A stretch of 59,900 bases of DNA from Palleronia caenipelagi (GTDB lineage Bacteria > Pseudomonadota > Alphaproteobacteria > Rhodobacterales > Rhodobacteraceae): the NCBI RefSeq assembly GCF_007004065.1, contig NZ_VFSV01000020.1, forward strand, positions 1 to 59,900, read 5' to 3'. Position numbers and translations under genes: made by a program. Below, one piece after another: positions 1-59,900 of the stretch; position 1 is the stretch's first letter, and every line of letters begins with the position of its first letter. The notes beneath the pieces are model-generated. The model was not told where the DNA came from and did no database searches. It was given only the letters and a program-made list of their open reading frames with translations.

Positions 1-278
1 CAGAAGTTTCCCTTTGCGGCCTCCGCCAGGATCAGCTTGTCCAGGGTCAGATCCGAAACAGCCTTGCGCAGCCGCTCATTCTCTTTCTGAAGACGCTTTA
101 GTTCCTTCAATTGGTCCGTGCCCATTCCACCGTACTTTTTCTTCCAGCGGTAGAACGTCTGTTCAGTCACGCCGATCTGGCGGATCGCATCCAGACGCGG
201 CATCCCTTGCCCCGTCAGAACCTCAACCTGCCGTAACTTCGTAACAATCTCTTCTGGCTTTGGTCGCTTGTTTGCCAT
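1..278 (-). CDS. IS3-family transposase OrfA, N-terminal part
   Basis: The minus strand from the ATG at 276-278 reads MANKRPKPEEIVTKLRQ and continues to the window edge without a stop. The first half carries a helix-turn-helix typical of IS3 OrfA, with the family signature TEQTFYRWKKKYGG near residues 39-52. A leucine-rich stretch after residue 58 looks like the usual dimerising coiled coil. OrfA binds the IS ends and is normally joined to the OrfB integrase by a -1 frameshift. A GGAGG sits 8 bases before the start. This gene does not appear as a clean open frame because it runs off the edge. Confidence 0.85.
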   Translation of the reverse strand, partial: MANKRPKPEEIVTKLRQVEVLTGQGMPRLDAIRQIGVTEQTFYRWKKKYGGMGTDQLKELKRLQKENERLRKAVSDLTLDKLILAEAAKGNF

Positions 279-333
279 CTGTTTCCTCCGTTTTCCTAAC
301 ATAGCGGAGGACCACTTCAGTGGGGGAAGACCA
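1..333 (-). mobile_element. IS3-family insertion sequence, partial
   Basis: The left edge of the window lies inside an IS3-type element transcribed leftward. It holds the first 92 codons of orfA and the upstream end of the element. IS3 ends begin with TG; read on the minus strand the likely end starts TGGTCTTCCCCCACTGAAG, which puts the boundary near 333. This end position is inferred. The portal reading frame resumes immediately afterwards, so the element sits inside that gene. The orfB part, the other end and any target duplication are outside the window. Confidence 0.8.
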
Positions 334-1811
334 CAAGAGAACTGAAGGAGGTCCAGTCCGCGCCCGAGGTGGGCAGCGTCCGGCAGTTTGGCCGCGCCTT
401 CGCCGCCCAGGGCATCTATCCCGACCGGCTGGCGCAGATCCTGCTCGCGGCAGAGATGGGCGATCCGCGGGCCTATTTCGAGCTGGCGGAGGATATGGAG
501 GAGAAAGACCTCCATTACGCGGCCGTGCTGGGCGTGCGCAAACGCGCGATCCGCAGCCTCGATCTGATCGTCGAGGCGGGCGATGACACCGATGCCGCCA
601 ATGATGCCGCCGATCTGGTGCGCGAGGAGCTGTCGGGCCCGGCGGTGCGCGAGGCACTCCTCGATATGCTCGATGCGGTCGGCAAGGGGATGTCGATCTG
701 TGAGATCGTCTGGAAGGGCGCGCGGGTCGAGGCCATCGAATGGCGGCCGCTGGCGTGGTTCGACATCGACGTGGAGACCGGAACGGCCCTCAGCCTTGCA
801 GGAGACGGCGCGCCGCTCTTGCCCGACAAATACGTGATCCACGTCGCTAAGACCAAATCCGGCCTGCCGGTCCGGGGTGGGCTTGCGCGGCTCTGCGCCT
901 GGGCGTGGATGTTCAAGAACTGGGAAGTGAAGGACTGGGCGGTCTTTCTGGAGGCCTATGGCCATCCTCTGCGCCTCGGCAAATACGATCCGAACACGAC
1001 CTCGCCGGAAGACCGGCGGACGCTGTTGCGGGCGCTGAAGATGATGGGGACCGACATGGCGGCGATCATCCCCCATGGCATGGAGGCCGAGGTGATCGCG
1101 GCCAGCGTCTCAGGGACGGTCGATGCCTATGAGCGCGCCGCGCGCTGGTGGGACGAGCAGATCTCCAAAGGCGTGCTCGGTCAGGTGGCCACCACCGATG
1201 CCATTGCCGGGGGCCATGCCGTGGGCAAGATCCACGAGCAGGTGCGTGACGATATCCGCGATGCCGATGCGGAGCAGCTCGCGACGACCGTCATGCGCGA
1301 CCTTGCCCGGCCGCTTGTGCATCACAATCTCGGTCCGGGCGTGGCGCTGCCGCGCGTCCGGTTTGCCCCGCCCGAGCGGGTCGATCCCGATCATCTGCTG
1401 CGGCTGATGGAAGTGGCCGGCCCGGCGGGGCTGCAGATCGCCACGGCCGATATTTACCGCGCCTTCTCGATCCGGCGCCCCGATGACGAGGACGAGGTGC
1501 TGCGCTTTCCGGCGAAGACCGGGACTGTCGACCCGCCCGGGGCACCGGGAGAGCGGCAGCTGGCCTCCCGCCAGACCGGCGGGGATCCGGTCGGGGAGCT
1601 GACAGAGCAGCTGCGGGCCAGCGGCGCCCTCAGCGTGGCGGTGGACGCCGATCTCTCCGCGCTTCTGGCCCGGATCCGCGATGCCGGCAGTTTCACCGAG
1701 GCGCTGGCGATCCTCGCGGCGCTCGAAGGCGAGAGCCTGACGCCGGAGCTGCGCGCGCTGCTCGCCCGATCGATCTTCAATGCCCGCCTCGGCGGCAGCA
1801 TGGGGCTCTGA
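334..1811 (+). pseudogene. Portal protein, Mu gp29-like (DUF935), 5' end removed by IS
   Basis: This is the portal family that forms the DNA entry ring at the capsid vertex. The product aligns along its length with the intact 513-residue portal at 42342. Shared stretches include ELAEDMEEKD, VLGVRKRA and the later EDRRTLLRALK. The reading frame is already coding-like at 334 (residues TRELKEVQ), just after the IS end, and only about 15 N-terminal residues appear to be missing. A GTG at 369 is the first conventional start but cuts into the conserved N-terminus. The insertion removes the native start, so the gene is probably inactive unless read from the IS. Confidence 0.8.
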
Positions 1812-1812
1812 G

Positions 1813-3159
1813 ATGGAGGGGCCGGATGTTGGGCCGGGCGTTGGGCTGAAGCCGCTGCTCCCCGAGGAGGCGCTGGCGTATTTTCGGTCGAAGGGGCTGG
1901 CTCCGCCCGATGACCGGTTCGATTACCGCGATGTCTGGCAACAGGAGCATGCGCGCAGTTTCGTGGTCGCCAAGGCGATGCAGGACGATGTGCTGACGAC
2001 CATCCGCGACAGCCTGACCGCAGCCATGGTGGACGGGACCCTGCTTGAAGACTGGAAAGCCAGCCTGAAGCCCACGTTGCAGGAGGCCGGCTGGTGGGGC
2101 GACAGTCTGATCGAGGATCCGCGCACCGGCGAGATCGAGACGGTGCGCCTTGGATCCGACCGGCGGCTGCGGGTGATCTCCGACACCAATATGCGCAGCG
2201 CGCTGGCCGCCGGCCGCTGGGCCCGGATTGACCGCACCAAACGCGCTTTCCCCTATCTGGGCTATCGCCAGATCGACCGGCCCACGAAGCGCGAGGAGCA
2301 CAAGCGCTTTGACGGGCTTGTGCGCCCGGTGGATGATCCGGTCTGGGCGCAGATCTACCCACCCAATGGCTGGTTCTGCAAATGCGCGGTCTTCCAGATC
2401 ACCCAGGGCCAGATCGACCGGGGCGAGTTCACGGTTTCACCGCCCTTTGATCTCGACGAGGTCGCCGTGCCCAATCCCCGGCGCGGACCCGAGGACGTGG
2501 TCCCGGATGGCGTCGATCCGGCTTTTGACGGCAATCCCGGCCGGGACTGGCTCGACATGGAGCGCCGGATGGACCGGATCGCCGGGGACGACCGGCCTGC
2601 CGGTCATCAGGCCCGCATCGGTCTTGCGGCCCAGCTGCGCCAGAACATCCTCTTCGAGGGCTTCGAGCGTGGCGCCTTCCTCACCCCGGAGGGCCGGATC
2701 TTCGCGCCGGTTCAGGCAACGAAGGCCCGGCCGTCCCGTCTCAGGGGGCTGCCGCCGGAACTGGAGCTGCCGCCCGGCTCCAGCTTTATTCACTCCCATC
2801 CGTCCGAGCGGCCCCTTTCGCCACAGGATCTGGCCTCGGCGATCGACTATCAGCTCGCCGACGTCACGGCCGTCACACCCGCCGGCAACGTGTATCAGGC
2901 GCGTCCCCGTCTGCGCGACAGGGTCTTGCTCGACCGGAGCCTGACCGACTTCCTCACCGAGATCTCCGCCGGCTGGTCAGTGCCCTATCTCGACGGGCTC
3001 GGAGATCTGGAACGCGAGGTCCTCATCCAGCATGCCCGGCTGCGCTGGCTGGACCGGCAGGGTATAATCGCGTATTCTTATGACGTGTCCGGCTGGGTCC
3101 ATCGCCTGTTTGCGGACCGCGCCGCGCTTCTGGAGGTGCTCGACGATGTTCATCGATGA
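1813..3159 (+). CDS. Minor head protein MuF (gp30-like) with C-terminal JAB-like domain
   Basis: The first 260 residues match the Mu gpF/gp30 head-morphogenesis family, with the typical R-x-I-x-x-T-N motif near residue 120 and a CKC-type segment after the NGWFCKC motif. The ATG at 1813 directly follows the portal stop, so I prefer it to upstream in-frame starts. The last 180 residues are an extra domain absent from the second MuF at 43876. This domain has H327-S-H329-P, then S336 and D339, which resembles the JAMM/MPN metalloprotease motif HxH-x6/7-S-x2-D. Fusion of MuF to variable effector domains is a known polymorphic-toxin arrangement. The enzymatic role is inferred from the motif only. 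Confidence 0.75.
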   Translation: MEGPDVGPGVGLKPLLPEEALAYFRSKGLAPPDDRFDYRDVWQQEHARSFVVAKAMQDDVLTTIRDSLTAAMVDGTLLEDWKASLKPTLQEAGWWGDSLIEDPRTGEIETVRLGSDRRLRVISDTNMRSALAAGRWARIDRTKRAFPYLGYRQIDRPTKREEHKRFDGLVRPVDDPVWAQIYPPNGWFCKCAVFQITQGQIDRGEFTVSPPFDLDEVAVPNPRRGPEDVVPDGVDPAFDGNPGRDWLDMERRMDRIAGDDRPAGHQARIGLAAQLRQNILFEGFERGAFLTPEGRIFAPVQATKARPSRLRGLPPELELPPGSSFIHSHPSERPLSPQDLASAIDYQLADVTAVTPAGNVYQARPRLRDRVLLDRSLTDFLTEISAGWSVPYLDGLGDLEREVLIQHARLRWLDRQGIIAYSYDVSGWVHRLFADRAALLEVLDDVHR

Positions 3160-3343
3160 AAGTCTCGACATGGACAAAGTCGGCGATGTCCGCATCGCGC
3201 TGGCCGAAGCCCGGGAAGAGCTGGAGCGGGCCAGAGGGCTGCCCGGTGAGACGCGCACCCTCGGCGCGATCAGGTTTCTCGAACTTCGTCTCCAGAGCCT
3301 CGACGGCGATACCCCCAAAAAATCGCCACAGAGCGCCGCGTGA
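3146..3343 (+). CDS. Small acidic helical protein after MuF
   Basis: A 65-residue product begins at an ATG that overlaps the last 14 bases of the MuF gene. It is charged and predicted helical (for example VRIALAEAREELERARG near residues 15-31) and has no membrane segment. I recognise no family. Its position just behind the variable C-terminal domain of MuF is where an immunity partner would be expected in a MuF toxin locus, but it could equally be a small head-assembly protein. The second prophage has no counterpart. Confidence 0.6.
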   Translation: MFIDESLDMDKVGDVRIALAEAREELERARGLPGETRTLGAIRFLELRLQSLDGDTPKKSPQSAA

Positions 3344-3454
3344 CCCTCTGGGGGCCTGTCCCCCGTAAAACTCCAAACCCCCCATTTTTGAAAGCGCTCA
3401 GGCAAAATTAAAAACGGTCTGGCGCGTCCCCTCGGATGACAGATCGAAGACCCG

Positions 3455-3483
3455 CCCGGTGAAGCCCTTCACCGGGCCTTTTT
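3455..3483 (+). terminator. Rho-independent terminator between MuF and protease genes
   Basis: The arms CCCGGTGAAG (3455-3464) and CTTCACCGGG (3467-3476) are perfectly complementary and are followed by CCTTTTTGCG. In practice the loop would be four bases with a nine-pair stem. It separates the upstream head genes from the protease/capsid block and argues that the protease gene starts downstream of it. Confidence 0.8.
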
Positions 3484-3533
3484 GCGTCCACCCGCGCCAG
3501 AACCCCCTCATCACCACGAGGGAGAGAGGGGCT

Positions 3534-4583
3534 TTGGGATCCGACGCCACACTCACACGCCAGACCGCCGCGGCCATCGATGTGACGGACGCGCCATCGG
3601 AGATCGAACTGATGCCGGTGGGCCGCTTCACCCTGGCCGACAGCCGGGGCGCGTTTCATCTCGATCCCGCCCGGGCCGGGCAGGTTCTGGCAAGCTCTCT
3701 GGCCGCAAAGCCGGGGGGCGTGCTGCCGATCGATTTCGGCCACGGGATCGCCGGGCGGGCCGAGAAGCGCAGCGATGCCGCGGGCTGGATCACCGGGCTC
3801 AGGGTCGCGGGCAACCGGGTGCTGGCCGCCGTCGACTGGACACCGGCCGGTGCAGAGGCGCTCCGCAGCCGCGCCTATCGGTTCTTCTCTCCCGATTTCT
3901 ACAACACCCCCGACCGCTCGGTCGTGCGGATCGCAGGCGGGGGGCTGACCAATGACCCCGCCATTCCCACCCTGAGACAACTTGCCAGCAAGGAGGCAGA
4001 GACAATGGACTTCCGCGCAAAGATCGCGGCCGCCCTCGGACTTTCCGGGGACGCAGACGACGCGGCGGTGATTGCCGCCGCCGAACACTCGGTCGAGACC
4101 GTCGCCGCAACCGGCCGGGTTCTGGCCTCCCTCACCGAAGCCGCTGGCCTTGAGACCATGGACGATGAGGCCGTCCGTCAGCTCTGCACGCGCCTGAAGG
4201 CGCCGGGGGTTGAGGCAAACCTCGCCGAGTTCGTCCCCATGACCGCCTTTGAGGACGTCAAGCGGCAGCTGGCCTCACTGGAAGCCGAGCGCGCGATCGA
4301 CAAGGCCGATACGCTGATCGCGGGCGGGCTGGAGAGCGGCAAGCTGACCCCCGCCATGGAAGGCTGGGCGCGGCAGCTCGCCACCCGCAATATGGCCGAT
4401 CTCGAGGCCTATCTCGACGCGGCGACGCCGGTCCTGCCGCAAGGCCGGGCGCCGGTGCCCGACAAGGCCGCGACGAGCCCCGACGGGCTCTCGGAGATCG
4501 AGCGCCAGCTCTGCTCGCAGATGGGCCTTGAGCCCGAGGCCTTCATCGCCACCCGCAAAACCCTGACCGAGGAGGCACGCTGA
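3534..4583 (+). CDS. Head maturation protease/scaffold, Mu gpI-like
   Basis: A 349-residue product of the Mu gpI family, which combines a prohead serine protease with the scaffold. The N-terminal half carries the family pattern LPIDFGHG followed by AAGWITGL, and the second half is helical and glutamate-rich like a scaffold. The open frame extends upstream to 3459, but that part is the terminator hairpin. The TTG at 3534 has a strong purine tract (GAGGGAGAGAGG) just before it and is the most likely start. The stop overlaps the ATG of the next gene. An internal ATG at 4005 could start a free scaffold protein, as in Mu gpZ. Confidence 0.8.
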   Translation: MGSDATLTRQTAAAIDVTDAPSEIELMPVGRFTLADSRGAFHLDPARAGQVLASSLAAKPGGVLPIDFGHGIAGRAEKRSDAAGWITGLRVAGNRVLAAVDWTPAGAEALRSRAYRFFSPDFYNTPDRSVVRIAGGGLTNDPAIPTLRQLASKEAETMDFRAKIAAALGLSGDADDAAVIAAAEHSVETVAATGRVLASLTEAAGLETMDDEAVRQLCTRLKAPGVEANLAEFVPMTAFEDVKRQLASLEAERAIDKADTLIAGGLESGKLTPAMEGWARQLATRNMADLEAYLDAATPVLPQGRAPVPDKAATSPDGLSEIERQLCSQMGLEPEAFIATRKTLTEEAR

Positions 4584-4969
4584 TGCCGAAGACCGACACG
4601 CGCATGCCGCTCGAGCTGACCGGCGCCGAGCAGTTTCTCGATCCCGTCGCCGCGGGCGCCGTGATCCTCACCGGGGCGCTTGTCGCCCTCGATGCCGCCG
4701 GCAATGCCGTGCCCGCTGATCCGGCCCAGCCAAAGATGCGCGGTGTGGCGCTGGGGGGCGCCGACAATACCGGCGGCGCAGCCGGGGATCTCGAGGTCCC
4801 TATCCGTCGCGGCACATGGCTTTTGAAGAATGACGGCTCGCTCACCCGCACCGCCATCGGCAGCCCCGCCTTCATCGTCGATGACGAGACCGTCGGCGCG
4901 GCCGGCACGCTTGTCGCCGGCACCTGCCTCGATGTGCGCCCCGAAGGCGTCACCGTCGCTCTCGCCTGA
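4583..4969 (+). CDS. Capsid decoration/cement-like protein
   Basis: A 128-residue protein placed between protease and major capsid, the usual position of a decoration protein in Mu-like and lambdoid phages. It is rich in Ala, Gly, Thr and Val and looks all-beta, with repeated short strands such as GAVILTGALVALDAAG and a late VPIRRGTWLL segment. This resembles DUF2190-type cement proteins. The call rests on position and composition, not on a diagnostic motif. The start overlaps the protease stop (ATGA type). The second prophage has no equivalent gene here. Confidence 0.6.
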   Translation: MPKTDTRMPLELTGAEQFLDPVAAGAVILTGALVALDAAGNAVPADPAQPKMRGVALGGADNTGGAAGDLEVPIRRGTWLLKNDGSLTRTAIGSPAFIVDDETVGAAGTLVAGTCLDVRPEGVTVALA

Positions 4970-4986
4970 TCCCGGAGATCCCGATC

Positions 4987-5883
4987 ATGAACATCACCAA
5001 AGCGGCACTGGCGGCGCTGAACACCGCCTTTAACACCACCTTCAACACCACGCTGACCGACACACCCTCCACGTGGATGAAGGTCGCCATGCGGGTGCCG
5101 TCGAGCACCCGGACGCAGGCCTATCCGAAGCTCTCCGAGATCAAGGGCATGCGCGAGTGGATCGGGGAGCGCCATGTCCAGCGCCTGACCACCGATGGCT
5201 TCACCATCACCAACCGCAAGTTCGAGAACACGATCGCGGTCTCGGCTGATGACATCGCCGACGATCAGGTGGGGCTCTTCTCCTCGCTGGTGGCGGATTT
5301 CGCGCAGGCGGCGGCGGAGCTGCCCGATGAGCTGGTCTTCGATCAGCTGGAGATGGGCTTCGACACCAACCATTATGACGAGCAGTTCTTCTTCGACCCC
5401 GACCATCCGGTCAGCGACGAGTTCGGCACGATGCGCTCGGTCTCGAACTACACCGACGGGGCGGGCCCGGCCTGGTATCTCATCGACACCACCCGGTCGA
5501 TGAAGCCGCTGATCTTTCAGGACCGCGAAGCGCCGAAGATCACGCCGAAGACCTCGCTCACCGACGACAATGTCTTCGAGCGCGACGAGTTTCTCTGGGG
5601 CGCCAAACGGCGCTGCGCGGCGGGCTTCGGCGCCTGGCAGCTGATCCACGCCTCCAAAGCGGCGCTGACGCCCGCGAGCTACGCCGCCGCCCGCCAGACC
5701 ATGCTGGAGATGCGCGGCGAGAACGGACGCAAGATCAACCTGCGCCCGAACCTCCTCGTGGTCAGCCCCGGCAATGAAGGCGCGGCCCGCGAGATCCTTA
5801 TGGCCGAGCGCAATGCCGCAGGCGCCACCAATATCTGGCGCAACTCCGCCGAGCTGCACGTGGAAAGCCGCCTGACGCTCTGA
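4987..5883 (+). CDS. Major capsid protein, Mu gpT-like
   Basis: A 298-residue product that aligns along its length with the capsid gene of the second prophage (46626). Shared landmarks are the REWIG motif followed by F/YQITN-type strands, the FFDxDHPV motif, and the KPLIFQxRxxPxxxxKT segment. These are hallmarks of the Mu gpT major head subunit, which builds the icosahedral shell. A ribosome site (GGAG) lies about 8 bases before the ATG. The N-terminus is unusual in using a 12-base repeat that encodes FNTTFNTT. Translation is separate from the upstream gene, suiting high expression. Confidence 0.9.
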   Translation: MNITKAALAALNTAFNTTFNTTLTDTPSTWMKVAMRVPSSTRTQAYPKLSEIKGMREWIGERHVQRLTTDGFTITNRKFENTIAVSADDIADDQVGLFSSLVADFAQAAAELPDELVFDQLEMGFDTNHYDEQFFFDPDHPVSDEFGTMRSVSNYTDGAGPAWYLIDTTRSMKPLIFQDREAPKITPKTSLTDDNVFERDEFLWGAKRRCAAGFGAWQLIHASKAALTPASYAAARQTMLEMRGENGRKINLRPNLLVVSPGNEGAAREILMAERNAAGATNIWRNSAELHVESRLTL

Positions 5884-5900
5884 ACCTGACCCACCGCGCG

Positions 5901-5924
5901 CCGGGCCGGTCTGATCCGGCCCGG
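5901..5924 (+). terminator. GC-rich hairpin after the capsid gene
   Basis: The arms CCGGGCCGG and CCGGCCCGG pair perfectly over nine bases around a six-base loop (TCTGAT). The hairpin lies 18 bases after the capsid stop and is followed by GGACCCTTTCTG, not a clean T run. It probably protects the capsid message or attenuates transcription into the lower-expressed connector and tail genes. Confidence 0.6.
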
Positions 5925-5950
5925 GGACCCTTTCTGACCGGAGACACGCC

Positions 5951-6181
5951 ATGCCCCCCCGCAAAACCCAAGAGACCCCCGCTGCGACCAAAGCCAAAGA
6001 CGCCGAAGCGCCTGAGGGCCCGACCTTTGAGATCACCTGCCTGCAAAAAGCCGGGCGCCGCCGCGCCGGGCGCAGCTGGCCGGCCGGGACCACCGTCCTG
6101 CCCGTCGATGCGCTGAGCGACGCGGACCGGGCCGCGCTGGAGGCTGATCCGTTCTTCACCCTGCTCGAAGTCGCGGGCTAA
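5951..6181 (+). CDS. Small head-tail protein, FluMu/HI1506-like
   Basis: A 76-residue protein with a Lys/Ala/Pro-rich disordered N-terminus and a short folded C-terminal part (residues 28-76). The C-terminus resembles the N-terminal FluMu domain of the longer protein at 47562, which occupies the same place after the capsid gene. A clear GGAG ribosome site precedes the ATG. The exact role is unknown; Mu gp35 and HI1506 relatives sit here in Mu-like genomes. Confidence 0.6.
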   Translation: MPPRKTQETPAATKAKDAEAPEGPTFEITCLQKAGRRRAGRSWPAGTTVLPVDALSDADRAALEADPFFTLLEVAG

Positions 6182-6184
6182 CCC

Positions 6185-6613
6185 ATGCCCTATGCCAGCG
6201 TCGCGGACCTGCAGGCGGTGATCCCACCGCGCGATCTGGCGCTTCTGTCGGATTTCGAGGGCGGGGCGGAGGCGGCGGATGCCGACCGTCTGGCCCGCGC
6301 CCTCGATGATGCCAGCGCCGAGATCGACAGCTTCATTGCCCGGCAGGTCTCCCTGCCGCTGACCGATCCGCCTCATATCCTCAAGGTCATCTGCCGCGAT
6401 CTGGCCATGTGCCGCCTCTATCTCAACCTCGGACGGCTGAGCGAGACCAACGAGAAGCTGCGCGATCAGGCGATCGGGTGGCTGCGCGATGTCTCGGAGG
6501 GCAAGATCAGCCTTGGCGATGATGACACCCCCGCCACCCCCACCTCGGGCGGGGTCGCGATGTCAGACGGGCCCGAGCGCCGGTTCACGCGCCAGAGCCT
6601 GCGGGGCTACTGA
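6185..6613 (+). CDS. Head completion protein, Mu gp36-like (DUF1320)
   Basis: A 142-residue protein with the DUF1320 opening YASVADLQAVIP, then a helical core with the pattern ALDDASAEIDSFIARQVSLPL. The second prophage carries the same family at 48037 (ALDYASGEIDSYLAARYTLPL). These proteins belong to the connector region and close the capsid after packaging. The stop overlaps the start of the next gene by one base. Confidence 0.85.
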   Translation: MPYASVADLQAVIPPRDLALLSDFEGGAEAADADRLARALDDASAEIDSFIARQVSLPLTDPPHILKVICRDLAMCRLYLNLGRLSETNEKLRDQAIGWLRDVSEGKISLGDDDTPATPTSGGVAMSDGPERRFTRQSLRGY

Positions 6614-7101
6614 TGGACGCCCGCGCCACCTTCCGCGATGCCGATCTGCGTCGCACGCTCGCCGGGCTTCTGGCGCGCGGTCAGGACCTGACCCCGCTCA
6701 TGGATGCGATCGGCGCCCGGCTCGAACAATCGGCCCGCGACCGCATCGAGGACACGAACCAGTCTCCCGATGGCGTACCCTGGCCCAAATCCTTTCGCGT
6801 GGTGGTCGGTCAGGGCGGCAAAACCCTCTTTGAGACCGGACGGCTCGCCGCCTCGATCACCCATCGCGCCACCTCCCGCGAGACCGAGATCGGCACCAAT
6901 CTCATCTCTGCCGGGGTCCACCAGTTCGGCGCGACCATAACCCCCAAATCGGCAGGCGCCCTGCAGTTCAAACTCGCCGACGGGACCGTGGTCACGGCCG
7001 GCAAGGTCACCATTCCCGCGCGCCCCTATCTTGGCATCTCGGACGCGGATGAGGCGGTCATCGGGGATCTGACCGCGCTCTTTGTCGAAGGATCACTCTG
7101 A
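6613..7101 (+). CDS. Virion morphogenesis protein, Mu gpG-like
   Basis: A 162-residue member of the phage virion morphogenesis (tail completion) family, related to Mu gpG and P2 gpS. The features seen are the helical N-terminus with LLARGQDLTPLMDAIGARLEQSARDRI, the SPDGVPWP turn, and the conserved LFETGRLAASITH and VHQFGATI segments. The C-terminal IPARPYLGISDAD motif is typical. It joins head and tail. The second prophage has the same family at 48479. Confidence 0.85.
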   Translation: MDARATFRDADLRRTLAGLLARGQDLTPLMDAIGARLEQSARDRIEDTNQSPDGVPWPKSFRVVVGQGGKTLFETGRLAASITHRATSRETEIGTNLISAGVHQFGATITPKSAGALQFKLADGTVVTAGKVTIPARPYLGISDADEAVIGDLTALFVEGSL

Positions 7102-7556
7102 TGGCCGAGGGGTTTCTGGATCCTCAGGAGGTGGCCGATCGCATCCGCGCCCGGGTGCCCGCGCTCATCTTCGTGGGCGGGGCGAAGGATCTCGGGAACG
7201 CCACGGCCGAGACGCTCCGCGCACCCTCGGCCTGGGTGATCGTGATGGCCGAGACCGCCGATCCGCCCCGCTACGAGATCTGCGATCTGGTCGAGCAGCC
7301 GGTCACCATCCGCTTTGGCGTGGTGCTCGCGGTCCGCGACATCGCCGACCGCACCGGAGAGGCCGCCCGCGAGGCGCTGGGGCCGGTCCGGGAAGCGCTT
7401 CACCGGGCGCTCACGGGCTGGCAGCCGCTAGGGTCGGGCAGATCCTGCCTCTTTGACCGGGGCTCTCTGGCAAGCGGCATCGGACAGGACGGCATGATGT
7501 TCTGGCAAGACGAATTCCTCGCCTCGTTTGACAGGCGCATCACTCTGGAGGGGTGA
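7101..7556 (+). CDS. Tail terminator-like protein, gp37 family
   Basis: A 151-residue protein in the usual position between gpG and the tail tube. It has a mixed alpha/beta pattern with strands such as SAWVIVMAET and VTIRFGVVLAVRD, typical of tail terminator proteins (Mu gp37/lambda gpU fold) that cap the tail at the capsid end. There is no catalytic motif. Its start overlaps the gpG stop, and its stop is four bases before the tail tube ATG. The functional call is from context and fold-like pattern. Confidence 0.6.
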   Translation: MAEGFLDPQEVADRIRARVPALIFVGGAKDLGNATAETLRAPSAWVIVMAETADPPRYEICDLVEQPVTIRFGVVLAVRDIADRTGEAAREALGPVREALHRALTGWQPLGSGRSCLFDRGSLASGIGQDGMMFWQDEFLASFDRRITLEG

Positions 7557-7560
7557 GACG

Positions 7561-8487
7561 ATGAGCTACAAGCTGCGGATGATCCGCGAGAAGCTGGAAG
7601 CGACCTTCGAGACCGATGCCGGTCCCGGGGCCGCCGACAGCATTCTGTGCCTGAACCTGACCATGCGCGCCCTCGATGGCGACTGGCAGGAGCAGCAATT
7701 CATCAACGGGCCCGAAGGCGCGCAGCCTGAAGATCTCTACAATCTGCACTGCGCCACCGAGTACGACATCGAAGCCGTCCCCGCCGGCACGCCCGGCGAG
7801 GCCCCGGTCTATCGCCAGCTGCTGCTCAGCTCCGGCCTGTCCGAGGTCGTCGTGGCGGGCACCTCCGTCGCCTATACGCCAACCCCGCAGAGCGAGACCC
7901 ATGCCTCGACCACGCTGCAGATGCGCAACGGGCGGATTGTCCAGAACGTGGTCGGCTGCCGGGGCGGCTTTGGCTTTACCGCCGAGGTGCGCCGCCGGGC
8001 GATGTTCAACTTCAACCGCCGGGGCCGCTTCGGAGAGCCCACCGCCTTTGTCCATGAGCCGGGAGACTTCAGCGCCTGGGGCCGCGCGCTCGAATGCCTG
8101 CCCGAGCACATGAATGCCTTCACGCTCGGGGGCACGAAGCTTTGTGTGCGCTCCTTCAGCCTCACCGATGGCCGCCAGCCCGTGGTCGACAAATACATGA
8201 ACTGCGGCGGGGCCGATATCACGGGTCGGCGCTTTACCGGACGGATGACCGTCGAGTGGCCCGATCTCGCCGCCAAGGACCTTATCCTCAATTCCCGCGA
8301 TGTCATCACCGAGCCGCTGATCTTCGAGCTGGGCAAGACGGCCGGGCAAAAACTGCGCCTCACCGGGCCGAAGGTGCAGATCAAGTTCGCCGGCGAAGAA
8401 GAGATCGACCGCGATCTCGGCGCCTCCCTCGATCTCGTCTTCCTGCCCGATCAGGGCGATGACGAGATCCTCCTCGAGTATCTGTGA
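7561..8487 (+). CDS. Major tail tube protein of a long non-contractile tail
   Basis: A 308-residue protein following the terminator gene, in the place of lambda gpV and the GTA tail tube. It is strand-rich, with a repeated immunoglobulin-like or tube-like pattern. Segments such as TSVAYTPTPQSETHASTTLQMRNG and VQNVVGCRGGFGFTAEV are common in siphovirus tube proteins of Rhodobacterales. The open frame extends upstream, but the ATG at 7561 directly follows GGTGAGACG and is the best start. No sheath gene follows, which supports a siphovirus tail. Confidence 0.75.
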   Translation: MSYKLRMIREKLEATFETDAGPGAADSILCLNLTMRALDGDWQEQQFINGPEGAQPEDLYNLHCATEYDIEAVPAGTPGEAPVYRQLLLSSGLSEVVVAGTSVAYTPTPQSETHASTTLQMRNGRIVQNVVGCRGGFGFTAEVRRRAMFNFNRRGRFGEPTAFVHEPGDFSAWGRALECLPEHMNAFTLGGTKLCVRSFSLTDGRQPVVDKYMNCGGADITGRRFTGRMTVEWPDLAAKDLILNSRDVITEPLIFELGKTAGQKLRLTGPKVQIKFAGEEEIDRDLGASLDLVFLPDQGDDEILLEYL

Positions 8488-8501
8488 CCCGGAGGCGGCC
8501 C

Positions 8502-8858
8502 ATGTTCACCTTCACCGAAGCCTACGAGTTCGACTGGCCCGTCACCGTCCGCTGGCCCGGCCAGAGCGCGGAGGCGGCCGAGAGCTTCACCGCGCGGTTT
8601 CGTCTGGTCGATGAGGACGCGCTTTTCGCCCGCGACGAGACCGCGGGCCGCGACCCGCTGGATCTGATCCGCGCCGATCGCGACCGCTGGGCCGAGCGGC
8701 TGGTGGGCTGGTCGGGGATCACCACCGAAGGCGACGCGCCCCTGCCGTTCAGTCCCGGGGCCCGGGACCGCCTTCTGCGTCAGCGCCCGATCCGCGAGGC
8801 CCTTGTCCGCGCCTATTCCGACGCCGTCATCTACGGGGCGCTGGCGGAAAAAAACTGA
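8502..8858 (+). CDS. Tail assembly chaperone, upstream frame (lambda gpG-like)
   Basis: A 118-residue protein with the chaperone pattern FRLVDEDALFAR, LVGWSGI, PLPFSPGARDRLL and IREALVRAYSDAV. These proteins coat the tape measure during tail assembly. The ATG at 8502 has a GGAGGCGG ribosome site; earlier in-frame starts are less likely. The gene ends in a run of seven A with a perfect slippery heptamer three codons from the stop, so part of the ribosomes should shift to -1 and add the downstream domain. Confidence 0.8.
   Translation: MFTFTEAYEFDWPVTVRWPGQSAEAAESFTARFRLVDEDALFARDETAGRDPLDLIRADRDRWAERLVGWSGITTEGDAPLPFSPGARDRLLRQRPIREALVRAYSDAVIYGALAEKN
8849..8855 (+). promoter_or_regulatory. 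Programmed -1 frameshift site, A AAA AAC
   Basis: The heptamer is in the correct phase: codons GAA-AAA-AAC-TGA in the upstream frame. After slippage the next codon is CTG at 8855, which opens the downstream chaperone frame. That frame has no good start of its own at the junction. The arrangement matches the G/G-T frameshift of lambdoid tails. Confidence 0.85.
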
Positions 8859-9214
8859 CCGAGGCCGCCCGCAGGCTCTTCGCGCGGCGGCCTGACACCA
8901 CCGCGCTCCGCGAGGATCTCGCGCTGAGCGGCATGGGAGAGGAAGAGATTGCCGCGATGATCGCCGAGCTCCATCCTGACACCCCCCTTGAGCTGCCCGC
9001 CCTGTTTCGCCCGGCGATCACGCTCATCACTGCGCTCTCGGGCCAGTGGCGCATGGCCGGGGGCGGGCTGGGCCCGCTCCGCCCTGTGGCCCTCGATCTG
9101 ACCGCCCTCGATGTGGCCGCCCGCTGGCTCGGGATCGCCCCATCCCCCCGTCTTCTGTCCGAGATCCGGATCCTCGAGGCCGAGGCCCTGCGCCAGATGC
9201 GGGACCGCCCATGA
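8855..9214 (+). CDS. Tail assembly chaperone, frameshift extension (lambda gpT-like)
   Basis: The -1 frame reads LTEAARRLFARRPDTTALRE and continues for 119 residues to the stop at 9214. It is coding-like from the first codon after the slippery site, while the first ATG (8933) lies 26 codons inside, so it is best read as an extension of the 8502 protein. The C-terminal part is helical (ALDVAARWLGIAPSPRLLSEIRILEAEAL). The fusion product would bind the tape measure. A separate product from 8933 cannot be excluded. Confidence 0.75.
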   Translation: MTEAARRLFARRPDTTALREDLALSGMGEEEIAAMIAELHPDTPLELPALFRPAITLITALSGQWRMAGGGLGPLRPVALDLTALDVAARWLGIAPSPRLLSEIRILEAEALRQMRDRP

Positions 9215-12200
9215 GACAGCTGCGCACCTCCCTTGTCCTCTCCGGCGACAGCAAGGACCTGACCCGCGCCCTCGACGAGGCGGGCCGGGAGTTCCGCAAG
9301 GCCGGCGGCACCGCCGGGGAATTCGCCCAGATCCTCGATCACATGCGCGTGCCCGCCAGAAGGAGCGCGCAATCGATCATCGACGGCGCCACCGGCGCCG
9401 GCCGCGCCATGAGCGATGCCCGCCGCTCGGCCGCGGCCTTCGAGGCCAGCCTCGACGCCCAGGAACGCTCCTTCCGGGCGCTGAAAGCCAGCATCGATCC
9501 GGTCTACCGGGCCGAACAGCAATTCGCCGCTGCGCAAGAGCAGGTGAACCGGGCCCTGCGTACGGGCTCTGCCTCGGCCGAGGAGGCCGCAGGCGTGATG
9601 CGCCGCCTTGAGGCCCAATATCAAACCGCCCGCACTGCGGCTCTGGCCCTCGACGGTGCCCAGGGCGGGGTCGGCCGCGGCTCCCGTGCGCTGCGCGGTC
9701 AGATCCAGAACACCGCGTTTCAGCTGCAGGACTTCGCGGTGCAGGTCAGCGCCGGCACCGCCGCCTCGGTGGCGCTTGGCCAGCAGCTGCCCCAGCTTCT
9801 GGGCGCCCTGGGCGTCTGGGGCGCGGTCATCGGGGCGGCCGTCGCCATTGGCGTCCCGTTCGCCGCCTCGCTCTTCGACGGGGCCGAAGGCGCCAGCGAT
9901 ATGGGCAAGGCGCTCGATGCCCTGAACGCGGCCACCGACCGCTATGCCGCCGCGCTCAAAGCCGCGCTCATTCCCGGCGCCGAGCTGCGCGCGCTCTTCG
10001 GCGATCTCGGCGATGAGATTGAGCGGCTGCGCGATCTCCAGCTCGCGGGGGCCGAGCGGGCGGCCGGTCTGTCGGTGCGCGATCTCGGAACCACGATTGC
10101 CCGGGACCTTGGCGGGATCTCCCGCACACGGGTGACAGGTGCAGACCAATCCTATCTCGGCGATGTCAGCACCGTCACCGAGTTCGAGCGGGCGCTGGCC
10201 CGCGTGGAAGAGCGCTACAAGCTCTCGGCCAGCGCGGCTGAGCTGTTTCTTGGCCAGATCGAGGCCCTCGGGGCGGCGGACGGCGCGGAGGCGCAGGCCA
10301 AAATCCTGCGCAACATCACCGAGCTATTATCGCGCGCCGCAGCCACAGGGGATGACGCCGCCCGTGCGCTCGGCAGCGAAGACGGACTGCTGGCCACATT
10401 TGAAGGCGCGCTTGAAGCCACGCTCGACCGGGTCAAGACCGCCGCCAGCGAGACCTGGGCGACGCTTCTGGCCGAGGCCACGGCGCGCCAGCGGGATCTG
10501 GACGCCCTCACCAAACAACAGGCCGATGCCCGCGCGCGGCTTGCGGCCGCCGAAGAGGCCGCAGATGCAGAGGCCGCCCGCGCGGCCCGGGCCGTTCTGG
10601 ATCTCCTCGACGAGAAGGCCCGCGCGATCACCGATACCGAAGGCCGCGTGGACGCCCTGACCGGACAGTTCGGGGAGCTGTCGCTGGAAGCCGGGCGCAT
10701 CGCCTTCGATCAGGATGGCGCCGCCCGGCAGGCTCTCTACGAGATGGATCGTCAGCTTCAGGCCGCCCGCACCGGGATCGACGATCTGAACGATGCGGAC
10801 CTCTCGACGCTCGAAGCGGCCATGGCCGCGCTGAAGAGCCTGATCGACGGTGTCTCTGACAGCGCCTCGGAGATGGGCCGCACCCTCTCGCGCGCCCAGG
10901 TCGATGCCTATCAGGCCTATGGCCGCTCCCGGGCCACCGGCGACCGCCTCTCGGCCACCGATCGCCTGCAAGCCTCCCGCGATCTCATCATCCGCTTCGA
11001 GGGCAAGGCGCCTGCAGGCAAATGGGACGAGAACGCCTTCCGCGCCGGATACGGCTCCTCGACCGTCACACTGGCCGATGGCAGCGTGCGCGAGATCACC
11101 GAAGGCATGCAGATCTCCTGGGCCGATGCCGGGCGCGATCTCGACCGCCGCATTCGCGGCTATCATGACGCGCTGCGCGGCCTTGTCGGAGAGACCACCT
11201 TCCAGGGCTTCACCCCCGCCCAGATCGCCGCCATCGCCTCGATCCAGCACAATTACGGCGCCATCCCCGGCCAGCTCCGCCCGGCGCTCCAGACCGGCGA
11301 TGCCCAGATCATCGCCGAACAGATCGCCCGCATGGCGATGCACTACACCCGCTCCGAGCGCGCCGCCGGCAAGACCGGAAAGCCCCTGAACTACGACCGC
11401 CGCATGGCCGAGGCCGCGCTCTTCGGCGATGTCCGGGCGCAAGGGCTGCGCAACACCACCGCGCTCGGCGATCAGGCCACAGCCGAGCGCGACGCCCGCC
11501 GGGCGGCCGAGATCCGCGATCGGGAGGCGCGCCGCCAGTCGGAGGAGAGCGCCCGCGCGGCCGGGCAGCGCGATGCCCGCGATGCCCGGACCCGCGATCA
11601 GATCACCGGCGCGCTCGACACGCTCACCCCCGCCTATGCCAGGGATCTGGCCGCGGCCGAGCGCTGGCGCGACGCCGAGCTGGCCCGCGCCGACAGCTGG
11701 CAGGCCGGGGTCACCCGGGGCCTGCGCGCCATCGAGGCCGAGACCCGGACCTTTGCCGATGTCAGCGCCGATCTCTTCACCACCTGGTCGGACGGCATCG
11801 GCGACGCCATCGGCAAGATGGTCCAGACAGGCAAATTCGAGATCAGCGATCTGATCGACTACACGGCGGCGCAATTCGCCAAACTGGCCTTTCAACAAAC
11901 CCTTCAACCGGGATTGAACAGCGTGTTGAACACGCTCATCGGCGGCCTGGGCGCGGTCTTGCCCGGAGGGCTTGGAGGGCTTGGGGCCGCCGCGCTGCCC
12001 ACCGCCCATACCGGCGGGACCGGTATCATGCGCACGCTGTCGGCGGGCGCCTCTCTGCGCGGCGATGAGCATCTGGCGGTTCTGCGCCGGGGCGAGGAGG
12101 TCTTCACGCCCCGCATGCTGGAGAATGCCGGCGCCATCGTCGACGCGCTGGCCTCCAGCCCCCCGTCGGGCGGCCCGCCCGTCGCCATCGATGCCCGCCC

Positions 12201-12390
12201 GCAGATCCAGATCATCCAGAACACGCCGGTGCAGATCGAGGCGCAGCAGGGCACCGATGCCCGTGGGCGCCGGCAGACCCGGCTCGTTATTTCCGAGGCC
12301 GTGGGAGAGGGCATCGCCGCCCCCGGTGGGCGCGGCGGCCGCGTCCTCACCGAGACCTTCGGTCTGGGCCGCAGAGGGGTGGCGCGATGA
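9211..12390 (+). CDS. Tape measure protein with embedded muramidase domain
   Basis: A 1059-residue tape measure that sets tail length. The first third is helical and coiled-coil-rich (residues 1-180), followed by an Ala/Gly-rich hydrophobic stretch near 185-225, likely membrane-active. Residues about 590-740 form a lysozyme-like domain. This opens with RDLIIRFEGK, continues with GYGSSTVT and later QIAAIASIQHNYG and NYDRRMAEAALF, like GH24-type phage lysozymes with the catalytic Glu in FEG. It would cut the cell wall during DNA entry. The C-terminus (ARTGGTGIMRTLSAG-like, then GDEHLAVLRRGEEVFTPRML) matches siphovirus tape measures. The start overlaps the chaperone stop. Confidence 0.85.
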   Translation: MRQLRTSLVLSGDSKDLTRALDEAGREFRKAGGTAGEFAQILDHMRVPARRSAQSIIDGATGAGRAMSDARRSAAAFEASLDAQERSFRALKASIDPVYRAEQQFAAAQEQVNRALRTGSASAEEAAGVMRRLEAQYQTARTAALALDGAQGGVGRGSRALRGQIQNTAFQLQDFAVQVSAGTAASVALGQQLPQLLGALGVWGAVIGAAVAIGVPFAASLFDGAEGASDMGKALDALNAATDRYAAALKAALIPGAELRALFGDLGDEIERLRDLQLAGAERAAGLSVRDLGTTIARDLGGISRTRVTGADQSYLGDVSTVTEFERALARVEERYKLSASAAELFLGQIEALGAADGAEAQAKILRNITELLSRAAATGDDAARALGSEDGLLATFEGALEATLDRVKTAASETWATLLAEATARQRDLDALTKQQADARARLAAAEEAADAEAARAARAVLDLLDEKARAITDTEGRVDALTGQFGELSLEAGRIAFDQDGAARQALYEMDRQLQAARTGIDDLNDADLSTLEAAMAALKSLIDGVSDSASEMGRTLSRAQVDAYQAYGRSRATGDRLSATDRLQASRDLIIRFEGKAPAGKWDENAFRAGYGSSTVTLADGSVREITEGMQISWADAGRDLDRRIRGYHDALRGLVGETTFQGFTPAQIAAIASIQHNYGAIPGQLRPALQTGDAQIIAEQIARMAMHYTRSERAAGKTGKPLNYDRRMAEAALFGDVRAQGLRNTTALGDQATAERDARRAAEIRDREARRQSEESARAAGQRDARDARTRDQITGALDTLTPAYARDLAAAERWRDAELARADSWQAGVTRGLRAIEAETRTFADVSADLFTTWSDGIGDAIGKMVQTGKFEISDLIDYTAAQFAKLAFQQTLQPGLNSVLNTLIGGLGAVLPGGLGGLGAAALPTAHTGGTGIMRTLSAGASLRGDEHLAVLRRGEEVFTPRMLENAGAIVDALASSPPSGGPPVAIDARPQIQIIQNTPVQIEAQQGTDARGRRQTRLVISEAVGEGIAAPGGRGGRVLTETFGLGRRGVAR

Positions 12391-12812
12391 GCTATCCCGT
12401 CTGGCCCGAAGAGCTCGTGCAGTTCGAACGGGGAGGCTGGCAGGCCGCCCCGCAGGACGGCCGTCGCCGGTCCCAAAACGAGACCGGCCCCCCGGGGTTT
12501 CGCCGGCGCTTCTCGGCCACCGCCCGCCGGGTGGATCTCGCCCTGATCGTCCCGCAAGCGGGACGCGCCCGCTTCTGGCGGTTTCACACCGAGGACTGCG
12601 CAGGCGGGGCGCAGCTCTTCTGGATGCCCGATCCCAGCGTCTCCCGGGCCCGGCTTCTCGATCACACCGGAACGCCGCTCCTGACCGGCGACGGAACACC
12701 GCTCCTTCTGAGCCGCCTCTGGCTCTGCCTCTGGGGCGACCAGCCGCCCGTCGAGAGCGTGGAGGGGGATGTGGAGTTCCGCCTGACCTTCTCCGTCTGG
12801 GTGATGCCGTGA
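12387..12812 (+). CDS. Minor tail protein
   Basis: A 141-residue protein overlapping the tape measure stop by four bases. In siphoviruses of this group the gene after the tape measure encodes a distal tail or hub component. It contains the segment GPPGFRRRFSATARRVDLALIV and ends with a strand-rich EGDVEFRLTFSVWVMP. No catalytic motif is seen. The assignment is from position and the all-beta look. Confidence 0.55.
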   Translation: MSYPVWPEELVQFERGGWQAAPQDGRRRSQNETGPPGFRRRFSATARRVDLALIVPQAGRARFWRFHTEDCAGGAQLFWMPDPSVSRARLLDHTGTPLLTGDGTPLLLSRLWLCLWGDQPPVESVEGDVEFRLTFSVWVMP

Positions 12813-12836
12813 GAGGGATAAGATGAGAGGAATAAG

Positions 12837-13361
12837 ATGAGACGTCTGAGCCTCAACACCCGCCGCGCGCTCGATGGCGACGCGCCTGAAGAGGTCCATG
12901 CGGTCCTGATGGAGATCGCCCATCCTGGGCTCGCAGCGCCGCTGCGCCTCTCCACCGATCCCACGGAGCGCCTGAGCACCGAGCCGCTGACCTACGGCAC
13001 CCGGTCGGGCTGGCGCGGCGCCGATCCCCGGAGCGATCCCTACCTCTTCATGGTGGCCGATGCGCTCCTGCCCTCCGATCAGCAGGACGCCCCCGCCGAA
13101 GCGCGCATCGCGCTGATGAACCTCGACCCCGGGATCGCGCAGCTCCTGCGCAGTTTCCGCGATCCCGCCAGCTTCCGCCTCGCCGTGGTCCTCGCCAGCT
13201 CCCCGGATCTCGTGGAGGCCGAATGGGCCGATCTGAGGCTGACCTCGGCCGAGATCGATGCCAGCGAGATCATTCTCACCATCAGCCGCGAAGAGATCGA
13301 GCTCGAACATTATCCCGGCCAGCGCCTGAGCCGGTCCCGCTTTCCCGGGCTGTTCCCATGA
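12837..13361 (+). CDS. Minor tail protein, DUF1833-like
   Basis: A 174-residue protein with the DUF1833 pattern: ALDGDAPEEVHAVLMEIAHP near the N-terminus, then RLSTDPTERL, and LTSAEIDASEIILTISREEI near the C-terminus. The family is found in siphovirus and GTA-like tails next to the NlpC/P60 gene, as here. A short spacer with two similar AAGATGA boxes lies between it and the previous stop; the second gives the start at 12837. The stop overlaps the next ATG. Confidence 0.7.
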   Translation: MRRLSLNTRRALDGDAPEEVHAVLMEIAHPGLAAPLRLSTDPTERLSTEPLTYGTRSGWRGADPRSDPYLFMVADALLPSDQQDAPAEARIALMNLDPGIAQLLRSFRDPASFRLAVVLASSPDLVEAEWADLRLTSAEIDASEIILTISREEIELEHYPGQRLSRSRFPGLFP

Positions 13362-13801
13362 CCGGGTCCCCCAACTGGCCCCTGAATGGGCCCCTGAACT
13401 GGTCCGACGCCTATATCGGCATCCCTTATGCTGAGGGCGGGCGCACGGAGCGGGGCTGCGACTGCTACGGGCTGATCCGTCTCATCTATGCGCGCGAACT
13501 GGGGATCGGCCTGCCCGCCTACAGTGCCGCCCCCTGTGCCACCGAGCGCGCGGAGATCGACCGCCTGGTGGGTCAGGAGGCCGGGACCGGTCCCTGGACC
13601 CGCGTCACCGACCAGGCCCCCTTCGATGTGATCCTCTGCCGCATGGGCGCGCTCGACAGCCATCTGGGCCTCGCCGTCACCCCCCGCCTGATGCTCCATC
13701 TCGCCCTCGATGACTGCGCCAAGATCGAACGGATCGACACCGGCCGCTGGGCCCGGCGCATCAGCAGCCTCTGGCGCCATCATGAAAGCCCCACCCGATG
13801 A
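13358..13801 (+). CDS. NlpC/P60-type cell-wall peptidase of the tail tip
   Basis: A 147-residue protein with the NlpC/P60 signature: C36 in GCDCYGLI at the start of a helix, then H102 in DSHLGLAV, and H114 in the following strand as a possible third residue. Such papain-like enzymes cut peptide cross-links of peptidoglycan and sit between tail hub and J protein in GTA and lambdoid tails (lambda gpK). With the muramidase of the tape measure it would open the wall for DNA injection. The ATG overlaps the previous stop. Confidence 0.85.
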   Translation: MTGSPNWPLNGPLNWSDAYIGIPYAEGGRTERGCDCYGLIRLIYARELGIGLPAYSAAPCATERAEIDRLVGQEAGTGPWTRVTDQAPFDVILCRMGALDSHLGLAVTPRLMLHLALDDCAKIERIDTGRWARRISSLWRHHESPTR

Positions 13802-16800
13802 CCCGTATCCTCGCCGCCCCCGCCTTTGATCCCGGCGCCGCCCGGATCGGGATCGATCTGCCCGATGGCCTGACCGTGGCCCAGATGATCGCGGCGAGCC
13901 TTCCGGATCTCGCCCCGGCCGATCACACCCGCCTGCGCGCGACCCTCGTCACCGAGGCCGGCCAGCGCCACATCCCGCCCGCGCTCTGGCCCCACACCCG
14001 CCCCCGGCCGGGCGTGCGCGTCGTCCTGCGCCTCGTGCCCGGCAAGGATGCCCTTCGCTCGGTCCTGACCATCGTGATCTCGGTCGCCTCCATCGCGCTC
14101 GGGGCGTATTTCGGGCCAGCGCTGGCCGCCACGCTGGGCCTGCCCGGCGCCGTGGGCACAGCCCTCGTGGGGCTCGGGGTCACCGCCCTCGGCACGCTTC
14201 TGTCGACCGCGCTGGTGCCACCCGTCCAGCCGCGCGAAGAGCGCCCCCGCTATCAGATCGACGGCTGGCGCAATCGCTTTGAGCCGGGCGGCGCCGTACC
14301 CTCGGTCCTCGGCGAGATGCGCTATGCGCCCCCCTTCGCCGCCACCCCCTGGACCGAGATCGTCGGACAGGAGCAATATGTCCGCGCGCTCTTCACCTTC
14401 GGCGACGGGCCGGTGCGGATCGATCAGATCCGCATCGGGGACACGCCTCTGTCGGAGTTCGAGGACGTGGATCTCCAGATCCGCGAAGGCCATGCAGGCG
14501 ACAGCCGGCTGACCCTGTTCCCCGATCAGGTGGTCGAGGAGCGCGTGGGCGTCGATCTGGTCAAACCCTTGCCCCGCGACAGCGCCGGCAATCCCACCGA
14601 CAGCGAGGGCGTGGAGACCCCCGTGGTGCGCACCACCGGCGAGGATGCCACCGCCGCGCGCCTGATCCTTGCCTTCCCCGCGGGCCTGACCAAGGTCGAT
14701 GACGACGGCGATCTCGTCACCAAGGTGGTGCGCCTGCGCCTTGAGCGCCGGCCCGCCGGCACCAGCGCCTGGGAGACGGTCGACGCGGAGCGCTGGATCC
14801 GCGGGCGCCAGACCGAAGCCTTCTTCCGCGCCGTGGAGATCGCATTGCCCACGCGCGGTCGCTGGGACATCCGTGTCACCCGGCTCAGCACCACCAGCGA
14901 CGCCACCAATATCTCCGACCGGCTGATCTGGGCGGCCTTGCAGACAATCCGGCCGGAATACCCGCTCGCACCGACCCGCCCGCTGGCGCTGCTGGCGCTG
15001 CGGATCCGCGCGACCTACCAGCTCTCCGGGCAGCTCGACAATGTCTCGGCCCGGGTGCGGCGCGTGGCCCCCGATTACGATGCCGCCACCGGAGACTGGA
15101 TCGCCCGGCCGAGCCGCAACCCCGCCACCGCCTTCCGGCAGGTTCTGCAAGGTGCCGGTACGCCCCGCCCGCTGCCCGACAGCGCCCTCGATCTCGCAGC
15201 CCTCGCCGACTGGCATGATTTCTGCGCGGCCCGGGGGCTGCAGTATGACCGGGTCCTTGATCAGACCGGCCAGACCCTGCGCGAGATCCTGAGCGAGATC
15301 GCCGCAGCCGGCCGCGCCCGTCCGGTGCATGACGGGCTGCGCTGGTCCGTGGCCATCGACCGCCCCGGCCAGCCCGTGATCGATCATATCAGCCCCCGCA
15401 ACAGCTGGGGCTTTCGGGCCCGGCGCAGCTATGTGAGCCCCCCTGAGGGGTTTCGTGTGCCCTTCATCGACCGCACCGCGGCCTTCGCCCGCGCCGAACG
15501 CCTCGTGTCATGGCCCGACCACACCGGCGATGTGGACCTGACCGAGGCGCTGGAGCTGCCCGGCAAGACCGACCCCGCCGAGATCTTCCGCGAGGCCCGC
15601 CGCCGCCAGCTGGAGATCCTCCATCGCCCCGAGAGCTACGAGCTCTACCAGGACGGGCCCGTCCGCGTGGCCACCCGCGGCGATATCGTCGCCGTCAGCC
15701 ACGATCAGCTCGATGCGGTCATGGGCGGGGCCCGGGTGTTGCAGGTGATCGGCCGGACCGTGATCCTCGATGAGGAGATCGATCTCCCCGAAGGTCAGAC
15801 CGGCGCGATCCGGTTCCGGATCGCAGAGACCGCAGAGGATCCGGGCCTCTCGGTGGTCCAGCGCCTGCGGGACGTGGCCGGGGGCGTGGTCACGCTCGCC
15901 GAGGACAACCCGGTTCCCCGACCCGGCACGACCGTCCTCTACGGTCTGGCGGAGACCGAGACCCGCCGGATGATCGTCACCGAGGTGGAGACCACCGAAG
16001 ACGGCGCCTGCCTGATGCGGCTCATCGATGAGGCGCCCGAGATCGACGCGATCCTCGACGCGACCCCGATCCCCGCGTGGAACGGACGGGTGGGCACGCC
16101 GCTCGATCTCTCGGCCCTGTCACCCGCCACACCGGTCCTGCGCCGGGTGCGGACCGGCTGGGCAGAGCTGGGGATCATTGGCGGGCTCGAGATCGATCTG
16201 GCCCCGGGCTCAGGCCCCGTCCCGACGCAGACCTTCCTGCTCCATCACCGGCTGACCGGGGCCGTCCCCTGGACGCTGCTGGAGATCCCCGTCGCCGAAG
16301 GCGGGGCCGCGCTGACGGGCTACGGTCCGGGCGATACCGTCGAGCTGCAGGTGGCCGCGCGCGCCGCCACCGGCGGGGACAGCCCCTGGAGCGGGATCGT
16401 CCCGATCGTTATCGCCGATGATGCCCCCGTCGCGCCGGCCGCGCTGCCGCTCTCGGCCATCGATCTCGGGGCCCTGCCCGGGGCGCTCCGCGTCACCGTC
16501 GCCGGTGGCAGCGATCCGCATCTGCGCGCGCTTCGGCTCTACCGCTCCACCGATCCCGTCCTCGACACGGCAGGCGATCGCGCAGGCCCCGATCTGGATC
16601 TTGCCGCAGGTCAAAGCGCCAGCCGCACCCTGGGCGACGCCACCCGCCGCAACCTGCTGACCGCGCCGGGCTTTGCCTCTGCCACCGGATGGGTGCCGGG
16701 ACCGGGTTGGTCCATCGCGGGCGGGACGGCCAGCCATGCCGCCGGCAGCGCCGGTGGGCTCAGCCAGACCGTGACGCTGAAGGACGCCACCGCCTACCGC

Positions 16801-17109
16801 CTCGGTTACCGTCTGAGCGAGGTCGGGGGCGGCAGCGTGACACCGCAGCTGCAGGGGGCGGCGACCAGCGCGGGTGTCCCCCGCAGCTCGGACGGCCTGA
16901 GCCGCGAGCGCCTCGTCTCGGCCACCGGCCAGACAGCCCTCGCCTTTGAGGCGGAGAATGCCTTCACCGGGCAGCTCGACGACGTCCTCCTCTACGAGGA
17001 GAGCACGGCCTGCCTCGCGCAAGGCACCCATTACGTCTGGGTCCAGCCTGTCGGAGAGGACGGCCGGACCGGTCCCATCAGTGGCCCGGTGGCGGTGACC
17101 ATCACATAA
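13798..17109 (+). CDS. Tail tip/host specificity protein J-like
   Basis: A 1103-residue protein. A hydrophobic segment near residues 79-145 (VLTIVISVASIALGAYFG, then GTALVGLGVTALGTLLS) resembles the membrane-like region of lambda J/GTA tip proteins. Residues 160-520 hold the conserved tip domain with FTFGDGPVRIDQIRIG and TYQLSGQLDNVS. The rest is a chain of fibronectin-like and carbohydrate-binding-like beta modules, with GWVPGPGWSIAGGTASHAAG near residue 965 like a CBM4/9-type fold. It forms the tail tip and contacts the receptor. The start overlaps the NlpC stop. Confidence 0.85.
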   Translation: MTRILAAPAFDPGAARIGIDLPDGLTVAQMIAASLPDLAPADHTRLRATLVTEAGQRHIPPALWPHTRPRPGVRVVLRLVPGKDALRSVLTIVISVASIALGAYFGPALAATLGLPGAVGTALVGLGVTALGTLLSTALVPPVQPREERPRYQIDGWRNRFEPGGAVPSVLGEMRYAPPFAATPWTEIVGQEQYVRALFTFGDGPVRIDQIRIGDTPLSEFEDVDLQIREGHAGDSRLTLFPDQVVEERVGVDLVKPLPRDSAGNPTDSEGVETPVVRTTGEDATAARLILAFPAGLTKVDDDGDLVTKVVRLRLERRPAGTSAWETVDAERWIRGRQTEAFFRAVEIALPTRGRWDIRVTRLSTTSDATNISDRLIWAALQTIRPEYPLAPTRPLALLALRIRATYQLSGQLDNVSARVRRVAPDYDAATGDWIARPSRNPATAFRQVLQGAGTPRPLPDSALDLAALADWHDFCAARGLQYDRVLDQTGQTLREILSEIAAAGRARPVHDGLRWSVAIDRPGQPVIDHISPRNSWGFRARRSYVSPPEGFRVPFIDRTAAFARAERLVSWPDHTGDVDLTEALELPGKTDPAEIFREARRRQLEILHRPESYELYQDGPVRVATRGDIVAVSHDQLDAVMGGARVLQVIGRTVILDEEIDLPEGQTGAIRFRIAETAEDPGLSVVQRLRDVAGGVVTLAEDNPVPRPGTTVLYGLAETETRRMIVTEVETTEDGACLMRLIDEAPEIDAILDATPIPAWNGRVGTPLDLSALSPATPVLRRVRTGWAELGIIGGLEIDLAPGSGPVPTQTFLLHHRLTGAVPWTLLEIPVAEGGAALTGYGPGDTVELQVAARAATGGDSPWSGIVPIVIADDAPVAPAALPLSAIDLGALPGALRVTVAGGSDPHLRALRLYRSTDPVLDTAGDRAGPDLDLAAGQSASRTLGDATRRNLLTAPGFASATGWVPGPGWSIAGGTASHAAGSAGGLSQTVTLKDATAYRLGYRLSEVGGGSVTPQLQGAATSAGVPRSSDGLSRERLVSATGQTALAFEAENAFTGQLDDVLLYEESTACLAQGTHYVWVQPVGEDGRTGPISGPVAVTIT

Positions 17110-17118
17110 GGCAGCCCC

Positions 17119-17292
17119 ATGACCGGCACGAGAACCCCTGATCTGACCTCTGCCACGACCGTCGCGGAGCTGATCGGCAATTACGATGGCAGCACGGTGC
17201 GGATCCCGATGGACCGGGTCGCGGCGATGCTCTCGGGGCTGATCGGGCCGAGCTTTGAGTTCAAAGCCAATTTGAACGCGGCATTAAACTAG
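17119..17292 (+). pseudogene. Tail fibre N-terminal fragment ending at an in-frame amber codon
   Basis: The ATG at 17119 opens a frame that reads 57 codons and stops at TAG (17290-17292). The same frame then continues without a stop to 20562, giving a would-be 1147-residue fibre. The residues around the stop (FKANLNAALN, stop, PAGTRATVW) match the usual virion-attachment motif where a Tyr or similar residue precedes PAGT. A single base change of TAC or TAT would create the stop. I see a broken fibre gene; leaky readthrough is possible but unproven. Confidence 0.75.
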
Positions 17293-17520
17293 CCCGCAGG
17301 CACCCGCGCCACGGTCTGGTCCGGCACCGAGACCGAGAAGGGCCTCTACCGCAAGAACGGCGACAGCGGCGCGGGCGGCTGGTCGCGGATCGGCGATCTG
17401 CCGGGGCTGTCGATCACCGAGGGCCAGCTCGACACGCTCCGCACCGAGTTCCGCGATGGCCGCCTCTATGGCACGACCAATGGCAATCTCGCCCAGGTCA
17501 CGCCCCGGCCGGGCGCCGAC

Positions 17521-20500
17521 ATGCTCGTCGTGGCGACGGACACGGCAATGGTGGTCTACAAGGCGCTGTCTTCCACGCCCGACCCGATCGATCCGGCGGT
17601 CCATAAGCAGGACGCAACCGGCAAGTGGTGGCGGCTTTCCTATAGCCCGAAGCTCGTCGATGACGCGCTCGGCCAGCAGATCGCCGGGGAGAGCGCCGCC
17701 CGCGCCGCGGAGGTGGCAGCGGAGGCGGCCGAGCGGGCAGCGGCCGACACCGCGCTCGATGGGCAGATCCGGGCGGGGACGGCGCGCGGGCCGGGGCTGG
17801 TGCTCGACATCGAGGGCGGTCAGTTGTCGCTGGCGGGCCTTCCGATCAAGTCGGAGAGCTTCACCACCAAAGGCGCCGCGCCCCGGCTGGCGCTGACCGA
17901 GGCCACCGGCCTTGTGCCCGCCGAGACCGTGGCCTTCGGGCGCAGCTGGTCCGCCCGGCTGGGCGCCCACGCTCTCTGGCCCGTCTCGCCCGGCACGGCG
18001 TGGAACAATGGCGTCGGAGCGCTAACCCCGGCTAAGATGACGATGGCGCCCTCTGCCGCAGCCCCTCTGGCCATTGGGGACACGCCCCATGACCTGACCA
18101 CCACCACCGGCGAGGACAAAGCCTCGCGCCACCTGACGCTCACGGATGTGGACTTCATTGCCGGGCAATGGGTGCAAATGGACACCGTGGTGACGATGGC
18201 GGACGCTAAGGCGGTGGGGATGCGCTGCCTGCCGAATGGCTTCACGAACCCCGAAGGCAACTCCACCGACCGGGCCATCGTGATGGTCGATCCGGCCAGT
18301 GGCGACTTCGTGTCCGGGCCGGGAGGCTTTGCGAGCATCCATATCCAGCCGCAGGTCACGCCGCTGGGCGGAGACAGCTATCACATCCGCTTCGCCTTCC
18401 GGGCCATCGGGTCCGGCACGGGGGGCTTTGCCCTGCAATTCGACCGAACCCTGCGGAACGATTATCGCGGCAACTTCCTTCTGGGGCAGACGCCCGCGAC
18501 CGTGCATCACCTCTCGGTGCAGGTCACGCCCACCCCCTACGGCCCGCCCGTGGGGATGGTCGCCCCCGGCACTGACGTGGAGAGCGTGGACGCCCAGCTC
18601 GATCTTTCGGGCCTGAAGCTCGACGGCGATTTCGTCCTCTCGGCGCTGCTCGACGTGGCCCCGGGCTTCGCGGCGGCCGATATCGGCAACCGCAACCTGC
18701 TGAAGCTCGGCGGCCAGAGCTTCAATCTCGGCACGGGCCTGCAGGTCTCGGGCCGCACGCCGCAGGTGATCGTGAATGATCAGAAGATCACCGTGCCGAA
18801 CCTCTATTCCGGCCCCATCGATCTGGTGATCCATTATCTGGGCGGCACGCTCTCGATCGTGCTGGGGGGGCGGCTGGTCCACCAGAGCGCCCGGTCGATC
18901 CGACTGGCCGGGGATATGGGCACCCTGCGGATCTATCCCGGTGTGGGGCTCTCGCGCCTGCGTCTGGAGCGGACCCCCGCCCATATCGCCGCCTATCAAC
19001 GCGGCTCCGATGCGCCCGCCGGCGGGCAGGCCGTGGAGGTGTTCGGCAGCGGATCGGGCACCCATATGACGGTGAATGCCGCAGGCGAGATCGGGGGCCG
19101 GTTCACCCGCGAGGTGCTGCGCGACATTCTCTGGGCCGAACGGTTCCGCACCGGCATTCCCGAGAGCGCCATGGCGATCACACCGCGCACCGATGGCGCG
19201 GTCGATTTCCTCGACGCCACCTGGAGCGAGATCCACCGCGCCTTCCGCAAGCTGCCGGGCGGTCTGCCCACCATCACCCAGCCCGGGGCGCGGCCCCTCT
19301 CCCTGATCCTCGCCCGGGGGCAGTCGCTGGCTTTCGGCTACCCCTATGGCAACCCGGTCTATTGGCCCGCCACGCCCTTCTTCGTCGACATCGACGGCAA
19401 TGGCGCGAACTCGGTCTTCAGCAACTCCTCCTATGGCGGGATCTCGTCGGGCCTGATCTCTCCCCAGATCAGCCCCGCCCGCATGGGGGTCGCCTATCCC
19501 TTCACCCACCGCTACGTGCGCGAGATGGCGCAGATCGACCCGAAGTTCCCGTCGGTCATCTCCCGCACCGTGGCCCAGTCCGGGGCGTCGATCGAGGAAC
19601 TCTGGGCGAGCTTCATGGCCGATCCCTCGACCAGCATCCAGTGGCAGCACGTCCTCAACACCTTCGAAAGCGCCCGCGCCGCCGCCGACCGCTTCGGCTT
19701 CACCCTCGATATGCCCGTCTTCATCTGGATGCAGGGGCATGCCAACCGGTCGGATCTGCCGTCCGCATATCTGGCGAAGCTCGCGCAGGCGCGGAACGTG
19801 GATCTGCGCGGGCTGCTCGACACCTATATGGACGATCCCGCCGACCCGCTCTGGGTCATGGTCCAGAGCGGAGGCGCGACCGAGAGCTCGGCTCTGGATA
19901 TGCACTACCAGGTGGCGCTGGCGCAGATCCGCTACGGGACCGAAACGCCCAACACCGTGCTCGCCACGTCACTGGCCAATCACCGCATCACGCTGGCCGA
20001 TGACAACGTCCACCCCGATGCGGTCAGCACCACATGGTTCTCGGAGATGTGCGCCGAAGCGGCCCGCGCGGTGCAGCAGGGCGAGAGGTGGAATATCGGC
20101 AAGCCCGAGGTCACCCTCTCGGGCACCCAGCTGGTGGTCGATTATGACGGCTGGCTCCGCCCGGACGAGCGCCTGATCATTGCCCCCGATCCCTATGGCG
20201 GGATCGGCATCAATCAGGGCATGGGCTTTGAGATCGTCTCGATCCTCGACAGCACCACCGAGCACCTGCCGGCGCGCTACAGCCTGCCCCCCGGCACGGC
20301 GCCCGCGCAGGTGACGAATGTCGCCGTCGCGCCCTCGGGCCGGGCCTATATCCTCACCCTCGATCAGCTGCCCACCGGCCCCTTTGCGCTCTTCCATGCC
20401 TGGCAGCGCGCCAATCTCAAGGGCACGGCCAGCCCCAACTGGTGCGCCCACCGCACCCGCCTGCGCACCGACTGGCGCAAGCCCTCGATGATCCTGCCGG

Positions 20501-20562
20501 ATGTCGATCTGGAGCGGTGGCTGCCCTCGGACATCATCGACAGCACGGAGTTCTTCACATGA
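17521..20562 (+). CDS. Tail fibre C-terminal part with SGNH esterase domain
   Basis: This is the remainder of the fibre gene behind the amber codon, with ATG at 17521 as the first possible restart (1013 residues). A short coiled coil (AARAAEVAAEAAERAAADTALDG-like) is followed by beta-rich modules. Near full-length residues 730-980 lies an SGNH hydrolase: GQS with Ser736, AQSGASIEELW, WMQGHANRSD, and the closing D962-N-V-H965. Such domains usually deacetylate polysaccharides, so the fibre may have trimmed O-acetyl groups from capsule or LPS. A beta-rich tail follows. Without a start signal its expression is doubtful. Confidence 0.7.
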   Translation: MLVVATDTAMVVYKALSSTPDPIDPAVHKQDATGKWWRLSYSPKLVDDALGQQIAGESAARAAEVAAEAAERAAADTALDGQIRAGTARGPGLVLDIEGGQLSLAGLPIKSESFTTKGAAPRLALTEATGLVPAETVAFGRSWSARLGAHALWPVSPGTAWNNGVGALTPAKMTMAPSAAAPLAIGDTPHDLTTTTGEDKASRHLTLTDVDFIAGQWVQMDTVVTMADAKAVGMRCLPNGFTNPEGNSTDRAIVMVDPASGDFVSGPGGFASIHIQPQVTPLGGDSYHIRFAFRAIGSGTGGFALQFDRTLRNDYRGNFLLGQTPATVHHLSVQVTPTPYGPPVGMVAPGTDVESVDAQLDLSGLKLDGDFVLSALLDVAPGFAAADIGNRNLLKLGGQSFNLGTGLQVSGRTPQVIVNDQKITVPNLYSGPIDLVIHYLGGTLSIVLGGRLVHQSARSIRLAGDMGTLRIYPGVGLSRLRLERTPAHIAAYQRGSDAPAGGQAVEVFGSGSGTHMTVNAAGEIGGRFTREVLRDILWAERFRTGIPESAMAITPRTDGAVDFLDATWSEIHRAFRKLPGGLPTITQPGARPLSLILARGQSLAFGYPYGNPVYWPATPFFVDIDGNGANSVFSNSSYGGISSGLISPQISPARMGVAYPFTHRYVREMAQIDPKFPSVISRTVAQSGASIEELWASFMADPSTSIQWQHVLNTFESARAAADRFGFTLDMPVFIWMQGHANRSDLPSAYLAKLAQARNVDLRGLLDTYMDDPADPLWVMVQSGGATESSALDMHYQVALAQIRYGTETPNTVLATSLANHRITLADDNVHPDAVSTTWFSEMCAEAARAVQQGERWNIGKPEVTLSGTQLVVDYDGWLRPDERLIIAPDPYGGIGINQGMGFEIVSILDSTTEHLPARYSLPPGTAPAQVTNVAVAPSGRAYILTLDQLPTGPFALFHAWQRANLKGTASPNWCAHRTRLRTDWRKPSMILPDVDLERWLPSDIIDSTEFFT

Positions 20563-20843
20563 TCCGATCCCAACCGACGGCGGCGGAGATGGCCGCGAAG
20601 GGCAAAGCCGAAGCCGAAGCCATGCAGCGGGCCGACGCCGCGCGCGATCCGGGGCGCCGGCCGGTCGAGCGGCGGGGGTTTGCGCTCAGGGGGACGCTGG
20701 TCTTTGCGGGCCGGTCCTATGCCGAGGGCGACCACATCCCGCTCGGGCCGGATGATCACGCCTTCCTGCAATCGATCGGCACGATCGGGGAGGACTGGGA
20801 CGCGGGCGCGGTGATCTCTGACGCAGAGGAGAGCCAGCCATGA
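20559..20843 (+). CDS. Small protein after the tail fibre
   Basis: A 94-residue protein whose ATG overlaps the fibre stop. The first 40 residues are a charged Ala-rich helix; the remainder (GFALRGTLVFAGRSYAEGDHIPLG) looks like a small beta fold. I recognise no family. The tight overlap suggests a fibre accessory or assembly role. Confidence 0.55.
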   Translation: MIRSQPTAAEMAAKGKAEAEAMQRADAARDPGRRPVERRGFALRGTLVFAGRSYAEGDHIPLGPDDHAFLQSIGTIGEDWDAGAVISDAEESQP

Positions 20844-21613
20844 CCGCCCTGCGCTTGCCCTACCAGATCAGCAACCCGCTCTCGGGCTCTGCGGATATCC
20901 TCGACCGTATCCGCTCCACCTTTGGCGCGGATCTCGATGGCATCTATGCCCCCTCGGGCGCGCTGGCCTCGCAGGATGGCACCCGGCTGAAGCCGCTGAT
21001 CCGCAAGGTCGATGCGTATGGCAACAGCGCACCGCTTATCGCCACGGGCGGGACCTTCTTTCCCACCCATTACGACCTGCCGACGCTGGGCGACGTCCTG
21101 ACCATCAACCAGCCCATGGCAAACCTGACCGACTACTCGGTGGGGCTGCTGATCCACTGCTCGGAGGCGTTCCTGCGGCCGCTGGACGAAGACGGCAACA
21201 TCGATGAGGACGCGCAATACACCTCCTCTGTCATCAACCCGCCCGCCATCAGCCTCTACAAGCGCAAGGGCGTCCACTACATGACCTTCTTCAGCGCCAC
21301 GCCGTTCTTCTACGAGGACACCCTGACGCTGACCGAACGGACGCGCCTGCGGATCACCGAAGGCGGCTGGTACACCCTGCAGGCCACCCGCCGCGCCGAT
21401 GGCACCGCCACGCTGAAGATCAACGACCGCGATCCGGTCAGCTTCTTCATCGGTGATGCGCCGCTCTCCAGCGACCCGATCACCATCAACGCCGCAAACG
21501 GGCGCTTCGCAGCCCTCCTGCTGACCGCCGGCGGCCTCGCCGACACCCCCGCCCGCGCCGCGCTCTGGGAGGAATACTGCCAGCACGCCAGAGACTTCCT
21601 GCCAGACGGATAA
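20840..21613 (+). CDS. Putative tail-associated protein, lectin-like
   Basis: A 257-residue protein overlapping the preceding stop. It is strand-rich, with segments such as ISLYKRKGVHYMTFFSATPF, TLQATRRADGTATLKINDR and ALLLTAGGLADTPARAALW. These are reminiscent of concanavalin/LamG-like modules, where the last motif would be the typical end-of-fold signature. It probably decorates the fibre or binds carbohydrate. No catalytic residues are evident, and the family call is tentative. Confidence 0.5.
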   Translation: MTALRLPYQISNPLSGSADILDRIRSTFGADLDGIYAPSGALASQDGTRLKPLIRKVDAYGNSAPLIATGGTFFPTHYDLPTLGDVLTINQPMANLTDYSVGLLIHCSEAFLRPLDEDGNIDEDAQYTSSVINPPAISLYKRKGVHYMTFFSATPFFYEDTLTLTERTRLRITEGGWYTLQATRRADGTATLKINDRDPVSFFIGDAPLSSDPITINAANGRFAALLLTAGGLADTPARAALWEEYCQHARDFLPDG

Positions 21614-21744
21614 CACACCGCGAACAGATCCCGGCCGACCACCGGGAGGTCACAGAGCGCGTCAACGCTCTGCAACACGGGGCCAAAGTCGCCAAACCGA
21701 ACCCCGCCGACCAGCAGAAGCCTTATGGCCGCTCCCACTCCTGA
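21610..21744 (+). other. Coding-like stretch without a start, between lectin-like gene and methylase
   Basis: In the -1 frame relative to the upstream gene, 21610-21744 reads as a hydrophilic peptide (ITHREQIPADHREVTERVNA and onward) ending at TGA. It has protein-like composition but no ATG, GTG or TTG in frame close upstream. It may be the tail of a broken small gene or a frameshifted extension of the 20840 protein. I see no slippery heptamer that would support the latter. Confidence 0.25.
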
Positions 21745-21764
21745 TCAGGGATCGCCACAAAGGC

Positions 21765-22598
21765 ATGATTCGCACTCCAATGGAAAGAGACCTTCTTCAA
21801 CCCGTCCTCCCCACCGCTCCGGTCGCCCCCTGGCTCGGTGGCAAACGCAACCTCGCAGGCCGCATCACCCGCATCCTCGACGCGACACCCCACCGCATCT
21901 ATGCGGAGCCCTTCGTTGGCATGGGCGGCATCTTCCTGCGCCGCAAAGCCCGCCCCCGGGCCGAGGTGATCAACGATCGCGGCCGCGATGTGAGCAATCT
22001 CTTCCGGATCCTGCAGCGCCACTATCCCCAGTTCCTCGAAGTGCTGCGCTTCCAGCTCACCACCCGCGCCGAGTTCGAGCGCCTCATCGCCACCGATCCC
22101 GACACCCTGACCGATCTCGAGCGCGCCGCCCGCTTCCTCTATCTCCAGCGCACCGCCTTTGGCGGAAAGATCTCCGGGCGCAACTTCGGCGTCTCCAAGG
22201 ATCGCCCCGGCCGATTCAACCTCACCACCCTCGAGCCCATGCTCGAAGACCTCCACAGCCGCCTGGCCGGCGTCGTCATCGAATGCCTCGACTACAGCGA
22301 CTTCCTGCGCCGCTATGACGGACCCGACACGCTCTTCTATCTCGATCCGCCCTATTGGGGCTCAGAGGGCGATTACGGCAAAACCCTCTTCTCCCGCGAC
22401 GACTTCACCGCCCTCGCAGACCAGCTCACCGGCCTCAAAGGCCGCTTCCTCATGTCCATCAATGACGTGCCAGAGATTCGCGCGCTCTTCGGGGCGTTCC
22501 ACCTCACCGAAGTCACTACGAGCTACACGGTCTCCGCAAAGGCCGATTCGCGAGGACAGCGCGCAGAGCTGCTGGTGGGGAATTGGCGAACAGGGTAG
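21765..22598 (+). CDS. DNA adenine N6-methyltransferase, D12 class
   Basis: A 277-residue Dam-like enzyme that would methylate adenine in DNA using S-adenosylmethionine. It shows WLGGKR (residues 23-28), the SAM-binding EPFVGMGG (48-55) and the catalytic DPPY at 194-197. The recognition sequence cannot be read from the protein. In Mu the right-end position is taken by mom, another DNA modification gene that protects the phage from restriction. This gene probably has the same purpose. A second ATG at 21780 is an alternative start. It is the last recognisable gene of the left prophage. Confidence 0.9.
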   Translation: MIRTPMERDLLQPVLPTAPVAPWLGGKRNLAGRITRILDATPHRIYAEPFVGMGGIFLRRKARPRAEVINDRGRDVSNLFRILQRHYPQFLEVLRFQLTTRAEFERLIATDPDTLTDLERAARFLYLQRTAFGGKISGRNFGVSKDRPGRFNLTTLEPMLEDLHSRLAGVVIECLDYSDFLRRYDGPDTLFYLDPPYWGSEGDYGKTLFSRDDFTALADQLTGLKGRFLMSINDVPEIRALFGAFHLTEVTTSYTVSAKADSRGQRAELLVGNWRTG

Positions 22599-22855
22599 CT
22601 CCGATAAGCCCGGCAAGGCGCGTCAGCGAACAGCCCCGCTGACCGCCGCGCGCGCCTTTAAACAGGACTTTAAAGAGGTGTTGAACAAGGCCCGTGACCG
22701 TTGTCTTTAAACACCCAAGACAGCAAAACTGAAAATCCGCTGCTGACGAATCGCGTGAGTGCTGCGATCGCGCCGTAACGCTGAACGGCAGCAGTGAGCC
22801 CAAACCTACATTTAGTCGATAGCTCCAAGGTGAAATCCGAAGTATCAGCGATCAC

Positions 22856-23482
22856 ATGCAGAACATCAAAGTGTTGCACTTCAATCATGCCGAATTGGAC
22901 GATATTCTCGAGGCCGGCGAGCGTTTGCTTTGGTCGGGTGTGCCGGGCTACGGGCGGAAGTTCCTTGAGGCCGTCGGTAATGAGAGGAAATTTCACATCG
23001 CTGCGCTTGCTGGTATTGTCGTCATGTGGAGCACACTATTTTTTATTGATACTGAAGCACAGTTTGATCGCACAGAAGCAATCTGGATTTACGGTGCGGC
23101 CACTCTCATGTTCCTTGGTGTGTCGGCATTCTTGGCCAGCGAACGTCATTATGTCCTCTATAACCTTGTATACCTTGTGACTGACCGCCGTGCTATAATT
23201 TTTCGTCGCGGGAGGAACTGGCGGCTGGGAGTGCGATTATATGTCGTTTCTTGTCCGCATTCAAAAACATACCCATACTCCCTGATTGAAAGTCGGCCGT
23301 ATCCGTCATTACAAATCGGAACGTTGTTGTCTGTCGATCAAGTCCAGCCATTCGGTTCGGGGCTTTCCCATCCGGGGCACTCATTTCTACGGGACCGGAT
23401 TACCTCAATAGTTACGTTCGACTACCTACCCGACGCGGAAGCTGTGTTAGAGATGATTCAGTCTAACGCACACAGCGAATAA
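22856..23482 (+). CDS. Membrane protein with bacterial PH-like domain
   Basis: A 208-residue protein with the opening pattern GERLLWSGVPGYG, two adjacent hydrophobic segments (about residues 42-62 and 76-97), and then YLVTDRRAIIFRRG. This layout, a W-x-G-x-P motif, a transmembrane pair and an L-T-x-x-R strand, is typical of bacterial PH domain (bPH2/DUF304-like) proteins. Base composition is clearly lower in GC than the phage genes on the left, which suggests separate acquisition. Function unknown; it may be a moron gene or host sequence. Confidence 0.55.
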   Translation: MQNIKVLHFNHAELDDILEAGERLLWSGVPGYGRKFLEAVGNERKFHIAALAGIVVMWSTLFFIDTEAQFDRTEAIWIYGAATLMFLGVSAFLASERHYVLYNLVYLVTDRRAIIFRRGRNWRLGVRLYVVSCPHSKTYPYSLIESRPYPSLQIGTLLSVDQVQPFGSGLSHPGHSFLRDRITSIVTFDYLPDAEAVLEMIQSNAHSE

Positions 23483-23593
23483 CTGGCGCCTTTTTGCCTC
23501 TTTTTTCGCTATTGATTGGCAACCAGCATAGTATTTCTCCCATTGAGGTAGTCATCTACGATATCGTCACAAATGGCAGCAAAGTCCGCGCTG

Positions 23594-23626
23594 CCGACCT
23601 TCGGACAAATCTGCAGCGAAGGTCGG
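23594..23626. repeat. 10-bp perfect inverted repeat
   Basis: The arms CCGACCTTCG (23594-23603) and CGAAGGTCGG (23617-23626) flank 13 bases. The sequence around it resembles degenerate intergenic repeats I recall from Rhodobacterales chromosomes, but this is not verified. It has no T run and is not a convincing terminator. Confidence 0.5.
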
Positions 23627-23762
23627 GAACGAGCCCAAATTGACCGATGCTGCGCAAAGCTCGACTGTCAGCTTTGTGAAAAATGCACTATTGTCTGATC
23701 AGTAATACATGCTACCGTAAGCTAGGCGAGAACACTTCTCAAATGTTCTGGAAAGGCGTATT

Positions 23763-24704
23763 TTGAACGAGTATCCGTTTAATGTTGAGGAGCTTTCAGA
23801 TGCCGCTCAAACCCTATTGGCTGAAAACGACTCCGCTCAAAGTTACAGGCTAGCCGTTCAGATACGCGATGACATCAAAGCAGGGCCAAACCCGAATTAC
23901 CTCGTCGCACTAGCTTGGACGCTCACCGAAATCGTCGAAAGTGGAGTATTTATAGACGACCTTTGGATCGATATCCAAGAGGCTCAGGAGGCACTCACGG
24001 CTGCCGTAGTACTTAACCCAGAACTGATGCGCGTTGACTCTTTTGTTGCCCAACAAAAGCGAACAAGTTCTGTATATGATCGCGTCTGCAAATTTGAAAA
24101 AGCAGAGCAGGCAAGGCTTCGAAAGATCAAAAGTAAGAGCGACAGCGAATTTAATGCAAAACAGGCTGCGGATATAGCCTATAAATCGAGTGATCCTAGT
24201 GAAATAGCGCATTATTTCTTGCTCGCAGCACAAAAGACTGAACCTACCAACCGTGAGCAAGTCGAATGGTATCTGAACAGCAGGACCCACGCACTATTGG
24301 ACCTAAGGAGGTGGGATGAGGCTGAACCGCAACTTAAGCGGATGGTAAAGGGCAATACATCTGTCGATTTTTGGATCGAGCAGGGCTTCGTCGGACTTCT
24401 CAGAATAGCGGCCGCAAAATCCGACGTCAGAAATTTCAAAAAAATATGGATGCAAGCTAGATCTGCTAGGTCAGCCATTCCGGGTCTAACTCCCGGCTAC
24501 TACAAGGTTCTTCGCTTCGGGGTGGAAAACGACATTTTCGATTTTGTTGATCCGGTTTATAAAAAGCTTATTGAGAACAAGACATACAAGAAGTCGAGGG
24601 AAGATCAGGAGCTTCTTGTGCTTGCCGATAATTATATTAGGCAAAAATCTAGTCAAACCTCCGACGGCAATCTCCGTTCGTTATTTCGATTTTTCAAATC
24701 ATAA
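23763..24704 (+). CDS. TPR-like helical protein of unknown function
   Basis: A 313-residue protein starting at a TTG with GGAAAGG upstream. It is almost entirely alpha-helical and has TPR-like stretches: LVALAWTLTEIVESGVF, AHYFLLAAQKTEPTNREQ, and DLRRWDEAEPQLKRMVKGN. There is no signal peptide or membrane segment. GC content is much lower than in the flanking phage genes, and AT-rich codons are common, which points to horizontal origin. The family is not recognised. It could be an accessory defence or moron gene. Confidence 0.6.
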   Translation: MNEYPFNVEELSDAAQTLLAENDSAQSYRLAVQIRDDIKAGPNPNYLVALAWTLTEIVESGVFIDDLWIDIQEAQEALTAAVVLNPELMRVDSFVAQQKRTSSVYDRVCKFEKAEQARLRKIKSKSDSEFNAKQAADIAYKSSDPSEIAHYFLLAAQKTEPTNREQVEWYLNSRTHALLDLRRWDEAEPQLKRMVKGNTSVDFWIEQGFVGLLRIAAAKSDVRNFKKIWMQARSARSAIPGLTPGYYKVLRFGVENDIFDFVDPVYKKLIENKTYKKSREDQELLVLADNYIRQKSSQTSDGNLRSLFRFFKS

Positions 24705-25613
24705 GATTGGCAAGAGTCCGCCAGCGTTGAAGTTAAGCGGACCTTGGCGCAAGCGCAGCGAATTGGCGCTTAGTCCGCTGTACCAACCTTCAGGTGCTGA
24801 GCAAGGTGCCGACAGGATCGGGCAGGAGGTTCGACGGACCACAGCCAGTCAGTCGACTCATAGGCCAGACCGTCAACAGATGTGTTAGACAGAATCGGGC
24901 GTAGGCCGCGTGCAGGCTGGAAGGGTGATCATCACCAAAAATCGCTTGCTGAAAAATTGAGTGTCACAGACTGAAAAATTCGATGTAACTGTAAGGGAAC
25001 AGTAAGTATTGCAGTAACCGGAAGACCCCGGACGATGCCGGAAGTAGTCGGACAAACGCAGCAAAATATAAACGGAAACAACGAACTAGAGCGACGGCTG
25101 AGGCTGCAGTGCTACCTTGGATCTGGCGAGCCGAAATTCTGCAGTAAGGCACGGAAACGGGATGTGACGCCGCTCATCACGACAAGCCCGCGCAGCTGGA
25201 ACGTTGTGAAGCGAAGCGCGGAAATATCCTTTTAAACCGGAGTTAAATGGCACTGTGCGAGACGGTCTAGGGGCCCCGAGAGCCTACCATGGCAGGCCAT
25301 GAACTGCGACGTTTGCGCCCAGTTCACGTATGCCGTCCCAGTTTGAGATTTTCCTCAATAAAGCCATATAGGTAGGTAGATCGAAGGGGTGTAAACGCGA
25401 ATGTAGAACTTGGACGCTTTCAGACTGCCTCCGCTGTCGGTTCCGGCCCAAACCGGCCACTCATCTCCTGCTCAAACGCCGCGCTGCGGCACACGACTCC
25501 GGTCATCGGACACAAACCGTAGCAATCTAACCTGCCGAGTGTCCGCTAAATGAAGTGCGCAGGCAGACAGGTCAGAGTTTCGAGTTAGGGTCATGTCTAA
25601 TGTTCAGCGTCGG
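24705..25613. other. 909 bp without a convincing gene; probable junction region
   Basis: No open frame here looks real. Between 25010 and 25225 the tetramer-rich words GCAGTAA/GCAGCAA and CGGAAA/CGGAAG recur several times, partly at similar distances, which could be transposase-binding sites of a phage end. From about 24961 (GTGTCACAG) the order of purine-rich words also loosely recalls the 5' part of a group II intron. Neither reading is secure. A TTAA-N7-TTAA site lies at 25232-25246. The boundary between the two prophages, with or without host DNA, must lie in or near this stretch. Confidence 0.4.
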
Positions 25614-28600
25614 TCAACAACCAGCGTGGCCTTTGGCCTCTTTGAGCAGGCTGGCCAATTCGTTGAACCCTTGTGAAAGTGCAACTTCCGCGGCGGTTGC
25701 GCCCAAACCACTATGCCTTCTCAGAGGATCAGCACCGGCGCGGAGCAAGACGGAAACGACATCAGTCTGACCATTGGCGGCTGCAACCAGCAATGGCCAG
25801 CTCGCATTTTTCGTGTTGGCTTTTTCTATATCCGCGCCGGCGGCGAGCAGTGCGTCCACCACGGCGGCATGGCCCTGCAGCGCGGCCAGAAGCAGCGGGA
25901 AGGTGCCCCTCTGCTCATTGGCTCTGTTCACCTCCACGCCGGCGGCGAGCAGCGCGTCCACCACGGCGGCATGGCCCTCCTGCGCGGCCTGAAGCAGCGG
26001 CAAGGTGCCGTTCTGCTCATTGGCTCTGTTTACCTCCGCGCCGGCGGCGAGCAGCGCGTCCACCACGGCGGCATGGCCCTGCTGTGCGGCCAGAATCAGC
26101 GGCAAGGTGCCGTTCTGCTCATTGGCTCTGTTCACCTCCGCGCCGGCGGCGAGCAGCGCGTCCACCACGGCGGCATGGCCCTCCTGCGCGGCCTGAAGCA
26201 GCGGGAACAGGCCGTTCTGCTCATCAATCTGGTTCACCTCCGCGCCGGCGGCGAGCAGCGCGTCCACCACGGCGGCATGGCCATTGTGCGCGGCCATAAG
26301 CAGCGGGAACGGGCCGTTCTGCTCATTGGCTCTGTTCACCTCCGCGCCGGCGGCGAGCAGCGCGTCCACCACGGCGGCATGGCCCTCCTGCGCGGCCATA
26401 AGCAGCGGGAAGGTGCCGTTCTGCTCATTGGCTCTGTTCACCTCCGCGCCGGCGGCCAGCAGCGCGTCCACCACGGCGGCATGGCCATTCTCCGCGGCCA
26501 TAAGCAGCGGGAACGGGCTGTTCTGCTCAATGGCTCTGTTCACCTCCGCGCCGGTGGCGAGCAGCGCGTCCACCACGGCGGCATGGCCCTCCTGCGCGGC
26601 CATAAGCAGCGGGAAGGTGCCGTTTTGCTCATTGGCTCTGTTCACCTCCGCGCCGGCGGCGAGCAGCGCGTCCACCACGGCGGCATGGCCATTCTCCGCG
26701 GCCATAAGCAGCGGGAACGGGCCGTCCTGCTCATCAATCTGGTTCACCTTCGCGCCGGCGGCGAGCAGCGCGTCCACCACGCCGGCATGGCCCTCCTGCG
26801 CGGCCATAAGCAGCGGGAACAGGCCGTTCTGCTCATTGGCTCTGTTCACCTCCGCGCCGGCGGCGAGCAGCGCGTCCACCACGGCGGCATGGCCATTCTG
26901 CGCGGCCATAAGCAGCGGGAAGGTGCCGCTCTGCTCATTGGCTCTGTTCACCTCCGCGCCGGCGGCGAGCAGCGCGTCCACCACGGCGGCATGGCCATTC
27001 TGCGCGGCCAGAAGCAGCGGGAAGGTGCCGGATTTTTCATGACAATCGTCCGCGTTGATCCCCTGCGATAGCAGTAGCTGCACGCCGCTGACGTAACCGA
27101 TTTCCGACGCAACAATCAGCCCTGACCCAGATGATGCGCCAAGAAGCGTGGACAGCGGCGCGGGCACCGTGCCGCAGAACAGCTTTGCTGCACCTGTATG
27201 ACGGGGAAAATCATCGGCCAAGCGGCCAAGAAAGCCCAGATAGGACATGACATCGAGCGTTGCCGCGTCTGTTGTCAGTTGATCCGGACGGACCGTTCCA
27301 AGCTCGCTGGACAGCTCGGCGCAAACCTGAAACTCCGCAACGATGTCCGGGCTTCTGGCCTCAATCCTATCACCATCCGCCCCACCATACCCGCAAAGCC
27401 GGGCGGCAGCATCCCTCGTGTTGTCCGGGAAGTTTTGAAGTTCGTAAAATTCGAGCAAGGCGGTTTCGCCAGCGTGACGTTCCTTGAGGCTCCTAACGAG
27501 GTCTCTGGACACATCTACCCCACCGATCATGTTTGCCAGCAGTGCGAGATTCCTGGCCCCCTTTCCGGGGGCTTCTGCCATATGGCTCTGCTCGTCATTC
27601 AGCAATCGTCCGAGGATATCGTCGAGCGTCAACGCCCCATCAGACGGCTTGTAAGTTTCTGCAAAGATCATCGCGAACAACGGGCGGGTGCTTTTGCGGT
27701 CCTCGCCCCGATGCAGGAAAGAAAGAAGGGCCCTGCAACCAACTTCATCCAATCGGTCACGCCCGCGCGCGGTTCGCCATTCCTGTGCGATGCTGACCAG
27801 CGTAGTATCACACAAGGGGTCAAGCTGGAGTGGATTTTCTTTCTTGAATACCGTCACGTCGAGCGTGGCCGTATCTGCGGAACTCGCCCCGCTCGCGCGT
27901 AACCAGCTCGTTGCGGAAATTCCATGGTTCGTATCAAACTTGAATGGCGTCCGTTCCAGGATCAGCACTCGAACTGGATGATCAATACTGGGGTTGCCTT
28001 GCTTTATGCGACGCTGAAGACTGGCCATCATTTCAACGAATTGTTTCGCCTTATCCGGAGCTGCGACGTAATCAATGACAAAGAGGGTCGGCTCTTTGAA
28101 CTCGACCGTGTTCCAGTTGAGCTGCGACAGGTCCCGGCGCTGAAGAAAGCCTGCGTGCCATTCTGGTGGTACCTGTTCCAGAAATTCTAGCGCCAAACGA
28201 CTCTTACCCTGACCGCCATCGCCACTCACCTGCCACCAGGACAAGGGTTTATCTGTTTCAATAAAATCTCTTAGGCTCTGGGTTGCGCTTTCCCTACCGA
28301 CAAAGGATGTACCCTGTGCTTCAAAGTTAAGTCGGTTCAGAGCAGCCGGCGAGGCCGCGACATCCTGAAACCGTCGGATCAACGGGACGACATTGGGACC
28401 ACGCTGATTACGTTCTCTATTCAGCTCCTCAAGAAGTGTCTGCAGACTGCGTTTTACGTCCAGGGCATCAGCCTGATGCTGTCGAAAGGTCTGCAATACC
28501 TCAATTTGAAAGATATTGTTGCGCAGGCCTTGATACTCAGGCTGGTTCAGCAGCGCCTTCGTTGCGGCCTCAAACAAGCTCTTCAACTTGGCTTCGAGAG

Positions 28601-28958
28601 CATCTTCTCCCCGATCCAATGGCAAAGCGCCAACGATCTGCACTGCGATTGCGCGGTAAACATCGTCGTTTCGCTCTGCACTGGTCAGAGCGGCGCGAAG
28701 AGTGCCGTCGGATGGCGGTTTAAGCAGATAGGTCGCGTCACTGAGCAAAGCAGTCATACGTTCACGCTCGGCCTCGGAAAAGGCGAGGTGCGTTTCGAGC
28801 TGCGCAAGATCCAGTTTCAGCCTCTTGCTAGCATTTCTGCCAAGAATTATTGCGGTGCCCGCCCCGATGGCAACATCTTTGCCACCACCCAAAGCGTCTC
28901 CGAGCATCAGGGCGCACAGGCCAACACCCGCTTGCAGCAGACCAATTGCAGCCGACAT
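25614..28958 (-). CDS. STAND-type NTPase with C-terminal ankyrin repeats, candidate anti-phage sensor
   Basis: A 1114-residue protein. Residues 1-40 are hydrophobic and may anchor it in the membrane; residues 45-200 are helical. TSFVGRES near 217-224 precedes a P-loop, GDGGQGKS (246-253), and a Walker B strand TLFVIDY (291-297), as in STAND/NACHT-like ATPases. Residues 642-1049 are twelve 34-residue ankyrin units, with a weak unit before and after. Such proteins oligomerise after ligand binding and often act in phage defence. GGAG sits six bases before the ATG, and the start is 13 bases after the stop of the small ORF upstream. No effector domain is recognised; the N-terminus may be the effector. 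Confidence 0.75.
25812..27035 (-). repeat. Twelve tandem 102-bp repeats encoding ankyrin units
   Basis: The segment is exactly twelve units of 102 bp, with high identity even at silent sites. Variation is concentrated at unit positions 2-5, 9, 12-13 and 30-33, for example [10 protein letters not shown] versus [10 protein letters not shown] and NRANE versus NQIDE. The ankyrin consensus core ([16 protein letters not shown]) is nearly invariant. Near-identical tandem units imply recent duplication or gene conversion and expected copy-number change. Confidence 0.9.
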
Positions 28959-28971
28959 TATGGACTCCGCA

Positions 28972-29226
28972 CTACGCTTTCTGATACACGCTAGGAGAGA
29001 TTATGCTTTTTTGTAAACACCAACCGTTATCTTCCTCGGCGCGCTCGTTCCAAAGATAAAAGCGGATTCCAAGGTCCTGCTCCGAGTACTCCTGTCCTTC
29101 AGAACATCGCTGATAACTTGCAATTGTCGGATGGGCTGTTCCAAAAAAGGGGCGCTGCGTCAGTTCTCCTAAAATCTTGCAGCATGGCAGCAAACGACTG
29201 GTTTCCGCCGCGCCTAGCCGCACCAC
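28972..29226 (-). CDS. Small hypothetical protein between nuclease and NTPase
   Basis: An 84-residue frame whose GTG overlaps the nuclease stop and whose stop lies 13 bases before the NTPase start. The sequence (HPTIASYQRCSEGQEYSEQD, then YLWNERAEEDNGWCLQK) is hydrophilic and matches no family I know. The start is uncertain; a purine-rich site (TAGGAGA) lies inside the frame. It is kept because the tight spacing on both sides fits one operon. Confidence 0.4.
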   Translation of the reverse strand: MVRLGAAETSRLLPCCKILGELTQRPFFGTAHPTIASYQRCSEGQEYSEQDLGIRFYLWNERAEEDNGWCLQKSIISPSVYQKA

Positions 29227-29543
29227 TTTGCCGTCTTACCCGATTTGGCCAAGCGACGATCTCGAAGAACCTCGGCTATGTCGCGCCCATCGAAGGTATA
29301 GAGGATCCCCAAATCTCGACCATACCCACCATTTCCTCTCCCGATGATACACAACTTTCCCGGCATGGACGCTCTGACGATCGCAGTGGCCCGCGCGCCC
29401 AACTTGGCCTCCTCGCGACACTCAGGCCGCCACGTTTCTGGTGCGTCAAAGGGTTGATCTCCGACACCGGTCAACCTGACATTTCCCATGTCTCCCCTGA
29501 CGGTATCACCGTCGACCACCATGGATGCGATGATCGCTATCAT
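29214..29543 (-). CDS. Staphylococcal nuclease-like protein (SNase fold)
   Basis: A 109-residue protein beginning with a short hydrophobic segment (MIAIIASM), followed by the SNase core VDGDTVRGDMGNVRLTGV, an acidic loop with DAPETW, and GRDIAEVLRDRRLAKSGK near the end, closing with KWCG. These are the usual calcium-binding and catalytic regions of thermonuclease-family enzymes. The hydrophobic start suggests export or membrane attachment. A GTG at 29579 would add 12 residues. It lies in the leftward unit behind the phage repressor, so it is probably made in the lysogen. Whether it is active is not known. Confidence 0.75.
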   Translation of the reverse strand: MIAIIASMVVDGDTVRGDMGNVRLTGVGDQPFDAPETWRPECREEAKLGARATAIVRASMPGKLCIIGRGNGGYGRDLGILYTFDGRDIAEVLRDRRLAKSGKTAKWCG

Positions 29544-29554
29544 GATGATGCAAT

Positions 29555-29716
29555 TCACTCCCTTGCCCGATGTCCCCACCAGAGCACTTTGCCCACGACC
29601 TGAAGGTCGGCGAGCTCGGGGCCGGTTCGGTATTCGGGCGGATGATCAGGATTGTCGCACGATATTTTATACGTGTCTTCCGGTAGGCGCTCGATACGCT
29701 GTCGCGGGAACTTCAT
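29555..29716 (-). pseudogene. Orphan C-terminal fragment of a second S24 (LexA/CI-like) repressor
   Basis: The ATG overlaps the repressor stop (ATGA) and opens a 53-residue frame. Its sequence KISCDNPDHPPEYRTG and then LQVVGKVLWWGHR corresponds to the last 40 residues of the adjacent repressor (KSDNPDQQKYPLEYATG and QGIVGQVVWSGHK) and to S24 peptidases in general. The HTH, the catalytic Ser and the rest of the domain are missing. It looks like the end of an older repressor left after the immunity region was replaced. A regulatory role for the peptide cannot be ruled out. Confidence 0.7.
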
Positions 29717-30414
29717 GTCCATTTATGCCCTGACCATACAACCTGCCCTACAATGCCCTGTGAGATGGCGTTCATCCGCTCGCCCGTCGCGTATTCGAGA
29801 GGGTATTTTTGCTGATCTGGGTTGTCGGACTTAATCACGATCGCAGCTCCTGGGATTACTTCGAGCCGCTTCAGTCGTGTACCTTTATCCGGATCATTGA
29901 ACCCATAGATCCGCCCATTGCGGATCTCGCGCCGAGCGCGGTCGATCATGATCAGGTCGCCCTCGTAAATGCTGGGCTCCATGCTGGCGCCCTTCACCCC
30001 GATCAGTACGCATCTCGCCGGGTTGATCCCGTTTTGAGAAAGCCACTTCCTTGAGAAGGCGAGACGGTCGATCACCGGCGCTTCATCGAGATTGATAAAG
30101 CCGTCCCCACCCTCAGCCTGAGCATCACTGCGAACGACGGTCGCAAAGTCTGGCTCGTCTCCCGCGAGATCGGGGGGCGGGGTGGTTTCGCGTGGCGGAC
30201 CGATAGTGAAATCAAGACCGAGCGCGTCGATTATCTCCGCGACCGTGTCTATCCTTGGCCGACGCGCTAGACCCTTCTGAGCATCAAGTCTCAGCACATT
30301 CCTAATTGTGCCTTCTTTCAAGCCGAAACGCTGCTCAGCTGCACTAGGCTTTAGATCAAGCGCCACTAGGCGCGCTTCCAAAGCACTTCGGAAATCTTCT
30401 GCAATGCCCATCAT
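29713..30414 (-). CDS. Phage repressor, S24/LexA-like autoprotease
   Basis: A 233-residue repressor in the position of Mu c. Residues 20-50 hold a helix-turn-helix (SAAEQRFGLKEGTIRNVLR). The C-terminal half is an S24 peptidase with Ser144 in GASMEPS and Lys182 in TRLKRLEV, the same spacing as the LexA dyad. It should therefore cleave itself after DNA damage and induce the prophage, unlike Mu c, which has no such domain. It reads away from the early operon, with the shared operator between them. Two ATGs in tandem at the start are both possible. The stop overlaps the following fragment. Confidence 0.9.
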   Translation of the reverse strand: MMGIAEDFRSALEARLVALDLKPSAAEQRFGLKEGTIRNVLRLDAQKGLARRPRIDTVAEIIDALGLDFTIGPPRETTPPPDLAGDEPDFATVVRSDAQAEGGDGFINLDEAPVIDRLAFSRKWLSQNGINPARCVLIGVKGASMEPSIYEGDLIMIDRARREIRNGRIYGFNDPDKGTRLKRLEVIPGAAIVIKSDNPDQQKYPLEYATGERMNAISQGIVGQVVWSGHKWT

Positions 30415-30488
30415 GGTAAACTAACCAAAAACAAACCCGTTGACGAATGATATAAATACCATAATAATGTTTGGTAAATATATCGGGT
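30412..30488. promoter_or_regulatory. Divergent operator and early promoter region
   Basis: An AT-rich stretch between repressor and early genes. A rightward promoter fits TTGACG (30440-30445), 16 bases, then TAATAA (30462-30467). Two dyads with the same arms overlap the region: TGGT-N6-ACCA next to the repressor start and TACCA-N10-TGGTA over the -10 box. They are likely repressor or Ner-type operator half-sites. The leftward repressor promoter is not obvious. Confidence 0.6.
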
Positions 30489-30743
30489 ATGTCAATGACT
30501 GAAGAAGATCTGGTGAAGCTGGCAACTGCCTATAGCGAGCACCGTGGATTAAAACTCACAACACTTGGACGGTATGTCGTTGATGACGGCAGCTTTTTTG
30601 TCGGTCTCAGGGCGCAAAAAACCTGCACTGTCCGCCGCGCTAACCACGTCATTTCTTGGTTCTCCAAGCGCTGGCCACCGGACTTGGAATGGCCCTGCGG
30701 TGTGCTCCGTCTTTCAGAGCAAAAGGATCAGTGTGATGAGTAA
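30489..30743 (+). CDS. Small early regulator, probable Ner-like HTH protein
   Basis: An 84-residue protein, first gene of the rightward early operon. Its core LATAYSEHRGLKLTTLGRYVVDDGSFFVGLRAQ followed by RRANHVISWFSKRWP fits a small HTH-like protein common in Rhodobacterales prophages. The frame is open from a TTG at 30471, but that codon would lie upstream of the expected transcript start, so the ATG at 30489 is used. In Mu the equivalent gene is ner, which turns down both early and repressor transcription. The role is inferred from position. Confidence 0.55.
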   Translation: MSMTEEDLVKLATAYSEHRGLKLTTLGRYVVDDGSFFVGLRAQKTCTVRRANHVISWFSKRWPPDLEWPCGVLRLSEQKDQCDE

Positions 30744-30951
30744 TTTCCCAGCCCCCACACCGCACGAGCGCCCGCTGCTGGAGCAGCTGCGCGCTGTCTC
30801 CTCCAGCCTGACCGAGGCCGAGCGTCTGCGTCTGGCGCAGGAGTGGGTGATTGGCGCGCAGGAGCCTGCCAGCGCCATCGTGCTGCGGCGGATCAAAGAG
30901 AATGCCGCTTACGCCGCACATGATCTGGCTCAGCCGACGGGGCGCTACTGA
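30736..30951 (+). CDS. Small early protein, hypothetical
   Basis: A 71-residue protein starting at the ATG that overlaps the previous stop (ATGAGTAA). It is helical and Glu/Ala-rich, with EQLRAVSSSLTEAERLRLAQEW near the N-terminus. No family recognised. It is the second gene of a tightly packed early operon of Mu-like type. Confidence 0.6.
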   Translation: MSNFPAPTPHERPLLEQLRAVSSSLTEAERLRLAQEWVIGAQEPASAIVLRRIKENAAYAAHDLAQPTGRY

Positions 30952-31139
30952 TGCGCCGTTTTGTTGCCTCGCGGGTGGTGCGGTTCAGCTCCGTCACCGC
31001 CCGTCACCTGCCCGGCCGGGAGGATCTCCCGAACGAGGAGCCCGGCCGGGCCTTTTCGATCCTCGTGGATGCGCTGGGGCTCCTGTGCCTCTGCGCGATC
31101 CTGCTGGGTTCACTGGCTCTTGAATGGGGGTTTCAATGA
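30951..31139 (+). CDS. Small membrane protein, hypothetical
   Basis: A 62-residue protein sharing one base with the previous stop. Residues 38-58 (LVDALGLLCLCAILLGSLAL) form one transmembrane helix; the N-terminal part is basic and would be cytoplasmic. Function unknown. Confidence 0.6.
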   Translation: MRRFVASRVVRFSSVTARHLPGREDLPNEEPGRAFSILVDALGLLCLCAILLGSLALEWGFQ

Positions 31140-31372
31140 CCTTTTACCAATCCGCCGATCCGCTCGATCTGTTTGATCAGCTCGACACCGCGTTGACGCG
31201 CATGATGGCCCTGCGGCTGCAACACGCGAGCGGTCTGGACGATGCCGGGATGCACCAGACCTTTGACGAGGCGACCGGCGCGGCGGTCAACGCCTGGGCG
31301 GAGATGGCCGCCCGCGATCTGACGCAGGACCTGCGCGATATGATGGCGGCGACCTACGGGGGGCGACCGTGA
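31136..31372 (+). CDS. Small early protein, hypothetical
   Basis: A 78-residue, mostly helical acidic protein (LDLFDQLDTALTRMMALRL) whose ATG overlaps the preceding stop. No family recognised. It continues the chain of overlapping early genes. Confidence 0.6.
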   Translation: MTFYQSADPLDLFDQLDTALTRMMALRLQHASGLDDAGMHQTFDEATGAAVNAWAEMAARDLTQDLRDMMAATYGGRP

Positions 31373-31503
31373 TGGCGTGCACCCCGAACCGCACCGATGG
31401 TGACAGGACCGATGGGACCGTTGTCCACGCGCTGATCTTCGTCGCCGGCCTCCTGCTGGGCGCCCTGCTGACGGGGCTTATCGTGGTGGAGGCTCTCATA
31501 TGA
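31372..31503 (+). CDS. Tiny membrane protein, 43 residues
   Basis: The ATG overlaps the previous stop as TGATG, and the stop overlaps the next ATG, so the frame is fully embedded in the operon. The product has a hydrophilic start (MACTPNRTDGDRTDG) and a single hydrophobic helix with LIFVAGLLLGALLTGL. The coupling at both ends is the main reason to accept so short a gene. Confidence 0.6.
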   Translation: MACTPNRTDGDRTDGTVVHALIFVAGLLLGALLTGLIVVEALI

Positions 31504-31784
31504 TGCCCTCGACAGGATTTTTCGCGGACTTTCGCACATCCGGCACGCGCCAGCTTCTGCGCGACCCGGTGACGGGCCGCTACCTTCACATGTCGGGTCG
31601 TGGCACCACGCCCCGCCGGGTCTGGGCATGGTCCGGAACCGCCGATCAGGCCGCTGCCATGAAGCGGGTGGCCTTAAACGCCCGGGGTGAGCCGTGGCCT
31701 TATGTATTGATCCGCGAGCCGTTGAGCGGGGACACGGAACTGTCCGGCTGGCCTGCTGAGAGCGAGGTCACCGATGGCCGCTGA
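31500..31784 (+). CDS. Small early protein, hypothetical
   Basis: A 94-residue basic protein with TRQLLRDPVTGRYLHMSGRG and a Trp-rich middle (RRVWAWSGTADQAAAMK). No family recognised. It overlaps the tiny membrane gene before it and the ParB-like gene after it. Confidence 0.6.
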   Translation: MMPSTGFFADFRTSGTRQLLRDPVTGRYLHMSGRGTTPRRVWAWSGTADQAAAMKRVALNARGEPWPYVLIREPLSGDTELSGWPAESEVTDGR

Positions 31785-32640
31785 GCAGATCAAATCCGTC
31801 ACCGCGCTCCCGGTGGAGGGCATCCATGTTGAGGACCGGCTGCGCGACACCAGCGAGGCCGGGGTCGAGGCGATCATGGCGTCGATCCGGGATCTGGGGG
31901 TGATGAAAGACCCGATCCATGTGCGCAAGGTGCGCCACCAGGAGAACCGGCTGGTGCTGATGGCCGGGGCGCACCGGCTGGAGGCAGCGAAGCGGCTGGG
32001 CTGGGACGAGGTCCCGGCGACGCTCTGGACCTGCAACGACGCTTTCGCCCGGCTGATGGAGATCGACGACAACCTCGCCTCGGCCGAGCTCACACCGCTC
32101 GATAACGCCGTGTTCCTCGCCGAGCGCAAGCGGCTCTATGAGGAGGAGTTCCCAGAGACGCGGGCCGGTGTGGCCGGAGCTTTGCACAAAAATTGTGCAA
32201 CGGACATGATGTCCGTTGCAGCTTTCGCGACCACCACCGCCGAGAAATTCGGTCTCTCGGAGCGCCATGTGCGGCGGATGGTGTCGGCGGGCGCGCGGAT
32301 CACGTCTGACGAAGCGCGGCATTTGCGGCAGGCGCCGCGCCCGGTGACGCTGGCCGATCTGCAGACCATCGGTGGCATCCCGGATGACGACAGGCGGGCC
32401 GAGGTGATCCGCCGGATGGCCGTCGGCGAGGCGAAGAACGCCAGCGATGCGCTGAACGCCATGAAGGCGGAAGCGCTGGGCGCGATGATCGAGACCCCGG
32501 ATGACATCATGTTCCGCAAGCTGGCGGGCAACTGGCGTCGGGCGGGCATGCGGGCAAAGCGCCGGTTCGTGGCGCAGGAGCTGACGGAACTGGCCCGGCT
32601 GGTGGCAGAGGCGCAAGCCGGAGGGGGCAGCGATGACTGA
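31774..32640 (+). CDS. ParB-like nuclease/partition-domain protein
   Basis: A 288-residue protein with a ParB N-terminal domain: ARLRDT-like opening, MASIRDLGVMKDPIHVRKV, then the signature LMAGAHRLEAAKRLGWDEVPATL (about residues 62-84). A putative HTH follows (TAEKFGLSERHVRRMVS, residues 153-169). ParB-like proteins of this size are common just upstream of the transposase in alphaproteobacterial Mu-like phages. A role in DNA binding or transposition control is likely; partitioning is unlikely for an integrated phage. It overlaps the transposase gene by eight bases. Confidence 0.75.
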   Translation: MAAEQIKSVTALPVEGIHVEDRLRDTSEAGVEAIMASIRDLGVMKDPIHVRKVRHQENRLVLMAGAHRLEAAKRLGWDEVPATLWTCNDAFARLMEIDDNLASAELTPLDNAVFLAERKRLYEEEFPETRAGVAGALHKNCATDMMSVAAFATTTAEKFGLSERHVRRMVSAGARITSDEARHLRQAPRPVTLADLQTIGGIPDDDRRAEVIRRMAVGEAKNASDALNAMKAEALGAMIETPDDIMFRKLAGNWRRAGMRAKRRFVAQELTELARLVAEAQAGGGSDD

Positions 32641-34744
32641 CCAGCCCGACCATCTCTGGTGGAGCGCGGCCGAGCTGGCCTGTGCCAACCTGCCGGGCCT
32701 TCCGGCCAGCAAGCGGCGGATTGCGGATTATATCCGGCGCACCGGCTGGGACGGAATGACCGGCAAGGTCCGCCGGAGAGCGGGTCGCGGCGGCGGCCGG
32801 GAGTATCACTGGACACTCCTGCCGCCCGAGGCGCGGGCGCGGCTTCTGGCGCAGACGGTCAAGACGACGGCCCCTGCCGCTGAGCCGGGCGACCGACCCG
32901 ATCGGGAGAGCGTCTGGGCGATTTTCGAGGCGCTGGGCGACAAGGCGAAACTGACCGCCGCGCGGCGGCTGGAGATCCTGCAGACCGTGGAGAAGCTGGA
33001 GCTGGGCGGGCTGACCCGGGAGGAAGCCGTCAAGGCGCTCTCGGACGCAAACGCCATCTCCACGCGGACGATCTGGAACTGGTTTGCTTTGGTCAAGGAG
33101 GTGCGGCGCGATGACTGGCTGGCCTATCTGGCCCCGCAGCATGGGGCGGCGGCGCGCAAACCCACCACCGTCGACCCGGAGTTCGGCCAGCACCTGAAGA
33201 GCGACTACCTGCGCTCGGGGCAGCCCTCTTTCCGGTCCAGTTATGACCGGGCGAAAGACTGGGCCACGACAGCAGGTGTCGAGGTGCCGCCCTTGCACAC
33301 GGCGCGGCGCTGGTATCAGGCGACCACCTCGAAGGCGGTCGAGACGCTGGCCCGGAAAGGGGCCGATGCGCTCAAGGCGCTCTATCCGCCCCAGATCCGG
33401 GACCGCTCGGATCTGCATGCCCTGCAAGCCATCAACGGCGATTACCACCGGTTCGATGTGTTCGTGCGGATGCAGACGCCCGAGGGGCTGACGGTCCTGC
33501 GCCCGCAGATGGTGGCGTTTCAGGATCTGGCTTCGGGCAAAATCCTCGCCTGGCGGCTGAGCTACAGTGCCAACAGCCAGACCGTGCAGCTCTGCCTCGG
33601 CGATCTGATCGAGGAGTGGGGCATTCCGGAGCAGGTGCTTCTCGACAATGGCCGGGAGTTCGCCGCGAAAGCCATCACCGGCGGGACGAAGACCCGGTTC
33701 CGCTTCAAGGTCAAAGAGGATGACGTGGACGGGATCCTGACGGCGCTGGGCTGTCAGGTGCATTGGGCCACGCCCTATAGCGGCCAGTCGAAACCCATCG
33801 AGCGCGCCTTTCGCGATCTGTGTGACCGGATCGCCCGACACCCGGCCTGCGAGGGCGCCTACACGGGCAACAAACCCGACGCCAAGCCCGAGAACTGGGG
33901 CGCGCGGGTCGTTGAGCAGGAGGCCTTCGAGGCGCTGGTGGCGCAGGAGATCGTCGCGCACAATGCCCGGCCCGATCGCCGGTCTCAGGTGGCATATAAC
34001 CGCTCCTTTGATGACGTGTTCAACGAGAGTTATCAGACCGCCCCGATCCGCCGGGTGACAGAGGAGCAGCGCCGCATGCTGCTGCTGGCGGCGACCGGCG
34101 TGACGGTCAGCAAAACCCACGGGCGCATCCAGTTCATGGGCAATGCGTATTTCAGCGAGTTCCTGCACGCGCATCTCGGCGCGCGGGTGATTGCCCGCTT
34201 TGACGACCGGGCCTTGTGGAACGGGCTGCACATTTACGACCTGTCGGGCCGGTATCTCGGCCATGCGGAGTGTCAGGAGGCGGTCGGCTTCTTCGACGTC
34301 CACGGGGCAAAGACCATCCAGCGGGCCCGCAAGACCTTTGCCCGGGCGACCCGCGACATGCTCAAGGCCCAGCGCCAGCTCAGCGCCGCCGAACTGGCAG
34401 AGCGAGCGACCGCGTCGCTGCCCCCGCCGCCTGAGAAGCCAGAGCGGCAAGTCGTGCAGATGGTCCCGCCGGGCAACCGCATGGCGAAACCCAAACCGCG
34501 CACGGCCGAGGAGGAACGTCCCATCGAGGAGATCGTCACCTCCATCGGCGCGCGGCGCCCCGAGCGCCGGGTGGCCGACGAGCGGGAGCTCTTCGCCGAG
34601 GCCCGGATGCTCGAAGCGCGCCAGGCGCGCGGCGAGGCGCTGACAGAGGATCAGGCGCGGTGGCTGCGCGCCTACCAGACGCATCCGGACTACCGGGCGC
34701 AGAAGATGATCGCGGATCAATCGCGGTCGCGTGGAGAGAGATAG
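32633..34744 (+). CDS. Transposase, MuA homologue
   Basis: A 703-residue DDE transposase that integrates the phage and replicates it by transposition. The N-terminus (about residues 1-65) is a winged-helix DNA-binding domain (WWSAAELACANLPGLPASKRRI). The catalytic core has D270 in NGDYHRFD, D338 in LLDNGREF and E390 in KPIERAF, nearly the same numbers as the DDE residues of MuA. The C-terminal 150 residues are charged and should contact the MuB ATPase and, in Mu, ClpX. The gene overlaps the ParB-like gene upstream; a 63-base gap separates it from the ATPase. Confidence 0.95.
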   Translation: MTDQPDHLWWSAAELACANLPGLPASKRRIADYIRRTGWDGMTGKVRRRAGRGGGREYHWTLLPPEARARLLAQTVKTTAPAAEPGDRPDRESVWAIFEALGDKAKLTAARRLEILQTVEKLELGGLTREEAVKALSDANAISTRTIWNWFALVKEVRRDDWLAYLAPQHGAAARKPTTVDPEFGQHLKSDYLRSGQPSFRSSYDRAKDWATTAGVEVPPLHTARRWYQATTSKAVETLARKGADALKALYPPQIRDRSDLHALQAINGDYHRFDVFVRMQTPEGLTVLRPQMVAFQDLASGKILAWRLSYSANSQTVQLCLGDLIEEWGIPEQVLLDNGREFAAKAITGGTKTRFRFKVKEDDVDGILTALGCQVHWATPYSGQSKPIERAFRDLCDRIARHPACEGAYTGNKPDAKPENWGARVVEQEAFEALVAQEIVAHNARPDRRSQVAYNRSFDDVFNESYQTAPIRRVTEEQRRMLLLAATGVTVSKTHGRIQFMGNAYFSEFLHAHLGARVIARFDDRALWNGLHIYDLSGRYLGHAECQEAVGFFDVHGAKTIQRARKTFARATRDMLKAQRQLSAAELAERATASLPPPPEKPERQVVQMVPPGNRMAKPKPRTAEEERPIEEIVTSIGARRPERRVADERELFAEARMLEARQARGEALTEDQARWLRAYQTHPDYRAQKMIADQSRSRGER

Positions 34745-34807
34745 GTGGCGCGCGGGTGGCCGCCCGCGACGCCGGTGTCTGAGCAGACGAAGGAAAGGTA
34801 ACAACAA

Positions 34808-35545
34808 ATGGCAGATGGAACAACCATAGCCACATTGCGCAACGTGAGCCGGTTTCTGGCGCTCGTGGACCGGCTGCAAAACCGCCGCCCCGGCGCGCCG
34901 GGTCTCGGCGTGTTCTACGGGTTCCCGGGGCTCGGCAAGAGCATGGCGGCCTCCTACTGCGCCAACGCCACCAACGCGATCCACGTTCAGATGAAATCAG
35001 TCTGGGCCGCCAAGCGGCTGTGTGAAGCGATCATGGAGGAGCTGGGCCTGCAGATGGCGGCCCGGCTGACGGTGGCCGATATGGTCGACCGGATCGCCGA
35101 GGCGGTGCTGGCTGAGGATGTGACGATCCTCATCGATGAGGCCGACTTCCTCGTGAAGAACAAGCTGATCGAGGTCGTCCGCGACATCTACGAGAGCTCG
35201 GACACGCCGATGATCCTGATCGGCGAGGAGCTGATGCCCCAGAAACTGCGGCGCTGGGAGAAGGTCCACAGCCGGGTGCTGAGCTTCGTGGCCGCCGAAT
35301 ATGCCGATGATCAGGATTTTGAGCTCCTGAAGGAGCTGCGCTGCCCGGATGTGGAGATCGACCCGGAGCTGGAGGTCAAATGCAAAGCCGCCAGCAACGG
35401 CTCGGCCCGGCGCATCGTCGTCAATCTCGACGCGATCCACGAGCTGAGCCGGGTGATCGGCACCGGGCGGGTCACGCTCGCGGACTGGGTGGGGCGCGAC
35501 TTCTACAAGGGCGACACGCCTCTGGCCCGGGGGGCGCAGCGATGA
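34808..35545 (+). CDS. AAA+ ATPase, MuB homologue
   Basis: A 245-residue ATP-dependent target-selection protein. The P-loop GFPGLGKS is at residues 38-45 and the Walker B ILIDEADF around D110-E111. MuB binds DNA as filaments, delivers target DNA to MuA, and gives target immunity. It is shorter than Mu B (312 residues), as in many alphaproteobacterial relatives. An AAGGTAAC site precedes the ATG, and the stop overlaps the next gene. Confidence 0.9.
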   Translation: MADGTTIATLRNVSRFLALVDRLQNRRPGAPGLGVFYGFPGLGKSMAASYCANATNAIHVQMKSVWAAKRLCEAIMEELGLQMAARLTVADMVDRIAEAVLAEDVTILIDEADFLVKNKLIEVVRDIYESSDTPMILIGEELMPQKLRRWEKVHSRVLSFVAAEYADDQDFELLKELRCPDVEIDPELEVKCKAASNGSARRIVVNLDAIHELSRVIGTGRVTLADWVGRDFYKGDTPLARGAQR

Positions 35546-36126
35546 GCGCTGAGGCTATCAGGGGATCCGGGGGCCACAAGACGGCGCTGGCAGGCGAATT
35601 GCGTGAGCGCGCCCTGCGCTATGTGGAAGAGCGGCCGGAATTTACCAGCTTCGATCTGGTGGCAGAGCTGGCGGTCAGCGCCGAATGGGCGCGCAAGGTC
35701 ATCCGGGAGTGGTCCTCGGCCGGGGTGATCGAGACCGTGCGGCAGGATGGCCAGACGGCAGTCTGGCGGCTGCGGGAGCAGGCGCTGGAAAGCTCCAGCC
35801 TCTATGCCCGGGAGCGCGCGCGGCCAGAATATGTCATGTGGCAGGAGATGCGCCGGGCCCGCCGGTTCCGGCCCGATGAGCTGCAGCTCGTGGTCAACAC
35901 CGAGCGGCTGCCGATCGATCTCAAGCAGGTCCGCAAATACTGCTCGGATCTCGCCGAGGCCGGATATCTGGACGTCGCGGTCAAGGGGCGCGCGGGCGGA
36001 CGCCTGCCGACCTATGTCCTGCGGGGGCGGCGTGGTCCGTTTCCGCCCCGCGTGATCCGCGCGCCCGTCCTCTTCGATCCCAATGAGGAGACGTTTCAGG
36101 TGATGGAGCGGAGGGTGCAGCGATGA
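35542..36126 (+). CDS. Winged-helix DNA-binding protein, hypothetical
   Basis: A 194-residue protein starting at the ATG overlapping the MuB stop. Residues 15-70 form a winged-helix pattern (ERALRYVEERPEFTSFDLVAELAVSAEWARKVIREW), and a second similar module may lie at 100-160 (LKQVRKYCSDLAEAGYLDV). It is likely an early regulator or replication helper, by analogy with the genes after B in Mu. Confidence 0.6.
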   Translation: MSAEAIRGSGGHKTALAGELRERALRYVEERPEFTSFDLVAELAVSAEWARKVIREWSSAGVIETVRQDGQTAVWRLREQALESSSLYARERARPEYVMWQEMRRARRFRPDELQLVVNTERLPIDLKQVRKYCSDLAEAGYLDVAVKGRAGGRLPTYVLRGRRGPFPPRVIRAPVLFDPNEETFQVMERRVQR

Positions 36127-36506
36127 CCCCGGTCGACCATCTGGCCAAGGCCCGCGCCGCCTGGGGCGAGGACATGCCCGACTGGATCGAGGCGCTGGCC
36201 CGGGCCTGCGCCGAGACAAGCCAGAATGCGGTGGCCCGCAAACTGGGCTATTCCGCCGCGACCGTCTCCTGCGCCTTGTCCGGGACCTATCGCGGCAATC
36301 TTGCCACCCTTGAGGCGGCGTGGCGCGGCGTGTTCGAGCGCGCCGTCGTCGCCTGTCCGATCCTTGGCGAGATCGGCACACCGACCTGCCGCGACTGGCG
36401 GCGCAAGAGCAAACGCCTGCGCGCCTCCAACAATCTCAATGCGCGCATGTTCCGGGCCTGCCGGGCGTGCAGCCATAACCAAAAGGGAGGGGCCACGCAT
36501 GAGTGA
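36123..36506 (+). CDS. HTH protein, early region
   Basis: A 127-residue protein with a helix-turn-helix at about residues 31-55 (ETSQNAVARKLGYSAATVSCALSGTYRG, read in parts). The C-terminal part is Cys- and Arg-rich (CPILGEIGTPTCRDWRRKSKR). Similar small regulators are found after B in alphaproteobacterial Mu-like phages. The start overlaps the previous stop. Confidence 0.65.
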   Translation: MTPVDHLAKARAAWGEDMPDWIEALARACAETSQNAVARKLGYSAATVSCALSGTYRGNLATLEAAWRGVFERAVVACPILGEIGTPTCRDWRRKSKRLRASNNLNARMFRACRACSHNQKGGATHE

Positions 36507-36699
36507 CCTTCTGGACGAGGAGACGACCGGTCTGACCGCGCGCGCCATGCGCCGGGTCATCGATCAGGGCGACCGCGGCGCCACGCAGATCACCCTGCAT
36601 GAGGCGCGCGCCATGGTCCGCACGATCACCGCGATGCTGATTTACACAAAGCGGCTGGAGAACCAGCTCGCTGCACAGGGCGAAGGAGAGATGTCATGA
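36499..36699 (+). CDS. Small early protein, hypothetical
   Basis: A 66-residue helical protein (LTARAMRRVIDQGDRG, then HEARAMVRTITAMLIYTKRLENQL). It overlaps the HTH gene by eight bases and the DUF3164 gene by four. No family recognised. Confidence 0.6.
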   Translation: MSDLLDEETTGLTARAMRRVIDQGDRGATQITLHEARAMVRTITAMLIYTKRLENQLAAQGEGEMS

Positions 36700-37301
36700 T
36701 CCCCGAAGGATATATGGAAGACGCCCAGGGCAACCTGGTCCCCGAGGCGAAGGTCAAGCCTGAGCACAAGCTCGAGGATGAGCTGGTCCACCGGCTGGCC
36801 GGTTCGGCCCGGGCGCTGCATAACACTTTGGCGGAGTTCAAAGGCGCTGCTCTGGGCGAGGCGGATGCGTTCCGTGCGCTGATCGCCGAAAAATACGGTG
36901 CCAATAAAGGCGGCGCTAAGGGCAACATGACCCTGCGCAGCTTTGACGGCAAGCTGGAGATGCAAGTCTCCGTTTCGGACAATCTCAGCTTCGGAGCGGA
37001 ACTGCAGGCGGCAAAGGAACTGATCGACACGTGCGTTGAGCGCTGGTCTGAAGGCGCCAATGACAACATCCGCGCGCTGATCAACCACGCCTTTCAGGTC
37101 AACAAGGAAGGCCGGATCGATACCGGTCGGGTTCTGGGTCTTCGGCGTCTCGATATCACGGACACCGACTGGCAGCGCGCCATGGATGCGATCTCCGATG
37201 CCGTCCGGGTGACGAGCTCGAAGACCTATCTGCGGTTTTACGAGATCAACCCGTCCAATGGCGCCCGGCAGCCCATCGCCCTCGATCTGGCCGCCGTGTG
37301 A
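36696..37301 (+). CDS. DUF3164 family early protein
   Basis: A 201-residue protein of the DUF3164 family, found in most Mu-like phages (Mu gp16 region). Seen here: the opening MIPEGYMEDAQGNLVPEAKV, and the central NMTLRSFDGKLEMQVSVSDNL. The end is LRFYEINPSNGARQPIALDL. The biochemical role is unknown; the conserved place is between B and gemA. The start overlaps the preceding stop. Confidence 0.8.
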   Translation: MIPEGYMEDAQGNLVPEAKVKPEHKLEDELVHRLAGSARALHNTLAEFKGAALGEADAFRALIAEKYGANKGGAKGNMTLRSFDGKLEMQVSVSDNLSFGAELQAAKELIDTCVERWSEGANDNIRALINHAFQVNKEGRIDTGRVLGLRRLDITDTDWQRAMDAISDAVRVTSSKTYLRFYEINPSNGARQPIALDLAAV

Positions 37302-37304
37302 GCC

Positions 37305-37511
37305 ATGCACTCCGAAGCGTTCCGCCAGCGGCTCCGGGCGCTCCTGATCCGGGAGACCGAGCGACAGCTGGCGACGCATCTGGAGACAGATGAGCTGATG
37401 GCGGAGGTCAAAGCCTCGGATCTCGGCGAGACCACGATCAACAGGATCATCCGCGAAGAACACGGCCGCATGAGAGCCGCAATGGCTCGCCTGAACGGCC
37501 AACCCGAATAG
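37305..37511 (+). CDS. Small early protein, hypothetical
   Basis: A 68-residue charged helical protein (FRQRLRALLIRETERQLATHLETDELMAEV). It begins three bases after DUF3164. Similar short proteins occur between DUF3164 and gemA in related phages; function unknown. Confidence 0.6.
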   Translation: MHSEAFRQRLRALLIRETERQLATHLETDELMAEVKASDLGETTINRIIREEHGRMRAAMARLNGQPE

Positions 37512-37525
37512 AAAGGACACCCGCC

Positions 37526-37975
37526 ATGACCGCCCGCAGTCTCCAGCGCCAGATCCATGTGGCGTGCCGGGAGCTTGGCCTCGACAGTGACGCCCGGCAT
37601 GACCTCCAGCTTGTGGCCTGCGGCAAGGCGTCCATGCGCGACATGGACGAGGCCGATCTGCAGGCGGTGGTGCGGCACCTCAAGGCGCGCGGCTGGGATG
37701 GCGGCAGCGCGCCCCGCAACAAGGGCCGGTACAAACCCGCGCCCCGGGCCGATCTGCGGCTGGTCCACAAGCTCTGGACCCTGCTCGGACAGGCGGGCGC
37801 GCTGCGCGATCCGAGCCGGGCGGGGCTCAATGCGTTTATCCGCAGCCGCTACGAGGGCGTCTGGCAGTCGGTGCCGATCGATGTGGATGCGCTGCGCGAT
37901 GCCGGCCAGATCTCGCAGGTGATCAACGCGCTGAAGGACTGGTGCGCGCGCGCAGGTGTGGAGTTGACGCGATGA
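37526..37975 (+). CDS. gemA: Regulatory protein GemA homologue (DUF1018)
   Basis: A 149-residue protein of the GemA/Mu gp16 family. It has the opening SLQRQIHVACRELGLDSDA, then VRHLKARGW and the central RPDLRLVHKLWTLLGQAGALRDP-like segment with LNAFIRSRYEG. The C-terminus is VINALKDWCARAGV. In Mu, GemA affects host gene expression and DNA topology. An AAAGGA site precedes the ATG. Confidence 0.85.
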   Translation: MTARSLQRQIHVACRELGLDSDARHDLQLVACGKASMRDMDEADLQAVVRHLKARGWDGGSAPRNKGRYKPAPRADLRLVHKLWTLLGQAGALRDPSRAGLNAFIRSRYEGVWQSVPIDVDALRDAGQISQVINALKDWCARAGVELTR

Positions 37976-38214
37976 GCAGGATGCAGGTGCATATCTCGGA
38001 TCACGCCCTTGTCCGTCATATGGAGCTGGTGATGGGGCTCGATGTGGAAGCGGTGCGCCGCGAGATCCGGCGCAAGGTCACCGTCGAGCACCCCTTGCCC
38101 GGCGCGACCGGCGTGATCATCGACCGCTTCACCTACAAGATCGGCTATGACGCCGATCAGCCCACCATCACGACGGTGATCGACCGCCGCACAATGCGCA
38201 GGCACCAGCCATGA
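37972..38214 (+). CDS. Small protein before the activator gene
   Basis: An 80-residue protein whose ATG overlaps the gemA stop. It is strand-rich with VHISDHALVRHMELVMGLDVEAVRREI and a Thr/Ile-rich end (PTITTVIDRR). The pattern recalls small RelE-like or phage DUF folds, but no catalytic set is clear. Function unknown. Confidence 0.55.
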   Translation: MSRMQVHISDHALVRHMELVMGLDVEAVRREIRRKVTVEHPLPGATGVIIDRFTYKIGYDADQPTITTVIDRRTMRRHQP

Positions 38215-38567
38215 CCACCGCAGACCAGCTCATCGACTGCCTCGGCGAGATTGCCGCCACCCGGCTTCTCTCCCTGCGCGGCGGCACGCGGATCGAGATC
38301 CCGCAGCGCCCGACGGGATCCAGCCTGTCGGAGATCATCGGCGCGGACGGGGTCGGGCGGCTGATAGAGGGGTTTGGTCCGGGTCGTCTGCAGCTGCCCA
38401 CCGGCCATTGCCGGGGCAGCGGCGGGCGGCGGCGGCAGGCCAAGCGGATGCTGCGCGAAGGCCGGTCGATCCGGGACGTGGCCCTCGCTCTTGACTTGCA
38501 CATGAGAACGGTCGAGCGTTTCGCCAGCGAGATCCGCGACGACCGTCAGATCGACATGGAGTTCTGA
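38211..38567 (+). CDS. Mor-family transcription activator of late genes
   Basis: A 118-residue member of the Mor/C family. The N-terminal half dimerises (LIDCLGEIAATRLLSLRGGTRIEIP), and the C-terminal helix-turn-helix is QAKRMLREGRSIRDVALALDLHMRTVERFASE. Mu uses two activators, Mor for middle and C for late promoters; only one is present here. Its own gene is followed at once by a perfect dyad that recurs before the protease gene, the likely binding site. The start overlaps the preceding stop. Confidence 0.85.
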   Translation: MTTADQLIDCLGEIAATRLLSLRGGTRIEIPQRPTGSSLSEIIGADGVGRLIEGFGPGRLQLPTGHCRGSGGRRRQAKRMLREGRSIRDVALALDLHMRTVERFASEIRDDRQIDMEF

Positions 38568-38568
38568 T

Positions 38569-38617
38569 CCCCCCGACATCTGTCGGCGGAGATCGCCCCC
38601 CTCCCGCATGGCAAGAC
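38569..38617 (+). promoter_or_regulatory. Probable late promoter with Mor-type operator, copy 1 (lysis genes)
   Basis: A 27-base block (38569-38595) is identical to 45590-45616. It contains the perfect dyad CCGACA-TC-TGTCGG (38573-38586). CAAGAC (38612-38617) lies 25 bases after the dyad and could be the -10 box, which places the dyad centre near -44 as for Mor at the Mu middle promoter. There is no -35 match. It would drive the lysis, terminase and portal genes. Confidence 0.65.
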
Positions 38618-38639
38618 AGCTCCAGACCGGAGCGAGCCC

Positions 38640-39179
38640 ATGCGACCCATCACCGAGATCATTATCCACGCCTCTGCCACCCGGCCCGACTGGTGGGCGG
38701 GGCAGACCACTGACGCCAAGGCGCGCGAGATCCGGCGCTGGCATATGGAAGAACGGCGCTGGTCGGATATCGGCTATCACGTCCTGATCGACCGGGACGG
38801 CACCGTGGCCCCGGGCCGCCCGATCGAGCGCACCGGCGCCCATGTGCGCGGCCATAACACCGGCACGGTCGGGATCTGCCTTCTGGGCGGGCATGGCGCG
38901 GCCTCCACGGACCGCTTCACCGATCACTTCACCGCCGCGCAGGATGCGAGCCTGCGCAAGCTGATCGCCGACCTTGAGCGCCGCTTCCCGATCCGCAAGG
39001 TCACCGGCCACAATGACTACGCCGCCAAGGGCTGCCCCGGTTTCAAGGTGGCGGTCTGGCGGGCGTCCAAACCGCTTTCCCCTCCCGCACCCGACGCGCC
39101 GGCCTTTGACCGGCTGGCTGCAGCCCTCACCGACGCCATCCGCCTTCTGCAAGAGATCCTGAAGGAGATCCGCACATGA
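38640..39179 (+). CDS. Endolysin, N-acetylmuramoyl-L-alanine amidase (amidase_2)
   Basis: A 179-residue zinc amidase that cuts the bond between N-acetylmuramate and L-alanine. Residues fit T7 lysozyme closely: H10 in IIIHASAT, Y46, H124 in GHNDYAAKGC, K130 and C132. The rest, with WHMEERRWSDIGYHVLIDRDG, is the standard fold. There is no signal peptide, so release needs a holin. A short helical tail (residues 150-179) follows. First gene behind the putative late promoter. Confidence 0.9.
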   Translation: MRPITEIIIHASATRPDWWAGQTTDAKAREIRRWHMEERRWSDIGYHVLIDRDGTVAPGRPIERTGAHVRGHNTGTVGICLLGGHGAASTDRFTDHFTAAQDASLRKLIADLERRFPIRKVTGHNDYAAKGCPGFKVAVWRASKPLSPPAPDAPAFDRLAAALTDAIRLLQEILKEIRT

Positions 39180-39490
39180 CCCCTCCGAACCTTGTCACCT
39201 CATCGCGCCTGACGCTGGGACCGAATGGCAGCCTGCCGGACCTTCCGGCCTGGCGGGCCACGTCCTTCTGGGTCCAGCTTCTGTCGGTGGCGATCATGGT
39301 CGCCTCGGCCTTCGGCATCGATCTGCTGGCCGTCTTCGGTCAGCTGGGGCTCGGCGACACGCCCGACGAGATCCTCGCGACCGGGGAACAGGCGGTCTCG
39401 GCGGTCCAGATCCTCGCCTCGCTCGGCCTCAGTGTCTGGGCCTATCTCGAACGTCAGGCGCCGCATTTCCGACTGCGCTTCGGGCGCTGA
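39176..39490 (+). CDS. Holin-like membrane protein
   Basis: A 104-residue protein overlapping the endolysin stop. Two hydrophobic segments are seen, about residues 31-55 (FWVQLLSVAIMVASAFGIDLL) and 70-90 (AVSAVQILASLGLSVWAYL), with charged ends. Its place next to the endolysin and its topology suit a holin that permeabilises the inner membrane. No named holin family is recognised. Confidence 0.6.
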   Translation: MTPPNLVTSSRLTLGPNGSLPDLPAWRATSFWVQLLSVAIMVASAFGIDLLAVFGQLGLGDTPDEILATGEQAVSAVQILASLGLSVWAYLERQAPHFRLRFGR

Positions 39491-39528
39491 TCCGGACGGC
39501 AAGTCCCTGTTTGCATGAGAGGCGCGTT

Positions 39529-39876
39529 GTGACCTTCGACCCCGACATGATGATCAAGATCCTCAGCCTCGGCCTGTCGGCCGGGGCGATTGTCTATTCC
39601 TACATCGCCAACCGGCGCAAGGACATGGACGCGCTCTTCAAGGAGGGCTCGAAGCGCATGGCCCGCCATGACGAGCGCATCTCCGTGGTCGAGCAGCGGC
39701 TCGATCACATGCCGGGCAAGGACGACACCCATGCGCTGCAGCTGGAGCTGGCGCGCATGTCGGGATCGCTGGGCGAACTGGTCGTCATGGTCAAAGCCCA
39801 GGGCGAGCGCATGGTCCGGCTCGAGAACGGCTTCAACCGCCACGAAGATCACCTGCGCGAAGGAGGCAAGCGATGA
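39529..39876 (+). CDS. DUF2730-like membrane/coiled-coil protein (possible spanin or lysis helper)
   Basis: A 115-residue protein with one N-terminal hydrophobic helix (IKILSLGLSAGAIVYSYIAN) and a long charged coiled coil (DERISVVEQRLDHM and onward). DUF2730 proteins occur in this position in Mu-like phages. The GTG at 39529 follows GAGAGG at a good distance; a TTG at 39511 and ATGs at 39547 are alternatives. The anchor plus coiled coil resembles an inner-membrane spanin, but no outer partner is identified. Confidence 0.65.
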   Translation: MTFDPDMMIKILSLGLSAGAIVYSYIANRRKDMDALFKEGSKRMARHDERISVVEQRLDHMPGKDDTHALQLELARMSGSLGELVVMVKAQGERMVRLENGFNRHEDHLREGGKR

Positions 39877-40178
39877 GTGACTATCTGGACCGCAAGGTCA
39901 AACCGCTGCGGCGGGCGATCATCCTGCAGTTTCTCGACACCACCCGCGACAACCAGTCGAATGCCGATATCCTGACCAGCGTGATCAACGGCACGCCGGA
40001 CGGGATCACCGTCTATTATACCGACGTGGTCGAGGACCTGCGCTGGCTGGAAGCCCGGGGCTATGTGAAGATCACCGGCGAGGAGGTCGTCGTGGTCGAG
40101 GCCACGATCTCCGGCCTGCGCGTGGCCCATGGCGATCAGTTCGACACCGGCATCGCCCGCCGCATCCCCGGGGTGTGA
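39873..40178 (+). CDS. Phage protein, Mu gp26-like
   Basis: A 101-residue protein with a winged-helix-like pattern (LRRAIILQFLDTTRDNQSNADILTSVI, then VEDLRWLEARGYVKIT). It sits between the DUF2730 gene and the small terminase, where Mu gp26 and its relatives are found. Function is unknown. The start overlaps the previous stop. Confidence 0.65.
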   Translation: MSDYLDRKVKPLRRAIILQFLDTTRDNQSNADILTSVINGTPDGITVYYTDVVEDLRWLEARGYVKITGEEVVVVEATISGLRVAHGDQFDTGIARRIPGV

Positions 40179-40181
40179 GCC

Positions 40182-40718
40182 ATGCCGCCGCCCCGCAAGG
40201 TCGATCTGTTGCCCAAAGAGCTGCGCGTCTGGCTGCAGGACGAGCTGCGGGCGCGCGGCTTCGGCGGCTATGAGGCGCTCGCGGAGGCGCTGAACGTTCG
40301 GCTGGAAGAAGAAGGGCTGACGCTCCGGATCGGCAAGTCGGCGATCCATGCCTACGGGCAGGAGTTCAAGGATTACGCCGAGGCGCAGGAGAAGGCGCAG
40401 GACGAGATGCGCGCCTTTCTCGAAGAGGTCAGCGTGGCCGATGAGGTGGACGTGACCTCGGCGCTGTTCCAGCAGCTGACCACCATCGCCTGGCGCCTGC
40501 AGATGACCATGGCCAAGCCCGATCAGCTGCCCGATCCGCGCGGCATGAAGGACCTGACCACGGCGCTCAATAACCTGATCCGGTCAAGCGAGCTGCGCGC
40601 GGGCATCCTGAAGGCCGAACGCACCGCGCAATCCGAGAAGCTGGAAGAGGCCGTGGCCGCCGGTGAGATCGACAAGCTCGCCGCCGACAAGGCCCGCGCG
40701 ATCATGGGGTTCGGATGA
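40182..40718 (+). CDS. Small terminase subunit, Mu gp27-like (DUF3486)
   Basis: A 178-residue protein of the DUF3486 family. It opens with RKVDLLPKELRVWLQDEL and contains an HTH-like AEALNVRLEEEGLTLRIGKSAIHAYG, the expected DNA-recognition part, and a helical C-terminus for oligomerisation. Small terminases recognise the packaging site and stimulate the large subunit. The stop overlaps the next gene. Confidence 0.8.
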   Translation: MPPPRKVDLLPKELRVWLQDELRARGFGGYEALAEALNVRLEEEGLTLRIGKSAIHAYGQEFKDYAEAQEKAQDEMRAFLEEVSVADEVDVTSALFQQLTTIAWRLQMTMAKPDQLPDPRGMKDLTTALNNLIRSSELRAGILKAERTAQSEKLEEAVAAGEIDKLAADKARAIMGFG

Positions 40719-40915
40719 TGCGGACGGCAGCACGTATGAAAGATCTCGCACTTGTGCTGGTGGCCGATCACCACTGGCGCCGTGGACCCGTCTGGAAGGC
40801 GGCGCTTGCCTACCTCTTCGGACGCCGTGAGCGGCGGGTGTCGATCGACTGGGAGCTCACCTTCGCCTGGTGGCGCGGCCAGCCCTATCTGATCCGGATG
40901 CGGGAGCCGCGCTGA
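40715..40915 (+). CDS. Small protein between terminase subunits
   Basis: A 66-residue basic, Trp-rich protein (VADHHWRRGPVWKAALAYLFGRRER). It overlaps both terminase genes by a few bases, which supports it being real. No family recognised. Confidence 0.5.
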   Translation: MMRTAARMKDLALVLVADHHWRRGPVWKAALAYLFGRRERRVSIDWELTFAWWRGQPYLIRMREPR

Positions 40916-42321
40916 TGTCGGCGCCCTTCGCCCCCGTCATCAACTTCCTGCCCTATCAGCAGGCGTGGATCTCCGATCAGAGCCGGTTCAAGATCGGGAT
41001 GTTCTCGCGTCAGACCGGCAAGACCTTCTCCACGGGCGGCGAATGCGCCGATGATTGCTTCACCGCCTGGGCCGAGGATCGCCGGGCGCGCTGGGTGATC
41101 CTGAGCCGGGGCGAGCGGCAGGCGGCGGAGATGATGACCGAGGTGATCAAGCCGTTCACCCGGGCTTATTACGAGGTCTATAACACCCTGGTTAAAGGGG
41201 GTGAGCCGCGTTTTGAGGAGACCGAGTTCCGCGCCCCGCAGGAGAAGGGACCGGACGCGGTCTACAAGGCGCTGGAGGTCGCGTTCCCGAATGGCAGCCG
41301 GATCACCGCGCTGCCCGCCAATCCCGACACGGCGCGCGGCTTCTCGGCCAATGTGATCCTCGACGAGTTCGCCTTCCACGCCAAATCCCGCGAGATCTGG
41401 GCCGCGCTCTTTCCGGTCATCTCCAAGGGCCAGCAAAAGCTGCGGGTGATCTCGACCCCGAACGGCAAGGGCAACAAGTTCTACGAGCTGATGACCTCGG
41501 AGGACAGCGTCTGGTCGCGCCATGTGGTCGATATCTACGAGGCCGTCGCACAAGGGCTCGATCGCGATATCGACATGCTGCGCGCGGGCATGGCTGACGA
41601 GGATGCCTGGGCGCAGGAATACGAGCTCAGATGGCTCGACGCGGCCTCCGCCTGGCTTGACTATGATCTGATCTCCTCCTGCGAGCGCGCGGCTCTGGGG
41701 GATCCGGCCCGCTATCTGGGTGGCCCCTGCTATGTCGGGGTCGATATCGCCACCCGCAACGACCTCTTTGTCATCGTGGTGCTGGAGGAGATCCACGGGG
41801 TGCTCTTCACCCGCGAGATCATCGCCCGCAAGCGCATCACCTTCGCCGAGCAGGACCAGCTCCTCGACGATGTGTTCCGCCGCTACCGGGTGATCCGCTG
41901 CGGGATGGATCAGACCGGCATGGGCGAGAAGCCCGTCGAGGATGCCAAACGCCGCCATGGCAGCGAACGGGTGCAGGGTGTGCTCTTCACGAGCGCGTCA
42001 AAGCTGGAGCTCGCCACCGGGCTGAAGGAAGCCATGCAGGACCGCCGGGTGCGGATCCCGGCGGGCGATGTGGCTCTGCGGGCCGATCTGCATGCGATCC
42101 GCTCGGTCACCGGCGCGACGGGGATCCGGCGGCTGGTGGCCGATACGGACACAGATGGCCATGCGGACCGGTTCTGGGCCTGCGCGCTGGCGGTGGGCTG
42201 CGCGGAAACCGGGGCCCAGCCTTACGCCTACACCCCCGTCCGGCCCGGTCCGGATCTGGCGGAGTTTGACCGCGACGTCGCCCTGACCGGGGGCTTCGGC
42301 CTCCGCGACGGCATCTGGTAA
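40915..42321 (+). CDS. Large terminase subunit, Mu gp28-like
   Basis: A 468-residue packaging motor. The ATPase domain has the terminase Walker A variant SRQTGKT (residues 31-37) and Walker B VILDEF with D150-E151, then a coupling motif VISTPNG. The C-terminal RNase H-like nuclease begins near residue 270 with YVGVDIATRND and has a further acidic cluster in MDQTGMGEKPVED. It fills heads with DNA cut from host flanks in Mu. The ATG follows the preceding TGA with one shared base. Confidence 0.9.
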   Translation: MSAPFAPVINFLPYQQAWISDQSRFKIGMFSRQTGKTFSTGGECADDCFTAWAEDRRARWVILSRGERQAAEMMTEVIKPFTRAYYEVYNTLVKGGEPRFEETEFRAPQEKGPDAVYKALEVAFPNGSRITALPANPDTARGFSANVILDEFAFHAKSREIWAALFPVISKGQQKLRVISTPNGKGNKFYELMTSEDSVWSRHVVDIYEAVAQGLDRDIDMLRAGMADEDAWAQEYELRWLDAASAWLDYDLISSCERAALGDPARYLGGPCYVGVDIATRNDLFVIVVLEEIHGVLFTREIIARKRITFAEQDQLLDDVFRRYRVIRCGMDQTGMGEKPVEDAKRRHGSERVQGVLFTSASKLELATGLKEAMQDRRVRIPAGDVALRADLHAIRSVTGATGIRRLVADTDTDGHADRFWACALAVGCAETGAQPYAYTPVRPGPDLAEFDRDVALTGGFGLRDGIW

Positions 42322-42341
42322 CCTTCAGAAAGGAGCGCCCC

Positions 42342-43883
42342 ATGGCCGTGCTCGATCCCTATGGCCGCCCTGTAAAGCTCGCCAGGCTCACCGAAGAGCA
42401 GGCCGCGCCGTCGCTCACGGGCATCCGCTCGGCCTTTGCCGAGGCCGTCGCGCTGGGCCTGACCCCGGTCAAACTCGCCGGCATCCTGCAGGCCTGTGAT
42501 CAGGGCGATCTCGGGGCCTTCGTGCAGCTCGCCGAAGAGATGGAGGAGCGCGATCCGCATTACTTCTCGGTGCTGGGCACCCGCAAGCGCGCGGTCTCTG
42601 GCGTGGCGCCCCGCGTGGTGCCCGCCGGGGAGAGCGCAAAGGAGAAGGCCATCGCCGAGGCCGTCACCGAGCAGATCGCGGAGGCTGAGGGGTTTTCCGA
42701 GCTGATCGAGGATCTGCTCGATTGTCTGGGCAAGGGGTTTGCGCTGGTCGAGATCGACTGGCACCGGGATCGCAGCCGCTGGTGGCCTGCCGGGTTTGTC
42801 CGGGTCGATCCGCGCTTTGTCACCTATGACCGGGAGACCGGGCGCGAGATGCGGCTTATCGATGAGGAGGACATGGTTGGCGGCGTTCCGCTCACGCCGT
42901 TCAAGTTCATCCGCATGGACGCCCAGCTCAAATCAGGTCTGGCCTTCCGGGGCGGGCTCGCGCGGGTCGTGGCCTTCTCATGGATGTGCAAAGCCTACAC
43001 GCTGAAGGACTGGATGGCCTTCGTGGAGACCTACGGGCTGCCCCTGCGTCTCGGCCGCTATGGTCCCAGCGCGACGCCTGAAGATCGCAAGGTGCTGTTG
43101 CGCGCGGTCGCCAATATCGGCTCGGACGCCGCCGCGATCCTGCCCGATGACATGCGCATCGAGTTCACCGAGAGCAAAGGCACGACCGGCGACAAGGTGT
43201 TCGAGAACCTCGGGCGCTATGTGGACGAGCAGATCTCCAAGGCGGTGCTCGGCCAGACCATGACCAGCGATGACGGCTCGTCCATGGCGCAGGCCGAGGT
43301 GCACAATGAGGTGCGCCACGATATCGCCCAGGCCGATGCAAGGGCGGTGACCGCGGCGCTGAACCGCGATCTGGTCCGGCCCTTCGTGGATCTGAACTTC
43401 GGGGTGCAGGCGACCTATCCGAAGCTCCTGATCGAGATCGCCGAGGCCGAAGACACCGACATGGTGTTGCAGAACGTGGCCCGGCTGGCCGCGCTGGGCG
43501 TCCGCTTCCGTCAATCCGAGGTGCGAGCCAAGCTCGGCTTCTCCGATCCTGACGCTGATGACGAGGTGTTCGGTGGCCCAGTGGCCAAGGCCCGGCCTCA
43601 GACGACCGAGCCTGCGACGAAGGACGCCCTGAACCAGCCCGGGACCGCGCCCTGGTGGGAGGAGCTCGACGCGATCGAACGACAGGAGGCGGAGGACTGG
43701 CAGGGAGTGATGGATCCGCTGACCGATCCCATCGACGCGGTGATCCTTGGCAGCACGTCCTTTGAGGAGGCGATTGCCCGGCTCGGCGAGGTGCTGCCGC
43801 AGATGCGGAGTGCGCCCCTGATCGACCGGCTGGTGAGGGCCATGGTCCAGGCCCGCGGCCTCGGGGATGTCCGCGATGGCTGA
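42342..43883 (+). CDS. Portal protein, Mu gp29-like (DUF935), intact
   Basis: A 513-residue portal starting 21 bases after the terminase with an AAAGGAG site. It carries the typical N-terminus (DPYGRPVKLARLTEEQ), ELAEEMEERDPHYFSVLGTRKRAV, and the late STMAQAEVHNEVRHDI-like motif near residue 318. It forms the twelve-fold ring through which DNA enters. It provides the full-length reference for the truncated copy at 334. Confidence 0.9.
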   Translation: MAVLDPYGRPVKLARLTEEQAAPSLTGIRSAFAEAVALGLTPVKLAGILQACDQGDLGAFVQLAEEMEERDPHYFSVLGTRKRAVSGVAPRVVPAGESAKEKAIAEAVTEQIAEAEGFSELIEDLLDCLGKGFALVEIDWHRDRSRWWPAGFVRVDPRFVTYDRETGREMRLIDEEDMVGGVPLTPFKFIRMDAQLKSGLAFRGGLARVVAFSWMCKAYTLKDWMAFVETYGLPLRLGRYGPSATPEDRKVLLRAVANIGSDAAAILPDDMRIEFTESKGTTGDKVFENLGRYVDEQISKAVLGQTMTSDDGSSMAQAEVHNEVRHDIAQADARAVTAALNRDLVRPFVDLNFGVQATYPKLLIEIAEAEDTDMVLQNVARLAALGVRFRQSEVRAKLGFSDPDADDEVFGGPVAKARPQTTEPATKDALNQPGTAPWWEELDAIERQEAEDWQGVMDPLTDPIDAVILGSTSFEEAIARLGEVLPQMRSAPLIDRLVRAMVQARGLGDVRDG

Positions 43884-45093
43884 CCATCCGGATCGCCCGG
43901 ATCGCCCGGACTACAGCTTCACCCCCGGCCCGCCGCCGGAGGTGGCGCGGTTCTTTCGCGGCAAGGGCCTGCACCCGTCCTTCAGCTGGCAGGATGTGGA
44001 GCCCGAAGAGCATGCCGTGGCCTTCACCGTGGCGAAGATGGCCGAGCTGGACCTGCTCAAAGCGGCAAAGGCCGAGGTCCAGCGCGCCATTGACGAGGGG
44101 CTGACCTTCGAGACCTTCCAGAAGAGCTGGCGCGGCAATGACCGGCTGAAGGAGTGGTGGGGTAAGGCGCGCCAGACCGATCCGGTGACCGGCGAGAGTA
44201 AAGTGGTGACCCTCGGCAGCCCACGCCGCCTGCGCACGATCTACCGCACCAACCTGCGCGCGGCCCGCGCCGCCGGGCAATGGGAGCGGATCGAGCGCAC
44301 GAAAGAGGCGCTGCCCTATCTTCAGTATCGCCTTGGCCCCTCGGAGGAGCACCGCCCCGCCCATGCGGCGCGGGCCGGGCTTGTTCTGCCGGTCGATGAT
44401 CCGTTCTGGTCAGCGTGGATGCCGCCCAATGGCTGGGGCTGCAAATGCTGGGTGCGCCAGATCACGCGCGCGCGGGCCGAAGCGCTGGGCGTCAGCGATC
44501 CGCCGCAGATCCCGACGAGCGAGGTGGTCAACACCCGCACCGGCGAGGTCCGGGATGTGCCGGCCGGGATCGATCCGGGCTTTGACCGCAATCCCGGCCA
44601 GATGCGTCTGGCGCATATGCAGCAGCTGCTCGATGGCAAACTCGCTGACGCCGATGAAGCCACCGCCCGCGCCGCGCTGCGCGATATGGCGTCGAGCTGG
44701 ATGGTCGAGCGGGTGCTGAAGGGCCAGTCCGGCGCGAAGGTCTCGATCGGCCTCCTGCCACCTGAGATCGGCGACGTGGTCGGCACCACGGCGCGGTTCG
44801 CGAAGATCACCGATGAGTATGGGCTGAAGATCGGCACGAAGGACACGCCCGCCACGCCGGAGCTTATGCGTCGGATATCGGACGGGCTGGCGGAGGGGCC
44901 GCTTTACCATGAGGCGCGCGAAGGCCGCGCGCCAGCGCTGGTACAGCCGGTGACAGATGAGACAGGGGCGCTGTTCGAGGTTGTGTGGAAGATCCTGCCG
45001 GGTGAGGTCTGGTTATCGACGGCGCACAAGACGACCCGGCGGCGCTGGCAGCGCCGTGTGAAAGACAATGGCCGGAAGCTGATCCGTGAATGA
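43876..45093 (+). CDS. Minor head protein MuF (gp30-like)
   Basis: A 405-residue head-morphogenesis protein related to the first 260 residues of the copy at 1813, including FRGKGLHPSFSWQDV, LRTIYRTNLRAARAAGQW and PPNGWGCKCWVRQITR. Its last 100 residues differ: EARLVQPVTDETG-like beta strands and WLSTAHKTTRRRWQRRVK, perhaps a small nuclease-like domain of the kind fused to other MuF proteins, though no motif is decisive. The start overlaps the portal stop; an in-frame ATG at 43867 is equally possible. Confidence 0.8.
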   Translation: MADHPDRPDRPDYSFTPGPPPEVARFFRGKGLHPSFSWQDVEPEEHAVAFTVAKMAELDLLKAAKAEVQRAIDEGLTFETFQKSWRGNDRLKEWWGKARQTDPVTGESKVVTLGSPRRLRTIYRTNLRAARAAGQWERIERTKEALPYLQYRLGPSEEHRPAHAARAGLVLPVDDPFWSAWMPPNGWGCKCWVRQITRARAEALGVSDPPQIPTSEVVNTRTGEVRDVPAGIDPGFDRNPGQMRLAHMQQLLDGKLADADEATARAALRDMASSWMVERVLKGQSGAKVSIGLLPPEIGDVVGTTARFAKITDEYGLKIGTKDTPATPELMRRISDGLAEGPLYHEAREGRAPALVQPVTDETGALFEVVWKILPGEVWLSTAHKTTRRRWQRRVKDNGRKLIRE

Positions 45094-45338
45094 CGCGCCT
45101 GGAGGGGCGGAGGCTTACCCTCCCAGGACTTTAAATGCCTGGCGGTCCGTCTGGTTCAGGCGCGTCACTGATATTATGCGCCTTTCGGGAGCGATTTTCA
45201 ATGAGACGGTCGGAGGCTTATTCGGGAGTGACGCGTCCGGAGGGACGGAAATTCCCCTCCCAGGACTTTAAATGCCTGGCGCTCCGACTGGTTCGAACGC
45301 GTCGCGGATATTATGCGCCTTTCGGGAGCGATTTTCAA
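45091..45338 (+). repeat. Tandem pair of 110-bp elements with conserved secondary structure
   Basis: Copy A is 45091-45200 and copy B 45229-45338, offset 138 bases. Each folds the same way: a closing stem (A: GACGCGCCTG with CAGGCGCGTC; B: GACGCGTCCG with CGAACGCGTC), an inner stem GGAGGG with CCCTCC, and a second inner stem CCAGG with CCTGG. Two closing-stem pairs changed on both sides between copies (C-G to T-A and T-A to C-G), keeping pairing. An identical 31-base tail follows. Copy A starts at the MuF stop. The remaining gap to the protease (45339-45644) holds no gene. Confidence 0.8.
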
Positions 45339-45414
45339 CGGATTTGCCCCCGATCTGGCCCGGCCCCACCCGCAGGCGACGGATCGCCCCGGTGGTGTCC
45401 CTCAGACTTCGCCG

Positions 45415-45429
45415 TTAAACACCAGTTAA
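45415..45429. promoter_or_regulatory. TTAA-N7-TTAA site (CtrA-like)
   Basis: Two TTAA words separated by seven bases match the consensus of CtrA, the cell-cycle regulator of alphaproteobacteria. The site lies 230 bases before the protease gene. In such GC-rich sequence the match is notable, but binding is not shown. Confidence 0.35.
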
Positions 45430-45589
45430 ACGGGTCTGTGGCGCCGGGATGGATTTTCGGGGGTCTCGGGTCCCGGGAGGCAAAAGCGGGGCTTTCTGAG
45501 GCCTCTGAGCGCGTCGCCCCTTGGCAGGGGCCAGACCAGCCGCTAGCCTCGACCTGTCTCCCCCCGCATGATCGCAGCCAGACCGACCG

Positions 45590-45638
45590 CCCCCCGACAT
45601 CTGTCGGCGGAGATCGGGGCCAAGCGCCCCGCTAGAAC
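45590..45638 (+). promoter_or_regulatory. Probable late promoter with Mor-type operator, copy 2 (protease/capsid genes)
   Basis: The same 27-base block as at 38569, with the dyad at 45594-45607. TAGAAC (45633-45638) lies 25 bases after the dyad, exactly the spacing of the presumed -10 box in copy 1. The expected transcript start is close to the protease ATG, so its message may be leaderless. The position equals the Mu PI promoter. Confidence 0.65.
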
Positions 45639-45644
45639 GGCCTC

Positions 45645-46619
45645 ATGAACGAGGTCATCCATCCCACCGAACTCATTGCGCTCAACGCCGAAGGTGGCGG
45701 GGTGCCCGACTGGATCAACGTGATCCCGGCGGGTCCCGGCATCCGGGGCATTGACGGGCGCGCCTGGACCCTCAGCGACGCCAATGCGGTGATCGAGACC
45801 TTCCGGCGGCGCGGCAACAAGCTGCCGGTCGATATCGAGCATTCCACCCAGCTCAAAGGCGGCGTCGGGGACCCGGCGCCGGCCATGGGCTTTATCACCG
45901 ATCTGGAGAGCCGCGAGACCGGGCTCTGGGCGAAGGTCGACTGGAACGCGGCCGGCACGGAGCTTCTGCGCTCCGGCGCCTATGCCCATTGCTCGCCGGT
46001 CTTTGCCTATGACGCGGCCCGCCAGATCCGGCGCCTCGTCTCGGTAGGTCTGACCAACAATCCCAATCTGGACCTGGTCGCGCTGAACCGGGCCTTTCCT
46101 TCCCAACCTGAGGAGACACCAGCCATGGACAAGGCGGTGCTTGAGGCGCTTGGCCTCAATTCCGACGCCAGCGCGGCCGATGCGGTCGTGGCGATCACCA
46201 AACTCAAGGAGGCCGAGCAGGTGGCGCTGAACCGCGCCGCGGTGCCGGATCCGGAGAAGTTCGTGCCCCGGGCCGATCACCTGCTCGCGCTGAACCGCGT
46301 GGCGGCGTTCGAGGCGGCCGAGAAGACCCGCGCGGACGAGGCGATCACCGCCGCCGTCGACGCGGCGATCAAAGCCGGCAAGGTCGCGCCCGCCAGCCGC
46401 GACTATCACCTCGCCGCCTGCCGCACCGAGGGCGGGCTTGAGACGTTCACCGCCATGGTCGCGGGTCTGCCCGAGATCGTCACCCCCGCCACGCCGCGCG
46501 CCAAGGACGCGGGTTCGGGAGGTGTGGCTCTGAACACAGACCAGCGGGCCATCGCCGCGGCCTATGGCTGGACCGAAGATCAGGCGCGCGAGGCGTTCGC
46601 CGCCGAGAAGAAAGGCTGA
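45645..46619 (+). CDS. Head maturation protease/scaffold, Mu gpI-like
   Basis: A 324-residue protein. The N-terminal protease domain has NKLPVDIEHSTQL and APAMGFITDLESRETGLWAKVDW, the same motif order as the copy at 3534, then LTNNPNLDLVALNRAF where the scaffold part begins. The ATG at 46124 could start a separate scaffold (Mu gpZ-like) from the same frame. It directs prohead assembly and is then cleaved. The start is very close to the putative promoter. Confidence 0.85.
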   Translation: MNEVIHPTELIALNAEGGGVPDWINVIPAGPGIRGIDGRAWTLSDANAVIETFRRRGNKLPVDIEHSTQLKGGVGDPAPAMGFITDLESRETGLWAKVDWNAAGTELLRSGAYAHCSPVFAYDAARQIRRLVSVGLTNNPNLDLVALNRAFPSQPEETPAMDKAVLEALGLNSDASAADAVVAITKLKEAEQVALNRAAVPDPEKFVPRADHLLALNRVAAFEAAEKTRADEAITAAVDAAIKAGKVAPASRDYHLAACRTEGGLETFTAMVAGLPEIVTPATPRAKDAGSGGVALNTDQRAIAAAYGWTEDQAREAFAAEKKG

Positions 46620-46625
46620 TCCGAC

Positions 46626-47549
46626 ATGGCAATCCTGACCCCCGGGCTCATCACCAATCTCAACACCGTCTACCGGCGCGATTTCCAGACCGCCTATAAC
46701 GCGGCGCGCGAGGCAAGTTTCTTCAACCGCGTCGCCACCCTTGTGCCCTCCGGCAGCACCTCCAATACCTATGGCTGGCTGGGCGACGCGCCGCAGCTGC
46801 GCGAGTGGATCGGGTCCCGTGTCGTCAAGGACATGAAGGCCAGTGGCTACCAGATCACCAACAAGCTCTATGAAGCAACGGTGGGTGTGCCGCGCACCGC
46901 GATCGAGGATGACAGCCTCGGGGTCTACAGCCCGCTGATGGCGTCCATGGGCCAGAGTGCCGCCGACCACCCTGACCGTATGATCGCCGAGATCATCATG
47001 ACCGGGGCCACGACGCTCTGTTATGACGGCCAGAACTTCTTCGACACCGATCACCCTGTGGCTGCGAACCATGACGGGACCGGCGCCGTTACGGCGGTGT
47101 CGAATTACGATAACGACGCGGGCTCGGGCGATCCGCTCTGGGTTCTGCTGGACACCACCAAGCCCCTGCGCCCCTTCATCTTCCAGGAGCGCACCAGGCC
47201 CGAGTTCGTCCAGAAGACCAACGCCGCCACCTCTGACGAGGTCTTCAAGACCGACAATTTCGAATGGGGGACGCGCTACCGCTGCAATGGGGGCTACGGC
47301 TTCTGGCAAATGGCCTATGGCAGCCGCGCCGATCTGACGGCGGCCAGCTTCGAGGCGGCGCGCACGAAGATGCGCAAGTTCACCGCCGATGGCGGGCGCC
47401 CGCTGGGGATCCGGCCCAATATCTGCCTCGTCTCGCCCGACAATGAGAGCGCGGCCAACCGGCTCTTCAAGACCATGGTCGACGCCAACGGCGCGTCGAA
47501 CCCCCATTACAACGCCTGCGAGGTCATCGTGACCTCGTGGCTGCAGTAA
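46626..47549 (+). CDS. Major capsid protein, Mu gpT-like
   Basis: A 307-residue capsid subunit. The landmarks are LREWIGSRVVKDMKASGYQITN, NFFDTDHPVAAN, LRPFIFQERTRPEFVQKTN and the end motif ASNPHYNACEVIVTSWLQ, all typical of Mu gpT. It follows the protease by six bases. It is homologous to, but clearly different from, the left capsid, so the two prophages are not recent duplicates. Confidence 0.9.
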   Translation: MAILTPGLITNLNTVYRRDFQTAYNAAREASFFNRVATLVPSGSTSNTYGWLGDAPQLREWIGSRVVKDMKASGYQITNKLYEATVGVPRTAIEDDSLGVYSPLMASMGQSAADHPDRMIAEIIMTGATTLCYDGQNFFDTDHPVAANHDGTGAVTAVSNYDNDAGSGDPLWVLLDTTKPLRPFIFQERTRPEFVQKTNAATSDEVFKTDNFEWGTRYRCNGGYGFWQMAYGSRADLTAASFEAARTKMRKFTADGGRPLGIRPNICLVSPDNESAANRLFKTMVDANGASNPHYNACEVIVTSWLQ

Positions 47550-47561
47550 CGGGTGGGTCCG

Positions 47562-47990
47562 ATGAGCATCACGCATATCATCACCGCGGTCGGCCTCATG
47601 GCTGACCAGACAACCTTCTGCCGGGCGGGCCGCGTCTTTGCGGCCACCGGCACCCCGGTCGATCGGGAGGAGATCGGCGCGGACGACTGGGCCCGTCTCG
47701 AGGCCGAACCGCATCTGCAGATCAGGGAGGCCACGGACGAAGAGATCGCGGCTTCTGAGGCGCGGCCGGATCCGCTCGATGAGCAGAGCGCCACCGCGCT
47801 CGCCGCGATGCTCGACGAGGCGATCCGCGCGCTACCGGCGGAGGAGTTCGGCAAGGACGGCGCGCCGAAGATCCCTGCGCTGAAGAAGATCCTGCCCGCA
47901 GATGTCCAGGCCCGCATCACCCCGGATTTGCGCGACGCGGTCTGGGCGGAGATGCGCGCGGCGGGCTTTGCCGCCCCCAATCCAACCTGA
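47562..47990 (+). CDS. FluMu/HI1506-like head-tail protein
   Basis: A 142-residue protein with an N-terminal FluMu domain (TFCRAGRVFAATGTPVDREEIGADDWARLEAEPHLQI, read in parts) and a C-terminal helical part with PAEEFGKDGAPKIPALKKIL, as in Mu gp35/HI1506 proteins. The ATG at 47562 is preferred to the GTG at 47553. Role in assembly unknown. Confidence 0.7.
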   Translation: MSITHIITAVGLMADQTTFCRAGRVFAATGTPVDREEIGADDWARLEAEPHLQIREATDEEIAASEARPDPLDEQSATALAAMLDEAIRALPAEEFGKDGAPKIPALKKILPADVQARITPDLRDAVWAEMRAAGFAAPNPT

Positions 47991-48036
47991 TCGTCCCCTG
48001 AGCCCGACTGACCGCCCCACCTGACCTGAGGACCCC

Positions 48037-48477
48037 ATGGCCTACGCCACGCAAGACGACATCGTCACACTCTATTCCGAGGACGCGCTCTTCGTGGCCG
48101 ACCGCGATGATGATGGCGTGGCCGATGCCGTGGCGATCGACCGGGCGCTCGACTACGCCAGCGGCGAGATCGACAGCTATCTCGCCGCCCGCTACACGCT
48201 GCCGCTGCCCACAGCCCTGCCGCTGCTCTCCCAGTTCTGCGTCGATATCGCGCTCTACCGTCTGGCGCTCGCCCGCGATGTGCTGACCGAGGAGCACCGG
48301 CGGCGCTATGAGGACACGCTGAAGCACCTCAAGGACATCGCCCGCGGGGTGGCCGCGCTGAACCTGCCCGCGCCGATCGATCCCGAGACCGGCGCGGCGG
48401 AGGAGACCGGCCCCAATGCGGTGCTGATCACCGGGCCGGAGCGCGTCTTCACCCGCGACCGGATGCGGGGGCTCTGA
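48037..48477 (+). CDS. Head completion protein, Mu gp36-like (DUF1320)
   Basis: A 146-residue DUF1320 protein: AYATQDDIVTLYSEDAL at the start, ALDYASGEIDSYLAARYTLPLP in the middle, and a helical C-terminus. It seals the head after packaging. A TGAGGA site precedes the ATG; the stop is one base before the gpG-like gene. Confidence 0.85.
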   Translation: MAYATQDDIVTLYSEDALFVADRDDDGVADAVAIDRALDYASGEIDSYLAARYTLPLPTALPLLSQFCVDIALYRLALARDVLTEEHRRRYEDTLKHLKDIARGVAALNLPAPIDPETGAAEETGPNAVLITGPERVFTRDRMRGL

Positions 48478-48478
48478 G

Positions 48479-48919
48479 ATGTCGGCCACGCTCCGCCTCA
48501 CCACCCCCGGCCTTGACGCCGCGCTGGCCCGGCTGGCGCGCCTGTCATCCTTCGAGATGGCCAGCCTCGCCGATGCCGCCGGGGCGCTGCTCGAAAGCGG
48601 CGCGCGCGGCCGGATGATTTCCAAAGAGGCCCCCGACGGCACCCCCTGGGCTGACTGGTCCATTGGCTATGCCGCGACGCGGGGAGAGCAGCACTCGCTT
48701 CTGGTGAATGAAGGCGATCTGACCGACAGCCTTGCGAGCTATGCCACCGGCGATGAGGTCCATGTGGGCTCGAACCTCATCTATGCCGCCCATCACCAGA
48801 TCGGCGGCGCAGAGATCGGCTCCGGCCTCCCGGCACGCCCCTATCTGGGCCTCTCCCCCGAGGACGCGATCGATCTGCGCGATCTGGTCACCGGCACGCT
48901 GGAGGGGCTTTTTTCATGA
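48479..48919 (+). CDS. Virion morphogenesis protein, Mu gpG-like
   Basis: A 146-residue tail completion protein with the family features seen in the left copy: helical N-terminus, SKEAPDGTPWADWS, LLVNEGDLTDSLASY, IYAAHHQIGG and ARPYLGLSPED. It connects tail and capsid. The stop overlaps the next start. Confidence 0.85.
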   Translation: MSATLRLTTPGLDAALARLARLSSFEMASLADAAGALLESGARGRMISKEAPDGTPWADWSIGYAATRGEQHSLLVNEGDLTDSLASYATGDEVHVGSNLIYAAHHQIGGAEIGSGLPARPYLGLSPEDAIDLRDLVTGTLEGLFS

Positions 48920-49464
48920 GTGACACGCTGCTCTCCGATCTGCCCGACACGATCTGCGCAGCCGTCCGCACCCGCATGCCGGAGCTGCGCGAGTGCCGCC
49001 CCCATGCGGGGCTCTTCAATCTCGAGGAGCTGAAGAAGACCGGCCTGCCATCACCCTCGGTGCTGATCTCGATGCTGGGCGCCAGACAGGACACGCCCCA
49101 TGCCGGGGCCCCGGCCGGGTTCCTTCTGCAGATGGCGGCCTATGTCACGGTGAAGGACGCGCTGGGCGCGCCGCGCGATATCCGCGCCGCCAATATCTGC
49201 CAGGTCCTTCTGCAGCTCATCCCTGAGCAGCGCTGGGGCGTTGATGCCTTTGGAGCCGCCCGGGCCGTGCGCATGCACACGCTGATCTCCGGCAAGACCC
49301 GCGATCATGGCGTCTCGCTCTGGGCGGTCACCTGGGATCAGCCCGTCAGCTTCTTCGCGCCCCCGGACGCCCCCCTCGGTCTCGCGCTCTATCTCGGCGA
49401 GGCGCCAAAGATCGGCGCGGCCCATGAGGACGATTACACCCGGATCGGAGGCAGAGATGTCTGA
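48916..49464 (+). CDS. Tail terminator, Mu gp37-like (DUF1834)
   Basis: A 182-residue protein in the position of Mu gp37. Mixed alpha/beta with SPSVLISMLGARQ, GFLLQMAAYVTVKD and VSLWAVTWDQPVSF as strands. The position between gpG and the baseplate V gene supports a tail terminator role. It overlaps both neighbours. Confidence 0.65.
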   Translation: MSDTLLSDLPDTICAAVRTRMPELRECRPHAGLFNLEELKKTGLPSPSVLISMLGARQDTPHAGAPAGFLLQMAAYVTVKDALGAPRDIRAANICQVLLQLIPEQRWGVDAFGAARAVRMHTLISGKTRDHGVSLWAVTWDQPVSFFAPPDAPLGLALYLGEAPKIGAAHEDDYTRIGGRDV

Positions 49465-49909
49465 ACCGCTCGCCGAAGCCGATCGCCGCATCGAGAACCT
49501 GATCCGCGTAGGCCGGGTCGTCTCGGTCGATGCCGGCACCGCGCGGGCGGTGGTGGATTTTGGCGATCTGCACTCCCCGCTGCTGCCCGTGGGCCAGATC
49601 CGCGCCGGGCAGTTGCAGTTCTGGTGGATGCCCGGCGAGGGCGAGCAGGTCCTCGTCGCCTGCGAGAGCGGGGATATCGCCCAGGGGGTCATCGTGGCCA
49701 GCCTCTATGCCAGCAATGCCTGCAGCTCGGATGGCAGCACCCCGCAGATCGATCTCAAAGGCGGGCAGATGATCCTGAACGGCAGCCTGCGCGTCACCGG
49801 CGATGTGATCGTCGAGGGGGACGTGATCGCCCAGGGCGTCAGCCTCGTCACCCACACCCACAAGGACGTCATGTCCGGCAACAGCAACACAGGAGCGCCC
49901 AACCGATGA
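49457..49909 (+). CDS. Baseplate assembly protein V / spike
   Basis: A 150-residue P2 gpV/Mu gp45-like protein. It starts with an OB-fold (RIENLIRVGRVVSVDAGTARAVVDFG and PVGQIRAGQLQFWWMPGEGEQVLV) and ends with a short beta-helix spike (NGSLRVTGDVIVEGDVIAQG) and a His-rich tip (THTHKD) that could bind a metal ion. It pierces the outer membrane. The ATG at 49457 overlaps the previous gene. Confidence 0.9.
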   Translation: MSEPLAEADRRIENLIRVGRVVSVDAGTARAVVDFGDLHSPLLPVGQIRAGQLQFWWMPGEGEQVLVACESGDIAQGVIVASLYASNACSSDGSTPQIDLKGGQMILNGSLRVTGDVIVEGDVIAQGVSLVTHTHKDVMSGNSNTGAPNR

Positions 49910-50127
49910 GCAAACCCGCACAGACCCGCGACTACCTTGTCACCGCCGATGGCTGGATCGCCGGGCAGCGCCGCAAGACCGGCGACCCGGTCTCGCTCAC
50001 ACCGCGTCAGGCGCAATATGAGAACGTCACCCCGGCGGAGGGCGCGGCAAAGCCCGAGCCGCCCTCGACCTCCACGACCTCCGCCACCCCCGCGACCTCC
50101 GCCAGGCGGACCCGCACGACCGAATGA
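49906..50127 (+). CDS. Small protein between V and W
   Basis: A 73-residue protein overlapping both neighbours. Residues 1-45 are small and folded-looking (TRDYLVTADGWIAGQRRKTGD), similar in style to N-terminal FluMu-type segments; the rest is a Pro/Thr/Ser-rich tail. Function unknown. Confidence 0.55.
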   Translation: MSKPAQTRDYLVTADGWIAGQRRKTGDPVSLTPRQAQYENVTPAEGAAKPEPPSTSTTSATPATSARRTRTTE

Positions 50128-50471
50128 GCGGGATGAACCGGCATACGGGCCTCGGGCTCGGGGGCGACGCGCATCTCGCACAGTCGATCCTCGATATCCT
50201 GACGACGCCGAAGGGCACGCTGGTGATGCTGCGCGACTATGGCTCGGAGCTGCCCGATATCATCGACCAGCCCCTGAACGGCGAGACCATGGTCGATGCC
50301 TATATGGCCACCGCCGAGGCGCTGGCACTCTGGGAGCCCCGCATCGATCTGGCGCGCATTGAACTGGTGGACGCCCGCCCCGGTCGCGCGGTGTTCGAGC
50401 TGACCGATGCCGGGGGCCGGGTCCTGCCGCTCCCGGTGGATCTGGATCCGCAGGAGGCGTCCGCGCCATGA
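50124..50471 (+). CDS. Baseplate wedge protein, P2 gpW/T4 gp25-like
   Basis: A 115-residue protein of the GPW/gp25 family with HLAQSILDILTTPKGTLVMLRDYGSELPDIID, the characteristic core in which the arginine and acidic residue are conserved. It joins the baseplate to the sheath. Overlaps V-side and J-side genes. Confidence 0.9.
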   Translation: MSGMNRHTGLGLGGDAHLAQSILDILTTPKGTLVMLRDYGSELPDIIDQPLNGETMVDAYMATAEALALWEPRIDLARIELVDARPGRAVFELTDAGGRVLPLPVDLDPQEASAP

Positions 50472-51376
50472 CCCGGTTCAGCGATATCGATCTGGCCGAG
50501 CTGCCCGCCGCCGAGGTGATCACACAGGTCTCCTTCGACGCGCTTCTCGAAGAGATGACCGCCCATGTGGAGACGAGGCTTCCCGAGCTGAGCCCCCATA
50601 TCCGGCTCGAGAGCGAGCCCATGCGCAAGATCCTCCGGGTCGCGGCGTATTTCCGGATGCTCGACCGGCAGGAGTTCAACGACAACGCCAAAGGCCTTCT
50701 GCTGGCCAAGGCCACCGGCGGCACGCTCGATCAGCTCGCCGCCTTCTGGAGCGTCGCCCGTCTGGTGGTGCAGGCGGCCGATGCGACCGCCAGCCCGCCC
50801 ATCCCGGAGATCCTCGAGAGCGACGCCGCCTTCCGCCGCCGGGTGCAGCTCTCCCTCGAAGCCCACACCACCGCAGGCTCCCGCGGGGCCTATCTGTTCC
50901 ACGCCCTGTCGGCCTCGGCAGAGGTGACCGATGCCAGTGTCGAACGCCCCAACCCCGGCGAGGTGCGGATCTCGGTGCTGGCCCGCGCGGGAGACGGCAC
51001 GCCCTCGCAAGCGCTCCTCGATACCGTCGCCGCGGCCCTGACCGCCGAAGAGGTCCGCCCCCTGTGCGACACCGTGATCGTCGCGGCCCCCCAGATCACC
51101 CCCTTCAGCGTCACCGCCGAGCTGACCCTCTATGAGGGGCCCGGCGATGCGGAGGTGCTGGAGGCGGGCACCGCCGCGCTCGATCGCTATCTCTCCGATC
51201 ATCACCGGCTGGGCCATGACATCACCCGCTCGGGCCTCTTTGCCGCGCTCCACCAGCCGGGCGTGCAGAATGTCACCCTCACCACGCCCGCCGCAGATCT
51301 CGTCATCGGGCCGGAGGCCGCCGCATACTGCCCGCCCGAGGCGCGCAGCGTGAGCATCGGAGGCCGCGATGTCTGA
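50468..51376 (+). CDS. Baseplate wedge protein J
   Basis: A 302-residue baseplate J protein (P2 gpJ/Mu gp47). Seen: LAKATGGTLDQLAAFWSVARL, then SPPIPEILESDAAFRRRVQLSLEAHTTAGSRGAYLFHALSA (read in parts), a segment highly typical of J, and strand-rich C-terminal modules. The stop overlaps the tail protein I gene. Confidence 0.9.
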   Translation: MTRFSDIDLAELPAAEVITQVSFDALLEEMTAHVETRLPELSPHIRLESEPMRKILRVAAYFRMLDRQEFNDNAKGLLLAKATGGTLDQLAAFWSVARLVVQAADATASPPIPEILESDAAFRRRVQLSLEAHTTAGSRGAYLFHALSASAEVTDASVERPNPGEVRISVLARAGDGTPSQALLDTVAAALTAEEVRPLCDTVIVAAPQITPFSVTAELTLYEGPGDAEVLEAGTAALDRYLSDHHRLGHDITRSGLFAALHQPGVQNVTLTTPAADLVIGPEAAAYCPPEARSVSIGGRDV

Positions 51377-51941
51377 GCCGGTCCCGATCCTGCCGCCCAA
51401 TCACAGCCCCCTTGAGGCCGCGCTTGAGGGCGCCGTTGCCCGCACCCGTCCCGATCTGGGGCCGGTGGCGCGGCTGATGCACCCCGATGCCTGCCCGGCG
51501 CCGCTCCTGCCCTGGCTCGCCTGGGCGCTCTCGGTCGATATCTGGGACCGCGACTGGCCGGAGGCGACACAGCGCGCGGCCGTCGCGGCCTCTCTGGCCA
51601 TCCACCGCCGCAAGGGCACCGTCGCCTCGGTGCGCGCCGCCATCGCCGCCTTTGGCTATGGCACGGCGGTGATCGTCGAAGGCTTTGGCGGCTACCGGTA
51701 CGATGGAGACCTCGTCCATGACGGCGCCGAGACCTATGGCACGCCGGATCACTGGGCCGAATACCGCGTCTATCTCGACCGCCCGATCACCCTTGATCAG
51801 GCGGAGCAGCTGACAGCCATCCTGCGCGAGACCGCGCCCGCCCGCTGCCATCTCAAGGGGCTGTCCTTCACCCGCGCCGCCCACCGCTACAACGGCGCGA
51901 TCTCCTATGACGGCATCTATTCCTACGGAGTTGCGGCATGA
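51369..51941 (+). CDS. Tail protein I
   Basis: A 190-residue P2 gpI-like baseplate protein: LPPNHSPLEAALEGAVA, LLPWLAWALSVDIWDRDWPEATQRAAVAASLAIHRRKGTVASVR (in parts), the hallmark WAxSVDxWD motif. It links J to the fibres. It overlaps both neighbours. Confidence 0.9.
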   Translation: MSEPVPILPPNHSPLEAALEGAVARTRPDLGPVARLMHPDACPAPLLPWLAWALSVDIWDRDWPEATQRAAVAASLAIHRRKGTVASVRAAIAAFGYGTAVIVEGFGGYRYDGDLVHDGAETYGTPDHWAEYRVYLDRPITLDQAEQLTAILRETAPARCHLKGLSFTRAAHRYNGAISYDGIYSYGVAA

Positions 51942-52561
51942 CCAACCTCACCGAGGACGCCACATGGATCGACGGGATCTACCAGATCGAGACCACCGAT
52001 CCGGTCATTGGCGGCCCGCCCAATATCGCCACCAAATCCGGTGTGCCCAATATCGCCGCCCAGCAGCTGGCCAACCGCACCGCCTGGCTGAAGGAGCAGC
52101 TCAATCTCTCCACGCCGAGGTTCACGCGCATCTTCGACGACGCCAACCCCCTTGTCGCCTATCCGGGCGGGACCAGCCATGCCGATGCCGTCGTCACCCA
52201 TGAAGTGAGCTACCTGAGCGCGTTTCCCGGTTTGACCTCGACGCTCTACATCTCGTGGTCGTCTCTGCTGCGCCTCTACACACCCGACCTTCCGCGCGCC
52301 CGCGCCAGGGCCTTCCTGACCAATGCGGCTGGAAGCATCATCAGCAATGAAGAATACGTCTATGACAGCGGACCCGCGACAGGGTCGGTCTGGATCTGGG
52401 GCAATGTCGGCGGCTTCCTCAGCTATAACCGGACGGCGGCGGAAGCCTCCGTCACCCTCCAGCAACGATGCCTGATGGACACGGCCAGTGCCGGCAGCGG
52501 CGCCACGGCGTCCATCGACAAGCTGGAACTCCTGATCGTGGAGGTCGCCCGCGATGGATAA
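51938..52561 (+). CDS. Short tail fibre-like protein (P2 gpH position)
   Basis: A 207-residue protein with a baseplate-binding N-terminus (GIYQIETTDPVIGGPPNIATKSGVPNIAAQQLANRTAWLKEQL, in parts), a motif common in fibres of contractile tails. The remaining 140 residues are a compact beta-rich domain (TLYISWSSLLRLY, SVWIWGNVGGFLSYN). It is much shorter than P2 gpH (669 residues), so receptor binding may rest on this small head or on another gene beyond the window. Confidence 0.65.
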   Translation: MTNLTEDATWIDGIYQIETTDPVIGGPPNIATKSGVPNIAAQQLANRTAWLKEQLNLSTPRFTRIFDDANPLVAYPGGTSHADAVVTHEVSYLSAFPGLTSTLYISWSSLLRLYTPDLPRARARAFLTNAAGSIISNEEYVYDSGPATGSVWIWGNVGGFLSYNRTAAEASVTLQQRCLMDTASAGSGATASIDKLELLIVEVARDG

Positions 52562-52997
52562 GCGTCTTTACCCCGCGATGATCACCGCAGCCCGGAAGGC
52601 TGGCTTTCCGATCCGGATGATCCGCGACGACCAGATCACCTGGGCCGGTGCCACGCCCGATGCCGCCACACGCGACGCCATCCTGGCCGCCGCGGCCCTC
52701 GGGGACCGGCAGGAGGCCGTCCGCGCCGAATGCCGGCGGCGGATCTACGCCATCGCCTCCGCCGAGGCGCAATCAAACATGGCGCTGGCGCAGGGACAAA
52801 TCGCAGCCCGGCCCGGATCCGGGCGCAGTGCCGGGGATCTGGCGCTGCTCGCGGGTGTCGCGGCCGCGCTCGATTGGGTGACGCAGATGCGCGCCGCCTA
52901 TGCCGCGCTCAGCGCGGATCCTGACGCTGACTACACATCCGACACCGCCTGGCCGGACTGTCCGGCCGAAGCAAAGGCCGTGGCCGCTCAATTCTGA
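52554..52997 (+). CDS. Fibre-associated protein (P2 gpG position)
   Basis: A 147-residue protein overlapping the fibre gene. It is Ala-rich and helical (ECRRRIYAIASAEAQSNMALAQGQIA), with a segment resembling DUF4376-type helices found next to tail fibres. It may act as fibre chaperone or spacer. The call rests on position. Confidence 0.5.
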   Translation: MDKRLYPAMITAARKAGFPIRMIRDDQITWAGATPDAATRDAILAAAALGDRQEAVRAECRRRIYAIASAEAQSNMALAQGQIAARPGSGRSAGDLALLAGVAAALDWVTQMRAAYAALSADPDADYTSDTAWPDCPAEAKAVAAQF

Positions 52998-53016
52998 TCG
53001 AAAGGAGGCATCCCAA

Positions 53017-54195
53017 ATGCCCGAACAGTTTCTCCACGGGGTCGAAGTCGTCCAGATCGATGACGGGATCCGCCCCATCCGCACCGCAAAAAGCTCGGTC
53101 ATCGGGCTCGTGGGCACCGCGCCCGCGGCCGCAGGCCTGCCGCTCAATGAGCCCGTTCTGATCTCGGGCCCGCGCGCCGCCGCCGCGCTCGGGGCCACCG
53201 GCACCCTGCGCGATGCCTATAACGCCATCTATGCGCAAGGTGTGCAGGAGGTCGTCATGGTCGCCGTGGCGGAGGGCGCGACGCCCGCCGAGACGAAGGC
53301 CAATGTGGTGGGCGATGCAAGCCTCGGGACCGGCGTCTGGGCGCTGGAAGCGGCCCGCGCGCGGCTCGATCTGACGCCGCGGATCAATATCGCCCCGGGC
53401 TTTACCTCCGGGCTGCCCGGCGAGGGCGTCAATCCGGTGGTCTCGGCCCTGATCTCGGTCAGCGAGAAGCTCCGCGCCGTGGTGGTCAAGGACGGGCCCA
53501 ATACCTCCGAGGACGACGCAAAGGCGGATCGGCAAAATTACGGCTCGGACCGGCTCTTCATCGTCGATCCGGCGGTCACCGTCTTTGACACCGCCTCCGC
53601 CACGGATGTCACCATGCCCGCCTCCGCCCATGTGGCGGGGCTGATTGCCCGGCGCGATGTGGAGAAGGGCTTCTGGTGGTCGCCCTCGAACCAGATCATT
53701 CGCGGCATCACCGGAACCACCCGGCCGGTGGGTTTTCACCTCAGTTCGGCGGCCACCGAAGCCAACCGGATGAATGAGGCCGAGGTTGCCACGATCATTC
53801 GCCGTGACGGCTTCCGGCTCTGGGGCAACCGCTCCACCAGCGCCGATGCGCAATGGGCCTTCCTGTCGGTGCGCCGCACCGCCGATCTCCTCGCCGAGAG
53901 CGTGGAGGCCGCCCATCTCTGGGCCATGGACCGGCCCATGTCGGCCCAGCTCTTCATGGATATCCGCGACGGGGTGCAGGCCTTCGGGCAGGGCCTCGTG
54001 CGCCAGGGCGCGCTTCTGGGCTTTCGCTGCTGGCTCGATGCGGAGCTGAACACCGAGGCCACGCTGAAAGCGGGCAAGCTCTATCTCGATTACGCCTTCG
54101 AGCCACCCGCGCCGCTGGAGCACCTGGTGTTCCGCGCCCACCGCGAGGGCACCTATTACGAGGATCTCGTCTCCTCGGTCAAAGCCGCAGCCTGA
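53017..54195 (+). CDS. Contractile tail sheath protein FI
   Basis: A 392-residue sheath protein (P2 gpFI/Mu gpL). It begins with FLHGVEVVQIDDGIRPIRTAKSSVIGLVGTAP, continues with LRDAYNAIYAQGVQEVVMV and RINIAPGFTSG, and has the C-terminal LWGNRSTSADAQWAFLSVRRT and FRAHREGTYYEDL. It contracts to drive the tube. A strong AAAGGAGG site precedes the ATG, fitting a structural protein needed in many copies. Confidence 0.95.
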   Translation: MPEQFLHGVEVVQIDDGIRPIRTAKSSVIGLVGTAPAAAGLPLNEPVLISGPRAAAALGATGTLRDAYNAIYAQGVQEVVMVAVAEGATPAETKANVVGDASLGTGVWALEAARARLDLTPRINIAPGFTSGLPGEGVNPVVSALISVSEKLRAVVVKDGPNTSEDDAKADRQNYGSDRLFIVDPAVTVFDTASATDVTMPASAHVAGLIARRDVEKGFWWSPSNQIIRGITGTTRPVGFHLSSAATEANRMNEAEVATIIRRDGFRLWGNRSTSADAQWAFLSVRRTADLLAESVEAAHLWAMDRPMSAQLFMDIRDGVQAFGQGLVRQGALLGFRCWLDAELNTEATLKAGKLYLDYAFEPPAPLEHLVFRAHREGTYYEDLVSSVKAAA

Positions 54196-54210
54196 GGAGG
54201 ATAGGCCGTG

Positions 54211-54708
54211 ATGCAGTACCCCCGCACCATCCGGAACTTCAACGCCTTCATCGACGGGGTCAGCTATGCGGGCCGCGTCCTCGAGGGCAAATTGCCCGAG
54301 CTGAAGCTGCAGACCGCCAGCCACCGCGGCGGCGGCATGGACGGGCCGCTGGCCATCGATATGGGCATGGAGGCCCTGCAGTCGGAGATCACGCTGGCCG
54401 AATGGCCGCCGGAGCTGATCAAGATGTTCGGCACGCGCCAGCGGATGACCTTCCGCCCCGGTGCCATGGGCGAGCACGATCTCTCGGCCGACAGCTTTGT
54501 CGCCTCCCTCGGCGGGCGCTGGTCGGTGGTTAACTTCGCCGATCTGAAGCCCGGCTCGGACGTGCCGCTGAAGCTCAGCCTCGAGGTCGATTATGTCCGG
54601 ATGCAAAAGGACGGCGACGAGCTCTTCGAGATCGATATCGAAGCCGGAAAGCGCGTCATCGGCGGGGTCGATCAGCTGGCGGAGATGCGCCGCGCCATGG
54701 GTCTCTGA
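54211..54708 (+). CDS. Tail tube protein FII
   Basis: A 165-residue tube protein (P2 gpFII/Mu gpM): RTIRNFNAFIDGVSYAGRVLEGKLPELKLQTASHRGGGMDGPLAIDMGMEAL, in parts, then MTFRPGAMG and KLSLEVDYVRMQKDGDELFEIDIEAGKRVIGG. GAGGAGG lies 10 bases before the ATG; a GTG one codon upstream is equally placed. Its presence with FI confirms a myovirus tail. Confidence 0.95.
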   Translation: MQYPRTIRNFNAFIDGVSYAGRVLEGKLPELKLQTASHRGGGMDGPLAIDMGMEALQSEITLAEWPPELIKMFGTRQRMTFRPGAMGEHDLSADSFVASLGGRWSVVNFADLKPGSDVPLKLSLEVDYVRMQKDGDELFEIDIEAGKRVIGGVDQLAEMRRAMGL

Positions 54709-54725
54709 GCCTGAGCCCCTGTCTG

Positions 54726-54747
54726 CCGGGCGGCGCCGCCCGCCCGG
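54726..54747 (+). terminator. GC-only hairpin between tube and chaperone genes
   Basis: The arms CCGGGCGG (54726-54733) and CCGCCCGG (54740-54747) pair perfectly around six bases. A short pyrimidine stretch (CACCTCCTTT) follows. It probably attenuates transcription so that sheath and tube are made in excess over the tape measure set. Confidence 0.55.
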
Positions 54748-54802
54748 ATCACACCTCCTTTAACACCCCGTTTAAACCCCGCTTCAAAAGAGGACCCGCC
54801 CG

Positions 54803-55147
54803 ATGGCCAAAGCAGAGCCCCCCAAAGCCGAGACCAAACCCGTCCAGCCCAAACCCGCCCCGAACACCATCACGCTGTCGGCCCCCGTCACCGTGGACGG
54901 GGCCGAGGTCACCGAGATCACGCTCCGCGAGCCGCGCGCGGGCGAGCTGCGCGGGCTGTCGATGACCCAGATCGCCCAGATGGAGGCCGGGCAGATGATG
55001 CGGCTTTTGCCCCGCATCACCCAGCCGCCGCTCTCCGAGGCCCAGATCAGCGCGCTCTCTCTGCGCGACTTCTTCGGGCTCAGCGCCGGGGCCGCGTCTT
55101 TTTTGGTCTCGCCGGAGGATCTGAAGGCGCTGAAGGAGAGCCGCTGA
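54803..55147 (+). CDS. Tail assembly chaperone E, upstream frame
   Basis: A 114-residue P2 gpE-like/Mu gp41-like chaperone: ITLSAPVTVDGAEVTEITLREPRAGELRGL, LLPRITQPPLSEAQISALSLRDFFGLS. It assists folding of the tape measure. The C-terminal part contains a slippery heptamer in phase, so a share of ribosomes should continue in the -1 frame as E-E'. Confidence 0.85.
   Translation: MAKAEPPKAETKPVQPKPAPNTITLSAPVTVDGAEVTEITLREPRAGELRGLSMTQIAQMEAGQMMRLLPRITQPPLSEAQISALSLRDFFGLSAGAASFLVSPEDLKALKESR
55099..55105 (+). promoter_or_regulatory. Programmed -1 frameshift site, T TTT TTG
   Basis: Codons TCT-TTT-TTG of the E frame form the heptamer T TTT TTG, the same slippery sequence used by phage P2 for E-E'. 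After the slip the next codon is GGT at 55105. The -1 frame is then open to 55302 and coding-like. Confidence 0.9.
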
Positions 55148-55302
55148 TCCTGCCCGAGGATGTCGAGGAGGCGATGGCGGATCTCGCCCTCGTCTTCCAC
55201 TGGACGCCCGAGACCCTGAACCGGATGTCGCTCCGCGAACTGGCGGGGTGGCGCGAGAAAGCCCGGGCCCGCGTCGCCCCTGACGCGGGATCCCGCCCCT
55301 GA
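55105..55302 (+). CDS. Tail assembly chaperone E', frameshift extension
   Basis: In the -1 frame the sequence continues for 65 residues, with LILPEDVEEAMADLALVFHW, TPETLNRMSLRELAGWREKARARV and the stop at 55302. This matches the P2 gpE' pattern of a FHW/P motif followed by ML-x-EL-x-W-R. There is no start of its own in a suitable place, so it is expressed as E-E' fusion. The tape measure gene follows after 13 bases. Confidence 0.85.
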   Translation, partial: GLAGGSEGAEGEPLILPEDVEEAMADLALVFHWTPETLNRMSLRELAGWREKARARVAPDAGSRP

Positions 55303-55315
55303 CAGCGGAGCCCCC

Positions 55316-57814
55316 ATGGCCGTCGGAGATCTCAATATCGCGCTTGTGCTGAAGCTGGTGGACAAGGCCACCGGCCCGGCGCAGGCCGCGACGACGGCGC
55401 TGCGCAGGATCGGCCGCGTGTCTGAGGAGACCGGGCGCCGGGGCGTGGTCTGGACCAATGAACAGATCGCCGCCAACCGCGCGCGTCAGGGCGCGCTCAT
55501 GGGTGAGGCGTTCGGGGTGGCCGCGCTGGCCGGATCGCTCGCCGCCGCGCTCCGCCCCGCGATCAGTTTTGAGCGCTCCATGGCCGGGGTGGGCGCGGTG
55601 GCGCGGGCGAATGACGACGAGCTCGACCGGCTCACCGCCACCGCCCGCGAGCTGGGCGCGACCACCCCCTGGGCCGCCTCCGAGGCCGCGGAGGGCATGC
55701 GCTTTCTCGCCATGGCCGGGTTTGACACCACCCAGACCATCGCCGCCATGCCGGGCATGCTGAACCTCGCCAGCGCCGGGGCCATCGATCTCGGTCGCGC
55801 CGCCGATATTGCCTCGAACGTGCTCTCGGGCTTCGGGCTCGACGCGGCCCAGATGACCCGGCTGGGCGATGTGCTGACCAACACCTTCACCAGCTCCAAC
55901 ACCGATCTCGCCATGCTGGGCGAGACCATGAAGTATGTGGCCCCCAATGCCGCCGCGCTGGGCGTCTCGCTGGAGCAGACCGCCGCCATGGCGGGCAAGC
56001 TCGGCGATGCCGGCATTCAGGGCAGTCAGGCGGGCACCGCGCTGCGCGCCATGATGCTGCGCCTCGCAGCCCTCCCGAAGCCCGCCGCCGAGGCCCTCGA
56101 TCAGCTGGGCGTGGCCACCATGGATGCGACCGGCAATCTGCGCGACATGCCGACGATCCTCGCCGAGGTCCACACCGCCCTGCAGGATCTCGGGACCGGC
56201 AGTCAGGCCGCGCTGATCAACGATATCTTCGGCATGGAAGCCGCCAGTGCGGCGACGATCCTTCTGGGCGAGGCGGGCTCCGGCGCGCTGCAGACCTATG
56301 CCGAGGCGCTCACCGAGACCGGATCGGCGGCGCGGGTGGCGGCGGAACTGAACGAGAGCACCGCCGGGGCGCTGAAGCGGCTGGGCTCGATCACCGAGAG
56401 CCTCGCCATCACCATGGGCACCGTGCTCCTGCCGCAGATCGTCAGCCTTCTCGACCGGGTCATTCCCGTGATCGGCGCGCTGGAGCGCTGGGCCGGGGCG
56501 CATCCCGACCTGATCACGCTGGCGTTCCGCCTCACCGCCGGGCTTCTGGCCCTGAAGCTCGCCTCGATCGGGCTGCGCTTTGGCCTCTTCGCGCTTCTGG
56601 GACCGGTCCTGCAGATCCTGCGCGCCGGCAGCGGGCTGCTGATCCTGCTGCCGCGCATGGCGGGGGCGCTGACAGCACTCCTCAACCCGCTCCGGCTTCT
56701 CAAGGGCGCCTTCATCGCGCTGCGCGTGGCGCTGCTCGCAACCGGGATCGGCGCGCTTCTGGCCGGGATCGCCATGGCAGGCGTGTGGATCACCAATAAC
56801 TGGTCCGGCCTTGGCACCTTCTTTGCCAATCTCTGGCAGAGCTTCCGCGACGGGCTCGGCCCCGCCGGCCCTATGATCGACCGGCTGGTCGCGGGCGCCC
56901 GGAAGATCGGGACATGGATCTCCGGTCTCACCGGCCCGCTCGAGGCCAGCGCCGGCCAATGGCAGAGCTGGGGACAGGCCGCGGGGACCGGCCTCGCGGG
57001 CTTTGTGACCATGCTGGGCGAGATCGGCGGCAAGATCGCCGGGATCTTTGATCCGCTGATGGACAAACTCCGCGCGGTCACCGATGCCTTCCGGGTCAGC
57101 CTCCTCGACGGGGTCTTTCGCCTCATCGCCGAGTTCAATCCCTTCACCCTCGCGGTCGAGGGCGCCCAGGTGCTGCTCTCGGAACTGGGCCGGGTGCTGG
57201 GCCTGCCGGGCGAGATCATCGCCGCCTTTGGCGCGATCGATCTGGCCGAGACCGGGCACCGGATGATCCGCACCCTCTGGGACGGGGCCAACGCGGTGCT
57301 CGGCCCCATGGTCGCCGCCATCGGCGCGAAGCTCTCGGGCCTCGTGCCCGGCTGGATGAAGAGCGCCTGGGGCTGGGTCTCCGGCGATGACGGGGACGCG
57401 ACGCCCCGCGTCGCGGGCGGGCGGGATCGCGGCGGTCCGGTGCGGGCCGGGATCCCCTATCTCGTGGGCGAGCGGGCGCCCGAGATCTTCGTCCCCGGAA
57501 CCGCCGGTCAGATCCTGCCCGCCCGGACGCTGCGCGCCGCCATGATGGCCGCGACCCTTGCCGCTCCGGCCACACTCCCCGCCGCTGCCGCCATCGCAGA
57601 GAGCGCGCCGGCACGCCCGCTGATCGACCGCCGTCCGGCGCTCGCGGCCCCGACACCCGCGCCGCCCGTGATCCGTCATGGCGATACGATCACCATCTCC
57701 ATCACCGCCGCGCCCGGCATGGATGAGGCGACGCTCGCCCGGCGGATCCGCGAGGAGCTGGAGCGGCGCGAGGATGCCCGCCGCGCCGATCTCCATGACG
57801 GGGTGGATTACTGA
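55316..57814 (+). CDS. Tail tape measure protein (P2 gpT-like)
   Basis: An 832-residue tape measure. The TP901-type core is clear: SFERSMAGVGAVARANDDELDRLTATARELGATTPWAASEAAEGMRFLAMAGF (in parts), then AMPGMLNLASAG and GLDAAQMTRLGDVLTNTFTSSNTDL. Several hydrophobic helices lie between about residues 390 and 490 (LITLAFRLTAGLLALKLASIGL, ALLATGIGALLAGIAMAGVW). The C-terminus (GIPYLVGERAPEIFVPGTAGQILP) is the usual baseplate-binding end. No lytic domain is seen, unlike the left tape measure. Confidence 0.9.
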   Translation: MAVGDLNIALVLKLVDKATGPAQAATTALRRIGRVSEETGRRGVVWTNEQIAANRARQGALMGEAFGVAALAGSLAAALRPAISFERSMAGVGAVARANDDELDRLTATARELGATTPWAASEAAEGMRFLAMAGFDTTQTIAAMPGMLNLASAGAIDLGRAADIASNVLSGFGLDAAQMTRLGDVLTNTFTSSNTDLAMLGETMKYVAPNAAALGVSLEQTAAMAGKLGDAGIQGSQAGTALRAMMLRLAALPKPAAEALDQLGVATMDATGNLRDMPTILAEVHTALQDLGTGSQAALINDIFGMEAASAATILLGEAGSGALQTYAEALTETGSAARVAAELNESTAGALKRLGSITESLAITMGTVLLPQIVSLLDRVIPVIGALERWAGAHPDLITLAFRLTAGLLALKLASIGLRFGLFALLGPVLQILRAGSGLLILLPRMAGALTALLNPLRLLKGAFIALRVALLATGIGALLAGIAMAGVWITNNWSGLGTFFANLWQSFRDGLGPAGPMIDRLVAGARKIGTWISGLTGPLEASAGQWQSWGQAAGTGLAGFVTMLGEIGGKIAGIFDPLMDKLRAVTDAFRVSLLDGVFRLIAEFNPFTLAVEGAQVLLSELGRVLGLPGEIIAAFGAIDLAETGHRMIRTLWDGANAVLGPMVAAIGAKLSGLVPGWMKSAWGWVSGDDGDATPRVAGGRDRGGPVRAGIPYLVGERAPEIFVPGTAGQILPARTLRAAMMAATLAAPATLPAAAAIAESAPARPLIDRRPALAAPTPAPPVIRHGDTITISITAAPGMDEATLARRIREELERREDARRADLHDGVDY

Positions 57815-58248
57815 TGGGACCCTCGGCGCTCATCATGATGGCTCTCGGTCCCTTCCGCTTTGGCATGAGCCACGGCGCCTATCAGCGCTTCCAGCGCAGC
57901 GCGGGCTATCGCTGGGCCAAGCTTGACCGCCTCGGCCGCGCGCCCGCCCTGCAATATCTCGGCCCCGACACAGAGGAGGTGCGGATGGACGGGGTGATAT
58001 ACCCCCATTTCAAAGGTGGCCTGAGGCAGGTCGATCTGATGCGCGCCCGTGCCGGGCTGGGCCAGCCCCTGATGATGGTCGACGGGCTCGGCTGGGTCTG
58101 GAAGCGCTGGGTGATCGCCGGGGTGGACGAGCAGAAGGACACCTTCCTGCGCGATGGCGCCCCCCGCCGCATCACCTTCACCCTCACGCTCCAGAGCTAT
58201 GGCAGTGATGCCGATGGGCTGAGCGCCAGACTGGGAGGCCTGCTGTGA
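57814..58248 (+). CDS. Tail protein U
   Basis: A 144-residue P2 gpU-like protein: LGPFRFGMSHGAYQRFQRSAGYRWAKLDRLGRAPALQYLGPDTEEVRMDGVIYP (in parts), the strong family signature, and LGWVWKRWVIAGVDEQKDTF. It belongs to the baseplate hub side of the tail. Start shares a base with the tape measure stop. Confidence 0.9.
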   Translation: MGPSALIMMALGPFRFGMSHGAYQRFQRSAGYRWAKLDRLGRAPALQYLGPDTEEVRMDGVIYPHFKGGLRQVDLMRARAGLGQPLMMVDGLGWVWKRWVIAGVDEQKDTFLRDGAPRRITFTLTLQSYGSDADGLSARLGGLL

Positions 58249-58448
58249 CCCCGTACCGCACCACCGAAGGCGACATGATCGATGCGATCTGCAAGGCGCA
58301 TTACGGCTCCGAGGCGATGACCGAAGCGGTCTATGACGCCAATCCCGGCCTTGCGGCCCGGGGACCGGTCCTGCCGAAGGGGCTGGTGATCCTGCTGCCC
58401 GACGCGCCGGCGGCCCCGGTGCGCCACCCGATCCGGCTCTGGAGCTGA
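58245..58448 (+). CDS. Tail protein X, LysM-like
   Basis: A 67-residue P2 gpX-like protein starting with GTG that overlaps the U stop. It is a LysM-type fold: TTEGDMIDAICKAHYGSEAMTEAVYDANPGLAARGPVLPKGLVILLPD in parts. It may bind peptidoglycan or the hub. Confidence 0.9.
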   Translation: MTPYRTTEGDMIDAICKAHYGSEAMTEAVYDANPGLAARGPVLPKGLVILLPDAPAAPVRHPIRLWS

Positions 58449-58453
58449 CGCCC

Positions 58454-59494
58454 ATGCAGATCGCCTTCCAGATCCGCGCCGATGGGGCCGATATCACCGG
58501 CCGCGTCAATGACCGGCTTCTCGGCCTGTCGGTCATCGATGAGGCCGGGGCCCAGGCCGACCGCGCCGAGATCACCCTCGACAATCGCGACATGCGCCTC
58601 GCCCTGCCTTCGGGCGGGGCGGTGCTGGAGATCGCGCTGGGCTATCGTGGCGCGCTGGTGGCGCTGGGCCGCTTCGTGGTCGATGAGGTGACCGGCGGGA
58701 TCGGTCCCGACACGATCACCCTCCATGCCAAAGCGGCCGACATGCTGGGGCCGATCCGCGCCCGCAAGACCCGCGCCTGGACGGACCAGACCCTCGGGCA
58801 GATCGCCCGGACCATCGCAGGCGAACACGGGCTGACCGCGAAGGTGGCCGCAAGCCTCGCCTCCGTCGCCTATCCCTATCTCGCCCAGACCGCCGAGAGC
58901 GATCTGAACCTGCTCACCCGGCTGGCCCGCGATCTCGACGCGGTGGCCAAGCCCGCCGGCGGCGCGCTCGTGGTGCTGCCCCGCGATGCCACAGAGAGCG
59001 CCGGGGGCACCGCCTTGCCCGTCACCCCGATCCAGCGCTCGGAGATCACCTCGGGCCGCTGGAAGATCACCGGGCGCGGCCTCTATGGCAAAGTCACCGC
59101 GCAATGGGGCGACCGCGGGGCGGGTGCGGTGCAGACCGTGACCGAGGGGGACGGCACACCGGTCCTCGCCCTGCGCCATCGCCACCCGACCGAAGAAGCG
59201 GCCCGCCGGGCGGCCCGCGCCGCGCTCACCCGCAACACCCGTGCCGCAGGCCAGATCGATCTCACCCTCGGCGGCTTCCGCGGGGATCTGATGGCCGGGG
59301 CGGAGATCGGGATCGCGGGCCTGCTGCCCGAACTCGACGGGCGCTGGCGTCTGACCCGGGTCACCCACCGCCTCGGCACGACCCTCGCCACCAGCCTGAC
59401 AGCCGAGCGTGGCACGCCCGAGATGACTGAGACGGAGACGACTGAGACGGGGACCACAGAGCCCGCGACCACAAAAACGGAGACCGCACCATGA
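58454..59494 (+). CDS. Tail hub protein D (late control protein family)
   Basis: A 346-residue P2 gpD-like hub: FQIRADGADITGRVNDRLLGLSVIDEAGAQADRAEITLDNRD, in parts, then ADMLGPIRARKTRAWTDQTLGQIARTIAGEHGL and LNLLTRLARDLDAVAKPAGGALVVLP, all typical. The hub closes the tube above the spike. The C-terminus is a Thr/Glu-rich simple tail (TETETTETGTTEPATTKTE), unusual for the family and built from short DNA repeats. Confidence 0.9.
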   Translation: MQIAFQIRADGADITGRVNDRLLGLSVIDEAGAQADRAEITLDNRDMRLALPSGGAVLEIALGYRGALVALGRFVVDEVTGGIGPDTITLHAKAADMLGPIRARKTRAWTDQTLGQIARTIAGEHGLTAKVAASLASVAYPYLAQTAESDLNLLTRLARDLDAVAKPAGGALVVLPRDATESAGGTALPVTPIQRSEITSGRWKITGRGLYGKVTAQWGDRGAGAVQTVTEGDGTPVLALRHRHPTEEAARRAARAALTRNTRAAGQIDLTLGGFRGDLMAGAEIGIAGLLPELDGRWRLTRVTHRLGTTLATSLTAERGTPEMTETETTETGTTEPATTKTETAP

Positions 59495-59900
59495 CCGCGT
59501 CCCCCACCGCCCGGCGCCAGCCTCTGGGCGAGATCGGCGAAGGCAGCACCTTCGAGACCCGCTTCGGGATCGCCGACACCGCCGGCGTCTTCGCCCTGAC
59601 GCTCGCCGCCGGGCCCGATCTGCCCCCCGATGTGACCCTCACCGGCCCGCCCCATCTGGTGGCCTCGTACGGTGCGCTCACCCTGCGCCTCGCGCCCGCA
59701 GACCTCGCGCCGCTCGCTCTGAACCGCTCCTATCTCTACAACCTGTGGCACCGCACCGCCGCCGGGCCGCAGCTGCTCTATTACGGCGCCGTGAAGATCC
59801 GCGACGCGCTGCCCATCCCCTTTCCCGACACCCCTTACCTCACCCTCGCAGGCGAGATCGTCACCCTCGACGGTCAGCCGGTGATCGTGACCGACGCCTG
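59491..59900 (+). CDS. Protein after D, partial at window edge
   Basis: The ATG at 59491 overlaps the D stop and the frame stays open for 136 residues to the edge. The sequence is strand-rich (FETRFGIADTAGVFALTLAAGPDLP, YGALTLRLAPADLAPLALNRSYLYNLWHRT). No family recognised. It may be a further tail or fibre component. Confidence 0.6.
   Translation, partial: MTASPTARRQPLGEIGEGSTFETRFGIADTAGVFALTLAAGPDLPPDVTLTGPPHLVASYGALTLRLAPADLAPLALNRSYLYNLWHRTAAGPQLLYYGAVKIRDALPIPFPDTPYLTLAGEIVTLDGQPVIVTDA

Follow-up and report, generated by a model that had tools for sequence, protein, structure and literature searches.

The window, by which we mean the whole 59,900-nt stretch of Palleronia caenipelagi contig NZ_VFSV01000020.1, contains a Mu-like transposable phage with genes for the transposase, portal, MuF head protein, I protease and major head protein gpT (Table 1). 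Between the MuF and protease genes lie two copies of a 110-bp element, 87% identical and spaced 137 bp apart, the first of which begins at the MuF stop codon (TGA, 45091-45093), as an earlier sequence-only reading had noted. No further copy was found in the phage's own 4.0-Mb host assembly at E ≤ 0.001.

Table 1. Features of the Mu-like phage and of the tandem element in the window.
Feature	Position	Strand	Basis or remark
Mu transposase	32633-34744
Portal	42342-43883		Relation to other portals
MuF head protein gene, 408 aa	43867-45093	+	Pfam Phage_Mu_F, 4.1e-16
C-terminal domain of MuF, 148 aa	44647-45090	+	MuF-C/PBECR-like by predicted fold; adjoins RNA copy 1
110-bp element, copy 1	45091-45201
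110-bp element, copy 2	45229-45338
RNA copy 1	45090-45169	-	Covariance model R2, 68.2 bits
RNA copy 1, closing stem	45166-45157 with 45101-45092	-
RNA copy 1, pseudoknot half CGGA	45149-45146	-	In junction strand
RNA copy 1, hairpin A	45142-45138 with 45127-45123	-
RNA copy 1, hairpin B	45122-45118 with 45106-45102	-
RNA copy 1, pseudoknot half TCCG	45111-45108	-	In loop B
Sigma-70-like promoter of copy 1	45173-45201	-	TTGAAA, 17 nt, CATAAT
RNA copy 2	45228-45306	-	Tandem paralogue, same CGGA/TCCG pseudoknot
Sigma-70-like promoter of copy 2	45310-45338	-	Identical to copy 1 promoter
Mu-like I protease	45645-46619	+	Next head-module gene; Pfam Mu-like_Pro, 1.4e-51
Mu-like major head protein gpT	46626-47549	+	Pfam Mu-like_gpT, 2.7e-110

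Portions of two Mu-like phages may be present in the window. At its left end is another Mu-like head module (369-5883; Portal_Mu 1.8e-94, MuF 1.1e-15, gpT 5.6e-107) with tail-like genes after it (tape measure, 9046-12390; GpJ-like, 13798-17109), and the MuF gene of this left module has no such RNA behind it. A 1114-aa ankyrin-repeat protein (25614-28958, minus strand) contains about 12 similar 102-bp repeats at 25831-27030 with 91% matches, which suggests that they expanded recently.

Both copies of the element have the closing stem and the inner stems GGAGGG/CCCTCC and CCAGG/CCTGG described in the sequence-only reading, and the base-pair swaps that it reported between the closing stems are compensatory as described. 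Other details had to be revised. On the minus strand, the closing-stem change that it took for a C-A mismatch reads as a G-U pair, and the identical 31-base tail that it counted as part of the RNA is a sigma-70-like promoter on the minus strand. Such a promoter stands before each copy and reads leftwards into it (2 promoter-like sites versus 0.1 expected), so the RNA is likely encoded on the minus strand. Single-strand folding of 81-nt units gave z-scores of -3.69 and -2.41 on the minus strand and -3.88 and -1.80 on the plus strand; as a 111-nt plus-strand unit, copy 2 reached only -0.56, and plus-strand copy 1 preferred a different fold. The folding evidence from the window is mixed. Two copies alone say little, and the proof comes from relatives.

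We searched for those relatives with covariance models, using the gpT of the window as bait for fetching related phages. A genome of the same genus (G007) carries several diverged copies, and 12 of 14 genus genomes had no match. The first model, R1, was built from seven copies and had matches at E ≤ 0.01 in 10 of 295 family genomes, a count that includes the window's own genome and a few doubtful rows. Judged by their ORFs, most of the R1 sites examined are Mu-like phages or remnants, while G007:C13 and G090 are host loci. We then fetched 110 Mu-like IMG/VR loci by gpT and portal, several of which are the same contig fetched twice. A model of 30 sequences (R2) matched 32 of 100 of these loci at E ≤ 0.0014, every match being antisense to the head genes; among the other ten, the window's own record alone matched (33 of 110 overall). 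Genome-contig loci with a portal gave the RNA in 22 of 80 cases at E ≤ 0.02.

These 22 genome-contig matches are in Loktanella, Cereibacter, Fuscovulum, Maritimibacter, Aliiroseovarius, Gemmobacter, Profundibacterium, Stappia, Robiginitomaculum and others. Among 12 phage records, Ochrobactrum phage POA1180 was the sole match, between MuF and protease (E 3.8e-5); the searched stretches of Mu, RcapMu, RC1, RS1, DMS3 and the remaining records had none. Matches were few class-wide (3 of 385 genomes) and phylum-wide (3 of 398), with the own genome included and one match judged to be chance. A third model (R3) matched 16 of 394 family genomes at E ≤ 0.001; four of its places (L283, L284, L288, L290) repeat RNAs already in the set and are not independent. 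By eye we treated as chance matches G1071, which lies within a protein-like ORF, and L033, L036, L053, L104 and L296, and we dropped the short DNA matches in G382, G025 and G392.

The RNA relatives thus sit in Mu-like phages, mostly of Alphaproteobacteria. The sequence-only reading had proposed beforehand that related Mu-like phages be searched, and they carry the RNA at the same place with covarying stems. It had also named a common host intergenic repeat as the finding that would speak against it. We rule this out, since most copies are in phages and few in host loci, the own genome has two copies only, and most genus genomes have no match.

Several sites are Mu-like remnants or short elements with RNAs near gpT (L039, L014, L016, L046, L286, L285), and gpT precedes I in those remnants where both are visible. 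The first four had no portal, MuF or terminase match. Possibly, all six are defective or satellite Mu-like elements with RNA arrays.

Across the family the RNA is about 70-80 nt long and consists of a closing stem and two hairpins, which form a three-way junction, together with a pseudoknot that covaries. Our set of 68 typed hits contained 67 distinct sequences. Four of these were unparsable and one (L244) was misparsed, leaving 62 sequences, with 50 representatives; a free parser, which misaligned many rows, played no part in the counts. Both-side changes were present in 17 of 19 nested pairs among the 62 sequences (shuffled mean 11.2, with 0 of 500 shuffles as high). The covariation score was 0.439 versus 0.158 for shuffled alignments and at most 0.108 for slid partners, with the reservation that the alignment was fitted to the model structure, which favours the score. 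These figures bear out the earlier claim of selection on RNA structure. Among the 50 representatives, parsed by script, the nested stems were canonical in 808 of 850 cells.

In the pseudoknot, four bases of the junction strand pair with loop B. This is CGGA/TCCG in the window and elsewhere CGTC/GACG, CGCC/GGCG, CGTG/CACG, CGCT/AGCG, CGGT/ACCG, CGCG/CGCG and others, which makes 30 different combinations, not all of them perfect. Full 4-bp pairing occurred in 34 of the 50 representatives, versus a mean of 13.2 and a maximum of 22 when loops were swapped between sequences (1000 swaps). With the CGGA/TCCG type set aside, 20 of 36 were perfect (mean 6.3, maximum 15 in swaps).

Such pairing bears directly on whether the element might act as DNA, either as a cruciform or as a gyrase site. 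Its position would suit the latter, given that Mu has an annotated gyrase cut site (SGS), characterized by gyrase cleavage at the phage centre, in the same interval, between genes G and I (L158). However, pseudoknot covariation and promoter placement argue against a DNA-level element, as does the absence of a match in the searched Mu stretch. Nested-stem cells on the minus strand also held more G-U (35) than A-C (12), a weak argument because the parser favours G-U. We regard action as DNA as very improbable and a structured minus-strand RNA as close to certain.

No known RNA accounted for it. Rfam 15 yielded no family above the gathering cut-off, and a permissive scan of the window region gave an unrelated best match (E 9.7), which excludes a known Rfam family and fits the earlier suggestion of a candidate new RNA. 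A tRNA or tmRNA was ruled out, as ARAGORN detected neither. Like the Mu-gpT-DE motif (Rfam RF03012), which is named for the Mu-like gpT gene, ours is a structured RNA, but 0 of 33 records scored above the cut-off of that motif, so it is not Mu-gpT-DE.

Most relatives have the promoter as well. A pattern of TTGN, 16-18 nt and YA, placed 3-10 nt before the stem, was found in 45 of 49 representatives versus 1.3 expected from shuffles (L037 has no upstream sequence and was left out). It was present in 33 of 34 MuF-linked RNAs and 12 of 15 others. This test is independent of the models because they hold at most a few flanking bases and exclude the promoter. Upstream of the RNA promoters there is also, by eye, a stretch like CACAGACCCNTTTAACTGGTNTTTAA, noted at about 45415-45445 of the window and at L005/L007 and, less exactly, in the G007 copies.

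Read from its promoter, each RNA begins with the closing stem, and copy 1 would end on the MuF stop codon, which overlaps its putative 3' end. No terminator-like site was found in 44900-45700. On this basis we rejected an intrinsic terminator or attenuator, which leaves the earlier suggestions of an attenuator or of 3' processing of the sense mRNA unsupported; among the functions proposed there, a small RNA was the right one. We also dropped the closing stem as a terminator, since the U-content behind it is alike in MuF-linked and other copies (means of 2.77 versus 2.80 T in 8 nt).

The placement of the RNA relative to MuF is very regular. In 44 of 50 MuF-linked cases the nearer RNA end lies at most 5 nt from the stop codon, and in 47 of 50 the RNA is antisense; the three sense copies lie 27-29 nt behind MuF. 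Convergence and abutment of this kind would be expected if the RNA acted in cis, with antisense transcription or a double-stranded end limiting read-through from MuF into the protease gene. The three sense copies are at odds with this, as are copies near a repressor, behind MuB, in host loci or at sites without MuF, and antisense action needs no pseudoknotted fold. We consider cis control a distinctly improbable explanation.

Occurrence of the RNA varied with the length of the MuF extension. A MuF protein was identified at 181 of 213 loci, and where the RNA was present the C-terminal extension was about 142-168 aa. In the raw table, with some phages counted twice, long MuF had the RNA in 64 cases versus 83 without, and short MuF in 0 versus 34. 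The raw table scores four borderline RNAs as present (L149, L258, L206, L209), two of which (L149 and L258) were in the R3 training set. After removal of 10 cut loci and 20 duplicates, 124 long MuF (extension of at least 100 aa) remained, with the RNA present in 51, borderline in 4 and absent in 69, versus 0 of 27 short MuF (Fisher p 6e-6, without correction for kinship). Six close phages without the RNA, L181 and L194 among them, were rescored unfiltered and gave no convincing match behind MuF.

The RNA also tracks the sequence of the extension. Among 45 loci, RNA distance correlated with C-terminal domain distance after control for the N-terminal part (partial r 0.47; 0 of 2000 permutations) and hardly with N-terminal distance after control for the domain (partial r 0.09; 222 of 2000 permutations). 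At L069, L075 and L076 the domain has been exchanged between near-identical N-terminal parts. These are 95-98% identical, their domains are 70-78% different and their RNAs are 0.37-0.43 apart, compared with a mean of 0.38 per pair. Co-inheritance of this kind shows a cassette rather than binding, because domain and RNA are neighbours and linkage alone could swap both jointly.

The association persists outside intact MuF genes. At G528:C196 and G351:C67 there is a domain piece with no detected MuF N-terminal part and with the RNA directly behind it, and at G351:C50 the domain is complete while MuF is reduced to a trace. A further RNA behind a domain piece (G528:C364) was not counted, since the piece reaches the end of its stretch and an intact MuF may lie beyond. 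The conserved feature found behind the domain is the RNA. By computation, the RNA is a new structured family associated with an exchangeable domain of MuF. On this outcome the sequence-only reading was right to propose a phage-linked structured RNA under selection, and wrong on strand and tail; the pseudoknot and the link to the MuF domain were not part of it.

Three Stappia loci (L205, L206, L215) have divergent RNAs behind MuF (R3 E 0.0033, 0.23 and 0.0036), and the domain profile did not detect their MuF extensions; here a distinct type of domain may be paired with a distinct type of RNA. In DMS3 (L166) the annotation places an anti-CRISPR gene and an HTH gene in the interval ahead of the protease gene. 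Together with the gyrase site of Mu, this suggests that the interval may be a general slot for extra functions.

We turned to structure prediction for the identity of the domain. An AlphaFold2 model from 40 sequences (pLDDT 95.1, pTM 0.89) has an element order that fits the BECR fold, with an N-terminal helix followed by four to five strands. Six predicted viral structures in BFVD matched at E ≤ 1e-3, including 'Nuclease' and 'Phage MuF C-terminal domain-containing protein'. A fold search of the PDB gave none at that threshold (BrnT, an RNase toxin, came sixth with E 0.23), and a PDB sequence search gave no useful match. Pfam PBECR3 matched one of 40 domain members (4.8e-5), PBECR2 and MuF_C each matched single members weakly, and the window's own domain matched no Pfam family. 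None of 23 records reached the MuF_C cut-off, and these include Mu itself (E 1.2e-6). By predicted fold, then, the domain is a candidate relative of the RNase-like MuF-C/PBECR group (Iyer et al. 2017, PMC5512222; Pfam PF18810, PF18812, PF18819), with the fusion to MuF in common; the last-strand Ser/Thr is kept in 39 of 40 members and the helix His in 23 of 40. It differs in that almost all of its sequences fall below the Pfam thresholds and in having a putative RNA partner, none being mentioned in the accessible part of that paper.

The His residue is not what distinguishes RNA-linked domains. It is present in 17 of 33 domains with the RNA (Ser/Thr in 33 of 33) and in 6 of 7 without, which argues against the idea that the RNA occurs only where the nuclease is active. 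The window's domain keeps the last-strand Thr and has Asp in place of His, so the toxicity of this copy is doubtful.

These residues matter for an explanation in which the RNA is cargo, scaffold or substrate, bound by the domain in the head or at DNA ejection, or cut by it, with no antidote involved. The co-inheritance data fit this explanation equally, and the 16 of 33 RNA-linked domains without the typical His suit binding more than cutting. The available part of PMC5512222 describes Mu's own MuF C-terminus as an inactive PBECR acting 'probably via RNA binding', a prediction in the same direction. The sigma-70-like promoters count against cargo, scaffold or substrate, as do RNAs in genomes with no detected domain and arrays of mixed type, both of which would instead be expected of immunity. 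We hold it to be unlikely.

RNAs away from the domain were found repeatedly. Six of 12 RNA-bearing draft genomes had no domain match at E ≤ 0.001, though three of the six are only 80-83% complete. An array in G286:C129 has CGGA and CGTC pseudoknot types side by side with no domain in 19 kb, arrays in G048 and G365 are likewise of mixed type with no domain within 1.5 kb (types assigned by eye), and G872 has three RNA copies and no domain. The window pair and the G007 pairs are each of one type. Arrays of mixed pseudoknot types are what would be expected of collected immunities.

Dispersed copies, including those in host loci, would also fit a moron in the form of a trans-acting small RNA that regulates host or phage mRNAs, with the site behind MuF being only a tolerated insertion slot. 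An own promoter in 45 of 49 representatives suits such a regulator, and the anti-CRISPR gene of DMS3 and the gyrase site of Mu occupy the same interval. This would, however, leave unexplained why RNA similarity tracks the C-terminal domain, why 0 of 27 distinct short MuF have the RNA, and why it lies behind domain pieces outside intact MuF. A regulatory small RNA of this sort is, in our view, also unlikely, by a shade more so than cargo.

We favor instead a pairing of RNA and domain. The window would hold two tandem small-RNA genes, each driven by its own minus-strand sigma-70-like promoter, and each RNA would be a three-way junction locked by the junction-to-loop pseudoknot. The RNA would be the cognate partner of the exchangeable MuF C-terminal domain, the protein gene and the RNA ending at the same place. 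The domain would be an effector of BECR-like (RNase) fold that travels in the phage head and probably enters with the DNA. Host RNA polymerase would make the RNA from the prophage; the RNA would fold, bind its own domain type and block it, perhaps as an RNA antidote. The lysogen would thereby be protected, with an RNA antidote at the site that a protein immunity gene usually occupies next to a MuF toxin. That the RNA is a functional partner of the domain we consider probable. That it is an antidote rather than cargo or substrate falls slightly short of an even chance, and for the statement as a whole we put the chances at about even.

Neutralization seems the most likely role for three reasons. 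MuF toxin genes usually precede a small ORF that putatively encodes immunity, according to the accessible part of Jamet et al. 2017 (PMC5576092); the RNA also occurs at sites that gave no domain match; and in type III systems the antitoxin that counters an RNase is a pseudoknotted RNA (PMC5086642, in part). Against the antidote, 69 of 124 distinct long MuF have no RNA, close relatives included, and His is gone from about half of the RNA-linked domains. RNAs without a domain would also be compatible with other trans functions, and several of the genomes concerned are incomplete drafts.

Type III toxin-antitoxin systems (ToxIN, CptIN, AbiQ) are the closest parallel. The accessible part of PMC5086642 defines them by a pseudoknotted RNA antitoxin, in tandem repeats upstream of the toxin gene, under one promoter with a terminator between, which neutralizes an endoribonuclease toxin. 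Here, too, a pseudoknotted RNA, sometimes in tandem copies, is linked to a presumed RNase, for which the fold is only suggestive. However, our RNA is a three-way junction of about 70 nt rather than an H-type repeat, its copies mostly have their own promoters, it lies behind and convergent with the protein gene instead of upstream in one operon, and the protein to which it is linked is the C-terminal part of a phage head protein.

A second parallel is the MuF polymorphic toxins of temperate phages, described in the accessible part of Jamet et al. 2017 (PMC5576092) as a MuF domain with a C-terminal extension of at least 100 aa; the window MuF has both (Phage_Mu_F 4.1e-16, extension of 148 aa). 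As in that group, exchangeable extensions follow a MuF N-terminal part, an element directly behind travels with the extension, and loose pieces occur elsewhere. Unlike in that group, the rear feature is an RNA and not a small immunity ORF, and the extensions are only putative toxins. The same source leaves open whether the MuF extensions of proteobacterial phages are toxins.

Among the matches listed in our search of open-licence PMC papers, there was no such RNA and no pair of a head-protein RNase-like effector with an RNA antidote. To our knowledge, no described system combines a phage head protein bearing an RNase-like effector with an RNA antidote.

On a broader view, these phages may take part in a polymorphic toxin system with RNA immunity. 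Nuclease-fold tips of MuF would be carried in virions, and tips and pseudoknotted antidote RNAs would be swapped as paired cassettes, with specificity set by the pseudoknot and by the surface of the domain. Arrays of several RNA types would accumulate in prophages, in defective Mu-like elements and in host loci, where they would give immunity to more than one type of phage. This larger picture is tentative, and we rate it somewhat below even. The present work describes a family of structured RNAs that Rfam 15 does not match and links it to a protein domain for which toxicity has been left open and, in the case of Mu's own, RNA binding predicted. Because RNA and domain are small and separable, the question is directly testable in laboratory bacteria. 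If the pair is real, a phage head protein would carry an RNase-like effector with an RNA antidote.
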